DNA of 64,000 nucleotides. Origin: Basidiobolus meristosporus CBS 931.73. Lineage: Eukaryota > Basidiobolomycota > Basidiobolomycetes > Basidiobolales > Basidiobolaceae. The stretch is taken from contig MCFE01000129.1 of the NCBI GenBank assembly GCA_002104905.1, positions 96,098 through 160,097 on the forward strand, in the 5' to 3' direction. The translations under genes were made by a program, and so were the position numbers. The notes below the pieces were generated by a model, which was not told where the DNA came from, searched no databases, and worked only from the letters and a program-made list of their open reading frames with translations. Positions 1-64,000 of this stretch are shown here, piece by piece; positions within the stretch are counted from its first letter, which is position 1, and every line of letters starts with the position of its first letter.

Positions 1-707
1 CACTAAATAAGATCACAATCAAGAACCTCTTCTGTGGTAATGGAAAGTATTCCATTACTACAATATCTCTAAACCAATATTGCACTCATTTCTTTATTTT
101 GCTTTTTGCTATTGTAACACACAAGTGAAAGATCAAGAATTTCCAACTTTGATGAACAAATGCTCCAGGCCCTGACAAGCAATCCACCCAAGAATATTAT
201 GTCATACAGAACACATAGTAGCCAACACATGTTTCAGATCACAGCTCATTTGAAGCAGTACTTAAGGAGTTATGACCAAAAGAGTCCAACTATTATATAC
301 TATGCCTTATTGCTAGGATTACTATGGTGACTTTGATTGCGTGTAACTTTTGAACCAGCCAATCAAATCGCGTGAAATCTTTACAGGTACTGCGCCTATG
401 ACCGATCTGCACCACTGCAAAATTTTAGCTTTGTATCATGTGTATTGCTTGTGCAATTGCCCAAAAACTTTGATCCTTCAAAATTTTCATACATATGACT
501 TCCCCAGCTGAAAAATAAAGAGAGAGCCTCTCTTTCCAGAATCTCCACACTACAATTACAAGTTTAAAGGTTATAAGGCTTCCCCTGCATCACTTTCACT
601 GTTGAGTATTCTGACTTTGATTGGTACTACATCAGTAAAGAGACTGCAAAGCTTACAAGAATCCAATCTAAGTTCTACAAGAAACTACCACTTTTCTGTT
701 GGAAAAG
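1..707. other. AT-rich, CpG-poor transposon-compartment DNA, no gene
   Basis: I see no credible coding frame or RNA gene here. Base composition matches the transposon DNA that follows, so this is probably the decayed 5' region of the gypsy element whose polymerase begins near 1225. I could not find an LTR matching the 3' side. Confidence 0.5.
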
Positions 708-960
708 TCCCCTCTGAGAAACCCCTTTACTCTGAAGACACCCCTTTAGACACCCCTTTAGTCTAAAGACCCCTTTAGAGACCCCTTTAAGAAACCCCTT
801 TACTCTAAAGAAGCCCCTTTAGGCACCCCTTTAGTGTAAAGTCCACTTTAGAGACCACTACAAGAAGCCCCTTTACTCTAAAGACACCCCTTTAGACACC
901 CTTTTAGGTCTAAAGACCCCTTTAGAGACTTCTTCAACACACCCCTTTAGGTTAAAGGGG
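708..960. repeat. CCCCTTTA minisatellite
   Basis: About twelve exact CCCCTTTA words plus several one-base variants are spaced by short linkers such as GACA, GAGA and GTCTAAAGA. The linkers recur in a higher-order pattern (blocks beginning near 720, 790 and 868). Several units are followed by TAAAG, so short inverted pairs (CCCCTTTA with TAAAGGGG) occur, most clearly at the right end. The array stops abruptly at 960. It lies upstream of the decayed gypsy polymerase and may belong to that element's leader. Confidence 0.85.
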
Positions 961-1224
961 AGCTCAGAATTTCCATATTAGGAAATATTTTCTCAGAAAG
1001 GAAATTGACTTCCAAATAAGGAAAAGTTACTATAAAAGTAAATAAGCCCATTAGTCAACAGAAGGTCAGAACACTGCTGTAGAAGTGATAACCACTGCCT
1101 ACAGTATATTTTGAGCCTAAGATTGAGGAAATTAGTGAAAGTTATATCTTCTATTGGTATATCAAACTCTCAATAAACTATTTCAGTATTAGCATACTGG
1201 AAGTTGTTGTATATTGTTGATTAG

Positions 1225-3890
1225 CCTCTACATTGTAGAACCAGCCCCAAACTAATCATAGTACATCACAACACTTCCCTTTGCCCTTAATGAACACCCT
1301 GCTGGATCAACTCTCTTCTGCCACAGTATTTATCAAAATTGCTCTCAGAGGAGCATATAACCTTGTCAAGATCAAGCCTGGCAATGAATGGAAAATTGCC
1401 TTCCAAACAAGATATGGTCACTTTGAGTACAAAGTTATACCATTTGGTCTCACCAATGTCCCTGCTGTCTTTCAACACCTGATGAGTGCAATATTCCAAG
1501 AAGACCTTGACCAATTTGTGGTTATCTACCTTGATGATATCCTGATCTACTCCAAGATTTAAAAGAACATAATTCCCCTGTTAGGAAAGTCTTGACCAAG
1601 CTGGACACTGCTGGCCTCTATGCCAAACTGGATAAGTGCAAGTTTGAGTAGAAAGAAGTTGAGTTCCTACGTTATCATATATGCTCATATGGAACAAGCA
1701 TGGACCCCAATAAAATAGAAGCATCCTGTCCTGGAAAACTCCCTGTTCTGTAAAAGAACTGCAATCCTTCCTTGGATTTGCTAACTCCTACCATGGATTC
1801 ATTGCAACTACTCCAAGATGGCCACTTCCTGGACAAAACTCACCTGGAAAAGTCTACCCTTTCCCTAGAATGAGGAATAGTGTGAGTCCATTTATTCTAT
1901 TGAGAAATCCTTTTTGTCTGCCCCTCTGCTTGCCCAAGCTGATCTTGAGAAACCTTTCATCATAGAAACTGATACCTCTGTCTTTGCCCTTGGTGCCATT
2001 CTTTCCCAGCATGATAACAAGAATGTGCTACACCCTATTGCATTCTACTCTTAGAACTTTACTCCAGCTGAAGTAACCTACGATATCTATGACAAGTAAC
2101 TACTTGCAATCATTGTTGCCTTTGACCAATGAAGACACTACTTTGATGGTGCAGCCAAAAAGATAAAGATCTTCTGTGCTCACAAGAACCTTTAGTACTT
2201 TACCACCTCAAAAGTACCAAACCAGAGACAAGCCAGATGGTCCTTCTTCCAGTCTAGCTTTGACTTTGTCATCACCTATAGACCAGGTGTAAAACAAGGA
2301 AAACCTGATGCCCTGTCCAGAAGGTGGAGTATTCCCTTGAAGAAGAACATGATGCCTTTTGGTAAATGAAAATCCCTGTACTCAACAAAAGACACTTTGA
2401 ACTTCTTGCTACCCAGTCCTCCAATATTACAGCTCCTTTACTCCCTGAGAAAGTCAAGAGCAGCTAAGCCACCAACTCCACAGTGGAAACAATCAAGAGA
2501 TATCTTAAGTCTCCCACTGATCCACCACCCAAGTTCCCAAACCTCCAGTCTCTACATCTAGTCAATGACATCATCTATCACAAGCACCAACTGTTTGTCC
2601 CAGACCTGGATACCAAGTTTGATATAATCCATTCTTGCCATGATTCAGTGGCTGCAGGACATTTTGGTACTGCCAAAACCATGAATGCAATCAAGAGTGA
2701 CCTCTGGTGGCCCAAGATGATATCCCTTTTCAAGGAGTACCTCAATGCTGTGATACATATAATTATGCAAAATCTGCCAGACATCAGCCATGTGGACTTC
2801 TTCCACCCTTGCCAATCCCTGACCAGCAATGGAAGTCAATTTTGATGGACTTCATTACAAACCTCCCAGAATCCAACCCATTTGATCTATTCCTAGTAGT
2901 GGCAGATAGACTCACAAAGATGACTCACTTCATTCCCTACTCTAAGAGTATAGATATCAAGGAGACTGTCCACTTAGTAATCAAGAACATTTCCCAGCTC
3001 CATGGTATCCCTAGTGACATTGTATCTGATAGAGAACCCCAGTTCATATCAAAATTCTGGAAACACTTCATGCAATATCTTGTTGTGGAAGTCAAGCTCT
3101 CAACTGCTCTTCATCCTCAGTCAGATGGCCAGACTGAAAGAATTAACCAGATTCTTGATCAATACCTCAGGCACTATATCAGCTATCAACAAGAAAAATG
3201 GACCCAGCTGCTATCACTTGCAGATTTTGCCCACTATAACTCATGTCATAGTGCAACTGGTCTCACTCCATTCTAGGCAAGTTACGGTTTTCATCTGCAA
3301 TTTGATATTCAGATTCCAACAAACCCTATGAGCCCCCCAGCAGCTGAACATGCATCAACAATTTAGATATCCAAGAAACACTCTTAAAATAAGTATCCTT
3401 AGCCTATGGGGAGTGAAAGAAGTTTGCAAACAACAAGCAACAGCTTAGCCCCAAGCTTAATGAAGGAGATTTAGTATGGCTCTTGAGAAGAAACATTGCT
3501 ACCAGCCACCCTTGTGACAAATTAGACCATAAGAAACTAGGTCCATTCAGGATTGACAAGAAACTGAGCCCAAATGTATACCAACTACAGTTACCACCAA
3601 GTATGAAGATCCATGACAGGTTCCATGTATCTCTCCTAGAGCCATTCCATGAAAGTACCCTACCCAGCTGGAACCCAGTAAATCCCCCAGATATTCAAGT
3701 AGACAAATACCAAGAGTTTGAGACTCAGCAAGTACTAGATTCAAAGTACATCAGATCTCAACTTCACTACCTAGTAGACTGGGCTGGTTATGGCCCAAAT
3801 GATCAAACTTGGTAATCAGCAACAAACCTAAGAAACTGCCAAGATCTAGTTGCACTTTTTCACCACACCAACCCCAACAGGCAGAGCCAA
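1225..3890 (+). pseudogene. Ty3/gypsy chromovirus pol relic (RT, RNase H, integrase, chromodomain)
   Basis: This is the ruined polymerase of a Ty3/gypsy retrotransposon. The clearest part is the reverse transcriptase at 1281-1562, with the catalytic YLDD box near its end. Scattered frames follow for RNase H (about 1880-2250), the integrase zinc region (2483-2760) and the integrase core (2842-3276: VVADRLTK, a SDREPQF block and the HPQSDGQTER block). A C-terminal chromodomain lies at about 3690-3880 (LVDWAGYG). The chromodomain places it among chromoviruses, which aim insertions at heterochromatin. Stops and frame changes interrupt nearly every domain, and gag and protease are not visible. It cannot be active. 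Confidence 0.9.
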
Positions 3891-4651
3891 AAGCTTGCGG
3901 AAAGCCCCTCAGAAGATGAGAACAGTGTCAGGATCACAAGACATCCATGACCTTTCATGATCTAGTCAGATCACATTGGTGAAGAAATCCCAGTTTCTTC
4001 TAGTGAGTTTTACTACATTCTAGCAACTTCTTGAAAGCTTGAAGCCAACTTTGCACAATGAAGTATTCTGTGGAAGCTTCTGCTAGGAACTTATGTAGCT
4101 CTTTACAATAAATGATAATTGCATGTCACATGACCTAGTCTCATGATCAGCTTGCTCTTGGCATATCCTCATGTAATTTCTAGTCTGTTCTTTAGTATAT
4201 CTATCTTGGCACACTTACTGTGCCTCACCCCAGAATCTCATCAGTATTAGCCAATATCTCTTGGTATCCATATTGCCAAAAAATACATTTAGTTCTATCC
4301 CCCCTTATGTATTCCTCAGTCTGATAATCACAGGTCTTGCATTAACAGCCTTGCCCTGGAATCCACCTTGCCATGTTGGTCCACACCTAAGTCCCTTCCT
4401 GGTCCTGCCTTGCCTAGCACTACTCTCCTGCCTTGTGTCTATTCATAACACAATGAGCCCTTTGGGAAACTGGAAAATTTTGAAGGAATTGGCAGGAAAT
4501 TACAGTATATCTACTGCTCAAAGTACTACTTGCAGCTCCTATCAGTATTCATACTCATATGTGACAATACAGCTGCAAGGACTGGATGAGCTGGATATGT
4601 GTTTATTCAAGTGGTGTTGTGAAGCAATTTCTACCCCAAGTAGATTGAAAG
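3891..4651. other. 3' flank of the gypsy relic, possible decayed LTR
   Basis: No credible gene. A TGTCAGGATCACAAG block at about 3926 follows the polymerase and a purine-rich stretch, so it could be the start of the 3' LTR. No partner LTR was found and the far end is undefined. A 140-codon open frame at 4261-4683 has no recognisable domain and runs into the copia LTR, so I treat it as chance. Confidence 0.35.
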
Positions 4652-5000
4652 TGTTGCAATATTCTGAGGAGTATTGGAAGTGATGTGGAGAACTAGAAGA
4701 TTTACATGTTATTCACTTGTAGATTTATTGATCAAAAGTATGGTATTTATACTTTTGATAAAGTAGAGGAAACAAACGTGTAGAGTTTGTTAAGGAAGGT
4801 CCCAAGAATATGTGTGCAAAGTTTGGGGTCTTTTGGACAACTTTGAGAAAAATAATAATCTGGGTACCTGATAACTTGGTGAAAATATTCTAAGTAAATC
4901 CCGACAAGAAATCTAGTCAGGACAGAATGCTAATCACAGAATAAGATCTATGTGACTAAGTTAGCATGAATATTTAGGTGACAATTCAATAATTACAACA
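4652..5000 (-). repeat. 3' LTR of the copia-type element
   Basis: This is the left copy of the LTR pair and the 3' LTR in element orientation. The target duplication GAAAG precedes it at 4647-4651, and the polypurine-like tract lies just inside at 5001-5012. Confidence 0.93.
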
Positions 5001-5334
5001 CTCCCACTCAACAAAATATTCATGAGTAATAAATACATATTGTGAGTGTGCAATCTGTAATAAGCGTATAAGATTTAACTGTTTTGCATACTGGACTAAT
5101 ATATTATCCAAAGGTGTATGCATTTGTGTTCAACTTAATAGAACAAGTAACTTGGAATTCAGTATGCATATCTACTTAGTAATATGCCTAAAAATCTGAA
5201 TGATCTGATCATAATACTAATCATCAACTTTGATCAGTTGTACGGGCTTGAATAATAAGCTGAGTCTGATTGACAGATTGTAATAATGGTATATAGCCTC
5301 TGGGCTATTCAATGCTTCTTATTTGAGCAAAATT

Positions 5335-5565
5335 GACCCACTTTTGGTCAAGTTAAGGTTTTGTCATTTACGGCAGATCTGGAGTTTCCTTATTTCCGGC
5401 CAACAGTCTAATCCATTTAGACAACTTCACTGTGTGTCCATATTAGGCTCAGGGACAGTTACTTCCATCATATAGATGCTATATGAGGTAAAAAATAGTG
5501 ACCTACTTTGGGTCAAGTTAAGGTTTTGTCATTTACGCCTGATCCGGATTATCCTTGTTTCCTGG
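5335..5565. repeat. Two diverged copies of a ~65-bp direct repeat, 165 bp apart
   Basis: Copies at 5335-5400 and 5500-5565 share TCAAGTTAAGGTTTTGTCAT and similar flanks, with about a fifth of positions changed. They lie in the internal region of the copia-type element. Origin unknown. Confidence 0.75.
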
Positions 5566-7601
5566 CACTGTGGCACATATAACATGGCCAAAAAAAGAAG
5601 GTTTTTGCTCAACTCTGAGCTGGGATGGCCTGCTCCCACTTGAACCACGTCTGTTTAGTGATTCAGATCCACAAATATGATCTAGAATGGTCATCTTTGT
5701 CTTCTTTAAATAGCAATAACTTTCTTTGGACTGATTACTTCATATGCGGTAGATTCAAAGTCCATTTGCTTCTTGATTTACCCAGTTTGGTATTGGACAA
5801 CACCATGGGTTGTTTAATAGCTATTCTTAGAGTGCTTCTACTGATTTGGATTGATACAGCTGCTTTTGTCTTATCAGAATATACTTGTAGAATAGAGATT
5901 GGCGCTTTTCCAGAAGTGAGATTCTCCTTAACAAGGGCTTTGATTATCCTTATTCTCCTGATAGTTATTTTCAACCTTGAGCTTGGTTTCCAAGGCTAAC
6001 TGATCTTCTCAGTGTCTTCAGAATCCATAAAAAAACATCTGGTTTATCCTTGCACCTTTTTCTTTCAGCTCCATAGACAGCAGACATCAAGACTTCTGCA
6101 CTAAATAATCTGTTCTAATATATACTACAATATCTAACAGATCCTGTTGAAGTTTCAAGGCTCTTCTGGGGTTTCTAGCTTGAGAACTTTGTACAAGAGG
6201 CTCCATAGAACATATCTGCATTGCCAGATAGTCCAAATATGGCCTACATAGGTTTTGGCACCATTTGGGAAGTACCCTAGTTTGCAGTAGTAGTATTTTC
6301 CATTTTTTCTTCTTTTCTTTTTCTGCTGATGACCCAGGGATAATTCCTTTTGTGGGGTGGTTCTGGACTTCCTTGCAGGTGGGACCATGGTGTTTTTGAG
6401 CACAAGAGTCTCCATGACATCATTGTTCCAGAATATCTGACTATTTGAGAGTGAAATAATCAAAATCGGCATCCACTTAGATCATTCATAACTTTTGATA
6501 GAGTTGACCAAATTTGATCAAATAAACTGCATTTGATAGCTAGCTTCATCAATACTTTGGTATCAGACTCCAATATATCAGTATTTTGAGTTGCAGAACT
6601 TGGCAGTGACTTGATCAATCAAAATTCTTTTGATCTTATCCAGAGAAGTTAAATATCACCAAGTGTTTTCTCCCACTATAATAAGTGATATATATATAAC
6701 AAGTATAAAGTACTATGTTATCTTCTGAGTGGCTCTTAGCTGTGTACTGACCAACTGTTGCTTGGTTGTATACTCCAATCAGGCTTGCAATTATATGCTT
6801 CACTCCTTTGGCTGGCGGTAGAATCTTCATGAGTTGATTTTGCTAAATTTGTATAATACTTTCTCCCACTGTTTTGAGACTTAAACAGAGTGATAGCACG
6901 TCTAACAGCTCCATATTTAGCTCCTGGTACACTGGTTTCAGTATCAAAACACTTGATACAATTATAGCATTCTTCTAATGGATTGTGTAGTACATATCCG
7001 TACTCCAGGTGGATATATATGTATTATATATCATTGGGATCCTTACAATTCAGGAAGCTTGTTTCTGAGATCTTTTTTCATCAGTAGATAGTCCAGAATG
7101 GCGGCTAACAGCTCCAGTATTTGCATTCTCAGCTGTATTTTGAGTGGCAACAGATTTTTGGTAAAATCCTCCTCCGGCAATCATTAATAATGATCTATAT
7201 TTTTTTTTTTGCAATTCAGGATAATATCCTATCCAAGAGCTCGTCTAACAGTCAATTGGGGTCATATGAATACATATTGCAGTTTATTTCATTGTAGATC
7301 TGGACCCTCAATTGCTGGAATTACGCAATTTTCTTCAGTAGTGGTAGAGCACCAACATACTATATTTCTTGACACAATTACATGCCAGTTTGATTGACTC
7401 TTCTTCATACTAACTTGGATAGTTACTGAAGGCATCTTTTGAAGGCAAGGCCTTCTTCTCCACAGCAATATCCTCATAAACATAGCCTTTAGCAGCGGTA
7501 GTCTTCTTTAACCTTAGCGGAGCAATAGTGCAGAAAGTCTTTCTCCAGACTAGCAGAAAAGGATCCAAAGCATAGTAGACACAAAGAGGACAGCAAGCTC
7601 G

Positions 7602-7613
7602 GGGCTCATAACC
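7602..7613 (-). other. Primer-binding site for a half initiator tRNA-Met
   Basis: Just inside the 5' LTR the element reads GGTTATGAGCCC. This is complementary to the anticodon arm of eukaryotic initiator tRNA-Met (GGGCTCATAACC, anticodon CAU). Priming from an internal tRNA cut, rather than from the tRNA 3' end, is known for Drosophila copia and yeast Ty5. Confidence 0.8.
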
Positions 7614-7962
7614 TGTTGCAATATTCTGAGGAGTATTGGAAGTGATGTGGAGAACTAGAAGATTTACATGTTATTCACTTGTAGATTTATTGATCAAAAG
7701 TATGGTATTTATACTTTTGATAAAGTAGAGGAAACAAACGTGTAGAGTTTGTTAAGGAAGGTTCCAAGAATATGTGTGCAAAGTTTGGGGTCTTTTGGAC
7801 AACTTTGAGAAAAATAATAATCTGGGTACCTGATAACTTGGTGAAAATATTCTAAGTAAATCCCAACAAGAAATCTAGTCAGGACAGAATGCTAATCACA
7901 GAATAAGATCTATGTGACTAAGTTAGCATGAATATTTAGGTGACAATTCAATAATTACAACA
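7614..7962 (-). repeat. 5' LTR of the copia-type element
   Basis: This is the right copy of the LTR pair and the 5' LTR in element orientation. It is followed by the second copy of the target duplication, GAAAG, at 7963-7967. Confidence 0.93.
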
Positions 7963-7967
7963 GAAAG

Positions 7968-9350
7968 TACATGGAGTCCTATGCTGGCATTGTAGGAACC
8001 TTTATTCAGAAGTGGCTCACCCATAACAATTTCATAAATATGTGGCTTTTGTGCAAAGTGTATGTGACAGAATTTGAGCAGCTAAGCTTCAAGCATAAAG
8101 CTGAGTGTGTAGATCTCTGTCACAATTATATCAATCATTGACTCTCTCTTGCTTGCTATGTGGAGAATATTTGAACTTGCTTCATTTTTTGGGAGTTTCT
8201 CTGTGGGCTCTATCTTTGGGTACTGCTGTAGTGCTTCAAAGACTAGACAGTGTTCCTCTGATGCTACATTGGAAAATGACTCAATTCTGGTGTGTGACAT
8301 TAAGCTATTTGAGTTCCTTTTCAAAGTGAAGATACTGCATTCTCTACCTGCAATATTGTTTGCACTTCATAAATATCTGCTTATCCTGCCTCTGGATTGT
8401 TTTCTGATTTCTCTGGGCTATTGCATCTATTTTATTAGCCATTGCACCTAATTGCCTCATTAATACTTTGGTATGGGCTGACAACATACTTTCAAATACT
8501 GGTATTGGTGAAGTTATCATGGCCATTTGCTGTTCTTCAACTGGAGGCACTGCACTTGAAGCATTCTTATTTGCCAGAGCATTATGCTGGCCCAACATAT
8601 GGAATGATATAGTTCAGAAAGGATCAATAGGATATTACTAGTACCTGGGTAGTATAAGTTTGGAAGTCAAGAATATAAGAGTGGGCATATTTGTCTGCAG
8701 ATGGTATTATGAACCCAATCTAGCATATGATGAATTCTCAGTGAATAAGTACAATATCAACAAATCTTAATGGCCACTGATCCTCATCAACCTGAATCTG
8801 TGGGCAACAGTACAGATGTAGAGCAATAATAGTATCCCTGATATCAGGGCCTAAAATACTGCCCAATCTAAATAGCTGCCTGTATCCATTGCTAGATGAA
8901 TCTTGGATGCTCTCCAGTTGTGTACCAATAAATAGTCAGCATTTCAAAGCATATATTATTTTTATATGCAATGGAGATAGACCTGCCATTGGCAAGATAG
9001 CTAGCATTTCTGGGCACAATAGAGAGTATTGATTTCAAATATGGGGGATACACTGGGGTTACTCCATAATTTGCATACACCATCATTATTCAAACACCAA
9101 CACTAAGGGCATGATGATTCTAAAAATAATGTACAGAAGTCAGCACACACTTGTAGCACTGTTGGCAAGCTATTGGTTATCGGCCAGAGTATGGAATCAA
9201 TCAGAAGCCAGGGATACTCAAGATATGGGAATTTGTTGGAGCAGAAACTATCCACTGGGAGTAATAAATTTGCTCTTTAGCAATATCCCAGCACCAATGA
9301 CCAAGTTTAGTGCAAATAGAGATGAGCCATCAGCTCGTACCAACTACGTG
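7968..9350 (-). other. Decayed coding relics, probably an old transposon
   Basis: Short protein-like stretches lie mainly on the minus strand. One (8344-8598) is rich in Gln, Ala and Met and resembles a coiled coil; another covers 8082-8324. None has a recognised domain or a sensible start. The copia-type element inserted beside this segment. CpG content is low up to about 9350 and rises sharply beyond, so I place the edge of the transposon compartment there. Confidence 0.4.
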
Positions 9351-9449
9351 CAATAGCTCACGTGGGGAATTGAAAGTGAATAGCGAGGACGTGTACTATT
9401 GTCGGGCATTTTAGACCCAATCGTAAGTCAGGATTTTCTACAAACTTGG

Positions 9450-9966
9450 TTACGAATATTGGTTAGACTCGGTTGTGATTATTTTCTTTGGAAAGGCCTC
9501 CGCACTGTCATGGACTGGAATCAGGATGTGGTAGCAGTGAACCGAGAATAAAATTTCTCCATCATAACGGTCCCCACTTCCAGCGACAGTTGGATCATTT
9601 GTCTGTTGGATTGGCCGAATGCTAGAATGAATCCTCACGTTGAAATGTGACCCCGTTTCGTTCCCCACTACATAGTTATCCACCGCTCCAGGCTAGAAGA
9701 ATACGATGGATTCGTCAGTTGGGATGTGAAGCTTTCCCTCCGACTCCGCAACCTGCATACCACTTGGTTTATAAACCATAGAAATCGGGTCTGGATTGAC
9801 AGTTCTGAGAGTGTTCCTTACGGAATATCCGTGAGAAAGTCAAAGAACTTTTAGAGAGCCCTTTGCTTCTACCCCCATGAGTTGCTCTCCTTTATTCATG
9901 TGTATGTTTTTCATGAAAGGTTTGTCACCAAAGGTGGTTGATAACGTGAAGCGCACGATGATCCCT
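9450..9966 (-). pseudogene. Broken gene fragment of unknown family
   Basis: One minus-strand frame runs about 170 codons with only two internal stops, near 9838 (TGA) and 9698 (TAG). The stretches between them look like soluble protein, mixed in composition and not low-complexity. The frame is closed upstream by a TGA near 9967 and no start or promoter is evident. CpG content is normal, so this is more likely a dead host gene than a transposon. I do not recognise the family. Undetected introns at the stop positions are an alternative, but I see no clean GT-AG pairs there. Confidence 0.4.
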
Positions 9967-12900
9967 CAAGATTGACCCCGAAATCCCAACCAATTGATCA
10001 AGCATCAATCCCGGGCCCATGAATGCCTAGGCACGCCACCAGTTATTTGCCACAGCGGGAGTCTTGAGGAGATTCGGCGTATCGAGCGGAAATCGGGCTT
10101 TCAAAGGTTAACTGATGAAGTAAAAATCCCGGGTTTATACTTCGGGAAGCGCTTCGTTCGACAAACCACGTGAGCCTGTCTCAGAATGTTACGGAAAGGC
10201 GGGTGCGAAGCTTGAGGACTTGGCAAACGACCGAGATTCTCAGTATATCTACGGCACCGAAGGATCAGCGAATCCACTTGTTCGAAGCAGCCTCCGGCAA
10301 ATGAAGTGCTAATCCACGATAGACGAACAATCTGGTGCAACACTAGTTGTCCACAACCCAAATTATCCTCCATACACACAGTTCAGTGGAGGCATAGAGC
10401 CAATAGATTCCCGGGAATGTGCTAAGTCAAAGCCAATCTCTAGCTGGTCCACCAAGTCGAAACCCAGAAATAAGAATCAATAGCAGCGATTCCGTTTATT
10501 CGTAACAGTTCACACCCCCTAAGTCTTGACTGATTACTCTGATGGCTATGCTAGTTTGATTGTATTCATACATCGAATCACGTCCGGGCAACTGATCCTG
10601 AATATGTGTATATTGGTCATATTTGGAGCTCCTATCACATATCGGGAAACAATACGATTTTCAGGTTAGTAGCACTTATGAAACAGTCCATCGCGCCAGT
10701 GATTGAGCCAACCTGTCATGTTCAAAGCGGCATATTTCCTAGCATCGATCTTCACGGTAGGAAGCAGCTACTGATAGCACCAGTATCAGCTTTCGTCGCA
10801 ACCAATCCTTACCCTCCTATCCTGCTCCCTAGCATTCGCTCGCTCGGCTAAGGGGCGAAAACACCCCTCTGCTTTCGGCATGGTTTTGTAAAGAGATATC
10901 AAGCGAAAGAAATGGACTGCGCAGCAGCAGAGCATGCAACCCCACCTGCAAAGTTTGGGGAGTTTTGGGATATTTACAGCACAGCTCGAAGTGAGATACT
11001 GAATCCCTGGTCTGATCAAACATTCCTACCCAAGTCTACTGCGGATGATCGTCAGGTGCTTGGTGGTATGCTGGGTAGTGGCTGAGGTAATTTAGGACAT
11101 TCCCAAAATGGTAGCAGTGTTCATGTCGTAGTGATTATGTCAGAAATCCATCATATGCACCCAAAATCCGCACACTCCAATGGGTTGTGTTTTTGCCGAA
11201 TTTGGAGCAAAACGAATGTCCGCGCTCTACAGGGGAATCCGTCATATGATGCCACTAGAGCTGTGTTGCAAACATCAACAGGGTTGGTTCATCGCCAATG
11301 AAGGCTTTGGAAAGAAATACACAACAATTGGCGTATGTGTGCGTTGACCAGTGTCCACTATTAGTGATCCGAAGGCCTAAGGAAGCCGAGGAAGACTGTT
11401 CCAGAGATTGTGGCCTCGAGGTCCATGTAGAATTTGGTGCCAGCTTGGAATCAATCAGCCATGTCAGCCGAATCATGATCGGTACCACCCTAGCAACCGG
11501 TGGCAGTGCAATATTGAAAAATCAGAGGTCGATTAGGATAATTCTATAATCACCGGTTTAATACGATCAATGTCCCAAACATCCCAGAGTCACCAGTCTT
11601 CCGCAAAACGTGAGGCCAGGTGTTGAAACGAGCCCGGCACCGATGGATGCTACCACTCAATGTTGTTGTTATGATGCATATGCTGGTAAGTAATTTAGCT
11701 GGGGAAATACTGAAAGTCGCCTGCACACTGAAATGCGCGATCTATATTTGGCGAGGTATGCAACTAGAACAGACCCTCCTGAAATGGCACTTTAATTAGA
11801 GTTTAAGATAAGGGCGACAAACTTGTTCAATTTCGAATAGAGTGGATCTTTCGAGCTCAGATAACGCAGCAATTTAACTGGTTTTTGAATCGCGGACTAG
11901 TGCCGAAAGTGTCCATTTCCAAAATGTAGACCAAGCAAAAGCCATTCAGTAGGTAGAGATCCATACGCGCTAGCAAGCTCTACGTTCCAAATGGGCTTGG
12001 TCTTGGGTGGGGCTAAAGAGCCATAATGGGTCTAAACCTTTCTCTTCCCCCTCTAGGGATCAGTCGATCCGCCACTCAGTCATTCCTAAATAGGAATCCA
12101 AAGTGGCATAGATATTGCTCGAACAGTCCACACCATCCCCATTTGGCCCAGACGGCAGTCACTGAAACACCTCAAAAGGAAACAAAAACACGCTGAGGGC
12201 ACTACCTCACTCTGTCCTTTTGGAAAACGACACCTTAAATTAAGCGATAATCCCATTTGGCGAAAGGACATCCCAACAATTCTCCGGTTTAAATATCCGC
12301 ATTGTCGGGCTAAATCATCTAGAACTCGCTGCGGCTAGCCGATATATGACAATATATGAGTCTTCGCCATGCAGCGAATCATCGAGCCGGAAATTATACC
12401 ACAACACTCCTCTACCATTTGGATCAGCTCAGGCTATTCCGTCACCATTGCTACCACTAGCCTGCATTTTTAACATCACGAAGCGACCAAATGGGTGATG
12501 GCCATCTACAGGGTGTGAAATGCACGGTGAGCATATACCCGAGTATTACCACGATAGCATCGAAATCTGTGACTACGGATTACATCTACTCAATTGGCAC
12601 CCTATGGCTTCATGCAATTCCAAGCTAGGGAAATATCAGGAGATGGGCGTCAGATCTGGGGCAGGTTTGTAGGCCCGTTGCTCCCTCGTGAAGAGGTGTG
12701 TGTTGATTCTACCCTTCGTTTCGAATAAAAATGCACTGAAGTCTCCGCCAAACAGTTGACCGGTCACTCTTTTCGTCAAGTAGGAAGCACATTCAGTGCG
12801 TTGTCCTCTCTGTGTATCTTGACTAGACCCAGTTGCCGGTATATGGACGGTGTTGCGGCTGGACTGATTTTCGGCATCAACTCTTCGTGGTACTTACACA

Positions 12901-13072
12901 TAGAGCGAGGATCATTTCGGCATCAAATAGTGTCAAATCTGAGCCATCACCCCCTCCCTCGCCCTCATAGTCCCTATCCTCGAATATAAAAGGAGCGCAT
13001 AGATGATTCCAACATCGGCCTATCTTCCCCACCCATCCTTCAAACTGATGCCTTGCTCCACTGCTCGATTTC
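9967..13072. other. Intergenic, no supported gene
   Basis: The frames here are short (under 95 codons), overlap on both strands and have no recognisable domains. Base composition is that of host DNA. A gene split by several introns with no conserved domain could be missed. Confidence 0.5.
12985..12992 (+). promoter_or_regulatory. TATA-like box upstream of the zinc-finger gene
   Basis: TATAAAAG lies about 80 bp before the ATG at 13073, a normal distance for a fungal core promoter with a short leader. Confidence 0.5.
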
Positions 13073-14056
13073 ATGTCACTCACAAATAGCTACTTGTCGA
13101 ATTGGATCCCCAGCAGAAAACAGCAACATATTTCCGTTCCCACCGTGACCGGGGACATAACTCACTTGTTTGCGGAAGATAACACAGGAATCGAAGAGGC
13201 CTTGCCCTTTATCTTCACCATATTGTCATCAATCGAAGAAGAATTAGCAAATGAGTCTTGGTTGGAGGCATCGTGGGCGTCAAGCACACTTGACAAAGAT
13301 GACGTTCCACACGAACGTCAGGTTGAGGCGGTTTTTCTAATGGCCCTCAGTGAGTTATATCATGAGGATGTTGCGCAGAGCATTAAGCTGCTGGACGAGA
13401 TTCTGAACCATGGAATCCGCTCACCTAGATTAGCAACTATCTATCAAGTAATTTTGTCTATTCTTTCTTCAAATCACCAACGTTCACATACTGACGAGCT
13501 TACCTATCCTCCTGAATTCCCCCTCTCACCACAGATCTCTTTAAACACTGGATCCTTCCCTAATTCTCCTCCATCTGCCCAGACTGTTCCTTCTGCGAGG
13601 GATTTACCTAACTCTTCTCCATCTGGTCAAGCCGTTCCTTCCGCGTGGGACTTGCCAAACTCCCCTCCATCTATCCAGGCCGTTCCTTCGGCGAGGGATA
13701 CCGCGCCGGTGAGGTCAAGCACGCATTCCCCTGAGAGACAGGAGAGAGCAAGGAGGAGAAGCAGATCCTCTCGGGAGAGAAGGCTTTCATGCTCGGAGTG
13801 CGAGAAAACTTTCGATCGCCCCTCCGCTCTAGCAAGTCACCAAAAGACCCATTCACATCGCCGCGAGTTCGTGTGCAGCCTTTGCTCTAGTGCGTTCAAA
13901 TTCAAGCACGATATGGAGCGTCATGTTCGCAGGCATACCGGAGAAAAGCCTTACCCCTGTTGCTACTGTGACCAGGGCTTCTATCGGTCCGACACTATGA
14001 CCAACCATATGAAAACGAAGCACCCAGATGCCAAGGATCACACGGCTGAAAGTTAG
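13073..14056 (+). CDS. C2H2 zinc-finger protein, probable transcription factor
   Basis: The 327-residue protein ends in three consecutive C2H2 zinc fingers. Finger 1 uses C240, C243, H256 and H260; finger 2 uses C268, C271, H284 and H288; finger 3 uses C296, C299, H312 and H317. The fingers 2-3 linker is the classic TGEKPY, which favours sequence-specific DNA binding in the nucleus. An Arg/Ser-rich basic stretch (about 223-237) just before the fingers could serve as a nuclear localisation signal. Residues 162-209 hold three tandem copies of a 16-residue Pro/Ser unit (pattern LPNSPPSxQAVPSARD). The N-terminal 140 residues are acidic and helical, with no known domain. There is a single exon; the ATG follows a TATA-like box by 80 bp. 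Target genes cannot be inferred. Confidence 0.9.
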   Translation: MSLTNSYLSNWIPSRKQQHISVPTVTGDITHLFAEDNTGIEEALPFIFTILSSIEEELANESWLEASWASSTLDKDDVPHERQVEAVFLMALSELYHEDVAQSIKLLDEILNHGIRSPRLATIYQVILSILSSNHQRSHTDELTYPPEFPLSPQISLNTGSFPNSPPSAQTVPSARDLPNSSPSGQAVPSAWDLPNSPPSIQAVPSARDTAPVRSSTHSPERQERARRRSRSSRERRLSCSECEKTFDRPSALASHQKTHSHRREFVCSLCSSAFKFKHDMERHVRRHTGEKPYPCCYCDQGFYRSDTMTNHMKTKHPDAKDHTAES

Positions 14057-16950
14057 TGCACTGTAACATCGATATCAGTGTCTGTACATTATTTACTAGT
14101 CGTTTTCCACCAATCCTAACGCCAAAAACAACCATCATATTGTTAGTGTATATATACTGTCATATTCAGGACAGTTGGTCAGAAATGGATTGATTAAGCC
14201 AAGTCTCTGGGCCATCCCTGGTGTATCTAGCCGAAACAAGATTAAGTTTGCTCTTCAATGATAATAAAATAGTGTGGAGTACTCGTAAGTCATTTCGGAT
14301 TTTATGGCCAGGCAGGTGCTCATTTTGGAAAGGGAACCTCGGTGGAGAGGAGTGTTGATAAGAGGGGCGAATCCTGCGGGCCTAGATCTTCGAAGATACC
14401 TGGCATTAGCATTGACCCGATGTTGGTAGTACGCATAAAATCGTAGATGCCAGCTGCCGCTCATTAAAATTAAGATTACCATGGACATCAAATGTAGTCT
14501 CAAAATATTGCGGAGTAGGCGGTGTCGGAGACCTGGCCAATCCAGTTACAGCCAACGATATTCGATTCGATGCTGCCTCGAAATTCTGACGTCCAATCAT
14601 ATCCAAGGGCTTGGCATGAGTCAGGAACATTATATTATACACTTCTTTGTTGCTGTAGTAGCTTGATCTGTAGTAGTGAAATGAGTTGGATCATTCTGTA
14701 AGAAACCCACTTCAAATACTTGATATTTCAGTATAAAGCACCGCACATTGAGCCTAATGTTACTTCATTTCGGAACCACCATAATAACAGGCCTCGCCTA
14801 CTCCCCATAAACGGACATTAGCGCCCAAGTTACTGGCGTAGTGGGATGACACCAAACTCGTATGGAAAGGGCATCAGTCAGTGTTAATTGCCACTTGCAA
14901 TTCTTACAGAGAAAAATATACCGACTCCACCTTCAAAGTATGTTAAGAATATAGAAGATTGACTTTTGCACTCAGGACCTGCAGAGTCCATTGATCTCAG
15001 TAAAGCTGGAGTTGCAACCTCAGCGATGTAGAATCAGCTGCACGCGTAGGGAGACAACAGGTGAAGAAGTGGGGTGAATACTGACTAACAATATGCTCAG
15101 CAGTTTGTTGGCTTTTTACGCTTTATTGTCTTTGCGGGAGGTTTCATCTCATAAATCAACGGTCAGATATCTATTTCATTTAGCCAGTGACTTCGTCTAC
15201 CATGAGAACCGACAAGAGCTAAACAGACCAGCCGTGGGATTCATTAGCTCTGTCAGTCGAAGTCAATAACTCTGCTTGGAGTAATCTCGAATTTAGCGGA
15301 GAACGATAGATTGCCATCGAAGACACCGACAAAATGGAGTAGCCACCGTCAAAATGAGTTAGAGGCATACTTGGCCTACTTATACCATCAGGAGCGTTCG
15401 AGAATCCTCACCCAACCAATGATCAGTGACCCCATGTAAAGGACCCAAAATGGCCCTACAGAGCGGATTAAACCATCCACTAATATGTGAGTGTGTGAAA
15501 AACCCCTGGTACATATCAGCAGCTACAAATTGATACTAGCAGATCTCATGTGAGCGAGGTGACGAGGGTTTCTCCAACGTCTGCTGAGTCGCACACGCTG
15601 GGGATTAATGGGGGAGTAACGAACTCTTCATTTCCTCACTTGGTCCCTAATGCAGGTACAATTGAATTGTGCATTCGACTCAAATTAATATGGGTGTACC
15701 GAGCCAAAAATAGTGGTTACGAATTACTCAGCATTGGGTGAGATTCATGTGAAATGAGCACCTTGTTTGTGAATACGGTGATATTGCATGTAGTGAGAAT
15801 GAAGAACGCTAAAGCTTGGGCGTGTCAGATGAGTACAGGATTTGCTCCTAGTGCGGTAAATAGGTGGTCTATCATGAACTACAAATCTCAACAAAGAACT
15901 CATTAGATTCAGGGCATGAGACCGCTGAGCTTTGGTGGCCTTGATATCTAGGATTCGGGTGGTTTTAGTGATTGTCCAGAGTAAATGGGAACTACCGGTT
16001 GAGTGCATCCTCCAGTTGCATATTCTTCTCCAAATAATGTGGCTACAGTAGCAGCGGCTTACCAGGAAGCATCCTCACCCAGTGATCCGTCGAGTAGCCG
16101 GGTGGTTACGGGAGCTCGGTAAGCGCTAGGGTTAGGGATAGGGATAGGGATAGGGTTAGGGTTGCGTGTACATCGACAAGGGGCAGCGGCCTTCCAAACC
16201 AGAACCTCACATCACACACATCACTGGTCACCTATATTGGCTCAAACAGGTCGAAGGAGGGAATGTTATCTGACGCTGTTTGTGTTTTGTAGGATGTTTC
16301 AGATCTTTCAAGCGTGACTGGGATTGACATTGGTAATGAACAGATGCTAATAAAAAAAGGTACCAAGACTCAGATTCCTAACCGGCAGCAGTGCTATTCG
16401 ATCTCAATTATATGATCCATTGCTAAATTAAGCTGCTATTGGTTTGTTGATGACTAACACTAAACAAGACACCTGCGTTACCATCACCACCCACGCCACC
16501 TATCAGCACCCATGATCATCTGGATCACTTCTACGTGATATATTTGTGCGCTCATAGAAGTGCGGATTGACTGCGAATATAGGCTTATGAGCAGTTTCAT
16601 GTTTCGATACAAGCCAGATTCTGCATCAAGTGATATATTTGGTTGCGGCAGTTATACAATACCATATTGCAGCAATCATCACTGATCTTGGCTTCATGCT
16701 GTTATATAACCCCATGGATGACAGCACTGATCCTTTTTCTTCTGCGACACCTAACTGCCACCGATCTTTCTTCTCCCATCCAGGCAAGGAAACATTAACT
16801 TTAATTCCGTCAGGCTTTCAGCTGAAAGCTCCACTCCCTTCTCCTGAGACCTCCCGTATTTTTCGCCAGGAGCCCTTTAGCCTTTCAGCGGAACACACAT
16901 TAAGCGACCTTGACTACGCATTACCAGTTATTCAGTGAACGTGGTTTGAT
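14057..16950. other. Intergenic, no supported gene; contains an interstitial telomeric tract
   Basis: Only short unrecognised frames are present. A 102-codon frame at 16630-16938 ends 12 bp before the Kin1 start and may lie in that gene's leader. The notable item is the telomere-like tract at 16127-16163. Confidence 0.5.
16127..16163 (+). repeat. Interstitial telomeric repeat with ATAGGG variants
   Basis: TAGGG, TTAGGG, ATAGGG three times and TTAGGG, then TT, run without interruption in otherwise ordinary intergenic DNA. No transposon tail of the type seen at the chromosome end adjoins it. The G-rich strand points toward the same end as the real telomere. Confidence 0.9.
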
Positions 16951-19718
16951 ATGCCATATCGCCGTAGCCTCGTACAAGAACACGACACTTTCAGCTCCAG
17001 ACACGACGCGTACCACATATCACCGAAGCCTCATTGCCATTCATCTATGAGCCCCTCTATTCAGATCATGACAGGCGACTCGAACACTTCCACCAGGGCC
17101 TCCAAAGCCGTATCCAACCGGACGTTTGTCGATTCCAGCGCGCTGCCCGAGCCCAAGTTGCCGGTGATAGTCGAGCGCCAGCCCCAACAGAGACGCCTGG
17201 TTGGCAGCTATCAGCTGACCAAGACGTTAGGCGCTGGTAGTATGGGTAAAGTCAAACTCGGCATCCACCAAACCACCAACGAGAAGGTAATGATTTGTGT
17301 TTTTCAAGCACAACTATCTCCCTGAAAGGCTAACCATTGCATTAAGGTTGCGGTGAAAATCATCCACAAACGGAGTAGCCGCGACCCCAATCGGCACGCT
17401 GGCACCACCGAAACCGAGGAAAACAAAGAGGCCCGGGTTATCCGGGAGGCGGCAATCCTATCGCTCCTCAACCACCCGCATATCGCCAAGCTGAAGGACA
17501 TGACTGTACATAGAAACCATTACTATCTATTCCTCGAATATGTTAGCGGCGGCCAGCTTCTGGATTACATTATTAGCCATGGAAGACTCCGGGAAAAGCA
17601 TGCCCGGGTATTTGCCCGTCAACTTTGCTCAGCACTAGGTATGTCATTGAACACGTACGTGGGACATGCTTCTAAAGGATAGAGTCACTCATTTCTCTGT
17701 GTTACTACCTGATCCATGCAGATTACTGTCACCGGAATTCAATCGTCCATAGAGGTAAGTTCACTCGAACTTTGATCCTTGCCGGATGGAGACTAATTAT
17801 TATCACCGGCACCTAGATCTCAAGATCGAGAATATCTTGATCTCTGCTGAAGGGTCCATCAAGCTGATTGATTTTGGCCTGTCGAACCTGTATTCCCCGA
17901 AGTCTCACCTTTCAACGTTCTGTGGTTCATTGTACTTCGCTGCACCAGAGCTACTGCACGCTCGGGCATATACTGGGCCTGAGGTAGACGTCTGGAGTTT
18001 GGGGATTGTCATCTACGTTCTACTATGCGGCAAGGTCCCTTTCGACGACAAGAGCATGCCTGGCCTGCACGCCAAGATCAAAAGAGGCCATGTCGAGTAT
18101 CCGCCGTGGTTGAGCAATGGTAAGTGATGCTTGTCTGTCCATTTTACACATCACATGGCTTATTCACCCCGCCTGCATCACAGAATCGAAGCACCTACTT
18201 TCCCGTATGCTAGTCACTAATCCCCCGGAACGGGCGACTATGAACGAGGTTCTTGGGCATCCTTGGATGTTGAAAGGGTACGATCAGCCGCTCACCAACT
18301 ACCTACCCGCTCGTCTCCCCCTTCATCTTCCTCTGGACCCAAATGTCGTCGAAAAGATGACCGGGTTTCAGTTCGGTGAGCCAGAGCAGATTACCAAGGA
18401 ATTGGAGGCGATCATCCTATCTGATGCATACCAACAATATGCTCATTCGGCGGCATCCGAGGAGTTTTCTCACCCACTAGTCTCCATCTACCACCTGGTC
18501 AAGGAGAAACTTGAGCGAGATGGCGAAGAGCCAGGGTTCAGCTCGTCCACCGATTCGCTAGAGAGCCAATTCGCGGATGGAATGAAGTTCGACTGTCCCA
18601 TCACACCGACCCTGTCGTACGAAGAGGCCAACCTCAATAGGCTTTCCCAGGCGGAGCGCGCGGATCGAATGGCTGCCCGGGCCCATATCGCCGGAAGTGA
18701 TGGTCAATGTGACGAGGTGGAGTATTCGTATGATTTCGAAGAGGGCTCCCCGAACCAGCACCAATCGGGCGAGAAGAATTCGAAAAAATCCAAGAAAGGA
18801 GTGTTTAGACGACTCAGCCAAGCCCTTAGGTCAGGCAAGAGCGGCCGCCGTCGATCCAAGCAGAACGCCTCTAACGAGGAACTGCCAGGGGGTGTGAAGG
18901 AAACCTCACCGAAGCGACCTGGAATCGGCCGTAGCAAATCGGTCTTCACTCCAAGACGTAACATCTCTCCCCTTACTGAAGACCTTCAAAACGAGACAAA
19001 ATCCGGTAGCAAGAAGAAAGAGCAGGCAGCGAAGCTATCGAGCATCATCTCGCGTACCAAAAGTCTCCGGGAGGCAGACCCTGAGACTAGCGCTGGGGAT
19101 TGTAGTACCTCCAACGCCTCAAGGGGCAGGCCCGCATTCACACGTCTTGTTAGCTCGCCAACTCCCCAAACACTCGAAACCTTGGTTGAGCCAAGAGATG
19201 TAGCACCAGCGGCTTGCAAATCGAGCATTCCTACCAAAGAGCACGATAAGGCCGACTCTTACACCAAGCCTGTATTTCTTAAAGGGCTGTTCTCTGTCTC
19301 CACAACCAGTACCAAAAAGCCGAAAGTTATTCGTCAAGATATCATCCATGCGCTAGATGAGCTACAGGTCCTGTGGAGAGAGGGTCGAGGCTATTTCGAA
19401 TGTCTGAAAACCTACCCATCACCTGCCGATCCTGAGCAACAGTCACCTACGCCCACCGAGGACCCTGCTCTCAGCACCGCCCATACCGACAGCTCCAACG
19501 AAGAAATACCAAACAGCCCCACGGGTAGCGGAGTTAATGACAGCGAGGATGAGTTCGATGAGGTTGCCAACCGTGGAAACACAGTTCGATTCCAGATCCA
19601 GATTGTCAAGATTCCCTGGCTTCTGGGCCTTCATGGCTTACAGTTTCGTAGGCTTGCGGGACACCCTTGGGAATATCGCGAAATATGCTCCAAAGTTTTG
19701 GGAAATCTCAACCTGTAA
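16951..19718 (+). CDS. kin1: Kin1/MARK-type Ser/Thr protein kinase with KA1 domain
   Basis: Five exons (16951-17286, 17347-17638, 17722-17754, 17817-18119, 18184-19718) join to 832 codons. All four introns are GT-AG, 60-83 bp. The kinase domain has the glycine loop at 93-100 (LGAGSMGK), the ATP-binding lysine at 116 (VAVK), HRDLK at 219-223, DFG at 239-241 and APE at 263-265. The long middle region is Ser/Lys-rich and probably disordered. The last ~50 residues form a KA1 domain ([13 protein letters not shown], then FRRLAG), which binds acidic phospholipids in this family. Fungal Kin1 kinases act at the cell cortex in polarity, septation and wall integrity. I chose the ATG at 16951 because it gives the longest frame; a later in-frame ATG at 17047 is possible. 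The start is the least certain part. Confidence 0.93.
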
Positions 19719-21119
19719 ATGTGTAATCAAATCTCCGATCCAACCTCAGAACGCTGCCCTCAATACAGTAAATTCTAATCTTGGGGGTGGGGTGGAATGC
19801 AGCAGCCATTTGCCGGGATTGGCTCCTGCTCTCCCTCCGCCCGCTTTCTCAACTGGAATGATTGATATATCCCTTTCCCAAATCGGACTACCCCATTTCT
19901 CTCTCTTACCAAGTGTTTGTATATTGTCGAGGTGTTTTGTAAAATCCGCTCACTTAATCATTAATATCAATAACACATATCCACTAGTTATTATGTAACA
20001 TAAGCCTCCTCATGCACTACGTTGATAATAAAGATATCATGTTCTGGCTACTCGAGAATCCTCAGTTACCTTGCAGTACAGTAGGTGGGTATGGATATGG
20101 ATATGGATATGGATACGGATACGGATCACTCCTGAGGAGTGATTGTTCATATGATGTCGCACTCGAAACAGGTCAAGCAGCATATGCTCAAGCAAATGAA
20201 ATGCCTGCAAGTCGAACATCCTGATACGCAAGTTGGAGTGAAACGACTCCTCGTCTCATCACATGAAACTTTCGCCAACTACGATATGTGTGATACTTAG
20301 CGGCATGATTGGCGGACACTGGGAATCTCCTTGCGCACTATCAGGGCTTTGTGCTCTGACTTTGGGGACATCCGAATCGTAGGTGTGCAAAATTGGTCAA
20401 GGGGCGAGTCCGAGGGGTGGCGCAAGCAGTGGATTGCTCTTATCAGCAACTGAGAGATAACAAGGGAGCTAGAAACCAACACTTGGTGTTCTGGCTCCTC
20501 CGTGATCAGATCTTCATGATGGCCAGCAGTATCAGCAGATACAGGTATCGCCAACGAACAACCAATTGCGTTCGAAAAAGCCATTTTCCTTACATGGCAG
20601 TGAGGCTCAGGTGGGAGGATGCAATGGCCATTCCGGCATTGTGGTGGTCGCCGAGAACGGCATCGTTTTCTCAATTTGCAATGGCCTGGTCATGATTGGA
20701 CTCCGGCGGTGAGCTCTTGAATTTAACAGATTCGAATCAAATGCATGGCTCGGCTGGTCGTATACTCAAGGTTGGACAATCAACCACATCAGCTCACTGT
20801 GGATATCATCGCCATTAGGGACATCCATGTGAAACATGTTGTCAGTATTATCTTGTGGTACGTCGCATTAGCTGAGATGGTTTTGGAAGTATTTTCTCGA
20901 CCCTCAGCAGCCTATTTCGTGGTAAAAGACTCAGCACCGAGATGAAGTTTACCGTTTATACCCATCGGCGGCATTGTGAATCATTCTATATTCGTTCAAT
21001 CATTGGCCACGAGTGACGAGGGCTATGGGAGATCACGTGAAATCGGTTGAACGAATGTAACCACGCTTTTCGCCCATTTCCGCACTTTGCAACATTCCAT
21101 AACTCTTTAATGAGAAACC
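19719..21119. other. Intergenic, no supported gene
   Basis: Overlapping frames of 60-125 codons lie on both strands without recognisable domains. A hexanucleotide microsatellite lies at 20088-20125. Confidence 0.45.
20088..20125. repeat. GGATAT/GGATAC microsatellite
   Basis: About six hexanucleotide units run in tandem. The first units are GGATAT and the last are GGATAC. Confidence 0.9.
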
Positions 21120-21716
21120 ATGAGGTCGCATGTATACTTACTGTTTCTGTCACTTCTAAGCTTTATCATTGCCTCCCCAATACCCGACCAATATCCATTT
21201 TCTAACGAGCCGTTAGTAGCCCAAAACCACGTCGGCTATGTGGAGGTGATCCAGGATGGCAAACCTACCTTGGGGGATATCATCCCCACTGATAAATCTT
21301 TGAGTACCTTTTTAGACGCATTGATGAGGTTTCCCGACTTGGTAAACGTGAGCTAAGATTTATTAACGCTTATTCCAAGTAACTCATAAGGGTTTTCGAA
21401 ATAGGCCAATGCTGTGTTCGATGTCGAGAATGAGCTCACCATTGTAGCCCCTGTCAATGCGGCATTTCAGAAGTACAATATCGTAGAGCACTTTGACGAG
21501 CTTCACGACATTGTTGCCTCTCACATCATCACCAGAAAGGTGAACAAATCTTCTTTGAAGGAAGGTCTTGAGTTCCCGACGCTCAATAGTAACCAACCTG
21601 TCAGGGTTGGCCGCTCGAACGGAGGGTTGGTATTGAATAACAAAGCCCGCTTTCTGGAAGGGGGGAAGGAGGCCAGCAACGGTAACCTGTACCGGATTGA
21701 CACCGTTTTCCCTTAA
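21120..21716 (+). CDS. Secreted fasciclin (FAS1)-domain protein
   Basis: Two exons (21120-21347 and 21405-21716, intron 57 bp, phase 0) encode 179 residues. Residues 1-18 are a signal peptide (RSHVYLLFLSLLSFIIAS). The rest resembles one compact FAS1 domain: a TxFLDAL-type helix before the intron, then ELTIVAPVNAAF, the usual 'TVFAPTNxAF' block of the family, and a C-terminal GNLYRIDTVFP block, the usual 'G.I..ID.VL' strand. FAS1 proteins mediate adhesion or cell-wall association. No transmembrane segment or GPI signal follows, so it is probably secreted into the wall or medium. It opens a run of surface-protein genes. Confidence 0.85.
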
Positions 21717-22923
21717 AGCTCCACCCACAATTACTACCTGAATTGGTTAATTATGCGTGGAGCTGTTTATTGATTATCGTATTATAAACATGGAAATACT
21801 TGCGTATCAGTGTACAATTTGCTTTATTAAATATCAACCATTTGGCTGGATAAGGGGTTGGTACCTCACCCAGTATACTTAGTATGCTGCATGCCAACGC
21901 GTTCTCAACCATGGCTGATCAGCGAATGGGATGGGGACGTAGTCTCTGGTGAAGTCTGTGGGCATTGTAGAATTGTAAGGGATGGTAATGACGAGTCTCT
22001 GTTCCCATCCAGGAATATAGGGGTGTGTTCGTGGAATTGGTTAATGTGCCGCTTAAAAGCGTACTTATTGTATTGGTATTATTTCCCAACCGATCGATGG
22101 CATGTATGACAATGAACGACCTACATGTAGATGCTGCGTACACCATGGACTAACGGTGTTGTCTGGTTGAATGTGCCGTTCCTCAGAGAAAGCGGTCTTG
22201 TGGGACTGAGGTTAATAAAGAGGTACAAGAGCAATTCACCTGTGCTGTGGGAATGCATGGCCATTTCACGACAAAACCAACGGCCAGTCCAGTGGCACTA
22301 TACTGAGTGTAACGACGTCATGATACCAACACCTCACTCCATATTCATATCGACCACCTCTTCAACCAGCATCCATCATGTCGGCGGTTTCAGTTCAATT
22401 ATCGCGTTGTGCCCCACACCCTGCATCATTGCTTCTTGTTTCTCTTTAGCATAAAGACGAATCCAATTGTCCGCCAGCTTATGTGCCCTCTGAGAGCGAC
22501 AATGTATGTGCGTTGCGCAGCACAGCTAATTTGGTCCTGAGTTTTGCTATATATCATATGCTAAGCTGTTACGCTTCCTTAAGGGGTGTCCATACCATCG
22601 GTTATCAAATGGGGGCTGGCTTGGTCCTGAGACAATCCCATCTCTTCCGGATAGGCGTCAGATAAATTTATCTCGATTCTATCTTTAACTTCACGAATGG
22701 TATGATTTATGCGGCCCAAAGAGCTTCATGATCTGCACGCCTGCTTCTAATATAAAATCCCTCTGCCAGGGTCATGACGACTATTGATGTAGACCGAACC
22801 TATTCTTTACTCTCGCTCTTAGGATCAATTTTACATATACACCTTTTCCTGGGTATCAGGAAGTCTCAGTATTTCTTTCCCGTCTCCTTCCCAATACATA
22901 GAATCCCTTGCATCTGCTTAACC
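21717..22923. other. Intergenic, no supported gene
   Basis: Only unrecognised short frames. A TATAAAA at 22751-22757 lies upstream of the next gene and may be its core promoter. Confidence 0.45.
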
Positions 22924-23748
22924 ATGAACCTTTGGTATGGTCAGTTCCTCCTCACGGTCCTGATGCTGGGCCTTTCTCTGGTCTACGGGTACGATATCGG
23001 TGACCCATGTACACCAATCATCTTTAGCTCTCCCAATACGATAGGTTCTTGCCGAAATCATACACTTGCCTGTGACCCAGATTTACAGCTTTGTGTGCTA
23101 AGGGGATGCCGTAACGAGGAGTTTTCAGCCAACTGGCCTCAGAATTGGCAGCTTCCTCCACTCTGTAATAAGGATACAGAGTTTTGCCCGGACTCACAGC
23201 TGAAGTGTCTACCCAAAATCAAGACTGGCGAGATTTGTTCTCCCGGAAGAGATGACGCTTGCGATACAATCCAAGGTATCTGTCTAAATCAACGCTGCAA
23301 CGTCAAGAACGCCACCCTGAATCAACCCTGTGTTCTGGACAGCCTGACACTCTATAATATGAATCGGGATAATTGCATCACAGGCACCTTCTGTAACAAC
23401 GGGTCCAATACGTGTGTAAGCACATTCGCCAAAGGCCAAAGCTGCAACGAAGACAGGCAATGTGGTACCGGCGTGTGTAGAGGTGGTGCCTGTATTGAGG
23501 AATCCGAGTACAACAAACTACCATTTTGGATCTACATTATCATAGGGTGTGGAGCGTTGATCATCATCGTATCCTGTTTACTCTTCATCTATCTTCGCAG
23601 GCGGAAACGCATGCTGCGCTACAAGAAAAGGCTCTCGCAACGTGAGAGTGTGCTGCGCGAGATGGTGTTGAATCAACCTATAGAAAGTGCAACCCCATCC
23701 CCCAGAATCTCTCAAATTCCACCTCAACTACCACCACCTGAATTTTAA
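22924..23748 (+). CDS. Cys-rich type I membrane protein, function unknown
   Basis: The 274-residue protein has a signal peptide (about 1-22), an extracellular part with roughly twenty cysteines, one transmembrane helix (about 201-224) and a short cytoplasmic tail. The tail begins RRRKR (stop-transfer) and ends in a proline-rich stretch (PPQLPPPEF). Cys spacing such as C-x4-C-x5-C and C-x3-C recalls small disulphide-knot repeats, but I recognise no named family. The frame is open for 50 more codons upstream (to 22774). I start at 22924 because only that ATG places the signal peptide at the N-terminus. The proline tail could bind an SH3 or WW partner inside the cell; this is inference. Confidence 0.8.
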   Translation: MNLWYGQFLLTVLMLGLSLVYGYDIGDPCTPIIFSSPNTIGSCRNHTLACDPDLQLCVLRGCRNEEFSANWPQNWQLPPLCNKDTEFCPDSQLKCLPKIKTGEICSPGRDDACDTIQGICLNQRCNVKNATLNQPCVLDSLTLYNMNRDNCITGTFCNNGSNTCVSTFAKGQSCNEDRQCGTGVCRGGACIEESEYNKLPFWIYIIIGCGALIIIVSCLLFIYLRRRKRMLRYKKRLSQRESVLREMVLNQPIESATPSPRISQIPPQLPPPEF

Positions 23749-24296
23749 TCCCCTTGACTCATCCGTCTTGGCATAGCATTAAATATGACATTTTCATGAA
23801 CACTTCTGAATTCTACCATTGTCTTTCATCTTTGCCGTTGCACTCCAGCTAGGCTGGCAACTGGTTACTTGGATGCATTTTCTAATCTATGGGAGGGTCA
23901 CGGCACCCAAGGATTACAGTGGCTTGGGCCCCACTCACTAATACACCGAGTGCGCACAGATGTGACATCCCATGCCTGGGTCTTGCTCTTTACTGAGGTT
24001 TATTTCAAATATTATCTTTTTAACGAAGCCATAGCACTTACATCGTTTATCTTATATCCACGAATAATAGAACTGTATAGTCAGAGGATAAGAAATATGT
24101 TACAACAAATGGAAAATTTATAGATTCGAGGTCGAGGCAGAGCGCCAGACAACCAGGACACCGCGGGGGCGGACAGTTAGAAAGTTTACGATGGTCCTCT
24201 TGTATTCATGTTGGTATGAGTGCGTGCTGAATGGATGAAGGACATCCTCATGGACTGCTTGCTGGGTCATATACCTGGGAGATCCTCACGTGCATC
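23749..24296. other. Intergenic between convergent genes
   Basis: This is the 3' space of two genes that face each other. No credible coding frame or RNA gene is seen. Confidence 0.5.
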
Positions 24297-25655
24297 TTAA
24301 TTATCGAGTTGGATAAAGTACAAGGTCACACGATCGAAGCCGTGGGCCAGGGCACTGTTCAGCTCTTTTTCGCCAGTCACCAAAAACGCTTTCGAGTCGC
24401 TCAATCTATAAATCAACGTTCTGCTCTCTAAGTTCTGGAACTGCTTACCACAAGTCCGAAGCTTCAGCAGAATCCGGCAATACAAATCCTCGAAGCTGAT
24501 CGTACGATGGATGCGCAGGATAACAATGGTGTCTTCGTCCAAAACCACTTTCACCTTGAGGAAGGTGATTGGCTCTACTTCTCTTCGGGCTGCGGCTGAG
24601 AGTGAGTTGGTCGACGTAGATTTGCGAAGGGTACGCGTCGACCTGCAGCTGTCCATGCGCGAGATGGTTCCTGCCCTGCGAAGGGTGTTCGATCTGGAAA
24701 GATTGACAGGTGAGCCGCTCACGGTGTTGGAGCCCGAGTAAGGGGAGCTTGGTGCTGGGAGAGAGGGCAGTAAATCGCGCACCTTTTGTGGCTCAATATA
24801 GTGCAAATTCCAAGGGGCAACAATAGCTGGCCGATTTTCCAATTCCACTGGATCCATATCACCTCGCTTGACGCGATTCCAGGGCGCCTCACTCCCTTTC
24901 CGGGTTAGCATTGCGCTCTTGGAGCGGCGTAGATTCGGTCGGCTGGATGGCATTAAGTTTGGCGAATTCAGCGTTCCACTTCTAGTTAATGGTTTGTATT
25001 TCTGCATCAGGCTTGGATGTTGGAACGAAGTCTTCTTACGTAACAATGGCTGTTGAGTCGGCTTCGGCGAGGCTTGGATCTTGACTGTAGGGGATTTTGG
25101 ACTGGCTGGCATGCTCTGCTCCTTAGGGACCAGCTCCAGATCTGCCTTCTCGTCCAGGTCCACCGCAGAGTCCGCCCTATTGTAGTCATCGTCTCCGTAG
25201 AAATCTGGATATTCCGAGCCTAGATGTTCCCGCACATACTCGACATCACTTTTCCACACGCCAAAGAACTCCAAGACTGCTGAAGAAGCAGCAACATAAA
25301 TAGGGTATTGAAACAAACTCTTAATGTAAGCGTTCAGCTTTCCACGAATCTTGGCTCCTGACGGAACCAATAGTAAGAAAGTCCTCTGCGGCAACTGCAG
25401 CTCTGGGATATCGATCTGTTGACTCGCGAATATCTCATGCAATTTAGTGGAGAGCTGAACAAAATGCTCCTGGGTTCTATAGATTGAGTACGGTTTTTTG
25501 GCGTCTCCTTCACGGTTGAAGTCAGCGGGGATTACGGTCACGGTGAACCAGCGCTTCTTATCCGGGCGCTTATCAAACGTACCCACATTTGCTGCTGAAA
25601 TAAGAGGAGCCAGTTTGACCACACCGGTGTCAATTTTGGTAACAAGTGTAGACAT
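24297..25655 (-). CDS. PX-PB1 domain protein, Bem1/Scd2-like scaffold lacking SH3 domains
   Basis: The 452-residue protein starts with a PX domain (about 36-135), including a YxIYRTQEHF stretch like the family's phosphoinositide-binding core and the PxLPxR-like PELQLPQR. It ends with a PB1 domain (about 365-450). That PB1 has the conserved lysine in its first strand (FLKVKV) but no acidic OPCA loop, so it should bind a PB1 partner that has one. In yeasts the polarity scaffold Bem1/Scd2 pairs in this way with the Cdc42 activator Cdc24/Scd1. Here the N-terminal SH3 domains of Bem1 are absent and the middle is a basic, Ser-rich linker. The frame is open upstream, but the ATG at 25655 best fits the PX start. 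A role in polarity or NADPH oxidase control is inference. Confidence 0.85.
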   Translation of the reverse strand: MSTLVTKIDTGVVKLAPLISAANVGTFDKRPDKKRWFTVTVIPADFNREGDAKKPYSIYRTQEHFVQLSTKLHEIFASQQIDIPELQLPQRTFLLLVPSGAKIRGKLNAYIKSLFQYPIYVAASSAVLEFFGVWKSDVEYVREHLGSEYPDFYGDDDYNRADSAVDLDEKADLELVPKEQSMPASPKSPTVKIQASPKPTQQPLLRKKTSFQHPSLMQKYKPLTRSGTLNSPNLMPSSRPNLRRSKSAMLTRKGSEAPWNRVKRGDMDPVELENRPAIVAPWNLHYIEPQKVRDLLPSLPAPSSPYSGSNTVSGSPVNLSRSNTLRRAGTISRMDSCRSTRTLRKSTSTNSLSAAARREVEPITFLKVKVVLDEDTIVILRIHRTISFEDLYCRILLKLRTCGKQFQNLESRTLIYRLSDSKAFLVTGEKELNSALAHGFDRVTLYFIQLDN

Positions 25656-27187
25656 TGAACAGAACCAGCTGTATTGGGGAAAAGTTAGCAAGAAGAATCG
25701 TCTTTTGAGAAGTCGGCAATCTCTAGGACGATTGGAGAGATAAAAATATGAATAAAAGGATTGAGGGAGCCCTATGAAGTCTCGAGTTATATGTCTATCG
25801 GGGACAGCATTGAACATAACATCTTTATAGGTGCAGCACTCCGATGGCCTAAATGGAAAAACAACAATCACTTCTGCATATTTTTGCCTTTCACTCCATT
25901 CTGTTCAGGTTGCATTTACATTGGTATCTACACCGTCGTCTATTGTACCCTATGGTTTGCATATACCCTGGATGCAGCTTATGCACATAGCGAGAACTAC
26001 TGCTGGCAAGGTTTCATGAGACATGTTGCTGAAAGTACTGTTTCAGGCCGAGAAAACACACCAGCCCGTAGGAGCATGTGAAGATTCCTCCATGGGTGCT
26101 GAAAGCCCCGGAGACGGGCGCACCACTTTTTACGAAAAATCGAGACTGAGGCAACACACTATGGCTCTTGCCATGCCTGGGTCAGGGGTCGAACTGGCTG
26201 ATGGGCCCGAGGTTGCAAGTCCCGTTCATTCAGTTGCCGCCAAGCACACTATATTTGTCCGCAAGTGTAGTATGCATCTCGTCTTGTGATCATTGGTGGA
26301 AAACTCGTGCATTGGGAAGGGAGCATGCCGCAAGAGGAAGACACTAGGAGTCAGATTGGTTCCATAAATTCCCCATATGGAGCCGAGCTGAATAAACATA
26401 TCGGCTATGCACAGCCGTGTTGAGGAGGAATTGGTGATCAGGAACTTGCTTGCACTCTGTGTTCTCTAGGATACCACGGAAAACCCTAATCGAATGCACA
26501 TATATTCAACAAGGAGGCTTGTAGTTTACACCCAGACTCGAGGCAGCCGTCGCTCACCTTATTTTCTCCATTGGCCGGCCAACACCTGCCACCCTCCGAT
26601 ATGTCTCGAGGGGTTTTGCCGAGCTTGATTCCAGCCTTGGAAAGTACACCAGTTCTCATAGCAAAGCCAATAAAACGACACTAATATGCTACACAGGAGC
26701 TTGTCAATCAGGAATACTGCGAAGATTCGCAGTCATCGGATTGTCACCCATTGGCCGGTTGAGTAGCGACTATCTACAAATATTGTCTCCCAGCGCAGGG
26801 TATTCCGGATTTCTTGTGTGGCTTCGATCACTAGCATTGATGCTATTGCTGCAAATTGGGCTGAAATACGGCGAAATATCGAATTACTCTGATATCCAAT
26901 CCGAGCTCCATCCCTCTTGTGGATGCTCCTGAGAAATGTAGTTGTCAACCCTGATTGAGAGTAGATGGCCCATGACGTCAGTATAGTCGAATCAAATTTG
27001 ACTGTGCTCAGTGCCAGTTAAGTTACTTCCATTTCTGGCCTAATCTTTCCAGGCTCCAACCAATTATCGTTGCGGTTTGCCCATTCTAACTTCCATCACT
27101 ATATATTGGTTTGGCTCATTTATTCTGACGCCTTCCTGTAGATACCTTGGACCCATATATAACAAAAATAAACTTCATCCACAAACC
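25656..27187. other. Intergenic, divergent promoter region, no supported gene
   Basis: This region separates two divergent genes. The short frames inside overlap one another and have no recognised domains. Two similar ATTGGCCGG words occur near 26571 and 26751. Confidence 0.45.
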
Positions 27188-28292
27188 ATGAAGATATCCG
27201 CCCCTAACCTCTCGCTATTCTTAGCTTTTACTACTACAGCTGTGGCATTTAGTTGCGCAAAGTTATCACAGCCCTCAGGAAGGTGCCAGGATATAGTTAC
27301 ATATTATACGAATGTTACCGATGTAGCTGCCGCGGACGAGCAAGTAAAAGGTATGTTTCCAGTAGATCATCGTTTCCAACTCCATTCATTAATATGTTCT
27401 GTGCAGTTCTACTAGACAAAATCAGTAGAGAGGGTGTAGAAGGGGCAGGCGCAGATTGTTTCCTGGCTCTACACAGGGCTGCTTGCTACACCACTTTCAG
27501 AAAGTGTGACCCAGACACCAACACAATCTTACCCGTGTGTATGACAATCAGGAATAACGCCTTAAATACCTGCGAAACTTCCGGCTCCTTCACAGATTCC
27601 AACATTATCGAGGAAAATTTTGAGCCTTCCCTATTTCAACAATTTGCTGGCAAGTGCTACCCCGACTATAGTGACGAAGCGCCCATTGTTGAAGGGAAAA
27701 TTACCGATCTACCAATTGGCCATGAACTCGATAATATCCAACCCAATCCATCAGATAATCAGTCTTCTGGTGACGGCAACACTCGTCCAAACCCTTCGGA
27801 AACCCAAAGCGACCACACGGATCCCTCTAAGCCTAGTTTTCCAGGAGAAGGCGTAACTGACGCAGATGCTAATGGAACAAACAGCCAGAGTCGGCCTGTT
27901 GGTGTAGAGAATGCACGCGGGCCGGCTCAAGATTTGGCTTATTCATTTTCATCCTCTATTCTAGCAACATTTGTTGCGCTGTGTGGAGTTGGGGTGATAT
28001 GTAGTATTCCTGCCGGACTGATATACTGGAGAAGGAGAAACGGGCATTCAAGTGGTGGATTCTGGGACCTCAATTCAGAATACAAGCGAATTAACGTAGA
28101 CAATGCCTCTTTGGATTCTCGTTTGGAGGCTAATAACGAACCAACAGAGCCCCATGTGGAGATGGAGCACTTTTTCATCGAGGTAAATAGCGCACGCATA
28201 CAAATGACCTGTCAAGCACTAATACTGAGCAAATATTGACATCATAGGATGAAGAGTTTGGCGAGTTTAGTGGTGAACAGGATGTCGAATAA
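27188..28292 (+). CDS. Cys-rich single-pass membrane protein
   Basis: Three exons (27188-27350, 27407-28182, 28248-28292) with GT-AG introns of 56 and 65 bp join to 327 codons. A signal peptide (about 1-20) leads to a Cys-rich domain with a C-FLALHRAAC-type helix, then CxPD, PVC and GKCYPDY blocks. This layout recalls the Cys-rich domain of Mid1-type stretch-channel subunits, but the match is not strong enough to name. A hydrophilic Asn/Ser/Pro stalk follows, then one transmembrane helix (FVALCGVGVICSIPAGLIYW) with a basic stop-transfer (RRRNG). The third exon adds a strongly acidic tail ending EQDVE. If the last intron is retained, the protein ends a few residues later in an unrelated sequence. 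Architecture parallels the neighbour at 22924-23748. Confidence 0.82.
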
Positions 28293-28885
28293 CCGACAAC
28301 TAGCACCTAACGAGGAACTCCTTATATTTTACTTGTTGCTTCATCTTTATGTTAATATTACATCCTGGCTCCAAGGCCAACATATTTTTGTTCATATATA
28401 TAAATCGGAATCAACGGATAATGCAATATATACATAGCTAGTGTCCAGTCATCGAACTCTGATATTCCATTAGATACTTCGTGTGTCTGGGTGTAACCAA
28501 TACATGAGTATGTTGAGGACTACGGAATAGACAAACACCAGAGCCCACGCTAAGCACCCCTACTCTTACCACTTGGAGAATATACTCGAGTTTGGGTTTT
28601 GTGTCTTGCCATGAAACAGTCATGCATGTCGGATTATATAGAAGCATTCTGTTTGCAAGACATACCGATCATTGATCATCCATCCATACATCAAACAATC
28701 CTCCTAACAGAGTCCCATCTGAGAAAGTACTTTCGCACACGATAAATACGAACAAGAAGGCTCTTGGCTACTGGAAAAAACTAACCTCCCCCATACTTCT
28801 GTCCCAGCCACCACTTAACCCGGATTGCGCACAATCAATAAAACATCTGTAGATAACTTGCTATTCCCTTGGCCAAGCCGCACCT
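28293..28885. other. Intergenic, no supported gene
   Basis: AT-rich at its start, with the 3' end of the previous gene. I see no gene or RNA in it. Confidence 0.5.
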
Positions 28886-29416
28886 ATGTACAACACCAGA
28901 GATAAATCAGAGTTACTATTAGGATGCCCCCAACTCTACACAATTGTACAGGAGCTTCGGGTTGACCCAACTCGAACCAATCTTTACGAAACACTAGAGA
29001 CATGCTTGTTGGAGAGCCTACCCACGTTGGTTATCACCCAAGAAGGCCGTAAGAAGCATACCCTGGAGTATAACGGGATCTGGGCCAACTCGGAAGCGCT
29101 AAATTGGATAATGTTCGATGTAATCCCTGTTCATCAGGTCTACCTCTCCAACCGTAAATGCTTTCAGAGGCCGCATCTCTCTATAGTGCTGGGGGACATG
29201 AATGAGAAAAAAGTTCCACTAAATATTGACACCGACGGTGTGCACAATATTGAAGAGCAAGATAAGTGGAAACTGACCTATTATGTTGAGAAGGCAGGAG
29301 TTGACGAGAAATGGGTGATAATTCTAAGCTACATCTGCCACTTGGATTATTTAAATGAGCTTCCAGGGAAAATGAATTTGGTGTCTAGGCTGAAGGAGAA
29401 ATTAACCTGCCATTAG
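28886..29416 (+). CDS. Hypothetical protein, 176 residues
   Basis: A single open frame with an ATG and balanced, soluble-protein composition: no signal peptide, no membrane segment, no repeats and no motif I recognise. It contains several Trp residues in hydrophobic contexts (IWANSEALNWIMF, KWKLTYYVEK, KWVIILSY), typical of a folded domain. It sits between two surface-protein genes and runs toward the next one. I infer that it is real from length, composition and GC like its neighbours. No function can be assigned. Confidence 0.6.
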   Translation: MYNTRDKSELLLGCPQLYTIVQELRVDPTRTNLYETLETCLLESLPTLVITQEGRKKHTLEYNGIWANSEALNWIMFDVIPVHQVYLSNRKCFQRPHLSIVLGDMNEKKVPLNIDTDGVHNIEEQDKWKLTYYVEKAGVDEKWVIILSYICHLDYLNELPGKMNLVSRLKEKLTCH

Positions 29417-29602
29417 GCTCAAAAGGTGATCTACGTTGTTTAAAGGACCTATTCACCTCAGCTATTGGCCTGCCCAAGTTGCAATATAAAATAACTTTCA
29501 CTTGGTCGCCTCAGATTTCGGTCTTGAGGCTTTTATTTAATTGTTCAATATGATGCTCCTCCCTGCTCTCCCAACATGTAAAAATAGTAATATGGGCCAT
29601 AG

Positions 29603-30284
29603 TTACTGGAAATGCAATAATGTGGTAAATAAAAGGATCCCCATAATATATGTTGGGTAGATGATTTCCCTTGGTGCCACTGAGTTTGGTTTGACAGAAG
29701 CTACGACCGAGGTGCTACCACCAACCTTCGTGGGCTGCTGAAGGGCAACGTTGGGAAGCCCCTCGGAAGAGGAGGCTTGTGCAGTGGCGCTAGATGCAGT
29801 CGATGGTGACCCCTTTCCATCACTCTTATTTGGAGAGGATTTAGTGCGAGTGGCTTTTCCTGAGTTTGTGGAGGCGCTGCTCTTGACATCGAAATAATGG
29901 CTATACTTTACATTACTATTCTCTCCTGCACGAATGGCGTACTGATTACCAGGAGTCAATTCGTTGGGCACACGCCAACTAAGGGACCCGCTCTTGGTGT
30001 CTACCCCTGACTTGACGATTGTAACAACATTCATGGCTATAGCGGGGCCAACCATCAATGCTATATCAATTTTCTCTGGGTCAGGGCCAAGTCCTGGTAC
30101 AGTCGTCCTTTGTGAATGTCAGCTGAAAACTCTGCCTAGCAAAAATACAGAGAGATACGTACCAACTAATCAAAATTTGCTTTCCGGGCTCCCACACTGT
30201 CCCTTCTACAGGGCTGGTAATCGATATATCCCCTAGCACAAAAGACATCCACACACACAGAAATAAAAGACTTATGATATACAT
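29603..30284 (-). CDS. Kre9/Knh1-like Ser-Thr-rich GPI-type cell-surface protein
   Basis: Two exons (30284-30163 and 30107-29603, read on the minus strand; intron 55 bp) encode 208 residues. A signal peptide (about 1-19) is followed by the Kre9/Knh1-type N-terminal domain, with its hallmark ITSPVEGTVWEPGKQILISW, and by DIALM and SGSLSWRVP strands. A Ser/Thr-rich stalk then leads to a hydrophobic C-terminus (YIMGILLFTTLLHFQ), the layout of a GPI-anchored protein. The domain is named after yeast proteins needed for beta-1,6-glucan assembly, but in filamentous fungi it occurs in many surface proteins of unknown role. The acceptor CACAAAG is the only one in this stretch that keeps the frame open and restores the conserved GPDPEKIDIAL block. 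The open frame extends upstream of 30284, but the ATG there places the signal peptide first. Confidence 0.85.
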
Positions 30285-31960
30285 TGTAAGTAGAACGAGC
30301 TTCGAAATGTAGCGCTTCGAGTACGAGATCAAAAATGAATTGTGCGACGGATGAATGTGTGTTTATTAGTCATTGGTATTTATATGTGCTGGAGAATTGC
30401 TTCCTTGGGTGTGGTCGCCTGCGATATCTCGAGAGTAACTGCTGTGTTGTTGTCTCGATAAAGATCTTACCAACACGCACACTCCTACATCATCTGCTGC
30501 CTCGCAATCGAGCTGTGTACATATGGGCGTGTGTGGAGCATTGGTGTAGTGAGATAGCATTGCCGATGGATATTCTAACATATGGAAGTCGCATATGCAC
30601 TACACGGGGTATCCATTAATTTGCGACACTCCAGACTAGTGGCTTGGTGGATTGCCATTCAAACAACCACCCTCTAATCTTACACTATACTTGACTACCA
30701 TCTAAGTCATAAACACTCTTACCCACATATTCGTGCATGGGAAACAAGAGAACCAACCAGATGGAACCAGATGCGACTCAGATGGAAAGTACATGTTATC
30801 TTAGGGTTGAAACCTTTCTCGCTATCGCGTTGGATATGGTTATCATGTCTGTTCAAGAAACCTGGTCATGGAGATATCTAGTAAACCTCAAGGCGGTGTG
30901 CATGCTTTACAATAAACATAAAATCAGGAGAGCTCCTTAAATTGTCTCTGCAGTAGTGCGGCTTCCTCGTCCTTGGAAAAATCTTGGAAATTGCTGGGCT
31001 ATGTAGGAACCTCGTAAATGGATATCAACCATCACACATTATATGACCATGCTATTAACCTCTTCTTTTATAGGATTGATGATCGCTATACTTCTGCAAT
31101 AGATATATTGGGCAACAAGTGACGTATAGAATAATTGCACGAATCTCACATCATGTAGGGCCTCCCGGCTAAGAAGGGATCACGGAGTGAGGAAAACTTG
31201 AGAATTATATCAATGCTATGGTCAAATCAGTTAGTTTCAAAAGAGTCAACCAAGTTTAGTATTGCACCAACTCCAGCGATCCATACACAACTGAGCTGGC
31301 CTACTGCAACATCCTACCCGCAAAATTAAGCAGAATCGAACTTCAAACCATGCCCCACCACATTAACATATCATCGGTATTTCTATCTAGCCCTATCGTA
31401 TACGTACAAGCAACCAAAGCAAGATAGCAAACCTACCTTTTGGATTTGATCACCGATAAAATCTTGATCAGTATTGATGATGCTTGACGAAGACAACGAC
31501 GACAATATCTCATATGAATCATTTATCTATGAAACACTAGCGTTGATAATCCTTTCCTCTGCTAAACGTGTTTAACAAAAGGCATTTTATGCAGGGTTAA
31601 ACACAACCTGCTTATCCTAGGGATCCATCACGGTAGATAAAATGCTAATATCTATCAGGTGTGAGCAAAACCCTTCCAATATAAGCCAATCATCCATCCA
31701 CTTGATCATATAATCTCTTAAAATGGGAGGTGGAGACATCCTTGGCCAAAACACAATGCGATCTAGCGTCGGGCACTATTGGGAGTGTTTCAGAATCGTC
31801 GTTTTTCAGCATTTTAATTGGCTGAGATTGACTGGCATATATACTTCAGGAAAATACTACGATAAATCTTTAGTGTACTATCGGTGACTATCTTCGAGTC
31901 ATGCTGCCTTATAAATATCCCAACAAAACCACCTCCCCACACACATATCCATTCGTAAAG
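30285..31960. other. Intergenic, divergent promoters, no supported gene
   Basis: The region between the Kre9-like gene and MET2, which point away from each other. No domain-bearing frame is seen. A TATTTATA on the plus strand near 30376 (TATAAATA on the minus strand) could serve the Kre9-like gene. Confidence 0.5.
31910..31918 (+). promoter_or_regulatory. TATA-like box of MET2
   Basis: TTATAAATA lies about 45 bp before the ATG at 31961. This would give a short leader. Confidence 0.5.
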
Positions 31961-33462
31961 ATGACTTCCCCATTGAGTAAATATTAATACCAAGTAGCCT
32001 TACATTTCGTATGGGATTTGCTAACGGCTTTTCCTTAGGACATCTTGAACAGCAACCCGAAAACCCATTCACTCGGCTGGTGAATTCCCAAAAGATTGCA
32101 GTGATTCCAACGTTTACCTTGGAAAGTGGCGTTGTTCTAACAGATGTTCCTGTTGGCTATAAAACGTGGGGAAATCTGAATGAGAAGAAGGATAACGTAA
32201 TGGTTATTTGTCATGCTTTGACTGGTTCTGCAGATGTTGCTGATTGGTATGAACAGAAGTAAACTACTCCTTCTAAGGACGCTAATAACATTCTTCTAGG
32301 TGGGGTCCGTTACTTGGCCCTGGTCTGGCATTTGACACCGACGCATTTTTCATAATATGTATGAATGTCTTAGGTTCTCCCTACGGAACTGCATCGCCTG
32401 TCACCAACAACTCAAAGCGCGGTAAACTCTGGGGTCCCGAGTTCCCAAAGGTTACCATCCGCGACACCGTGAATCTTCATAGAGAACTTCTTGCCGGACT
32501 TGGCATCAACCAAGTAGCTATCTGTATTGGTGGCTCACTTGGAGGAATGCAAGTCATGGAGTGGGCAATGTTTGGTGAAGAGTACGTGAGGTTCATTGTC
32601 CCTATTGCTACTTGCGGGAAACATTCTGCTTGGGGTATCAGCTGGGGTGAGGCCCAACGCCAATCTATCTACAGTGATCCAAACTTCGGTAAGCATCAAT
32701 TCCAACAAGGTATATTTTCGAGCTTAAACTAACAGATACATAGCCGATGGATACTACACCCAGGATAAGGCACCCAATAATGGATTGGCAGCCGCAAGAA
32801 TGTCCGCTCTCTTGACTTATCGCTCTAAAGGCTCGTTTGAAACAAGATTTGGCCGGAAAGTTATGCCCTCTAAGGGAGACCAAAGCAACAACGGCTTTGT
32901 CAAAAAGAATGAATCCCTCTCACCTGAAGACAAAGCGAGCGAAGGACTTGCAAGATCGCCACATCTCTTCTCCGCACAAAACTATCTTCGCTACCAGGGA
33001 GACAAATTTATCAAACGATTCGATGCCAACTGTTATATTGCCATTACAAAAATGATGGACACTCATGATATCTCAAGGGGCGAAGGAGATTACATCACTA
33101 CACTCCAAGGAATTACTCAGCCAGCACTTGTGATTGGTAAGCGGCCTTATAGCATAATTTTAATTTGATAATACTAATGACTGTGGTTAGGTATTGAGTC
33201 TGATGGCCTATTTACTATCGACGAGCAATATATTCTTGCCGAACATATGCCTAACTCTCACATGATCGTTGTGGATTCGCCAGACGGTCATGATGGGTTT
33301 TTACTGGAGTTTGAGCAGTTAAATGAGCACATTCTAAAATTCATCAGTGAGTATCTTCCGGAGTATCTTCACGAAGCCAACCGTAATGGCCCTCGCAACG
33401 TAGAACTGAAGTCAGGTGGTAACAGCCTCTTTGGTGAGGCGGAGGACATGATGACATGGTAA
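31961..33462 (+). CDS. met2: Homoserine O-acetyltransferase
   Basis: It transfers acetyl from acetyl-CoA to L-homoserine, the step that feeds homocysteine and methionine synthesis from sulfide. Five exons (31961-31976, 32039-32258, 32300-32688, 32744-33136, 33191-33462) with GT-AG introns of 62, 41, 55 and 54 bp join to 429 residues. Exon 1 is only 16 nt. The fold is an alpha/beta hydrolase: nucleophile Ser158 in GGSLGGMQ, the acid Asp344 in ESDGLF and His373 in GHDGFL. HALTGSADVADW and WGPEFP are hallmark blocks of the family. The insertion between the Ser and Asp regions, about residues 260-310, is also usual in fungal enzymes. The gene converges on a sulfate permease gene 1.7 kb away, and both serve sulfur assimilation. 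Confidence 0.96.
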
Positions 33463-35207
33463 ATAATTGTATTTCTACATCCTCTATTGGCGTTTTTCCA
33501 AATACACGGACAATTTTTTATTGTACTATCTCTACCTCATGGACAATCTCTTTACTTTATGATGGACATTTTTCGTAGCATAAGGGTCAAGTTTTCAGTG
33601 AAGCAACGTATATTTTTCTTTTCACCACTCAGTCTTTGGCGCTTCTTTAATTAATCAGAACTTCGGATCCTATTCTTGGTCTTCGGAAGCCAATAAATAA
33701 TCAGAGCAATCCCCCAACCACAACCATGTAATCTTATTCGCCTCAGTATTGTACTTCGATGTTGTCACCTGTCTGTGGCTCTATTTGTAACATTACATAT
33801 ACCATGAGTCGTGATCAGATAGAAGTGTACAATTGGGCAATCAGCAGTGATGGAACTGCCCAACTATTTTGAAAATAAGTTGTGAGGCTCTAGATTCTAG
33901 ACATGTGCCATAACCAGCAAACTCGTGTTCATGAAGGCATTGTCTTAAAAAGGCACTCTGCATGCTTGTTACGACCGCAATCCCGCTTCAGTACTCCAAT
34001 TAATTTTGATCAGATTGCCACTTAGCCGGTCCAATTCCAATCCGATCAATGATCAATTCAGCTCAACCTGAACCTTTGAAAGCCCGGGTGGCACAGATAC
34101 CTATTAGGAGGGTTTCGAATCGCATTCAACCGGCCAGTCTGATCAGGTGACAGTTCAAACAATACCATGAGTGCGTGAAGGTGTAACATTGAATGTCACC
34201 TAATGTTATCTCCAATCCAACAAAGCAGAGACCACTGGTTCAACGGACATTGGTTTAACCTAATCTCATGTGCTCGATTGAAGAAGGAAATGCCAGGTGC
34301 AACTCCATTGTTACGAAGGGGTTTCTGTGTAACCTCCAGCTGAAACATCTTGTCTATGTTGCAAGAGGGGTTCCACCAGACCCACTTAAGCAGGCGATCA
34401 AAGCCCAAGTGCCCTATGGAGAGCGTCAGACCCGAGGGTGTGCAGTGATGCACAATGGCGTTAGGTTTTCATTGCCCAACTTTGCTCCAAGGGGCCCAAC
34501 AGGAGAAACAATAGAAAGCCACGTATTGATAAAAGAGTGTGGTTGCTACAACTAGGAAATGACCTGTGCATTCGAACATTCCATCCATACTCACCAACTA
34601 AACCTAATATGTATCAGTGGGAGTACACGAGTCTTGTGCTCCACACAATTTTGAGTTAGCCAACGGGTGATGCGAGGCGTTCTTGGCGATCAGCTTCCTC
34701 CGTGACACCGTTCTTACACATGCCTCTGATTGTCATCATTCATTCCTTTCTGGATCAAATGTGCCCACAACGAAACGGCTTCCAGATTGTCCTTCACTAT
34801 TCCATAGGATCCCGGTGTGGCTGGAGAATCTTGGCCTCGTAGCAGGATATGCGACATAGAGAGGCGCACTGTAGTCATGACGACGCACGTTTGATGAGGA
34901 AATTTATTTTTGGGTAGCCACGGGTTTGAATATGGTTTGGAACAAATTAGTGGAAAATATGAAGTGAACGCATCGATAAATCTTCCTCTGGGGAGGAAAA
35001 CTGTACAATCTAGATTAGGTCGGTGGATATTAGGGGTTCGGCGATACTTGACGATTTAGAGAATGATTCATTAGGAGCGCGTGCTATCAAAAGTATGGAG
35101 GGAATTTTCAATAAGATAGAAAACTAGATCTTGAGGTAAGTGAGAAATTGAGGGTTGGGCGAGAGAAGCGAATGGTGTGATTGTTCGAAGTCACGGGCTT
35201 TTCTGCT
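33463..35207. other. Intergenic between convergent MET2 and sulfate permease, no supported gene
   Basis: A 95-codon plus-strand frame (34268-34555) has no known domain and no promoter context. No RNA gene is seen. Confidence 0.45.
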
Positions 35208-37271
35208 TCAGACGATGCTGATTTGATGCTCTTCATGGCCCCGAGTATTCTCCTTCTCCAATGTATTCTGGCGATAGAGTTGTGGGATTTGATCAGCACA
35301 TTTTACAGCTTCGCTGACGGTTAAATGTACATAGCGATGCTCTCCTTCTGGGGGATCTTCGGGAGCGCGAGTAAAGCCTGCACCTTCAAGACGAGAGAAT
35401 ACTTCCGGTTGGAGGCCGACAAAATGAAGTTCGAATAGCGGATTTCCGGAGTATTCTATTAGCTGAGTCTTGAGGTCACGTAACGCTTGTATCCCTGAAG
35501 AGTCTATATGGTTTGTTCCGCTACATTCTAGAATAACCGACTTGAGGTACGGATAAGTGGCTTGCTGCTCCTTCTCCATCATCTTCTCCGGTACCTCGTG
35601 CCCATCCTCATCCAAGGGCTGGTTGGTTACCGGAAGTATTGTATGAAAGTTATTACGCATTCTTGAGATTCGAGCCTCCTGGTCATCCGACCACACCCGG
35701 TCGGCCCAGGAGGAGGGGAGCTCGGTGGAAGAGTCTGTGGCAATATAGACAGCGTTGAGGACCTTGCCCTTGAAATATTCGGCGTTCAGAAAACTGATGG
35801 ATTCCGATAGTCGGAAGATAATAACGCCGTCGGGTGGTGCAGAAGCACGGATTTTGGCATTGGCACGATCAGCATACACGCCGTCCATGCCTTCGACTGG
35901 GCCAATCATCTGCCAGTTAGGGCGGGCGATGCGGTGAAGACTGATGAGGAGGGTGAAGCCGACAGCCACCTCAATTCCAGTCTGAATATTCGTAAAAAGA
36001 GTGACAAAAAATGCCAACAGCGAGGCAATCATGTCAGTTGCCTGGATTTTCCACAACCTCCAGAATGTCTTGTAGCCCACAATAAGCGTGTAGATACTGG
36101 TCATGATGATCGCGGCCAGACTAGCCTTTGGCACATAATAAATCAAGGGTGGTAGAAAGTTGAGAGAGAAGATGACGATAACCCCAGTGATGATTCCGCT
36201 CAATGGGGTTTTGACACCTGACTGCGAGTTGACGGCAGTTCGGGAAAGAGCTCCTGGGCAGAGATACGAAGAAAAAAAGGAATTCGTTATGTTGCAGATA
36301 CCCAGACTGATCAGCTCCTGGCTGCCGTCCACTTTATAATGGTTTTGTCGGCCGTAGGTTCGAGCAGCAGCAAAATGCTCCAGTATGGCAACCAATCCCC
36401 CGATGATCGAGGGGCCGAGAACGTCGGAAAAGATAGACGAGCTAAGGTTAGGAAGGGTTGGTTTGGGGAGACCGGTGGGAATGGTGCCGACCAAGAGAAT
36501 TCGATCCTCGCCGAAAGCAACATGCATGATGTAAGCAGCAAGTGTGAAGATGATCACACAAACGGCATTGCGGCCAACACCGAGAACCTTGACCGCGGGG
36601 TGGATGTAGCCGAACCTATCTGCGATGTACTTCAGGGACATCAAGAAGGCGATGGATACAAACCCTACGATGGCGTCTTCGTATCTGGTCCTCCCGAGTG
36701 CGGAGAAGATCGATTTTAGCACAGTGTGGATCGGCCCTTGAACAACGACTCCTTTGATCCCCAGCAGTGAAGGTATTTGACTAACCAAAATGGTGATGGC
36801 AGCGCCTGAGGTGAAACCGAGTGTAACGGGCGAGGAGATTAAATCCATGATGATGCCCAATCGCAATATCCCCAAGATAAGACAGAAGCACCCGGACAGA
36901 AAGGCCATAGTGATGGCAGCAACAACTGGGTCCTGGCCTTTTTCTACGATGTCTTTCAGTGCCACACCAACATAGAGGGAAACAATTGCCGAGGGCCCTA
37001 TAGTGACATCTTTCGATGTGCCAAAAAGACAGTATAGCATCACGCCCAGGAACGACGAGTACAGCCCGTACTGAACTGGAAGAGTGGCAAGCGAGGCATA
37101 GGCCAGAGCTTGTGGGACCACCATGATGCCCACGGTTAGCCCTGCAATCACATCCCCAAGTAGCCACTTTCTGTTATATCTTGGAAGCCAGGAGATAATG
37201 GGCAGGAAGCGCTTGGCGAGGTGCTTAGCATCAATATTCTGCACTCTCTTTCGTACCTCGTGAGTGAACAT
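35208..37271 (-). CDS. SulP-family sulfate permease with STAS domain
   Basis: A single exon of 687 residues, matching the size of fungal high-affinity sulfate permeases (yeast SUL1/SUL2, Neurospora cys-14). It should import sulfate, coupled to protons, across the plasma membrane. The membrane part (about 35-450) shows the SulP signature (VPQALAYASLATLPVQYGLY, then GTSKDVTIGPSAIVSL) and roughly a dozen hydrophobic helices. The C-terminal STAS domain (about 500-660) includes the ILECSGTNHIDSSGIQAL strand-loop-helix. The protein looks intact. It faces MET2 across 1.7 kb. Fungal sulfate permeases are usually induced by sulfur starvation through a bZIP factor. I saw no convincing site for one, only a TATA-like box about 205 bp upstream. 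The substrate could extend to related oxyanions. Confidence 0.95.
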   Translation of the reverse strand: MFTHEVRKRVQNIDAKHLAKRFLPIISWLPRYNRKWLLGDVIAGLTVGIMVVPQALAYASLATLPVQYGLYSSFLGVMLYCLFGTSKDVTIGPSAIVSLYVGVALKDIVEKGQDPVVAAITMAFLSGCFCLILGILRLGIIMDLISSPVTLGFTSGAAITILVSQIPSLLGIKGVVVQGPIHTVLKSIFSALGRTRYEDAIVGFVSIAFLMSLKYIADRFGYIHPAVKVLGVGRNAVCVIIFTLAAYIMHVAFGEDRILLVGTIPTGLPKPTLPNLSSSIFSDVLGPSIIGGLVAILEHFAAARTYGRQNHYKVDGSQELISLGICNITNSFFSSYLCPGALSRTAVNSQSGVKTPLSGIITGVIVIFSLNFLPPLIYYVPKASLAAIIMTSIYTLIVGYKTFWRLWKIQATDMIASLLAFFVTLFTNIQTGIEVAVGFTLLISLHRIARPNWQMIGPVEGMDGVYADRANAKIRASAPPDGVIIFRLSESISFLNAEYFKGKVLNAVYIATDSSTELPSSWADRVWSDDQEARISRMRNNFHTILPVTNQPLDEDGHEVPEKMMEKEQQATYPYLKSVILECSGTNHIDSSGIQALRDLKTQLIEYSGNPLFELHFVGLQPEVFSRLEGAGFTRAPEDPPEGEHRYVHLTVSEAVKCADQIPQLYRQNTLEKENTRGHEEHQISIV

Positions 37272-39881
37272 GTCTCTACTATCGACAAGAAAGATGGAGA
37301 AAGGTATAGAAGTGAAGGAAAGCCGTGCAAAAGCACCACCTGGAGGTAGTTAGAGTAAGAGAGTGAACGGGCGGGAAGTAGTTGAAAGCGAGTGGGCAGG
37401 CAAAGGGCGCCGAGATCTAATGGAGTTATCGAAGCAGTCAAATGGGCAGATGCAGAAGCCACCATTTTTATCGGCTTTATATATCAGGTGGTCGAGTCCG
37501 ATTCGCCCAAAATACTTTGTTTGGTGATATCTACCCTTCCATCCAGAGTACTTCTAGATATAGTAACTCATTTAAAAGTGTTACAAAACTTGGATGCACA
37601 TGATCTTAAACTTATGATCTGGAGTGGACGTGGCGATTGCGCTTCGACTTCTGATTGACTTCTCCCGGTGCTTGAAACATATGGCAACGGCACTTTCAGA
37701 GGTGCGCTACGGGCCCATCCGAGGTCCAGCCAGCAAATTACAAATGTAGGCCGTCGCTCAGATAGACCCTACATCGTGACCTGCCAAACCATTCCCAGGG
37801 CTGCCGTAAGGCCAGACACTAGCATCCCGTTCCCAACGCCAGTCGACTGTTAGTGACTTTGTGGCATGAACTTTGTCTCACTTCCTTCCTATTAGCATGA
37901 CGTAAAAGCGCGAGATTTCGGTCTCGCATAGATGGGCTTTTCCAAGCGGGATCTACCAAAGAGAGTGTCAAAACCATTCAAACATTAATCAACGTTCACA
38001 ACATTAATTAGTTGCAGCTGGATCCTTGTAGAACTCAGCAAGGCTTTTCATCAGGCCTATGCCCGGAATTGATCTAAGAATTGATCGGCTTGGGAAATTT
38101 CCATCACCAATATGGATGTAGGACATGAAATCATAAATTAATCGTAAATCATGAGTCTTCTGTGGTTAATGAAAAGCCAGTTGCGCAGGTTATTTGTGAC
38201 AAACCAAGAGAGCTGAGCGCCGCAGAGCTCATTAAAAATGCAAGGGTGAGGTGAGGAGTCGTTAATGAGTTCTGCTGTATCATGTGGAACTTGGTGTTAC
38301 CATCAGATTGTACAGATTATTTCTCCACCTGAAGAGTTTATTCTGCTGATTGCATTGTCGCACAGTAATTTTTTGCAAGGTAAGACTTTCCACGATATTG
38401 ACATCATTCCCTTGAGTATTTCAATATTTCAATGAGATGCCAGGTCGTGTTTTTCTTCCTTCAGGAATGTTACAGCGCTATGTTTAACGGAATCTCGGAA
38501 AATTTGGGCTCCCAGATAGGCGTGCATAGTGATTGCATCGCAAATAAACCTATTCCTTTGTACGAGAACATCCATTGCACAACTGCACGAGCACTTCATT
38601 TATCCAATGACACCCATATTCGCCCTCCACACCATACACAACTAAATACGTATTGTGGAGGGGCGCAAAGGCGATAGAGTGCCAAGGTTCGAAGTCTAAG
38701 TAACTATGCAGTTGAGAACATCTTATCTTTCATGCCATGAATATTTTATGCACCAGCTCGTCTGGTAGAGGCATGAAGAGGTCATTGATTACACATCCAC
38801 AAACAATAAGCGATTTTACAAGTTAGTGAGCACATATGGGTTCATTCACCACGGGTGTTCTTTCGTTGAAATGTGGGATGCTGATGATTAATATGTACAT
38901 TTCCAGGAACTTGAGTTTGTAACGAGGAAACAATGCGCAAACAACCTACATACTGATTAGCGAGTGAAGGGTTTAATGATAGCACTTGCACCACCTAATT
39001 AATAGTAAAAATTTTGGATTTAATAATTCCTAATCGATGATCATATATAATATATACGAAATCAATATTACCTTTTGAAGTGAAAGAAGTTGAGAACTCT
39101 GAAGTTCGAATACTGAATTGCTGGCCAATAAGTCAACAAGGGTATTGTTCACTTTGGAATTGCCCTCCGAATAACACCGGGCTGAGATTTAGAAGATTGA
39201 TCATGGAATTGTGATAAGGTAGGCCTGAGTACACTGTTGTTTGAACAGGTGTTGAGTTTTGGGCGGCTTTCGAATTCTCTTTTCAGTGTTTACACCATAA
39301 TTATTCATGTGTATGTTTTGAGTAGTTCTCTAGAATCTCCCAGCTATGGTAAGAAGGTGAGTTACCGATGGTATATGCCAATTTCCAGGATACTATCCAT
39401 TTTCCTGGCTTCTCACGTAATAATCTTTGAAGCCTCAATTGTCAGCAGATAGATTGAAGCGAGAGGGGATTTTTATCGGTTACCCACATGAGGTCTTTCA
39501 TGCAGCCATTTTAATAGCTTGAGCGATGTACCGACCTTTCTCAACAGAATGTCTTCAGATGGATCTCTGGATTCATTCCAATATCAAAGGATATTGGATA
39601 CATATAGCCTACCCTTGCATGCAGGAGAATACAGAATGGGAATAATGCCCAAATGCCAACATGGAGAGGTGTATCAAGAATGCATGGATCGTAGGTTGTA
39701 AGGGGAGGATAGTAATTACAAAATGCCAGGTGGAGCAGCGAGAGCCTAGGATGACTGAGGTTAAAATCCATTGGCCGTTTACCTAAATTAGGAATCAACG
39801 CTGAAGAAGTTTTGTGTATCATGCAGTTACATTCGTTGGAAGTGTCCGCTGTTGGCTTGAGCTATTTGATACCCATTCGTC
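37272..39881. other. Intergenic, no supported gene
   Basis: The first 250 bp are the permease promoter. The rest has only unrecognised short frames and AT-rich stretches (38990-39075). It is the longest stretch without a recognised gene on this side of gene space. Confidence 0.45.
37475..37483 (-). promoter_or_regulatory. TATA-like box of the sulfate permease gene
   Basis: TATATAAAG on the minus strand lies about 205 bp upstream of the permease ATG, which implies a leader of moderate length. Confidence 0.4.
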
Positions 39882-40400
39882 TCAGCACTCAGAATCAAGA
39901 GTGAAATGAAGCTCCAACTGTTTTGAATCACGATTAGCGACGGTAAATACATTGAATGCAACAGTGTCACCGATCTGAAAGCTCTTCTTCAATATCGTCT
40001 GGTCCGTGCCATGGTTGCCAGGGCTCACGGACGAGCGAAGGAAAGAAGGCGGAGAGAATCGAAGTATTAGACGTTCCAATTTGAAAATGGGTGATGTGTA
40101 GAATGCCCGGGCGTAGTGAACTAACAGCGAGTCAGGATCCAGTCCTTTGGTTATTGACAGCCGTGAGGCAGGCATTCGGAGCTGGAATGTATCCCGATAG
40201 TATTGTGGATGGTTTTGAGGGGCAGAGTCAGGTGCTTGGAAACGCTTGGACGTGTTTATTAGGCTCCAGTTGGGCCCACTTGCTAGGGAGTGGATTCTAC
40301 CTAGTGCTCTACCATAGAAGTACGCAATCGCAGATAGGGTACCGACGGACGCTGTGGATACAGTAAACAAAGGAGTTAAGAGTAGTCGTGAGTATGCCAT
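39882..40400 (-). CDS. Hypothetical protein with one N-terminal membrane segment
   Basis: 172 residues in a single frame with an ATG. Residues 6-30 are hydrophobic (LLLTPLFTVSTASVGTLSAIAYFYG) and could be a membrane anchor or a weak signal peptide. The remainder is soluble-looking, with a HYARAFYTSPIFKLERLIL segment and C-terminal strands (VAFNVFTVANRDSKQLELHF) like a small beta domain. I do not recognise the family, though composition supports a real gene. The opposite strand carries a shadow frame at 40091-40366, less protein-like. Confidence 0.6.
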   Translation of the reverse strand: MAYSRLLLTPLFTVSTASVGTLSAIAYFYGRALGRIHSLASGPNWSLINTSKRFQAPDSAPQNHPQYYRDTFQLRMPASRLSITKGLDPDSLLVHYARAFYTSPIFKLERLILRFSPPSFLRSSVSPGNHGTDQTILKKSFQIGDTVAFNVFTVANRDSKQLELHFTLDSEC

Positions 40401-42193
40401 TTCGAATGTGGTTAGTCTCTCTATTGTAGCCCTTATAAACAGGAAGGAATGCCATCCTAATTCACCCGATCAATGTGAGCAGGTTTGAGTCTTGGCCCAC
40501 CAGTTGCAAAGATTCCGGGGATACTTTTGCCGGCGAGGCAGGCGTCGTATTATAGAAGTGGCCATACGGTAAATGCTTATTACTGTCTACAATCAACATC
40601 AATAGTTTTTCGAAGTTGTTGCGCGTGTGTTGCTCATCATTTCCAACTGTTTGTTAGATTCTGTACTGTAGTCTCGTAATGAGGAACCAACGATTTGCAG
40701 TTCCATCTATCCCGACCTTTGGCATACTCCGTCCGTAGCAGCCCCAGTCTGGACCAAATTACAAATCAATTCCCTAATCGGGTTTAAGCTTATATGTACA
40801 ATGACTACAGTGACTGTGGATGGGTCAACGTGGAGTCTTGATTTTAAGCTAATCGTTGCCAATGATATTGCCGAGCGTTAATGAAGGACATGCTATCACT
40901 AATATGCGTGGTTCTAGTGCTGGTACACAATACTTGAGATACGTATATAACGATACATACACTAGGCGCATTAATACGGTTGTCATGAAAGTGAGAACAC
41001 CACGTTCAAATTAATTTGTTCAATAGAATAGGGTTTGCTGGCGTTTTGAGTAAACCAGCATTCAAAAAATCTGTCCCATTTATCAAATCGCATCTCCAAA
41101 ATTGGTAAGTAAACATTTGACTAAGCGTGGTGAAAGGGTACAGGTGTGAGATTCTGTCAGATGCAGCTCACTTTGGTAAATGGCAACACATGGTTTGTTC
41201 TAAGTGTTCAATAGTAGCTTTAATCGTTCTTTGAGTAGTTCCTCATCCTGTACCTACTACAAGTATCAAACTATTCTTCGCTTCAGGATTATACCTAAAG
41301 TGATCATATATTCGTACCTTCTATCGAATTGAATATGCAGCAGACAATCACATGTAGGGGAATTTGAGTCTTGAAAGTGACATCCAGTCTACAAGAATAC
41401 TCTTACATGCTCACTTACTGATACTTAATGGCGCTCGGATGTTTTCAACGCAGATTTGTAAAGATTATTAACTGGTGCAAAAAGATTGGCATGCTAATCC
41501 ACATTGAAAATCCGATACATGTTATTCGCCTTTTTAACAATCAACGTATGTTCTTTTTAATACAACATTTTGGTCGACAAAAATATCTTTTCAAACTTTT
41601 TTTATCTCAGATACAAAATTAATTTAAAACTTTTTGGTTTGGCAAAAATATTTTTAAAAAACTTTTTAAGTATCTGAACAATCCCACTGAGAACATTATA
41701 AGATAGGCCTGATGCCACACTACCGGTGAATAAAGTGGCAGCATTCTCTTCATCATTGTTCTACAATTTGGTTCGTTGTCGACACACTATAAATACTACC
41801 GTTGGATACAGATAAATCTAGGAATCTGATGGAGAGTTACACACTGTTGAGTGTTAAATTCAATATCGCAGTTCTTGACAACGAGTTAATATGCCATTTT
41901 TAAGTCACTTACAATCAAAATAATGGGGAAATGTAGGCACTAACAGTCATATCATCCGAAGCTTTACCCGGAAATTATCCGCGCAACGCTCACTAATTCC
42001 AATTTCCTACCTTGTGCCATTGTGCTAGTGTGCCAGTATTAGATTTTATCATATTAATGCCACCGTATTGAGATCATGTACTATATTAGGTCATATTGAT
42101 TCTACCGTGTAGGCCAGTTGATATTCCTCAGAATTCCATTGTGCAATTAAGTTTCTATAAAATGCCGCTGGTTGCAGGTCACTGCTATGTATC
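40401..42193. other. Intergenic, no supported gene
   Basis: AT-rich. Two imperfect ~45-bp copies (41571-41611 and 41632-41674) share the pattern CAAAAATAT, then AAACTTTTT, then TATCT. No coding frame has a recognisable domain. Confidence 0.45.
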
Positions 42194-42619
42194 ATGTGTA
42201 GAGCTCTTCTATTACTTTTCATACTTACTTTTACATACAAGGCTTTCGGTCAGTCTACTAATGGTACTGACAATGCTAGCTGTATCTTGGACCCTAAGCC
42301 GGGCACCACATGGAGCACCAATTTTGGCTACGTAGCTTGGAATAAGTCTGAAAGCTGCACCTTGGGCCCAGTACTCTCTTTTTCATTGATGTCCAAGGGA
42401 GTTCCGCAAATAGTAGGTCCGAGTATGGCTGTCTCTCCGGGACAGTCAGGCCAATTCAACATTACATTAACTGATGGTCTATCCGGACCACTCCTTGTAA
42501 CATCATCATCTGGAAACATTACTATAGATGTTAACATCCAGAGGTCTACAGCCCAAGTCATTGGATATTCGTTAGTTTTATTATGTCTAAGCTTGCTACT
42601 CCATGGGTTCACTATCTAG
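42194..42619 (+). CDS. Small secreted, probably GPI-anchored surface protein
   Basis: 141 residues. A clear signal peptide (about 1-19, MCRALLLLFILTFTYKAFG) is followed by a small domain rich in Ser, Gly and Asn with several N-glycosylation sequons (NGT, NAS, NKS, NIT). The hydrophobic C-terminus (VIGYSLVLLCLSLLLHGFTI) follows a small-residue stretch, the pattern of a GPI signal. It resembles in layout the Kre9-like protein at 29603-30284, but the hallmark motif is not clear. It is the last host gene before the retroelement-built chromosome end. Confidence 0.72.
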   Translation: MCRALLLLFILTFTYKAFGQSTNGTDNASCILDPKPGTTWSTNFGYVAWNKSESCTLGPVLSFSLMSKGVPQIVGPSMAVSPGQSGQFNITLTDGLSGPLLVTSSSGNITIDVNIQRSTAQVIGYSLVLLCLSLLLHGFTI

Positions 42620-42739
42620 CACTTACCCTAAAAAGATACTATACTTAAAAGCAGTTCTGAACTTCCTCCTGCTTATCATCCTACTGAAATCTGTTGTATG
42701 TTGACCTAGGAATTTGGTTGCAAAGTGGATATATATTAA

Positions 42740-43924
42740 AATATTGCTAACAGGTGAAACTGTTATTTTCATAACCTGAAATGAGGAATCCAGGCACTTC
42801 AAAGGCAGTTTTTTAGGGTGAAGGTGTTGTAGTAAGGGCTAGAAGAGGTTTGAAGAGTAGGAGGTGGGGCATGCAGCTCACTTGTGAGTAAAAGAAGCAG
42901 GAGGTAAGCATGGGGAGGGAAAGCTCCTAGTTGAGATAAATCTTTGTTTTGCTAAGTTAGTACAAAGCTACCAAAGCCAGATAAGTGTTACTGAGTCTCA
43001 GAAGCTATTAATCTAACTTAAACTTTACTTCTTAAGAGATATTGTACTGAATAAAATGAATGTCAACTTGGGAAAAGAGAAAACTGAGGCAACTTGCAGG
43101 AATCATAAAGAGTTACAGAGGGCAAGTCACCATTATGGTGAAATCTTATTTTCTAAGTAGTTGCAAGAATTGCCAAAACAAATAAATAAAGAAGCATCTA
43201 ACAGTGTATGAATCTCTCATGTAAACAATCCAACCAAGACTTTTTTCTTTAACAATATTGCACCAAATCAAATGAAGCTGTTCTGGAGAGAAGAGAATGC
43301 CAAGGGATTTGGGGCAACTACAAGCTCAAAGTGATGTTGATCTACACAGCAGATATTTCAGCAAAAGCCTGGAATCCAATTGTCTGGAAAGGTGTGTGAA
43401 ATTTCATGTTACTTGGCCTAAGTGCATCAAGGTGATCAAGGGTCCTTATGAGAGACAATTTGCTCCTTAGGAGGAAAGAAAGTCACAAAGTATTTGATGG
43501 GAACTTTTATTGCAGCCTAGACTAAGATACAAGCAAAGAAGCCAGCAGGAATATAGGTCCCTTTTACAATAACTCTAAACTAGACTCAAAGCAGTATCCC
43601 AAAGTACAGCAAAGCTTGGAGATACATTAAAGTGGAGTAAAGCAGCCTGTGCATTATAGAAGTCATCAAGAAAGTTGGTAGCAGCAGATGAAGGAGAGTT
43701 TGGGACAAGTAAGATAAATCTTGTGAGAACAGTTTTCTCAAGAGGACAGTTTAATAGAGAGGTTAGTCAGGAAATTTCTCATAGTTGTGTTCAAGGCAGT
43801 TCCAGCTGAAAATGTTGTGGACATTCTCAGAAAACTCCTTTGCAATACTTATGAGAAGTACTATGGCCAGAGTTTGATGGTTGATAAGCCTCATGTCTAT
43901 ATGATTTGGCAAGTGGGTCAGGGG
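42740..43924 (-). repeat. Fossil tails of telomeric LINEs, deepest layer of the chromosome end
   Basis: Four decayed copies of the 3' tail found at the chromosome end occur in the same orientation, near 42748, 42908, 43112 and 43458. The 43112 copy keeps the hairpin with a changed loop (TCACC-ATTAT-GGTGA) and the downstream AAATAAAGAAGC. The 42908 copy keeps GGGGAGGGAAAG and AAATCTTTGTTTTG. The 43458 copy keeps AGTCAC and AAAGAAGCCAGC. The 42748 copy is the weakest (AACAGGTGAAACTGTTATTTTC). Perfect TTAGGG has mostly decayed to TTAGG or GAGGG. No coding remains. Confidence 0.6.
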
Positions 43925-44183
43925 AAGAAAAGTAACTAAGTGGTGAAGTCCTTATTCACTTATGACAAATAACTAAAGAACCCAAGTTAATCTGAAGTTA
44001 TTCCTAGAAAGCTAGGTCTGAGAGATATCTTCCTGGTAAGCCAGTTCTGAGAGTTGAGAAGCTGAGTGTTACTGCATTTCCTTGTTAGCTATGTCCTGGA
44101 GAGGCCTCCTGGAAAGCCAGGCCTGAGAAGTGAGAACCTAAGTATATCTGAGGTGAGTTGTACTGGTTTGCAGTAGCTGAATC
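43925..44183 (-). mobile_element. Decayed SINE copy, cut by the copia element
   Basis: It matches the 3' part of the SINE at 58711-59237 over its whole length. Substitutions include the tail hairpin (TCACC to TAACT) and one stem of the internal hairpin array. The matching stops where the copia LTR begins at 44184, so copia inserted into this copy. Confidence 0.85.
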
Positions 44184-44530
44184 TGTTGTAAGAGTCATGG
44201 AGATATTGGAAGTGATCTGGAGAACAAGTACATTATATGCTTTGATTGAATGATTGATTGAATGTAAAAGTAGTATTTATACTTATACATGGTCTTGGCA
44301 TAACAAGCATGTAGAATAGGCTTAGGAAGGTCCCAAGAACATGTGTGCAAAGTTTGAGGCTGTTTGGACAACTTTGAGAGCATCATGTTCTGGGTACCTG
44401 GTATTTTGGTGAAAATATTCCAAGTAAATTCCAACAAGGAATTTGATCAGTGTTCTCTAGTATTTGAAGGTAATGATCTAAGTGACTAGGTTAGGTGAAT
44501 ATTTAGGTGGAATTACAAACTTTTACAACA
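44184..44530 (-). repeat. 3' LTR of the truncated copia element
   Basis: 347 bp, TGTT to ACAACA, clearly related to the 349-bp LTRs at 4652 and 7614 but much diverged. A polypurine-like tract (GAGTGGGAA on the minus strand) adjoins it at 44531. Confidence 0.85.
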
Positions 44531-44799
44531 TTCCCACTCAGCTAAATGTTTTTACTGACTAGTCTTAATTTTGACCTACAATATTCAAACTTGTCTCTAG
44601 CTAATGGTTTGGTGAATATGTATGCAATCACTTCATCTGAAGGACAGTAAGCTAAGCTAACTAAGTTATTCTCTATAGCTTCACATATGAAACAATGTCT
44701 AATATCTATGTGCTTAGTTCTAGTATGAAAAGTAGGATTTCTATCTAATTATATACATCCTTGATTATCTTGAAATAAAGTAGTGGGCATTTTTTGACA

Positions 44800-47700
44800 T
44801 TAGCCTAAATCTGTAAAAAGCCTTCTTAACCACATTGCTTCTTTTGTAGCTTCCCGGGCTGCCATATACTCTACCTCTGTGGTAGAAAGTGCTACAGTTG
44901 GTTGCTTTCTTAAATTCCATGAAATTGCTCCTTGACAGTGAAGAAAGGTGTATCCTGTGGTGGATCTTGTGTCTTCAAAATTTTGTCCCCAATCAGCATC
45001 AGAATATCCCACAAGATCCTGCTCTGAATCCTTATAAGTGTATCTTAAGCAGACATCAGCAGCTCCTTTTAGGTATCTGAAAATCCGCTTAACAACTTCA
45101 ACATGATCAGATCATAGTTCTGATTATGCTGGCTGACTACTCCCATTGAGTATGAGATATCTGGTCTTGTTCCAAGCATGAGATACATTAGACTGCTGAC
45201 TATAGATTGATAAGGAAAGTCAGGGCTTTCAGATGGCCCCAAGCTCTCTTGATTTGGTTGAGTTTTGACCAAGTTAAGGTTTGTCTCCATTGGGGTAGCT
45301 GCTGGTTTACAGTCTTCCAATTGATTTTTCTTTAGATATCTTGAATATACTTGGATTGGCTTAGGGTGATAGTCTGGCTACTTCTGTCTATGGAGAACTT
45401 TATCCCTAAGTAGTAACTGAGTTCTCCTAGATTGGACATCTTGAACTCTCTAGATAGGCTGGATTTAGACTCTTCCAATGTTGATTGGTTGTTGGTGGCT
45501 ATAATAAGATTATCCACATATAGAGCTAATAGAGCTGGATTTGCTCTATCTGGCTTGTAGTATATAATATAGTTAGCATTACTCCTTTTGAAACTCAAAG
45601 ATTCCAAATAAGAATCTATCTTGCAATTCCAGGCCCTTGGTGATTGTGTGAGACCATATAGAGATTTTTTAAGCTTGCAGACCAAATGGGGGTTATCTTG
45701 GCCAAAAAACCCATCAGGCTGGTCCATATACATGTCCTCATCAAGTTCTTCCTTCAAAAATGCAGTTTTACATCCATCCAATATATAAAAAACTTGTATT
45801 TGGCTGTAATAACCAATATCAATCTGATGGAATTAAACTTGGCTACCAGTGCAAAGGTCTCAGTATAGTCAAGTAATTTTGCTTGAGAGTATCCTTTGGC
45901 CACAAGTCTTGCTTTGTATCTTTCAATTGTACCATTAGCCTTGTATTTTGTCTTAAAGACCCATCTGCACCCAATTGATTTTTGGTTGATTGGTAATTTG
46001 GCCAAGTCCCAAGTTTGATTTTCCATCAGGGCCTGATATTCCTCAGTCATTGCAGATCTCCAAAACTTTGTCTGAGGGCTATTTAGGGCCTCTTTTACAG
46101 TCTGGGGCTCATCAATATGGACTGAATAGGTATAGGCTAAGTTTGTGCCCTCATTGATATAGTAATTTGGGCTATTTCTTGTCCGATTTGATCTCCGGGC
46201 ATTTGGTACTGGAATGATCACTTCTGGGATATTCCTGGGCACTGATTCTGGCTGAACCACAGTTGTAGAGTCCTCTGGAGTGAAAAAATTTCATTGTTTT
46301 GCTCTGATTCAATCCTGACAATTGGTGGACTTGAGATCAAATTTTTGTCATCATCTGATGTTGTTTTTTGTGAAAGTTTCAAAATTTTCATCAAACAACG
46401 CATCCCTGGACTTGATCAGCTTCTTTGCTTTGGTATTGTAGAGTCTGTATGCCTTACTCTCATTGCAGTAGCCCAAAAATATACATTTTACACTTTTTGG
46501 CTCAAATTTTGACTGATTTCCAGCCAGTTTTTTGGCATATGCTGTACACCCAAATATTCTTAGATGTTCTGCACTTGGTCTGTGTCAATACCATGCTTCA
46601 AATGGAGTAGAATCACAAAGTATTCTGTTATAACTCCTATTTTTAAGGTATACAGCAGTGGCAACTGATTCCGCCAAAAATTATAGGATAATTTTTGATC
46701 ATGGATCATAGATCTTGCCATATCAATTATTGATCTGTTAGCTGGTTCTGCTACTCCATTTTGCTGTGGGGAGTATGGTACAGTGGTCTCTTGCTTTATC
46801 CCATAAATTTTGCAGAAGTGGATGAAGAGTTTTGAGGTATACTCTCCACCATTGTCAGAGCGTATTTTCTTGATTTTTTCACCAGTTTCTCTCTCCACCA
46901 TGGCTTTAAACTCCCTGAACTTAGACAGAGCTTTTTCCTTTCTCTCCATGAAGTAGACCCATGTGTATCTTGTATAATCATCAATAAAAGTGATTAAGTA
47001 CTTCATCCCGCCTAAGGATAAATTTTGCATAGGTCCACACAGATCTGAGTGAATTAGATCTAATTTTTTCTTAGTTTTGATTAACCCAGAGCTCTTGAAT
47101 GGTTGTATGGCTTGTTTCCCATATATGCAGACTTCACAGTGCTCCAAATTAGCTGGGGGATCAATTTTTACTCCAGAAATTAGCTGATCTTTGATCATTT
47201 TACGCAAATAATCAAAATTGATGTGTCCAAATCTCCTGTGCCAAAGCATTGGTGTTTCTTCATTTAAGTTACTTATATTGGCTTCCAGATATGATGGAAT
47301 ATAAGTCAACTTGTATAGATTCTGATCTCTGATGCCTGAAGCAATATGGGTACCATTTTGATCAGTGATCCTGCATCCAGAATTGTCAAAACTGAAAACA
47401 AGTCCTTCTGCTGTGGCCTTGCTTACAGAGAGTAGGTTCTTGGCTATTTCTGGTACATAGAGTACTTCTTTAAAGGTCAGTGAATGGCTTCCTTCACTGC
47501 TTCTAAGGTTTACTTGGATAGTTCCTTCTCCCACTGCATCAAGTGTTCTATCATCACCCATGAAAACCTTCTTAATTGGAATTTCTTGATATTGGGTAAA
47601 GAGTTCATTTTGGTGTGTAAAGTGTTGAGATGCTCCAGAGTCAATATACCACGTCTGAGAATCCTTGTTTGTGGTCATATTTAGTGCAGATATGAATAGT

Positions 47701-47955
47701 CTATCTTCAGTTGTTGCAGCATTTCCATATTCTGGCTTCTTTAGCTGATAATCTCTCTTTTTGAGACACCGGTCTGATGTGTGTCCTTTCCTCTTGCAGT
47801 AACTGCAAAACAGGTTGCTATTGCCTTTGTAGGGTCTTGGGTACCTCCTTTGTTGATTATCATTGCTTATTAAAGCATTTTCTTCTTCCTTCTTTTTGGT
47901 GCTTAATTTTCTTAATTCTTCATCCAGGAGCCTTCCATATGTTGTAATTATTAAG
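44800..47955 (-). pseudogene. Copia gag-pol relic
   Basis: The frames read in copia order. They comprise the gag zinc knuckle (C-x2-C-x4-H-x4-C, CSYCKRKGHTSDRC), protease (DSGAS), the integrase HHCC region and DDE core (HRRFGH, HSDLCGPM, SDNGGEY, SPQQNGVAE), reverse transcriptase, and an RNase H end (GYSDADWG to ALSTTEVEYMA). Frames break near 46560, 46240, 45770, 45330 and 45060. The polymerase catalytic box reads YVDN instead of YVDD, so a metal-binding Asp is lost. The region is inactive. Confidence 0.93.
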
Positions 47956-48491
47956 TTAGGGTTAGGGGGGGAGACATTCACCAACAGGTGAAATCTTTAT
48001 TTCAGTTGAAACAAAGAAGCCAGCGCTGTGGTGGTGTATAAGTCCAAAGGGCAAAATACGGCCAACACTTCTCAAGTGTGAATGTGTGTGGGGTGTTCAC
48101 TGGGTGCAATAACCTCTGGCAAAAGCTTGCTAGGAATACTGGGTGTTTTGTCTAATCTAATGTGATGGGGGATAAAGCTTGTCAAGGGAAAACTATTGAA
48201 CTACAATCCCCAACTTAGTTGGTGTCTTAACAAAAGTTTATAATGGCTTTGATGTCCTTTGAGATGACAATGTACTAAAGCTTCCAAAGTCAAAACAACT
48301 GTAAACTCCACCAACAGGGACTTGATAAGAATGCAGCTTTGACCAATAGTTACAAAGACTGAAAAGTATCTTTGCCTGTACAAGAACAAACTTGGGAAAA
48401 CAAACAAATATAATAAAATATACCTACTCTGAGTATTCCTCACAAGTAGTGCCTCCAAGGTCAGTTGGCTGTCAGCGCGGTTTCCTGGGAG
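47956..48491 (-). mobile_element. LINE-A-tailed element with an unrelated body
   Basis: It begins with TTAGGGTTAGGG and the LINE-A tail: hairpin TTCACC-AACA-GGTGAA, then AAATCTTTATTTCAGTTGAAAC and AAGAAGCCAGCGCT. After about 85 bp the match ends. The remaining 450 bp match neither LINE nor the SINE by eye and have no convincing frame. The distal end is hidden by the gypsy LTR that starts at 48492. It could be a third passenger family using the LINE-A tail, or an older LINE with a different 3' region. Confidence 0.7.
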
Positions 48492-49099
48492 TGTCGTCAG
48501 GTCTGAGTCAGAAAATAGTGGTAATAGGTAGCAGTGATCTCACTAATCAATAAGTGAGAATATTGGAAGAGGGATGATTTATTTTAAGGGATAGCCTCCC
48601 TTATATACTTTTCTGCTGCTCAAATATTTGCTAGAAAATACTTTCCGGAAGTTTCCAGAAGGTAGTAGACAGCCAATCATGTCATTGAGTATTAAAAATA
48701 GCGCAAATTCTTGGCGGATTGCTCCATGAGACATAGTAGCACTTAGCCAATCAGGTAGTGGTAATATGAAACCTCTGTGTCATGTGGTTGCCTCTTATGG
48801 TAGTAGGATGAGAGGATTGTGAAACCAAGATGGTCACATGACATGGGCACTGTTGGGGTACTTGCCTTATAAGGTAACTATCTTATCTTGGCATCTTGGC
48901 AAGGGATAAGAATAGCTTGTGCAATGGGTTAATAGTGACAAATAGTTTGTCAGGTTGCATAGTAATGATCACATAGACAAAAATAGGAAGTATTGCAAAT
49001 TTGGGATGATAATAATATAGGCGGGGTAATCCTTTTTAGGGAAGTGAACGCATAAGAATGAGCACATCTGCCTGTGGGTGTCACTGTGATCCCACTACA
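48492..49099 (-). repeat. 3' LTR of the gypsy element
   Basis: The segment runs TGT to ACA and adjoins a strong polypurine tract (GAGAGGGGGGTGG on the minus strand, 49101-49113). With no second LTR to compare, the outer edge at 48492 is a best estimate from the TGT start. Confidence 0.65.
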
Positions 49100-49138
49100 T
49101 CCACCCCCCTCTCAGCTTTGAACTCAGGTCAAAGCAAA

Positions 49139-52100
49139 CTAAATGTGATGTGCGAAATTCCGGTGCTTGAATAGCTTAAGTCTGTTTCCTGCCACAGGTG
49201 CTCTCAGCGGTGTTTCATCAAATTCAGACAGGTAGTAGCTTCCATATCCAATCACCTTAGAGATAATATATGGGTCAGACCACTTATTGTCAAATTTGCG
49301 ACTCCACTGCTTGTCTAAAGTGGAATCATAGAGCAGTACTGGATCTCCTTGCAGTAATGGCTTTGGTCTAAGGCTATGTGACTTGTCAAATGGTTCCTTG
49401 TTCTGAAGTCTTGTCTCTTTGAGTTTAGCAGCTGCTTGGGTAATATCAAGTTCATGGTGATCAAGCTGTTTGATGCGTGTAGTCAGTAGTTCTTCTGTAC
49501 TCATTGTAGTCCCCCATTCTAGCATGTTCCAGGATGTTGAGTCAAGCTCTATGGGAAGAACGCAATCGTGTCCATAAAGCAATTTGAATGGAGATAGGCC
49601 TGTGCTGCGTTTTGTAGTGATTCTATCTGCCCAGAGTGCTAGATGAAGTTGTCTAGGCCACTGTAGTGTCATGTTGTTGCAGCTCTTGACTAGGGAGTTA
49701 ACTAAGGGGCCATGGCCCCTTTCAACCATTCCATTGGCCTGTGGGTGATACGTGGTGGTGAAAGCAATATGAATCTTGTACTGTGAGCAGAGTTCCTGGA
49801 TCAAATTTGAAGTCATTTCCCCTCGGTCAGCAACAAACTGGCTGATGCAGCCAAATCTGCATATTATATCTTCAAGAATAAATCTCCATATTGTGTGGCT
49901 TTTGTTATTGGATAGGGCTCAAGCTTCTACCCACCCACTCAGATCATCTCTGGCAACAACAAGGTACTTCTTGGCTCCAGCAGTTGGCATGTGGACCAGG
50001 TCAATGCCAACCTTGTGCCATAGACAAGGTGTGTAGGTTGGATGGAGCGGCTCCTCATATCTCTTGGTTGACCTTCTTTGGCAAATGTCACAAGATTCAA
50101 CAAAGTGTTGGACATCATGATACATATGCTCCCAGTAGTACCTACTGGAAACAACATTGTAAGTGGTGTCTCTGCCTCTATGACCACCGGGTCTTCCTTC
50201 ATGAAGGCTTGACATCATAGTCAGTTGTTCCAGGGGCTCAACTATAACTCTCCTTGGTGTCTGTCCAGGCTTTACTTGTTTGAAGAGGAGGCCATCCTTT
50301 ATGTAGAAATGATGGGCCTTCTTCCTGAGCTTTCTGAAATCATGTGGGCTCATTCCTGGTGGCTTCTCTAAGGTTCTCAGATAGTCTTGAATGGTGTTCC
50401 ACGTAGAGTTGCTGGGCTTCTTCACATGTAGTTATTGGATTTCTGCATCAATTATGTCATCAAAGTCAGGGTCCATATCTTCAGACAACTGTGGTCCCTT
50501 CCTAGAGAGTGCATCGGCCACAACATTTGTCTTGCCAGGGATATGTCTGACCTCAAAGTCAAACATTTTCAGCCATGCCATCCATCAATTTGTGGCATCA
50601 TCAGGTAGGTCAGGCTTGTTGATCATTCCTATAAGTGGCTTAGCATCTGTCTCCAGGATGAAATGTGTCATGTAGAGTTGTGATTTCAGCTTTCTCAGCA
50701 TCTTCACAACTCCTAGTAGCTCTCTCTTAATCTGTGGGTATCTTTGTTCTCTAGGAGAGAAGAGGCAGCTCTCATATCTGCAGGCATAGCGGTTGCCATC
50801 TTCATCATCTTGGCCAAGTAGTGCTCCAGCTCCTGTAGGGCTTGCATCCACTGTCAAGATAGGTGGGCATTCAGTGCTCTGATAGTCAAGAGGTCTCAGA
50901 ACTGGTGGAGATACTAAGGCCTCTTTTAGTAATTGCATGGCTTCTTCTTGCTCTTCTCCCCAGTTAAATGGGGCATTCTTTCTCTGTAGTTGGTAGATTG
51001 GTTCTGCTATCTCAGAAAATCTTGGGATCCAGATCCTAAAGAACCCACAAGCTGCCACAAAGCCACGAGCTTGTGTTAGATTTGTGGGGGTAGGCCAGTT
51101 GCATATTTTTTGTGTCTTGGAGTCTCCGGGTGAACGACCAAAGGTGTTGCATTTTTGTCCAACAATGGATATCTCTGATACACCAAAGCTACTTTTCTCA
51201 CCACTGATGGTGAGTCCAGCTTCTTCAATGGCTCCTAATATGGCATCATTGTCTGATATATGGTCATAGACAAACTTTCTTACTCCAGGCATAACTTCAG
51301 TTGTGTCCAGGAGTTTTGGTCCTTTGATGCCTATGTCATCAACAAAGACAGCAAGTTTCTCAGGTATAAACTGGTAGAGCACATTTACCATGCATCTCTG
51401 GAACTGAGCCACGGAGTTTGTTGCCCCTTGGCTAAGTCTTGTCATTCTTAACAGTCCAAATGGTGTCTGGAGTGCAAACATATCTCTTGATGTCTCATCT
51501 AGGGGGATCTGGTCATATCCTGAGTAGAGATCATATGTTGAGTAGATGGAGTGACCACTAAAGCTTTCTGCAAAGTCATCAATAGACGGAGGTATTGCGG
51601 CATCTCTGATGGTGACAGCATTTGCAGGTTGCATGTCTTGAATGAATCAGAGCTTCCCATTCTTCTTTTTGGTCACAAACCATCTGTTAGCAAAAGGTCC
51701 ATGGCAAGGTTCTAGGATACCAGCTTCAATCTTCTTCTTAAGTAGGTCATGCACATCAGCTTGGAGTCCTCTAGGTAGTGGGTAAGGCTTAAATGACCAG
51801 GGTGTGTGGGGCACTGTATGAATCTTGATAGGTTTTTCAACCGATGTCTTTAAGAGTCCCATCTCCTTGTCATTAGACTTGTTCCGTTGGATAGTGCCAC
51901 ATTGAGCCATGAGTGCCAAATGATGCCATAGTGTGCCAGAGAGGCCAATTGAGCCTCTACCTGGCCACAGGGTGTGAAACATAGCTCCGCATCTTCATGC
52001 AAGGCAGCCCCTGTGTTTCACCCATTGTGTTGGAGAAAATCCATTTTTTGACCTTTTTTTTTGGATCAATGTTGTGCAGGATATGTTAGAGCACAAGCAG

Positions 52101-54600
52101 ATTGAAGATATGCATCTGGTACTCAATACCCATGGCACTCTGAATCTAGCTCCTGTAGCTTGTATCATGTCACAAAAATGAATGGCACTATCTTGGTCCA
52201 CTGGTACTATCTGGCACTATAAGTGCTTTGTATAGATCTTACTTTAGGGCTAATATTTAAATATAGTGCCAGATAGTACCAGTGGACCAAGATAGTGCCA
52301 TTCATTTTTGTGACATGAGACAAGCTACTGGAGCTAGATTCAGAGTGCCATGGGTATTGAGTACCAGATGCATATCCTCAGCTCTCCTGTGCTCTTACAC
52401 ATCCTGAGCTACATTGATCCACAAAAAAAGGTCAAAAAATGGATTTTCTCCTGCGCAATGGGTGAAACACAGGGGCTGCTTTACATGAAGATGCAGAGCT
52501 ATGTTTCACACTCTGTGGCCAAGTGTAGGCTCACTTGACCTCTCTGGCACACTATGGCATCATTTGGCACTCATGGCTCAATGTGGCACTATCCAACGGA
52601 ACAAGTCTATTATATGAGAAAACCTTATCATGCCTTTTCAGGGTTTCTTCAAATAGTAAGATCTCCTCCGGTGTTAGGTTTCCATCACCAATGGTAAGTT
52701 GCTTAAGTCTCTCAGGTGTAAGTCGTATATCTTCTGGTGTTCCTTCTGGTGATCTGATGTAATCAGCAGGTTGAGATCCATCAGTTAAAGGCGTAAGTGA
52801 TGGTCTAATCTTCTGTTCCACTGTCTTGTACTTTGTGCAAACCATAGCTGTCTGCTCTTGTATACCTAATGAGCAGCTCCAACTGTTAGGGTGTATACTG
52901 TCAGGCTCCTCATCTTCTTCTATAACAAGATGTGTCTTCTGGCAAGCGGTATGTGTCCTCTTATTGTTGGGTGTTACCCCACAGAATGTTGACTGTAGTC
53001 CTGGGTTGGATTCTTGTATAGTGTACCACACTGACCCATCAGAATAGTTGGTAGTTGTAGCCTTAGTACTGGTCTCCCATGGTCTGCCTAACAGCAGGTC
53101 AAAGTTTGCCTTCTGGCATATAAAGAGGGGAAGCCAGACCTTGATTCCTTGTACCTCAATAGGGAACTTGTGCACTACACCATAGGGTGGGCTAGATCCT
53201 GAGTTTGCATCAGTCATGTTCCATCCAATATCTCTATCAACAGGCAGTAGCTCCTTGCTTCTAAGTGTCTTCCAGAAGTCTAGCGGCATAACACAAATCT
53301 CTGAACCACTGTCAATATGGCAGTCAACAAGGTCATCATATATATACCCTTTCACCACAGCAGTTGCAACTGAGTAAAAGGTCTTATATTTGGTAGCGTT
53401 GTCGCCCTTTTTGTGGTCTTCATGGTTTGTCTGGATTATATGGGTGTCCATATGTTCAACAGCCTGTCTTCTTGTTCTAAGCTGCTCATCAAAGGTCTTC
53501 CTAACAGATGGTGATACACTCATGATTTCTCCAACTGACAAAGTGAGGTTCTGCTTCAGCAGTTTCTCAGTAATCAATTGGGGGCTTGAGTAGCCTGCTA
53601 TCTTTGAGGTCATCTGAAAGTGAGGTAATGGGTCTTGGGTAGGCAGTGTTCCAGGCCTCTTGTCAATAATAACCTCAGGCTCTTCAAATTGTGGTCTTCT
53701 AAGGATGGGTTTGACAGGTTCTTCAGGAAGGTGTCTCTTAGTAGCAAAGGTGTCTACTTTGTATTTTCTGTTGTCAGGGCTGTTTGGACTCACTGTATGA
53801 GTCTCAATAGGGGCATCAACAGTAATCTTTCTAGTTGCTCAGTCAGACTTCTGGAAAAGGGCTCTCATTCCACCTCTTTGGAAATTAGTGGGAATCCTTT
53901 TTCCTTCCTTATCAGCAAGCATTCCATCAGCATCAAACTGTACTGCTCCTTCTCTAAGTAGCTGGCTAAGCTCTGAGCATTCTCGTCTGGCATGCTGAGT
54001 AGAGTCACACCAAATGCAGTGTCTAGGCAAAGCTCTTTGGCCCTCAGTAGCTACCTCAGCTGAGCCGTTAATCCTGAGGGCTAGCTTTTGTAGCTGTTCG
54101 GCAAGTTGGTCAATTCTGTTGGTAGTGTAGGTCTGATTGTCAGCAACAGCACTCTTTAGCTCCTTGGTTGGCTGGTCTGGCAGATTAGATGTCAGGAGTC
54201 TCATAAAGGTAGAAGTTTGCTTTGCCTCTATGAGTACACGTTTCAACTCTGCAAAGCAAGGAATGCCAGACTTGTCATCCTTGGCTGCATGTAGGTCAAC
54301 TTTCCTTGCCAATTCCTGGGGAAGCCCTTGTGCAAGGTAAAGTGTCATGGTAAACTCAGTTATCACCTAGGACTCTAGGAGTGGCTAGGCCATATCTTCA
54401 TATTGTTGAATGAACTCTTCAATTGGTAGCTTGGAGAGTCCCATCCTTCCAAAGTGTCTGAGGTCTTCAATTCCATAGTATATCTGGGGTCTGCCATACT
54501 TGGTCTGTATGTAGGTCTTCATTAAGGTCCAGTCAGTCAGAATGTCTCCTTGTCTGAGGAGCTTGGTAGTAATATCATCAGTGCAGTAGTAGGGGAAGTC
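49139..54600 (-). pseudogene. Gypsy gag-pol relic with CGA-to-TGA decay
   Basis: In order on the minus strand: gag (54600 to about 53840, with a zinc knuckle-like CIWCDSTQHARREC), protease (DSGSE), reverse transcriptase (YDLYSGYDQ, then VFVDDIG), RNase H (LTVDASPTGAG), the integrase zinc region (HRGRD to SCDICQRRS) and the integrase core ending HPQANGMVERGHG. The long frame is broken mainly by in-frame TGA (near 53840, 51645, 50584 and 49926). At several of these the family normally has Arg, so CGA-to-TGA change at CpG is the likely cause. The transposon at 51876-52607 also splits it. It cannot make an intact polyprotein. Confidence 0.92.
51876..52607. mobile_element. 732-bp palindromic MITE (Tc1/mariner-like, TA target) inside gypsy pol
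   Basis: The two halves are inverted copies of each other: GACTTGTTCCGTTGGATAGT at the left matches the complement at the right, and pairing continues nearly to the centre (about 52230). TA flanks both ends (51874-51875 and 52608-52609). Removing the element and one TA rejoins the gypsy frame exactly, which fixes the boundaries. It has no coding capacity, so it depends on a transposase elsewhere. The arms differ at scattered sites and by a few small gaps. Confidence 0.92.
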
Positions 54601-55166
54601 TTAGGGGGGGAGACAGTCACCAACAGGTGAAATCTTTATTTCAGTTGAAACAAAGAAGCCAGCGCTACTGTTGTAGCTTTGATACAAGAGTGTGTAGCTG
54701 AGGGGAATTTGTAGGTAAGTTAATAAGAAGTGATGATAGTTCTTCAGTGCTCAAGACACTGTTCAGTGGGAAGGGGGGTAGCAAGAGAGGTAAGAATGAC
54801 TTGTGAACAACATTAATGAGGGGAATGTGATAAGGGTTAGGGGAGGGAAAGTCACCAAGGTAGGTGAAATCTTAGGGTTAGGTTTAGGGGGGGAGACAGT
54901 CACCAACAGGTGAAATCTTTATTTCAGTTGAAACAAAGAAGCCAGCGCTACTGTTGTAGCTTTGATACAAGAGTGTGTAGCTGAGGGGAATTTGTAGGTA
55001 AGTTAATAAGAAGTGATGATAGTTCTTCAGTGCTCAAGACACTGTTCAGTGGGAAGGGGGGTAGCAAGAGAGGTAAGAATGACTTGTGAACAACATTAAT
55101 GAGGGGAATGTGATAAGGGTTAGGGGAGGGAAAGTCACCAAGGTAGGTGAAATCTTAGGGTTAGGT
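54601..55166 (-). repeat. 283-bp composite unit, two tandem copies
   Basis: Units at 54601-54883 and 54884-55166 look identical. Each holds TTAGGG plus 236 bp of LINE-A 3' end, then TTAGGGGAGGG with a LINE-B tail cut to 35 bp (hairpin TCACC-AAGGTA-GGTGA), then TTAGGGTTAGG. The following full-size LINE-A at 55167 starts with the same 236 bp. The unit thus records two insertions and two telomere repairs, then was duplicated as a block. Confidence 0.93.
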
Positions 55167-55230
55167 TTAGGGGGGGAGACAGTCACCAACAGGTGAAATC
55201 TTTATTTCAGTTGAAACAAAGAAGCCAGCG
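55167..55230 (-). other. LINE-A 3' tail with hairpin and telomere junction
   Basis: Read on the minus strand, AGAAGCC-type spacing leads to AAATAAAGATTTCACC, a 4-nt loop, GGTGACTGTCT, seven C, then TAA of the telomeric complement. The hairpin stem is TCACC/GGTGA. The same tail, with different loops, ends every LINE and SINE copy here. Confidence 0.9.
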
Positions 55231-58000
55231 CTACTGTTGTAGCTTTGATACAAGAGTGTGTAGCTGAGGGGAATTTGTAGGTAAGTTAATAAGAAGTGAT
55301 GATAGTTCTTCAGTGCTCAAGACACTGTTCAGTGGGAAGGGGGGTAGCAAGAGAGGTAAGAATGACTTGTGAACAACATTAATGAGGGGAATGTGATAAG
55401 GATTGATATTCATCATAAAGGGAGTGTGCTGCTGCAGATATTGCTGCCAAAGGTCTGTCAAGTACTTCAGGTAGGCCAGCTTGGGTTTTTCTGACTGCTG
55501 AATATAGTGAGCAAACTTCTTGACTTCAGGATCACCAAGTATAGTTCTCCAGCAGGAGCCAGGTGTAGTGTGGTGTGTTCTCTTCCAGGTCTTAATCAGT
55601 GGGTTGTTGCAGATGTGAAGTCTGAGGTATAATCTGGTTCTAAGGTAGAGAAGTCTGATCTTATAGGGCATAAACCCAAAAGCACCAAGAATAGCATGTC
55701 TGTAGGGGCATTCAGGCAAATGAGGCACCAAGGAGGTAATGCACCATACTGCAAACTTGTCAAGCTTAGTGCAGTCTCTAAAAGTAAGAGAGAGAAGTGG
55801 TAAGCCAAATTCCAGGACAGGGAAGACAAACTGCTTGAGTAGAAGGAGGCAGCTGGGAGCTGAAGTTGTAGGAGGAGTAACAGCCAGTAGCTTGTGGAGT
55901 GCCTGTCTTGCTAGGATAATTCTCTTCTTCAGGTGTGCTCCAGAGTCTAGTCCAGTAGGAAGGAAAGGAAAGCCAGGATATGTAGCAGAAACCTGAGCAG
56001 GTAGAGTGGAGTTCTCCAAGTTGATGGGAGAGCCCAAAGGTACTGTCTTTGCAATGGAAAGCTGGAGATTATTCTTCTGCAGATACTGGTGGATGGTCTG
56101 GGAGTCTTCTTGCACACTGGAGGAGGATATTCTGATGTCATCAGCAAAGAGAGTAACCAGGCAGTCAGCTGAGAGTCTTGGGAAATCATTCAGGAAGATG
56201 GCAAACAGTATAGGACCAAGCACAGAGCCTTGAACCACTCCATTAGGAACTGAGAACACAGCTGATTGCTCACTTGGGTGCAGAATTCTTGCTTGTGGAT
56301 CCAGAAACAGAGACCTGACAAGGAGGGTGAGAGAGGTACTGGAGAAGCATTGCAACTTGGACCAAAGCAGATTTCTGTCAACTGAATCAAAGGCCTTAGT
56401 AATATCAAACAGAACAGAGGGATACTTGCACTGGAGAGAGTGATCTTGGCTAAGTATGACAGCATATTCCCAAGGAGAGGCCAGGAACAAAGCCAAACTG
56501 TGCAGGATGAAACTTGAGGGAGTCAGAGTAGAGCTCCTGAGCAAGCAGAAGCTCAAACACCTTTCTGCAGGTGGGCAGCAGAGATATTGGCCTGTAGGAG
56601 CTAGGATCCAGGTGCTTTCCTTTACCCTTGTACAGTGGCAGAACATTTGCAAAGGACCATTCCTCAGGAGTAGAAAGCTGGGCTGAGCATTGCTGAAACA
56701 GTGGAAGCAGAAGTGCAGACATGGCCTTGGTACTAGTCTTCAGAAGCTCATAGGAGATTGTGTCCACACCTGGAGCAGTATAGTTGGGAAGCCTCTTGAG
56801 CACATTATGGATTCTCCTTTGATCAAGTGCAAGTGGGTTGGGCAGAGTCTTGAAGTCAGAATGAAAGCCAGGAGTTGAGTACTGCTTTGTAGAGAAGAAG
56901 ATGTTAGCCAGTTGTTCTGTTGAAGGTAACTTCCTGGAAGAGGGCCTCATTGCCCTGTAGAGTCTTGATACTGTTCTTGTTATAGAGTTGGAAGATTGCA
57001 GAGGCAAAGAACTCATAATATGATCCCAGAGCTGAGTATGCAGAGTGTGGTGAATTGCCTTGGAGTGGTGTATTGCTGTCAGGAGGAGTTTCTCTGTTTT
57101 TGGGTTAGGGAAACTCAGGTAGCTTTGTTGCAGGGCTGAAACAATGGATTCCCATTTTCTTGAGGTAACAGCAGTAGTCTTGCATGGCAGTGAGAGGGAG
57201 GCAGACACCAGAATCAGATGCTTCACAAAGAGCCAGGCATAGTTGAGATCATCTGGCAGAGAAAGTAGCAAACTGGCAAGCTTCAAGTAGTTCCCAAAGT
57301 CTTTCTTCTGATTCTTGGTAGCTTTGTGGGTGAGCACAGTAAGTTTTGGCAGCTTCTTCTTCACAACTGGTTGCATAGAAAGGGACCAGGCTGGGTGGTC
57401 AGAGGCTCTCAAGGATCCTAGCTCAGCTCCAGAGAATTGCTTAACTTCATTCACAAAGTAGAGGGCAGCAGCAGAAGGGCAGATCCAGTCAACACATCTT
57501 TTCTCAGATTGAGCACCTAGTGCTAGCAGGTGGCTTTCTCTCAGGAAGTTCAGTAGGAATGTAGACCTTGGCTTCATTCTTGCAGTCAGAGTAGTCTTGT
57601 TCTCAGGATGGGGAATGTTGAGATCTCCAAGCAAGATAACAGGTGTTGATATAGATTGTTGGTATTGCTGAACTTTCTGGCATATAACTTGCACTTCCTG
57701 AAGGGCAAGACTTGGAGGCAGATAGCAGAGCACCAGACTGATAGTTGGCAACTGAAGAGCAGCACAGTAAGGGGAGTAAAGAGGAACACAGAGCTGAGGA
57801 GTATTGATGGTAGAAGAGATGAAGCAGATAGAGGAGGTATTCTTTGTTCTAGGAGTAGAAAAGCAATATAGATTAGTCAAAAGTATAGAGGGTAGCTGAA
57901 CATCAATCAAACACAGGAGGGAAAATCTTGAAAGAAGTCTCTCTAGAGTTGGTCTTGATGGCTGTATGCTGTTGCAGTTAAGCAACAGAACTTCAGGTAG
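55231..58000 (-). pseudogene. LINE-A ORF2: APE endonuclease and reverse transcriptase, one frameshift
   Basis: About 922 codons if the frameshift is ignored. The N-terminus begins NCNSI, the first block of APE-type endonucleases, followed by GDLNIPHPE and SDH, which carry catalytic residues. The reverse transcriptase has FDITKAFDSVD (motif A), NGVVQGSVLGP (motif B) and FADD (motif C). No RNase H or CCHC knuckle is visible after it. A run of three G at 56469-56471 (minus strand) has one base more than LINE-B at the same place and shifts the frame between the QFGF block and motif A. There are no other breaks. Translation would start by passing the UGA at 58001-58003. Confidence 0.92.
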
Positions 58001-58707
58001 TCAGGCAGAGGTTGTGGCTTCTTCAGAGGCAGCATTGATAATGTGACCTGCAGAGTCCCAGAGCTCTTCAAATGGTGCATCACTTAAGTCAGCAAGGAGG
58101 GAAATGGCATGATTCTTGAGGAAGTATGCCACATCATAGGAGGGGGCTTGTCTCTTGATGGCAGCAAAGAAAGACAGAATGGCAACATGGGCTGGTGACT
58201 TGTTGAACAGTAGAGAGTCAGAGGATTCAGATTCTTCAGGCACTATCTTGAAGTCAGTTTTCAGCCAGTTAAGGTTCTTCTCCACAAAGGCAACAAATGG
58301 GTCAGCAATGTTTTGGTCTAGGATAACCTCCAGAATCTTCCCTTTTCTCCAGGCCAGGTTGACAATTCTTGAGAGCTGAATATTGCATGCCTTGAGTGCT
58401 TTCCTGATGTTGGAAATGGGAGTCCAGGGAACTTGCTTCAAGTACACCACAGTCCAGGTAGAAGCTGGTGGTAGGTTTGCTGGGGGCTTGTAAGTCCTTC
58501 TGTGTTGCAATGGAGCTGCAGTAGTCAGATTGGATTCCACATTCTCAGTAGAAGGTTTTCTTGATGTGTCTTGCTGAATAGTACTGGAGCTGGATGTGCT
58601 GATAATTCTTGCTAGAACCTTGCCTGCATAAGTCTGAGGTATAGATGAGGTGACTGTAGAGGTGGTGGCAGCTGGTGCAGGTGGAGAGGCAGAGACTTGA
58701 GCAGGAA
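58001..58707 (-). CDS. LINE-A ORF1, 5'-truncated nucleic-acid-binding protein
   Basis: About 235 residues are open up to the TTAGGG junction. No ATG starts the frame, so the N-terminus is lost; codons upstream of 58707 belong to telomeric repeat and the neighbouring SINE tail. A Ser/Thr/Pro-rich stretch leads to a conserved core shared with LINE-B ORF1 (TYKPPANLP, then NIRKAL, RIVNLAWRKGKILEVILD and a C-terminal helix PFEELWDSAG). The core has a beta-alpha-beta pattern that could be RRM-like, as in ORF1 of other non-LTR elements; that assignment is inference. The frame ends at UGA, and the next codon, CUA, continues in frame into ORF2. Confidence 0.82.
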
Positions 58708-58787
58708 GGGTTAGGGGGAGGAAAGTCACCAAGTGGTGAAATCTTTATTTACTTATGACAAGTATTTAAAGAAGCCAAGTTAATCTG

Positions 58788-58930
58788 AAGTAATTCCTAG
58801 AAAGCTAGGTCTGAGAGATATCTTCCTGGTAAACCAGGTCTGAGAGTTGAGAAGCTGAGTGGTACTATATTTCCTAGTTAGCTAGGTCTGAGAGAGGTTT
58901 CCTGGAAAGCCAGGCCTGAGAAGTGAGAAT
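58788..58930. repeat. Array of four 14-nt hairpins in the SINE body
   Basis: Four perfect-stem hairpins alternate CCTAG/CTAGG and CCTGG/CCAGG with 4-nt loops; each is followed by a CTGAGA-type word. In the second SINE copy they lie at 59748-59761, 59777-59790, 59825-59838 and 59853-59866. The pair-of-pairs spacing (29, 48, 28) shows a 77-bp tandem duplication. One loop differs between copies while the stem does not. Confidence 0.8.
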
Positions 58931-59172
58931 CTGAGTATATCTGAGGTGAGTTGTACTGATTTGCGGTAGCTTGTTTGTGGCCAGAATGGCCAGTAGACTG
59001 GGGGAACTGAGGGGTATTTCTGGGCGATCACTGGCCAAATTTACTAGGCAAATTTGACCAATTAGCATTTCAAGGATTTCAGCCAATCAGAGCCTTTACT
59101 TTGCCCGATGGTTGATCAAGCCATCTCCCAATGAGCACACATCAATTTATTGATCAAATTTTGTTGGATCCA

Positions 59173-59226
59173 GGATTTGAACCCACAACCATGGGTATGG
59201 AAGGGTTAGGGATAACCACAAGGCTA
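59173..59226 (-). promoter_or_regulatory. Putative RNA polymerase III A and B boxes of the SINE
   Basis: On the minus strand TAGCCTTGTGGTTA resembles the A box, and GGTTCAAATCC is a canonical B box 29 bp later. The flanks do not fold into a good tRNA cloverleaf (the acceptor and D stems fail), so this is a tRNA-derived relic rather than a tRNA gene. CCCTAACCC lies between the boxes. Confidence 0.6.
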
Positions 59227-59237
59227 AGTGTTCTTGG

Positions 59238-59646
59238 TTAGGGGGGAGACAGTCACCAACAGGTGAAATCTTTATTTCAGTTGAAACAAAGAAGCCAGCG
59301 CTACTGTTGTAGCTTTGATACAAGAGTGTGTAGCTGAGGGGAATTTGTAGGTAAGTTAATAAGAAGTGATCATAGTTCTTCAGTGCTAAACACACTGTTC
59401 AGTGGGAAGGGGGGTAGCAAGAGAGGTAAGAATGACTTATGAACAACATTAATGAGGGGAATGTGATAAGGATTGATATTCATCATAAAGGGAGTGTGCT
59501 GCTGCAGATATTGCTGCCAAAGGTCTGTCAAGTACTTCAGGTAGGCCAGCTTGGGCTTTTCTGACTGCAGAATAAATTCAGCAAACTTCTTGACTTCAGG
59601 ATCTCCAAGTATAGTTCTCCAGCAGGAGCCAGGTGTTGTGTGGTGT
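59238..59646 (-). mobile_element. LINE-A 3' fragment, 409 bp
   Basis: It contains the LINE-A tail and the last ~130 codons of ORF2, with one premature TGA. The 5' truncation meets GGGTTAGGGTTAGGG at 59647. It is very similar to the matching part of the long LINE-A copy. Confidence 0.93.
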
Positions 59647-59661
59647 GGGTTAGGGTTAGGG

Positions 59662-59902
59662 TTAGGGGGGAGGAAAGTCACCAAGTGGTGAAATCTTTAT
59701 TTACTTATGACAAGTATCTAAAGAAGCCAAGTTAATCTGAAGTTATTCCTAGAAAGCTAGGTCTGAGAGATATCTTCCTGGTAAGCCAGGTCTGAGAGTT
59801 GAGAAGCTGAGTGGTACTATATTTCCTAGTTAGCTAGGTCTGAGAGAGGTTTCCTGGAAAGCCAGGCCTGAGAAGTGAGAATCTGAATATATCTGAGCTA
59901 AG
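59662..59902 (-). mobile_element. SINE 3' fragment, 241 bp
   Basis: It matches the 3' half of the SINE at 58711, including all four body hairpins and the tail. It is 5'-truncated at the next TTAGGG (59903). It is preceded by about 2.5 telomeric repeats (59647-59661). Confidence 0.93.
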
Positions 59903-59991
59903 TTAGGGGGAGGGAAAGTCACCAAGTTGGTGAAATCTTTATTTGGGTTAAGAACTAATCTAAGTACAAATAAAGAAGCCAATTAAGAGGT
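59903..59991 (-). other. LINE-B 3' tail with hairpin and telomere junction
   Basis: The transcript-sense order is TGGCTTCTTTATTTG, a spacer, AAATAAAGATTTCACC, loop AACTT, GGTGACTTTCCCT, five C, then TAA of the telomeric complement. It is the parent of the SINE tail. Confidence 0.9.
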
Positions 59992-62841
59992 CTAGAACCT
60001 CTCTAATAAGTAATCTAATTTATGTTTTGTTTCATCTCTAATGTTTGTTTCAATAAAGTAAAGCTCATCAGGGGTAAATATAAAATTCAGGGGTTTTGGG
60101 GGAAGTACAAATTGTAGATGTTTCTGATCAATATAATCCAAGACTGGAACCCAGCCTGGGATTAGGTGTAGTAGGAAAGGTGTGTGGACTTGTAAGTAGC
60201 TCTGCCACATAGATCTTAGATGGTCCTGAGCCAGTAGTCTTGGTTTCTCAGCTTTTTGAAGTTTTGAAGCAAGCTCTGTTACTACAGCAGAGCCAACCAG
60301 GGTGTGCCAGCAAGAAGATTTCAGGGAGGAGTTAGATTGAAGCCATAGTTTGATGGAGGGGTTATGTGATTTCTGAAGTTTGACTAGGAAGGAAGCCCGG
60401 AGATAGATCATTCGGATTTGGTATGGGTAGAACCCAAAGGCTCCATTAGTTGCATGGATATAGGGAGATACTGGAAGATAAGGTACCAAGGATCTGATAC
60501 ACTGATGGAGAAATTTATCCAGGCGGTGAAGTTCTCTGGAGGTTAGGGGTATAATGTGGAGACCAAATTCAAGTACTGGCAGCACATAATGCTTCAGAAG
60601 TATAGGGATCTTTTGAATTGGAGTGTCTGGAGTGACTACTACCAGAAGCTTTTTGAGAGCCTGTTGGGCAAGACGGATCCTATTATTCAGGTGGAGCTTT
60701 GAGTCAATCCCATGTTGACAAAATGGCAGACCTAGATATATTGCAGTTTGTTGTGGCAGAATGCTAGTGTTCTGTATAGTTGTAGTGCATCCAATTGGGA
60801 CTGTCTTGGAAATTGAGAGTGAGAGGTTGTTGGCAGCCAAGTACTTCTCAATGATGGCAGTGTCTGCTATGGGATTAGGAGTAGCAATCTTGATATCATC
60901 CGCATAGAGAGTTAGTAGTGGATAGGGAGAGTCTGGTGAGGGGCCTTTTGGAAATAAAGGAAAGTCATGTAGGAATATCACAAATAGTAAGGGACCTAGT
61001 ACAGATCCTTGGACTACTCCATTTGGAACCTCATAAGTCTCTGATGTGCAACTTGGATGCAAAATTTTGGCTGAGTTCTCACAAAATAGAGAACGTACAA
61101 GAAGGGTCATTGGTAGTGTGGTAACTGCTAATAGCTTTCTCCAAAGCAGAGCTCTGTCCACAGAGTCAAAGGCTTTAGTAATGTCAAACAGAATGGTTGG
61201 CAATGAGAATTGAAGTGAATGATCATGGCTTAGCACTACAGCCATATCCAAGGAGAGTTTGGGCAAGAAGCCAAACTGAGAAGGATGGAATGGATATAGT
61301 TGAGATTGCAAGGATCTTGCTATCATAAGCTCAAAGATTTTCCGGCAGGTTGGTAGGAGTGAAACTGGCCGGTAAGAACCTGGGAGTGAGTGTTTCCCCT
61401 TCCCTTTGTATAAGGGTATTACATTTGCCTGTGACCAGGCCTTTGGGGTAGTCAATTGTTGGGCACAGATAGAGTAGAATGGGAGAAGTAAGTGACTCAT
61501 TTTGGAGTAGCACACCCGGAGTAGATCGTAGGTAATCAAGTCATGTCCAGGTGCAGTATTTGCAGGAAGCTTCTTTAAAATTTTCTCCAGAAGCTTTGCT
61601 GAAACCACAATTGGAGATGTTGGACTGGTGGATATGTTACCAGTATGGTAGAAAGGAGGAGTGGGATGCATGGTTGAATCAAAGAATATAGGGGCCAGTT
61701 TGTCTGGTGATGGTATACTCCTTGCTTGGGGTCTCATGGCTTTGTATACTCTTGATATGGACCTTGTGGTGGCATTCATATTTACTAAGGGCAAGGTATC
61801 CATGATATGAGCCCATAATCTAGTATGCTCAGTGATCTGTAGTGACTTGGAGTAGGAGATTGCGCTTTCCAGGAGGTTCTGTGTTTTTGGGTTAGGGAAA
61901 CATAGGTAGCTGGAATTTAAGGCAGAAATGATGGATTTCCATTTAAGTTGGTTTGCAGATGGCTTTTGGTAGGACTTGGTGGGCAGGGCCAGACAGCCAG
62001 TGATTATGATGAAATGCTGGTAAAATAGCCATAATGCATTTATATCATCACAAATCCATGCAGGTAAGCTGGGAAATGCATATTCTGTAAGCAAGGATAG
62101 GTAGTTGGCAAAGTCCTGTGTCTGTGATACTGAAGCTTTGGCTGGCAGGATTGTAAACGGCTGAAGAAGGGTGCCAATTGGTAGGGTTTTTCTGGCAGAA
62201 ATGATAATATGTATTGGCTTGTGATCAGATTTCTCTAGTGAACCACAGCTGATATCCTCTGGAATGCTTGTAACCTGGTGGATGTACTGTAAGGCAGCTG
62301 GAGTAGCTGTTACCCAGTCAACACAACGTTGAGCTTGCTGAGTGTTTACAGTGACCAGATGATTTTGTCGGAGGAACTTTTTAAAGTGCTCCTCTCGGGT
62401 TCTAAGTCTGGATGAAATAGTGGTGATATTTTCAGGGTGGGGGATATTTATATCTCCCACTACCATACAAGGGATTGATGAGCTGTTGATGAATTCTGAT
62501 GTGGCCAAGAAAATTGCCAGTGTTATGGAGTTAGACAGAGATGGAGGGAGATAGATAATAATGGCTACTATAGTTGGAAGTGTTAGAGCATAGCAGTAAT
62601 ACTCATAGATGATGGATACATTTGCTGAGGGTGCAAGCTTAGAAGATGAAAGAGCAACAAGTGCCATTGAGTGAGCTGGAAATTTTGGGTGAGCAGATGA
62701 ATATGCATTCAGTCTAGAGGGAAGTTTTGGCAACTTAACATCAATTAGTAGGAGCAAGGAATATTCCTTTTTCAGTAAGTTTTCTAATTCAGCTACAGTT
62801 GGAGTGATGGAGTTGCAATTGAGTAAGAGTATGTTCTGTAG
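59992..62841 (-). CDS. LINE-B ORF2: APE endonuclease and reverse transcriptase, intact
   Basis: 949 codons from the CUA after the UGA to the stop at 59992. Residues 8-11 (NCNS) open the APE-type endonuclease, which continues with GDIN at about 129-132 and SDH at about 205-207, blocks that hold catalytic residues. The reverse transcriptase follows, with SYRPVSLLPT, FDITKAFD at about 552-559, NGVVQGSVLGP at about 607-617 and the YADD box at about 646-649. No RNase H or CCHC region is seen. The enzyme would nick DNA and copy its own RNA from the 3' end. Whether it cuts TTAGGG or simply uses the chromosome end is unknown. There is no ATG at the frame start (the first codons are CUA CAG AAC), so expression as an ORF1-ORF2 fusion by readthrough is likely. 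Confidence 0.93.
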   Translation of the reverse strand, partial: LQNILLLNCNSITPTVAELENLLKKEYSLLLLIDVKLPKLPSRLNAYSSAHPKFPAHSMALVALSSSKLAPSANVSIIYEYYCYALTLPTIVAIIIYLPPSLSNSITLAIFLATSEFINSSSIPCMVVGDINIPHPENITTISSRLRTREEHFKKFLRQNHLVTVNTQQAQRCVDWVTATPAALQYIHQVTSIPEDISCGSLEKSDHKPIHIIISARKTLPIGTLLQPFTILPAKASVSQTQDFANYLSLLTEYAFPSLPAWICDDINALWLFYQHFIIITGCLALPTKSYQKPSANQLKWKSIISALNSSYLCFPNPKTQNLLESAISYSKSLQITEHTRLWAHIMDTLPLVNMNATTRSISRVYKAMRPQARSIPSPDKLAPIFFDSTMHPTPPFYHTGNISTSPTSPIVVSAKLLEKILKKLPANTAPGHDLITYDLLRVCYSKMSHLLLPFYSICAQQLTTPKAWSQANVIPLYKGKGKHSLPGSYRPVSLLPTCRKIFELMIARSLQSQLYPFHPSQFGFLPKLSLDMAVVLSHDHSLQFSLPTILFDITKAFDSVDRALLWRKLLAVTTLPMTLLVRSLFCENSAKILHPSCTSETYEVPNGVVQGSVLGPLLFVIFLHDFPLFPKGPSPDSPYPLLTLYADDIKIATPNPIADTAIIEKYLAANNLSLSISKTVPIGCTTTIQNTSILPQQTAIYLGLPFCQHGIDSKLHLNNRIRLAQQALKKLLVVVTPDTPIQKIPILLKHYVLPVLEFGLHIIPLTSRELHRLDKFLHQCIRSLVPYLPVSPYIHATNGAFGFYPYQIRMIYLRASFLVKLQKSHNPSIKLWLQSNSSLKSSCWHTLVGSAVVTELASKLQKAEKPRLLAQDHLRSMWQSYLQVHTPFLLHLIPGWVPVLDYIDQKHLQFVLPPKPLNFIFTPDELYFIETNIRDETKHKLDYLLERF

Positions 62842-63639
62842 TCAGGCAGACTCTGAGGTTGCCTGTTCCTGCTGAAACTCTTGCACTGCCCTTTGTAAAT
62901 TTCCAGAATTATTCCACAACTCTTCAAATGGAGCTTGCGTAATGTCTTTCAGGATTCTAATTGCTTCCTCTTTCAAGAAGTAGGCCACATCATAGGTTGG
63001 AGTCTGTTTCTTAATGGCAGCAAAGAAAGCCATAATTGCCATGTGAGCTGGCGGCTTGTTGAATATTCCTGGCTCAGTGTCCATTGACTCTGGTGGAATG
63101 ATTGTGAATTTGGTAGGCACCCAGTTTAGATTTTTTGCCAGATACTTAGTCAATGCAGTGGAGAAGTTTCTGTCTACAATCATTTCTAGGATCTTTCCTC
63201 TTCTCCAAGCTAGGTTAACAATTTTTGAAGTGTCAATATTTAGAGAGCGGAATGTATGTCTGATGTTTGATATAGTAGTCCATGGAACATTGGCAAAGTA
63301 TAGCAAGGACCAATTCTGGAGCTGAGGTAAGTTTGCTGGAGGCTTATAGGTAGACTTCCTGGCAGGTTGTGTGGTAGGCTTTAGTGTTTCCAAGGTAGCA
63401 AGTTGTGGTTGAGACTTTTTGGAATTACGTATGACTTTGGAAAGAATTCTGCCAGCAACTGTGTCAGGAATGTTAGTACTCATTGATGGTGCAGGGCCTG
63501 GCTCCTGGTACTGCTTTTGTAGAATACTTGAGTATGTCTCTTTTTGTTTTCCTTTATCCAATGTGCTATGCCTTGGAATGGGATTTTGGGGAATAGAGAC
63601 TTCAGGTATCAACTCTGGGGTCTGGTGATTGTCCAACAT
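62842..63639 (-). CDS. LINE-B ORF1, nucleic-acid-binding protein ending at a putative readthrough UGA
   Basis: 265 residues from the first ATG (63639). The same frame stays open upstream to 63797, adding about 50 codons with a leucine-zipper-like coiled coil (ELKQRVQILEEKLEAQ). It then continues into the telomere, where the CCCTAA strand reads Pro-Asn without stops. The true start is therefore uncertain and the copy may be 5'-truncated. The core (TYKPPANLP, LLYFANVP, NIRHTF, KIVNLAWRRGKILEMIVD) matches LINE-A ORF1 and may be RRM-like. It ends SESA-UGA, and the next codon is CUA, in frame with ORF2. Confidence 0.85.
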   Translation of the reverse strand: MLDNHQTPELIPEVSIPQNPIPRHSTLDKGKQKETYSSILQKQYQEPGPAPSMSTNIPDTVAGRILSKVIRNSKKSQPQLATLETLKPTTQPARKSTYKPPANLPQLQNWSLLYFANVPWTTISNIRHTFRSLNIDTSKIVNLAWRRGKILEMIVDRNFSTALTKYLAKNLNWVPTKFTIIPPESMDTEPGIFNKPPAHMAIMAFFAAIKKQTPTYDVAYFLKEEAIRILKDITQAPFEELWNNSGNLQRAVQEFQQEQATSESA

Positions 63640-63797
63640 TGTTGCTTGAGCTTCCAGCTTTTCCTCTAAGATTTGAACTCTCTGCTTAAGCTCATCATTT
63701 GACGCTATAAGTGTTGCATTGTTTGGAGCCAGGTCAGGTGTTGAGTTATGAAGGCAGGTTGAGCAGCGTTCTAACTCCTTTGTTTGGTCATCCAGGC

Positions 63798-64000
63798 TTA
63801 GGGTAGGGTTAGGGTTAGGGTTAGGGTTAGGGTTAGGGTTAGGGTTAGGGTTAGGGTTAGGGTTAGGGTTAGGGTTAGGGTTAGGGTTAGGGTTAGGGTT
63901 AGGGTTAGGGTTAGGGTTAGGGTTAGGGTTAGGGTTAGGGTTAGGGTTAGGGTTAGGGTTAGGGTTAGGGTTAGGGTTAGGGTTAGGGTTAGGGTTAGGT
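63798..64000 (+). repeat. Terminal telomere, (TTAGGG)n
   Basis: About 34 uninterrupted TTAGGG units reach the end of the window; only the second unit is irregular (TAGGG). The G-rich strand runs toward the right end, as expected for a true chromosome terminus. Confidence 0.98.

Follow-up and report, generated by a model that had tools for sequence, protein, structure and literature searches.

The window, a stretch of 64,000 nt, ends at the last base of its contig (contig position 160097) in an 89-Mb, Basidiobolus-like genome assembly. The first-pass annotation took the host for an ascomycete-type fungus; this was ruled out by the sulfate permease in the window, whose 83% identity to that of Basidiobolus ranarum indicated a Basidiobolus-like host. 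Identity with the public B. meristosporus assembly found no support: a permease bearing that species' name matched one locus (C394) at 89–98% per piece. Between position 54601 and the terminal array (about 63794–64000), the sequence consists of head-to-tail units in one orientation, each beginning with TTAGGG and a conserved tail (Table 1), as that annotation had described; such an arrangement proved to be general in this genome. The zone is longer than it had proposed, however, with older pieces from about 42.8 kb: about 42.8–44.2 kb holds diverged tails and an eroded, 89% identical copy of the SINE, a 61-bp LINE-A end preceded by TTAGGGTTAGGG occupies 47956–48027, and Copia and Gypsy fragments flank that LINE-A end at 45332–47955 and 48028–54600. 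Eroded tail-like stretches were also seen by eye near 42914 and 43467. The Copia fragment was probably cut at about 47955, an inexact position suggested by a diverged copy in L031 that continues beyond it, and the Gypsy fragment starting with TGTGG at 48028 was perhaps inserted into this LINE-A copy. The 283-bp unit consists of the LINE-A 3′ end (233 bp), TTAGGG, a 34-nt stub of a C/D-type tail, and TTAGGGTTAGG. The flank at 41.9–42.8 kb was found once in the genome, a repeat at its edge aside; no second (allelic) version of the end was thus found, so that turnover of this end is not visible.

Table 1. Features at the contig-end side of the window (window positions).
Feature	Position	Strand	Remark
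Old family E copy, 3′ end beside TTAGGG-like sequence	42810..42905	-	79% to L072 over 99 nt
Old diverged tail (AGTCACCATTATGGTGAAATC)	43125..43145	-	By-eye reading
Old 5′-truncated SINE-B	43915..44178	-	89% identical
Copia-type fragment, then TTAGGG and LINE-A end	45332..47955	-	Pol_BBD, integrase
TTAGGGTTAGGG and 61-bp LINE-A 3′ end	47956..48027	-	
Gypsy-type fragment, first letters TGTGG at 48028, cut at 54600	48028..54600	-	Reverse transcriptase and RNase H
283-bp unit, two perfect copies	54601..55166	-	Tandem
LINE-A, 3536 bp, 5′-truncated inside ORF1	55172..58707	-	
LINE-A ORF2, two overlapping frames (56450–58000; 55231–56739), left as found	55231..58000	-	
LINE-A in-frame UGA, then CUA, between ORF1 and ORF2	58001..58003	-	
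LINE-A ORF1, C-terminal part	58001..58707	-	45% to LINE-C ORF1 over 151 residues
SINE-B, 529 bp, Pol III A and B boxes in head, shared tail	58708..59236	-	
LINE-A, 5′-truncated, 406 bp aligned	59237..59647	-	
TTAGGG tract (21 nt) and 5′-truncated SINE-B (246 bp aligned)	59648..59904	-	
LINE-C, cut within ORF1 by telomere	59905..63799	-	
LINE-C ORF2, 949 open codons, endonuclease-like and reverse transcriptase	59992..62841	-	
LINE-C in-frame UGA, then CUA, between ORF1 and ORF2	62842..62844	-	
Terminal (TTAGGG)n array, about 206 bp, contig end	63794..64000	+	

Five families were found: LINE-A, SINE-B, LINE-C, the Gag-only element D, and the short family E. Both LINEs carry endonuclease-like and reverse transcriptase domains. 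The reverse transcriptase is of LINE type (RVT_1, E 1.6e-20), and its best solved structural relatives in a profile search were LINE-1 ORF2p (E 1.7e-22). ORF1, whose start is reached by the LINE-A copy L057, contains a zinc-ribbon-like stretch, a coiled coil, and a conserved C-terminal domain. For the endonuclease, PF14529 and PF03372 each matched four of seven proteins at E ≤ 0.1 (best 3e-6 and 7.4e-5, respectively), the LINE-C protein having no Pfam endonuclease match. The GDxN and SDH motifs were present in all six proteins covering them, and motif II had Asp instead of the expected Glu in 4/4 proteins covering it. The full restriction-like-endonuclease motif was found in none of eight proteins, with short R/KPD- or R/KHN-like matches in only two; a CCHC-like motif was lacking in all eight. 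The AlphaFold model of ORF2 (mean pLDDT 50.1, endonuclease part mostly below 50) had too little confidence for the fold to be verified. These motifs and matches support classing the elements as non-LTR retrotransposons with an N-terminal APE-type-like endonuclease, in agreement with the first-pass annotation.

In both LINEs, ORF1 and ORF2 are in the same frame and separated by UGA. This codon occurred at 100/100 listed A and C boundaries (171 found) in a search that left the stop codon free and fixed the CUA after it. UGA-CUA is a leaky stop context. The first Met of ORF2 is residue 59 in LINE-C and residue 142 in LINE-A. The conserved UGA predicts readthrough.

SINE-B contained no tRNA according to Rfam and ARAGORN, so box motifs were used instead. 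A putative Pol III promoter has an A box with one mismatch and a B box with none, starting 43 nt apart; none of 10000 shuffles matched, under criteria chosen after the match was seen. Element D (L073) has a 242-codon ORF that matches LINE-A ORF1 (35%, E 7e-23) and lies about 115 nt from the tail. D combines a Gag-like ORF1 with the telomeric tail and has no reverse transcriptase. A reading of D as a hybrid with an LTR element, based on the segment behind one D tail, was rejected because the remaining copies are Gag-only. Family E has a tail unlike that of A–D; the part of the query reaching the copy at 42810..42905 found 42 further pieces among the best 40 of 113 scored candidates, and among these candidates 35/36 pieces on contigs >40 kb were near the end to which they point. 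Our literature search found no paper on a telomeric SINE, and a search on telomeres of Basidiobolus or early-diverging fungi returned irrelevant titles only.

Families A–D share a tail consisting of a short 3′ stem-loop and a C-rich end (CCCCCCUAA). The tail motif AGTCACCAAN{1,8}GGTGAAATC occurred 1598 times genome-wide (1465 + 133) and, read backwards, not once. Of the first 100 tails listed, 81 had TTAGGG within the preceding 12 nt; genome-wide, there were 1219 + 96 TTAGGG-preceded matches, a few being double counts of one tail. On contigs longer than about 40 kb, no listed tail copy lay more than about 22 kb from a contig end, and all had their 5′ side outward. Specifically, on contigs >40 kb the distance to the 5′-facing end was ≤20 kb for 77/77 ORF1/ORF2 boundaries (100 listed of 171), 87/88 C tails (100 listed of 138; the remaining one at 21.8 kb), 58/58 tails after three TTAGGG units (all 66 listed), and 37/39 of the first 100 listed of the 1598 tails (39/39 within 22.2 kb). 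The C-tail pattern matched mainly family C and was used for C only, and contig sizes were mostly interpolated, with measured values for 11/77 boundaries and 10/88 C tails. As controls, Gypsy and Copia-like elements were near the end they face in 7/29 cases each (best 40 candidates each); L042:8301-9140, initially regarded as unique sequence, served as one such control once it was recognized as a dispersed Copia-like repeat. A 267-kb contig carried tails near both ends, both sets facing outward. Among listed copies on contigs >40 kb, the elements are therefore confined to chromosome ends in one orientation.

The first-pass annotation had proposed telomere-dedicated, 5′-truncated LINEs and SINEs with their 3′ ends inward, and had named many internal copies without TTAGGG, or an assembly error, as findings that would speak against it. 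The listed copies support the proposal and, on long contigs, include no internal one, yet among the first 100 tails listed, 19 had no perfect TTAGGG within 12 nt. An assembly artefact would accommodate one oddity of orientation, namely 8002 telomere matches on the forward strand of contigs and 103 on the reverse, but it is extremely improbable in view of 1598 tails, those printed standing in many different contexts on both strands and facing outward, and of LTR elements that behave normally.

At the junctions, the TTAGGG tract measured 6–12 nt in 52/61 cases, 21 nt in one, and 42 nt in another; seven had no perfect TTAGGG, so that 59/61 were ≤12 nt. Genome-wide, only 66 tails followed at least three units. 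Read in sense, the tail closes with a C-run and mostly with CCCTAA, and no poly(A) was seen at 68 junctions inspected. Terminal arrays reaching the contig end were 142–298 bp (median 226, n=29), and 25/30 TTAGGG arrays examined adjoin a telomeric element, with differing cut points. All four other Gypsy copies fetched read on past the position of 54600, with AAGTCTTCAGCC at the junction in 4/4 and AAGTCTTAGGGGGG in the window. This one clear case shows a broken Gypsy element capped by a LINE-A end with a single TTAGGG.

These junctions bear on whether insertion is of the SART/TRAS type, in which the endonuclease would nick double-stranded TTAGGG, the element would insert within the array, and later breakage would shorten the inner repeats. 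Nicking of a TTAGGG tract, if its outer part were then lost, would leave an indistinguishable junction, and the short tracts may be what survived and not the insertion state, since interstitial tracts of at least three units break easily according to an excerpt of the MoTeR work (PMC7367193); the retained endonuclease motifs (6/6) and the 66 longer tracts also fit. We nevertheless consider this reading unlikely: SART1, as described in part of PMC7265360, depends on a long poly(A) tail and on three repeats or more, whereas here 59/61 tracts are ≤12 nt, poly(A) is absent from the 68 junctions, and LINE-A was joined to a cut Gypsy element through one TTAGGG.

The two perfect 283-bp copies indicate that this piece grew by recombination or slippage, not by separate insertions; exact tandem copies thus show recombinational growth as well. 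That the arrays grow mostly in this way, by break-induced replication, unequal exchange, or slippage among ends, with retrotransposition old or rare, would agree with recombination documented in MoTeR arrays in the portion of PMC7367193 consulted. It is still less likely than nicking, because most junctions have fixed 3′ ends and varying 5′ ends, most copies of 100 bp or more exceed 93% similarity to those of the window but occur in mixed orders, and an ORF2 of 949 codons is still open.

We consider it probable that a consortium of telomere-dedicated retroelements builds these ends by end-primed reverse transcription, followed by re-capping by telomerase, whose domain is still encoded in the genome (Telomerase_RBD pieces on C880), as the first-pass annotation presumed. 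LINE-A and LINE-C would produce ORF1 and, through UGA readthrough, ORF2. The enzyme would recognize the stem-loop and C-rich end of families A–D and, this tail being common to them, may also mobilize the Gag-only D and the Pol III SINE-B; whether family E, with its differing tail, shares this enzyme is left undecided by the reading. The C-rich RNA end would pair with the 3′ G-strand of a chromosome end, eroded or broken, that has 0–2 TTAGGG units, and cDNA synthesis would run outward. Partial copying and later erosion would account for the 5′ truncations, which face outward. Telomerase would then restore some 220 bp of array; when this end in turn fails, another element would follow. Microhomology of 1–4 nt at 17/20 testable junctions, against 47–49% expected (P about 6e-4 to 9e-4), speaks for this reading; four junctions at the ends of reference copies are left out of the count (21/24 with them). 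The elements may, as the first-pass annotation proposed, functionally extend or cap the ends together with telomerase, but what is observed is addition of elements to ends, not a need for them.

A stricter form of end priming has slightly less than an even chance: telomerase would add one or two repeats first, and the LINE would prime on the GGG end and never heal a bare end. The G-run at the junction varies (4–7 G in 53/61, 2–10 overall), as if GGG paired variously along the C-run. Joints sharing few bases also resemble telomerase priming. Telomerase alone, however, does not predict that 59/61 tracts end at two units or fewer, and the seven junctions without perfect TTAGGG also speak against this form. 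Conversely, since element RNAs end in CCCUAA, the first TTAGGG could be written by the reverse transcriptase itself, starting from a 3′ end that is bare or broken. It is conceivable, though rather doubtful, that the LINE is such a second, telomerase-like end healer, relying on 1–4 nt of pairing, serving Gag-only and SINE RNAs in trans, and obtaining ORF2 by programmed UGA readthrough. If so, the same ends would be capped interchangeably by telomerase or by retroelements.

Among known telomeric elements, MoTeR2 is non-autonomous, those of Drosophila have their 3′ ends inward and end in poly(A), and SART1 and TRAS1 of Bombyx mori carry an APE endonuclease. The excerpted MoTeR report (PMC7367193) describes MoTeR1/MoTeR2 of Pyricularia (Magnaporthe) oryzae as LINEs in TTAGGG telomeres, 5′ end outward, with truncated copies, short interstitial tracts, break-prone tracts of at least three units, and a partner having the same 3′ sequence. 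MoTeR1 differs in its restriction-like endonuclease (PMC12857005, in part) from the two-ORF, APE-like Basidiobolus LINEs, which a Gag-only element and a Pol III SINE accompany. FoTeR of Fusarium oxysporum likewise lies at TTAGGG ends with more truncated than full copies, but has a single ORF, a restriction-like endonuclease, 3–7 repeats at the 3′ junction, and 4–55 copies per genome (same excerpt). CNL1 of Cryptococcus neoformans forms arrays adjoining telomeric repeats, but is R2/MoTeR-like and was also recovered within a gene (PMC12810828, in part). In eight Basidiobolus proteins, no full motif of a restriction-like endonuclease behind the reverse transcriptase was found. HeT-A/TART/TAHRE of Drosophila also form head-to-tail arrays with a Gag-only element, HeT-A, beside reverse-transcriptase ones, but telomerase is absent there (PMC5009743, in part), whereas Basidiobolus retains a telomerase domain. 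D resembles HeT-A in composition and may work like it; we claim no kinship. SART1/TRAS1 are likewise telomere-specific LINEs beside telomerase-type repeats (SART1: PMC7265360, in part), but the SART1 requirements differ from the C-rich ends and mostly ≤2 units seen here.

Because telomeric LINE arrays with another endonuclease type, or R2-like, are known in fungi (MoTeR, FoTeR, CNL1), the Basidiobolus case is new as a variant only. That tracts usually stop at about two TTAGGG units agrees with the MoTeR report (PMC7367193, in part) from a distant fungus; interstitial telomeres may thus follow this rule in general, despite the 66 longer tracts. The open ORF2, defined tail, and many junctions make end priming versus nicking directly testable. 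An early-diverging fungus has a Drosophila-like arrangement with another endonuclease class, Gag-only and SINE partners, and a retained telomerase gene. This apparently represents a stage, reached independently, between telomeres made by telomerase and those made of retroelements.

Basidiobolus is an early-diverging fungal lineage and forms its own phylum, Basidiobolomycota, in the NCBI taxonomy. Contig C324, of 160,097 bases, belongs to an assembly of 89.0 Mb in 1311 contigs, and the window covers the final 64 kb of C324. The sulfate permease encoded in the window shares 83% identity with that of Basidiobolus ranarum and 56-59% with the best B. meristosporus proteins listed. A minisatellite of AGACCCCTTTA-like units with periods of 29 and 73 bp lies at window positions 704-949. 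As the first-pass annotation had noted, every unit outward of position 54601 has its 3' end facing the centromere and opens with TTAGGG and a conserved tail; a G-run lies between the two. The array contains two telomeric LINEs (LINE-A and LINE-C) and a SINE (SINE-B), and its perfect tandem copies indicate that recombination acts too. Older element pieces reach inward to ~42.8 kb, with Copia and Gypsy fragments between them. Divergence was broadly greater in the innermost pieces, as expected if new elements join at the outer end, with the window's own copies as reference and thus a rough age order only. In the Gypsy region, an inverted repeat (window positions 51874-52609) has 348-nt arms, 92% complementary, and a 40-nt spacer.

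Units of the chromosome end, from the inside outward, followed by older pieces of the inward zone
Feature	Size	Identity	Position	Basis
Unit in perfect tandem	283 bp		innermost unit of the end array	local comparison
LINE-A	3536 bp		second unit, outward of 283-bp tandem	local comparison
SINE-B	529 bp		third unit, outward of 3536-bp LINE-A	local comparison
LINE-A piece	406 bp		fourth unit, outward of 529-bp SINE-B	local comparison
TTAGGG tract and SINE-B piece	21 nt and 246 bp		fifth unit, outward of 406-bp LINE-A	local comparison
LINE-C, cut in ORF1	3895 bp		sixth unit, then terminal array	local comparison
SINE-B copy		89%	inward zone	
Diverged tails			inward zone	read by eye
Family E piece		79%	inward zone	
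LINE-A end, preceded by TTAGGGTTAGGG	61 bp	98%	inward zone	

The tail pattern gave 1465 forward and 133 reverse matches genome-wide, and 0 when read backwards. Positions were counted for every listed place on contigs longer than 40 kb, smaller contigs being excluded as uninformative, and with exact patterns, which overlook decayed internal relics. Contig sizes were interpolated from size-ranked, alphabetically ordered names (39 known sizes fall monotonically) with an error of ~1 kb; three matches fell just past the estimated end, and four doubtful contigs were then measured. Within 20 kb of the end faced by the 5' side lay all 77 ORF1/ORF2 boundaries (100 listed of 171), 87 of 88 LINE-C tails (100 listed of 138; the remaining one at 21.8 kb) and all 58 tails behind three TTAGGG units (all 66 listed). 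The first-pass annotation had asked whether copies exist outside telomeres; among the first 100 tails, 39 sat on contigs longer than 40 kb, 37 of them within 20 kb and all 39 within 22.2 kb. Pieces of the short family E were near the 5'-facing end in 35 of 36 cases; as controls, one Gypsy and one Copia-like repeat were so placed in 7 of 29 cases each (best 40 candidates each). Contig C979 (267,059 bases) has an outward-pointing tail near each of its two ends. Across the genome, (TTAGGG)3 matched 8002 times on the forward strand of contigs versus 103 on the reverse, and several 12-20 kb contigs, perhaps alternative versions of chromosome ends, finish in telomere. One (TTAGGG)3 stands mid-contig at C1:184730-184747 (locus L001; contig of 345 kb), without an adjoining element of families A-D.

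ORF1 of LINE-A and LINE-C begins with a zinc-ribbon-like stretch (sub-threshold Pfam matches only), continues with one resembling a coiled coil and has a conserved domain at its C-terminus, where A and C are 45% identical over 151 residues. ORF2 carries a reverse transcriptase and the endonuclease motifs GDxN and SDH, and the ORF2 proteins searched contained no full restriction-like-endonuclease motif. At endonuclease motif II, where Glu is expected, Asp occurs in all four proteins covering the position (ORF2 alignment A1, column of D34 in protein P0001). UGA-CUA parts ORF1 from ORF2, both in one frame; the stop was UGA in all 100 listed copies (of 171), the search pattern leaving the stop codon free and fixing the CUA. 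Because the earliest ORF2 Met lies at residue 59 in C and at residue 142, past GDxN, in A, UGA readthrough is predicted from the sequence as the simplest route to ORF2.

SINE-B has a Pol III A box with 1 mismatch and a B box with 0, matched by none of 10000 shuffles; Rfam and ARAGORN found no tRNA in it. Element D (~1 kb) has a single 242-codon ORF, then ~115 nt, then the tail. This ORF shares 35% identity with LINE-A ORF1 (E 7e-23) and has a relative in B. ranarum (50%); D is Gag-only, as is HeT-A. Family E opens with TTAGGGTG(A/T)AGGTGTTRTAGTAAGGG, and its tail is unlike that of A-D, which reads GTCACC-loop-GGTGAAATC, the loop being 4-6 nt long. The tail stem was fixed by the search pattern, and its constancy is not independent evidence. 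The stem-loop folded in 4/4 strands tested and, compared with shuffles, was clearly more stable in LINE-A only (z -3.95; LINE-C -2.04, D -1.25, SINE-B -0.65). At L063:44-962, nine 103-bp tandem repeats containing GGTTAGGG are ~78% like the D 5' end and may be 5'UTR promoter repeats belonging to a different family. TTAGGGTTAGGG or GGGTTAGGG also occurs inside elements, namely in the LINE-A 5' region (loci L057 and L026), the SINE-B head (window ~59200) and ORF2 of A (~57105) and C (~61890), in ORF2 coinciding with the invariant P-N-P of FPNP. These internal motifs may seed telomere addition or be there by chance.

Of the 68 distinct junctions in the fetched loci, 60 have TTAGGG within 22 nt. 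We re-parsed 66 junctions, 61 measurable and 5 not. The tract was 6-12 nt in 52 of the 61, 21 nt in one and 42 nt in one, and 7 had no perfect tract; the G-run was 4-7 G in 53/61 and 2-10 overall. Genome-wide, three perfect TTAGGG units precede only 66 tails, compared with 1598 tails in all. Of 54 TTAGGG arrays found, 30 were examined. One of these, L046, is interstitial; the other 29 span 142-298 bp up to the contig end (median 226). A telomeric element adjoined the array in 25/30 (24 from families A-D, 1 from E) with differing cut points, and other DNA, including a Copia-like piece and a tRNA cluster, in 5/30. At L050:1434-1506 the array begins at tRNA-Lys within a tRNA cluster (6 tRNAs in 1.7 kb), so that non-element DNA ends are healed too. 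On contig C880, two Telomerase_RBD stretches exceeded the Pfam cut-off; one holds an in-frame TAG, perhaps an intron.

A Gypsy element is cut at position 54600, where 4/4 other copies have AAGTCTTCAGCC and read on and the window has AAGTCTTAGGGGGG, with two shared bases. Internal joints mapped to a reference copy numbered 34, of which 20 were kept and 14 dropped (10 for mismatches near the joint or an end past the reference, 4 at the very end of reference copies). Microhomology of 1-4 bases with the TTAGGG tract was present in 17/20 (mean 1.6), whereas 47-49% of simulated random joints shared bases (mean ~0.75; P ~6e-4 to 9e-4). At terminal arrays, 9/14 resolvable joints shared 1-2 bases, the search pattern having required, and so pre-selected, a C ahead of the array.

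The fixed 3' ends, varied 5' ends and outward-facing 5' sides match the outcome of reverse transcription that the chromosome end primes. The very short tracts, the capped cut Gypsy and the microhomology suggest an eroded or broken end, not a full telomere, as primer. Two points temper this reading. One is that the ceiling of two units may reflect survival, because interstitial MoTeR tracts of up to two TTAGGG are stable and those of three or more break-prone, according to PMC7367193. The other is the source of the first TTAGGG, which either telomerase or the CCCUAA terminus of the RNA may supply. The varied G-run, which fits a GGG end pairing inside a run of C, speaks for a telomeric primer, and the ceiling speaks for a template-limited step. 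SART1 depends on three or more repeats and on poly(A) (PMC7265360).

MoTeR, FoTeR and CNL1 have the same architecture as the elements here, but they either possess a restriction-like endonuclease or fall with R2 (PMC7367193, PMC12857005, PMC12810828); on that footing, the phenomenon is a variant of a known one. The retrieved part of PMC10088271 names SART/TRAS, GilM/GilT, Zepp1, MoTeR1, Athena and anole Tx1-1 as telomeric retroelements, MoTeR1 being the sole fungal one among them. The literature searched did not yield the combination of APE-like LINEs, a Gag-only partner, a SINE, predicted readthrough and a telomerase gene in a Basidiobolus-like fungus.
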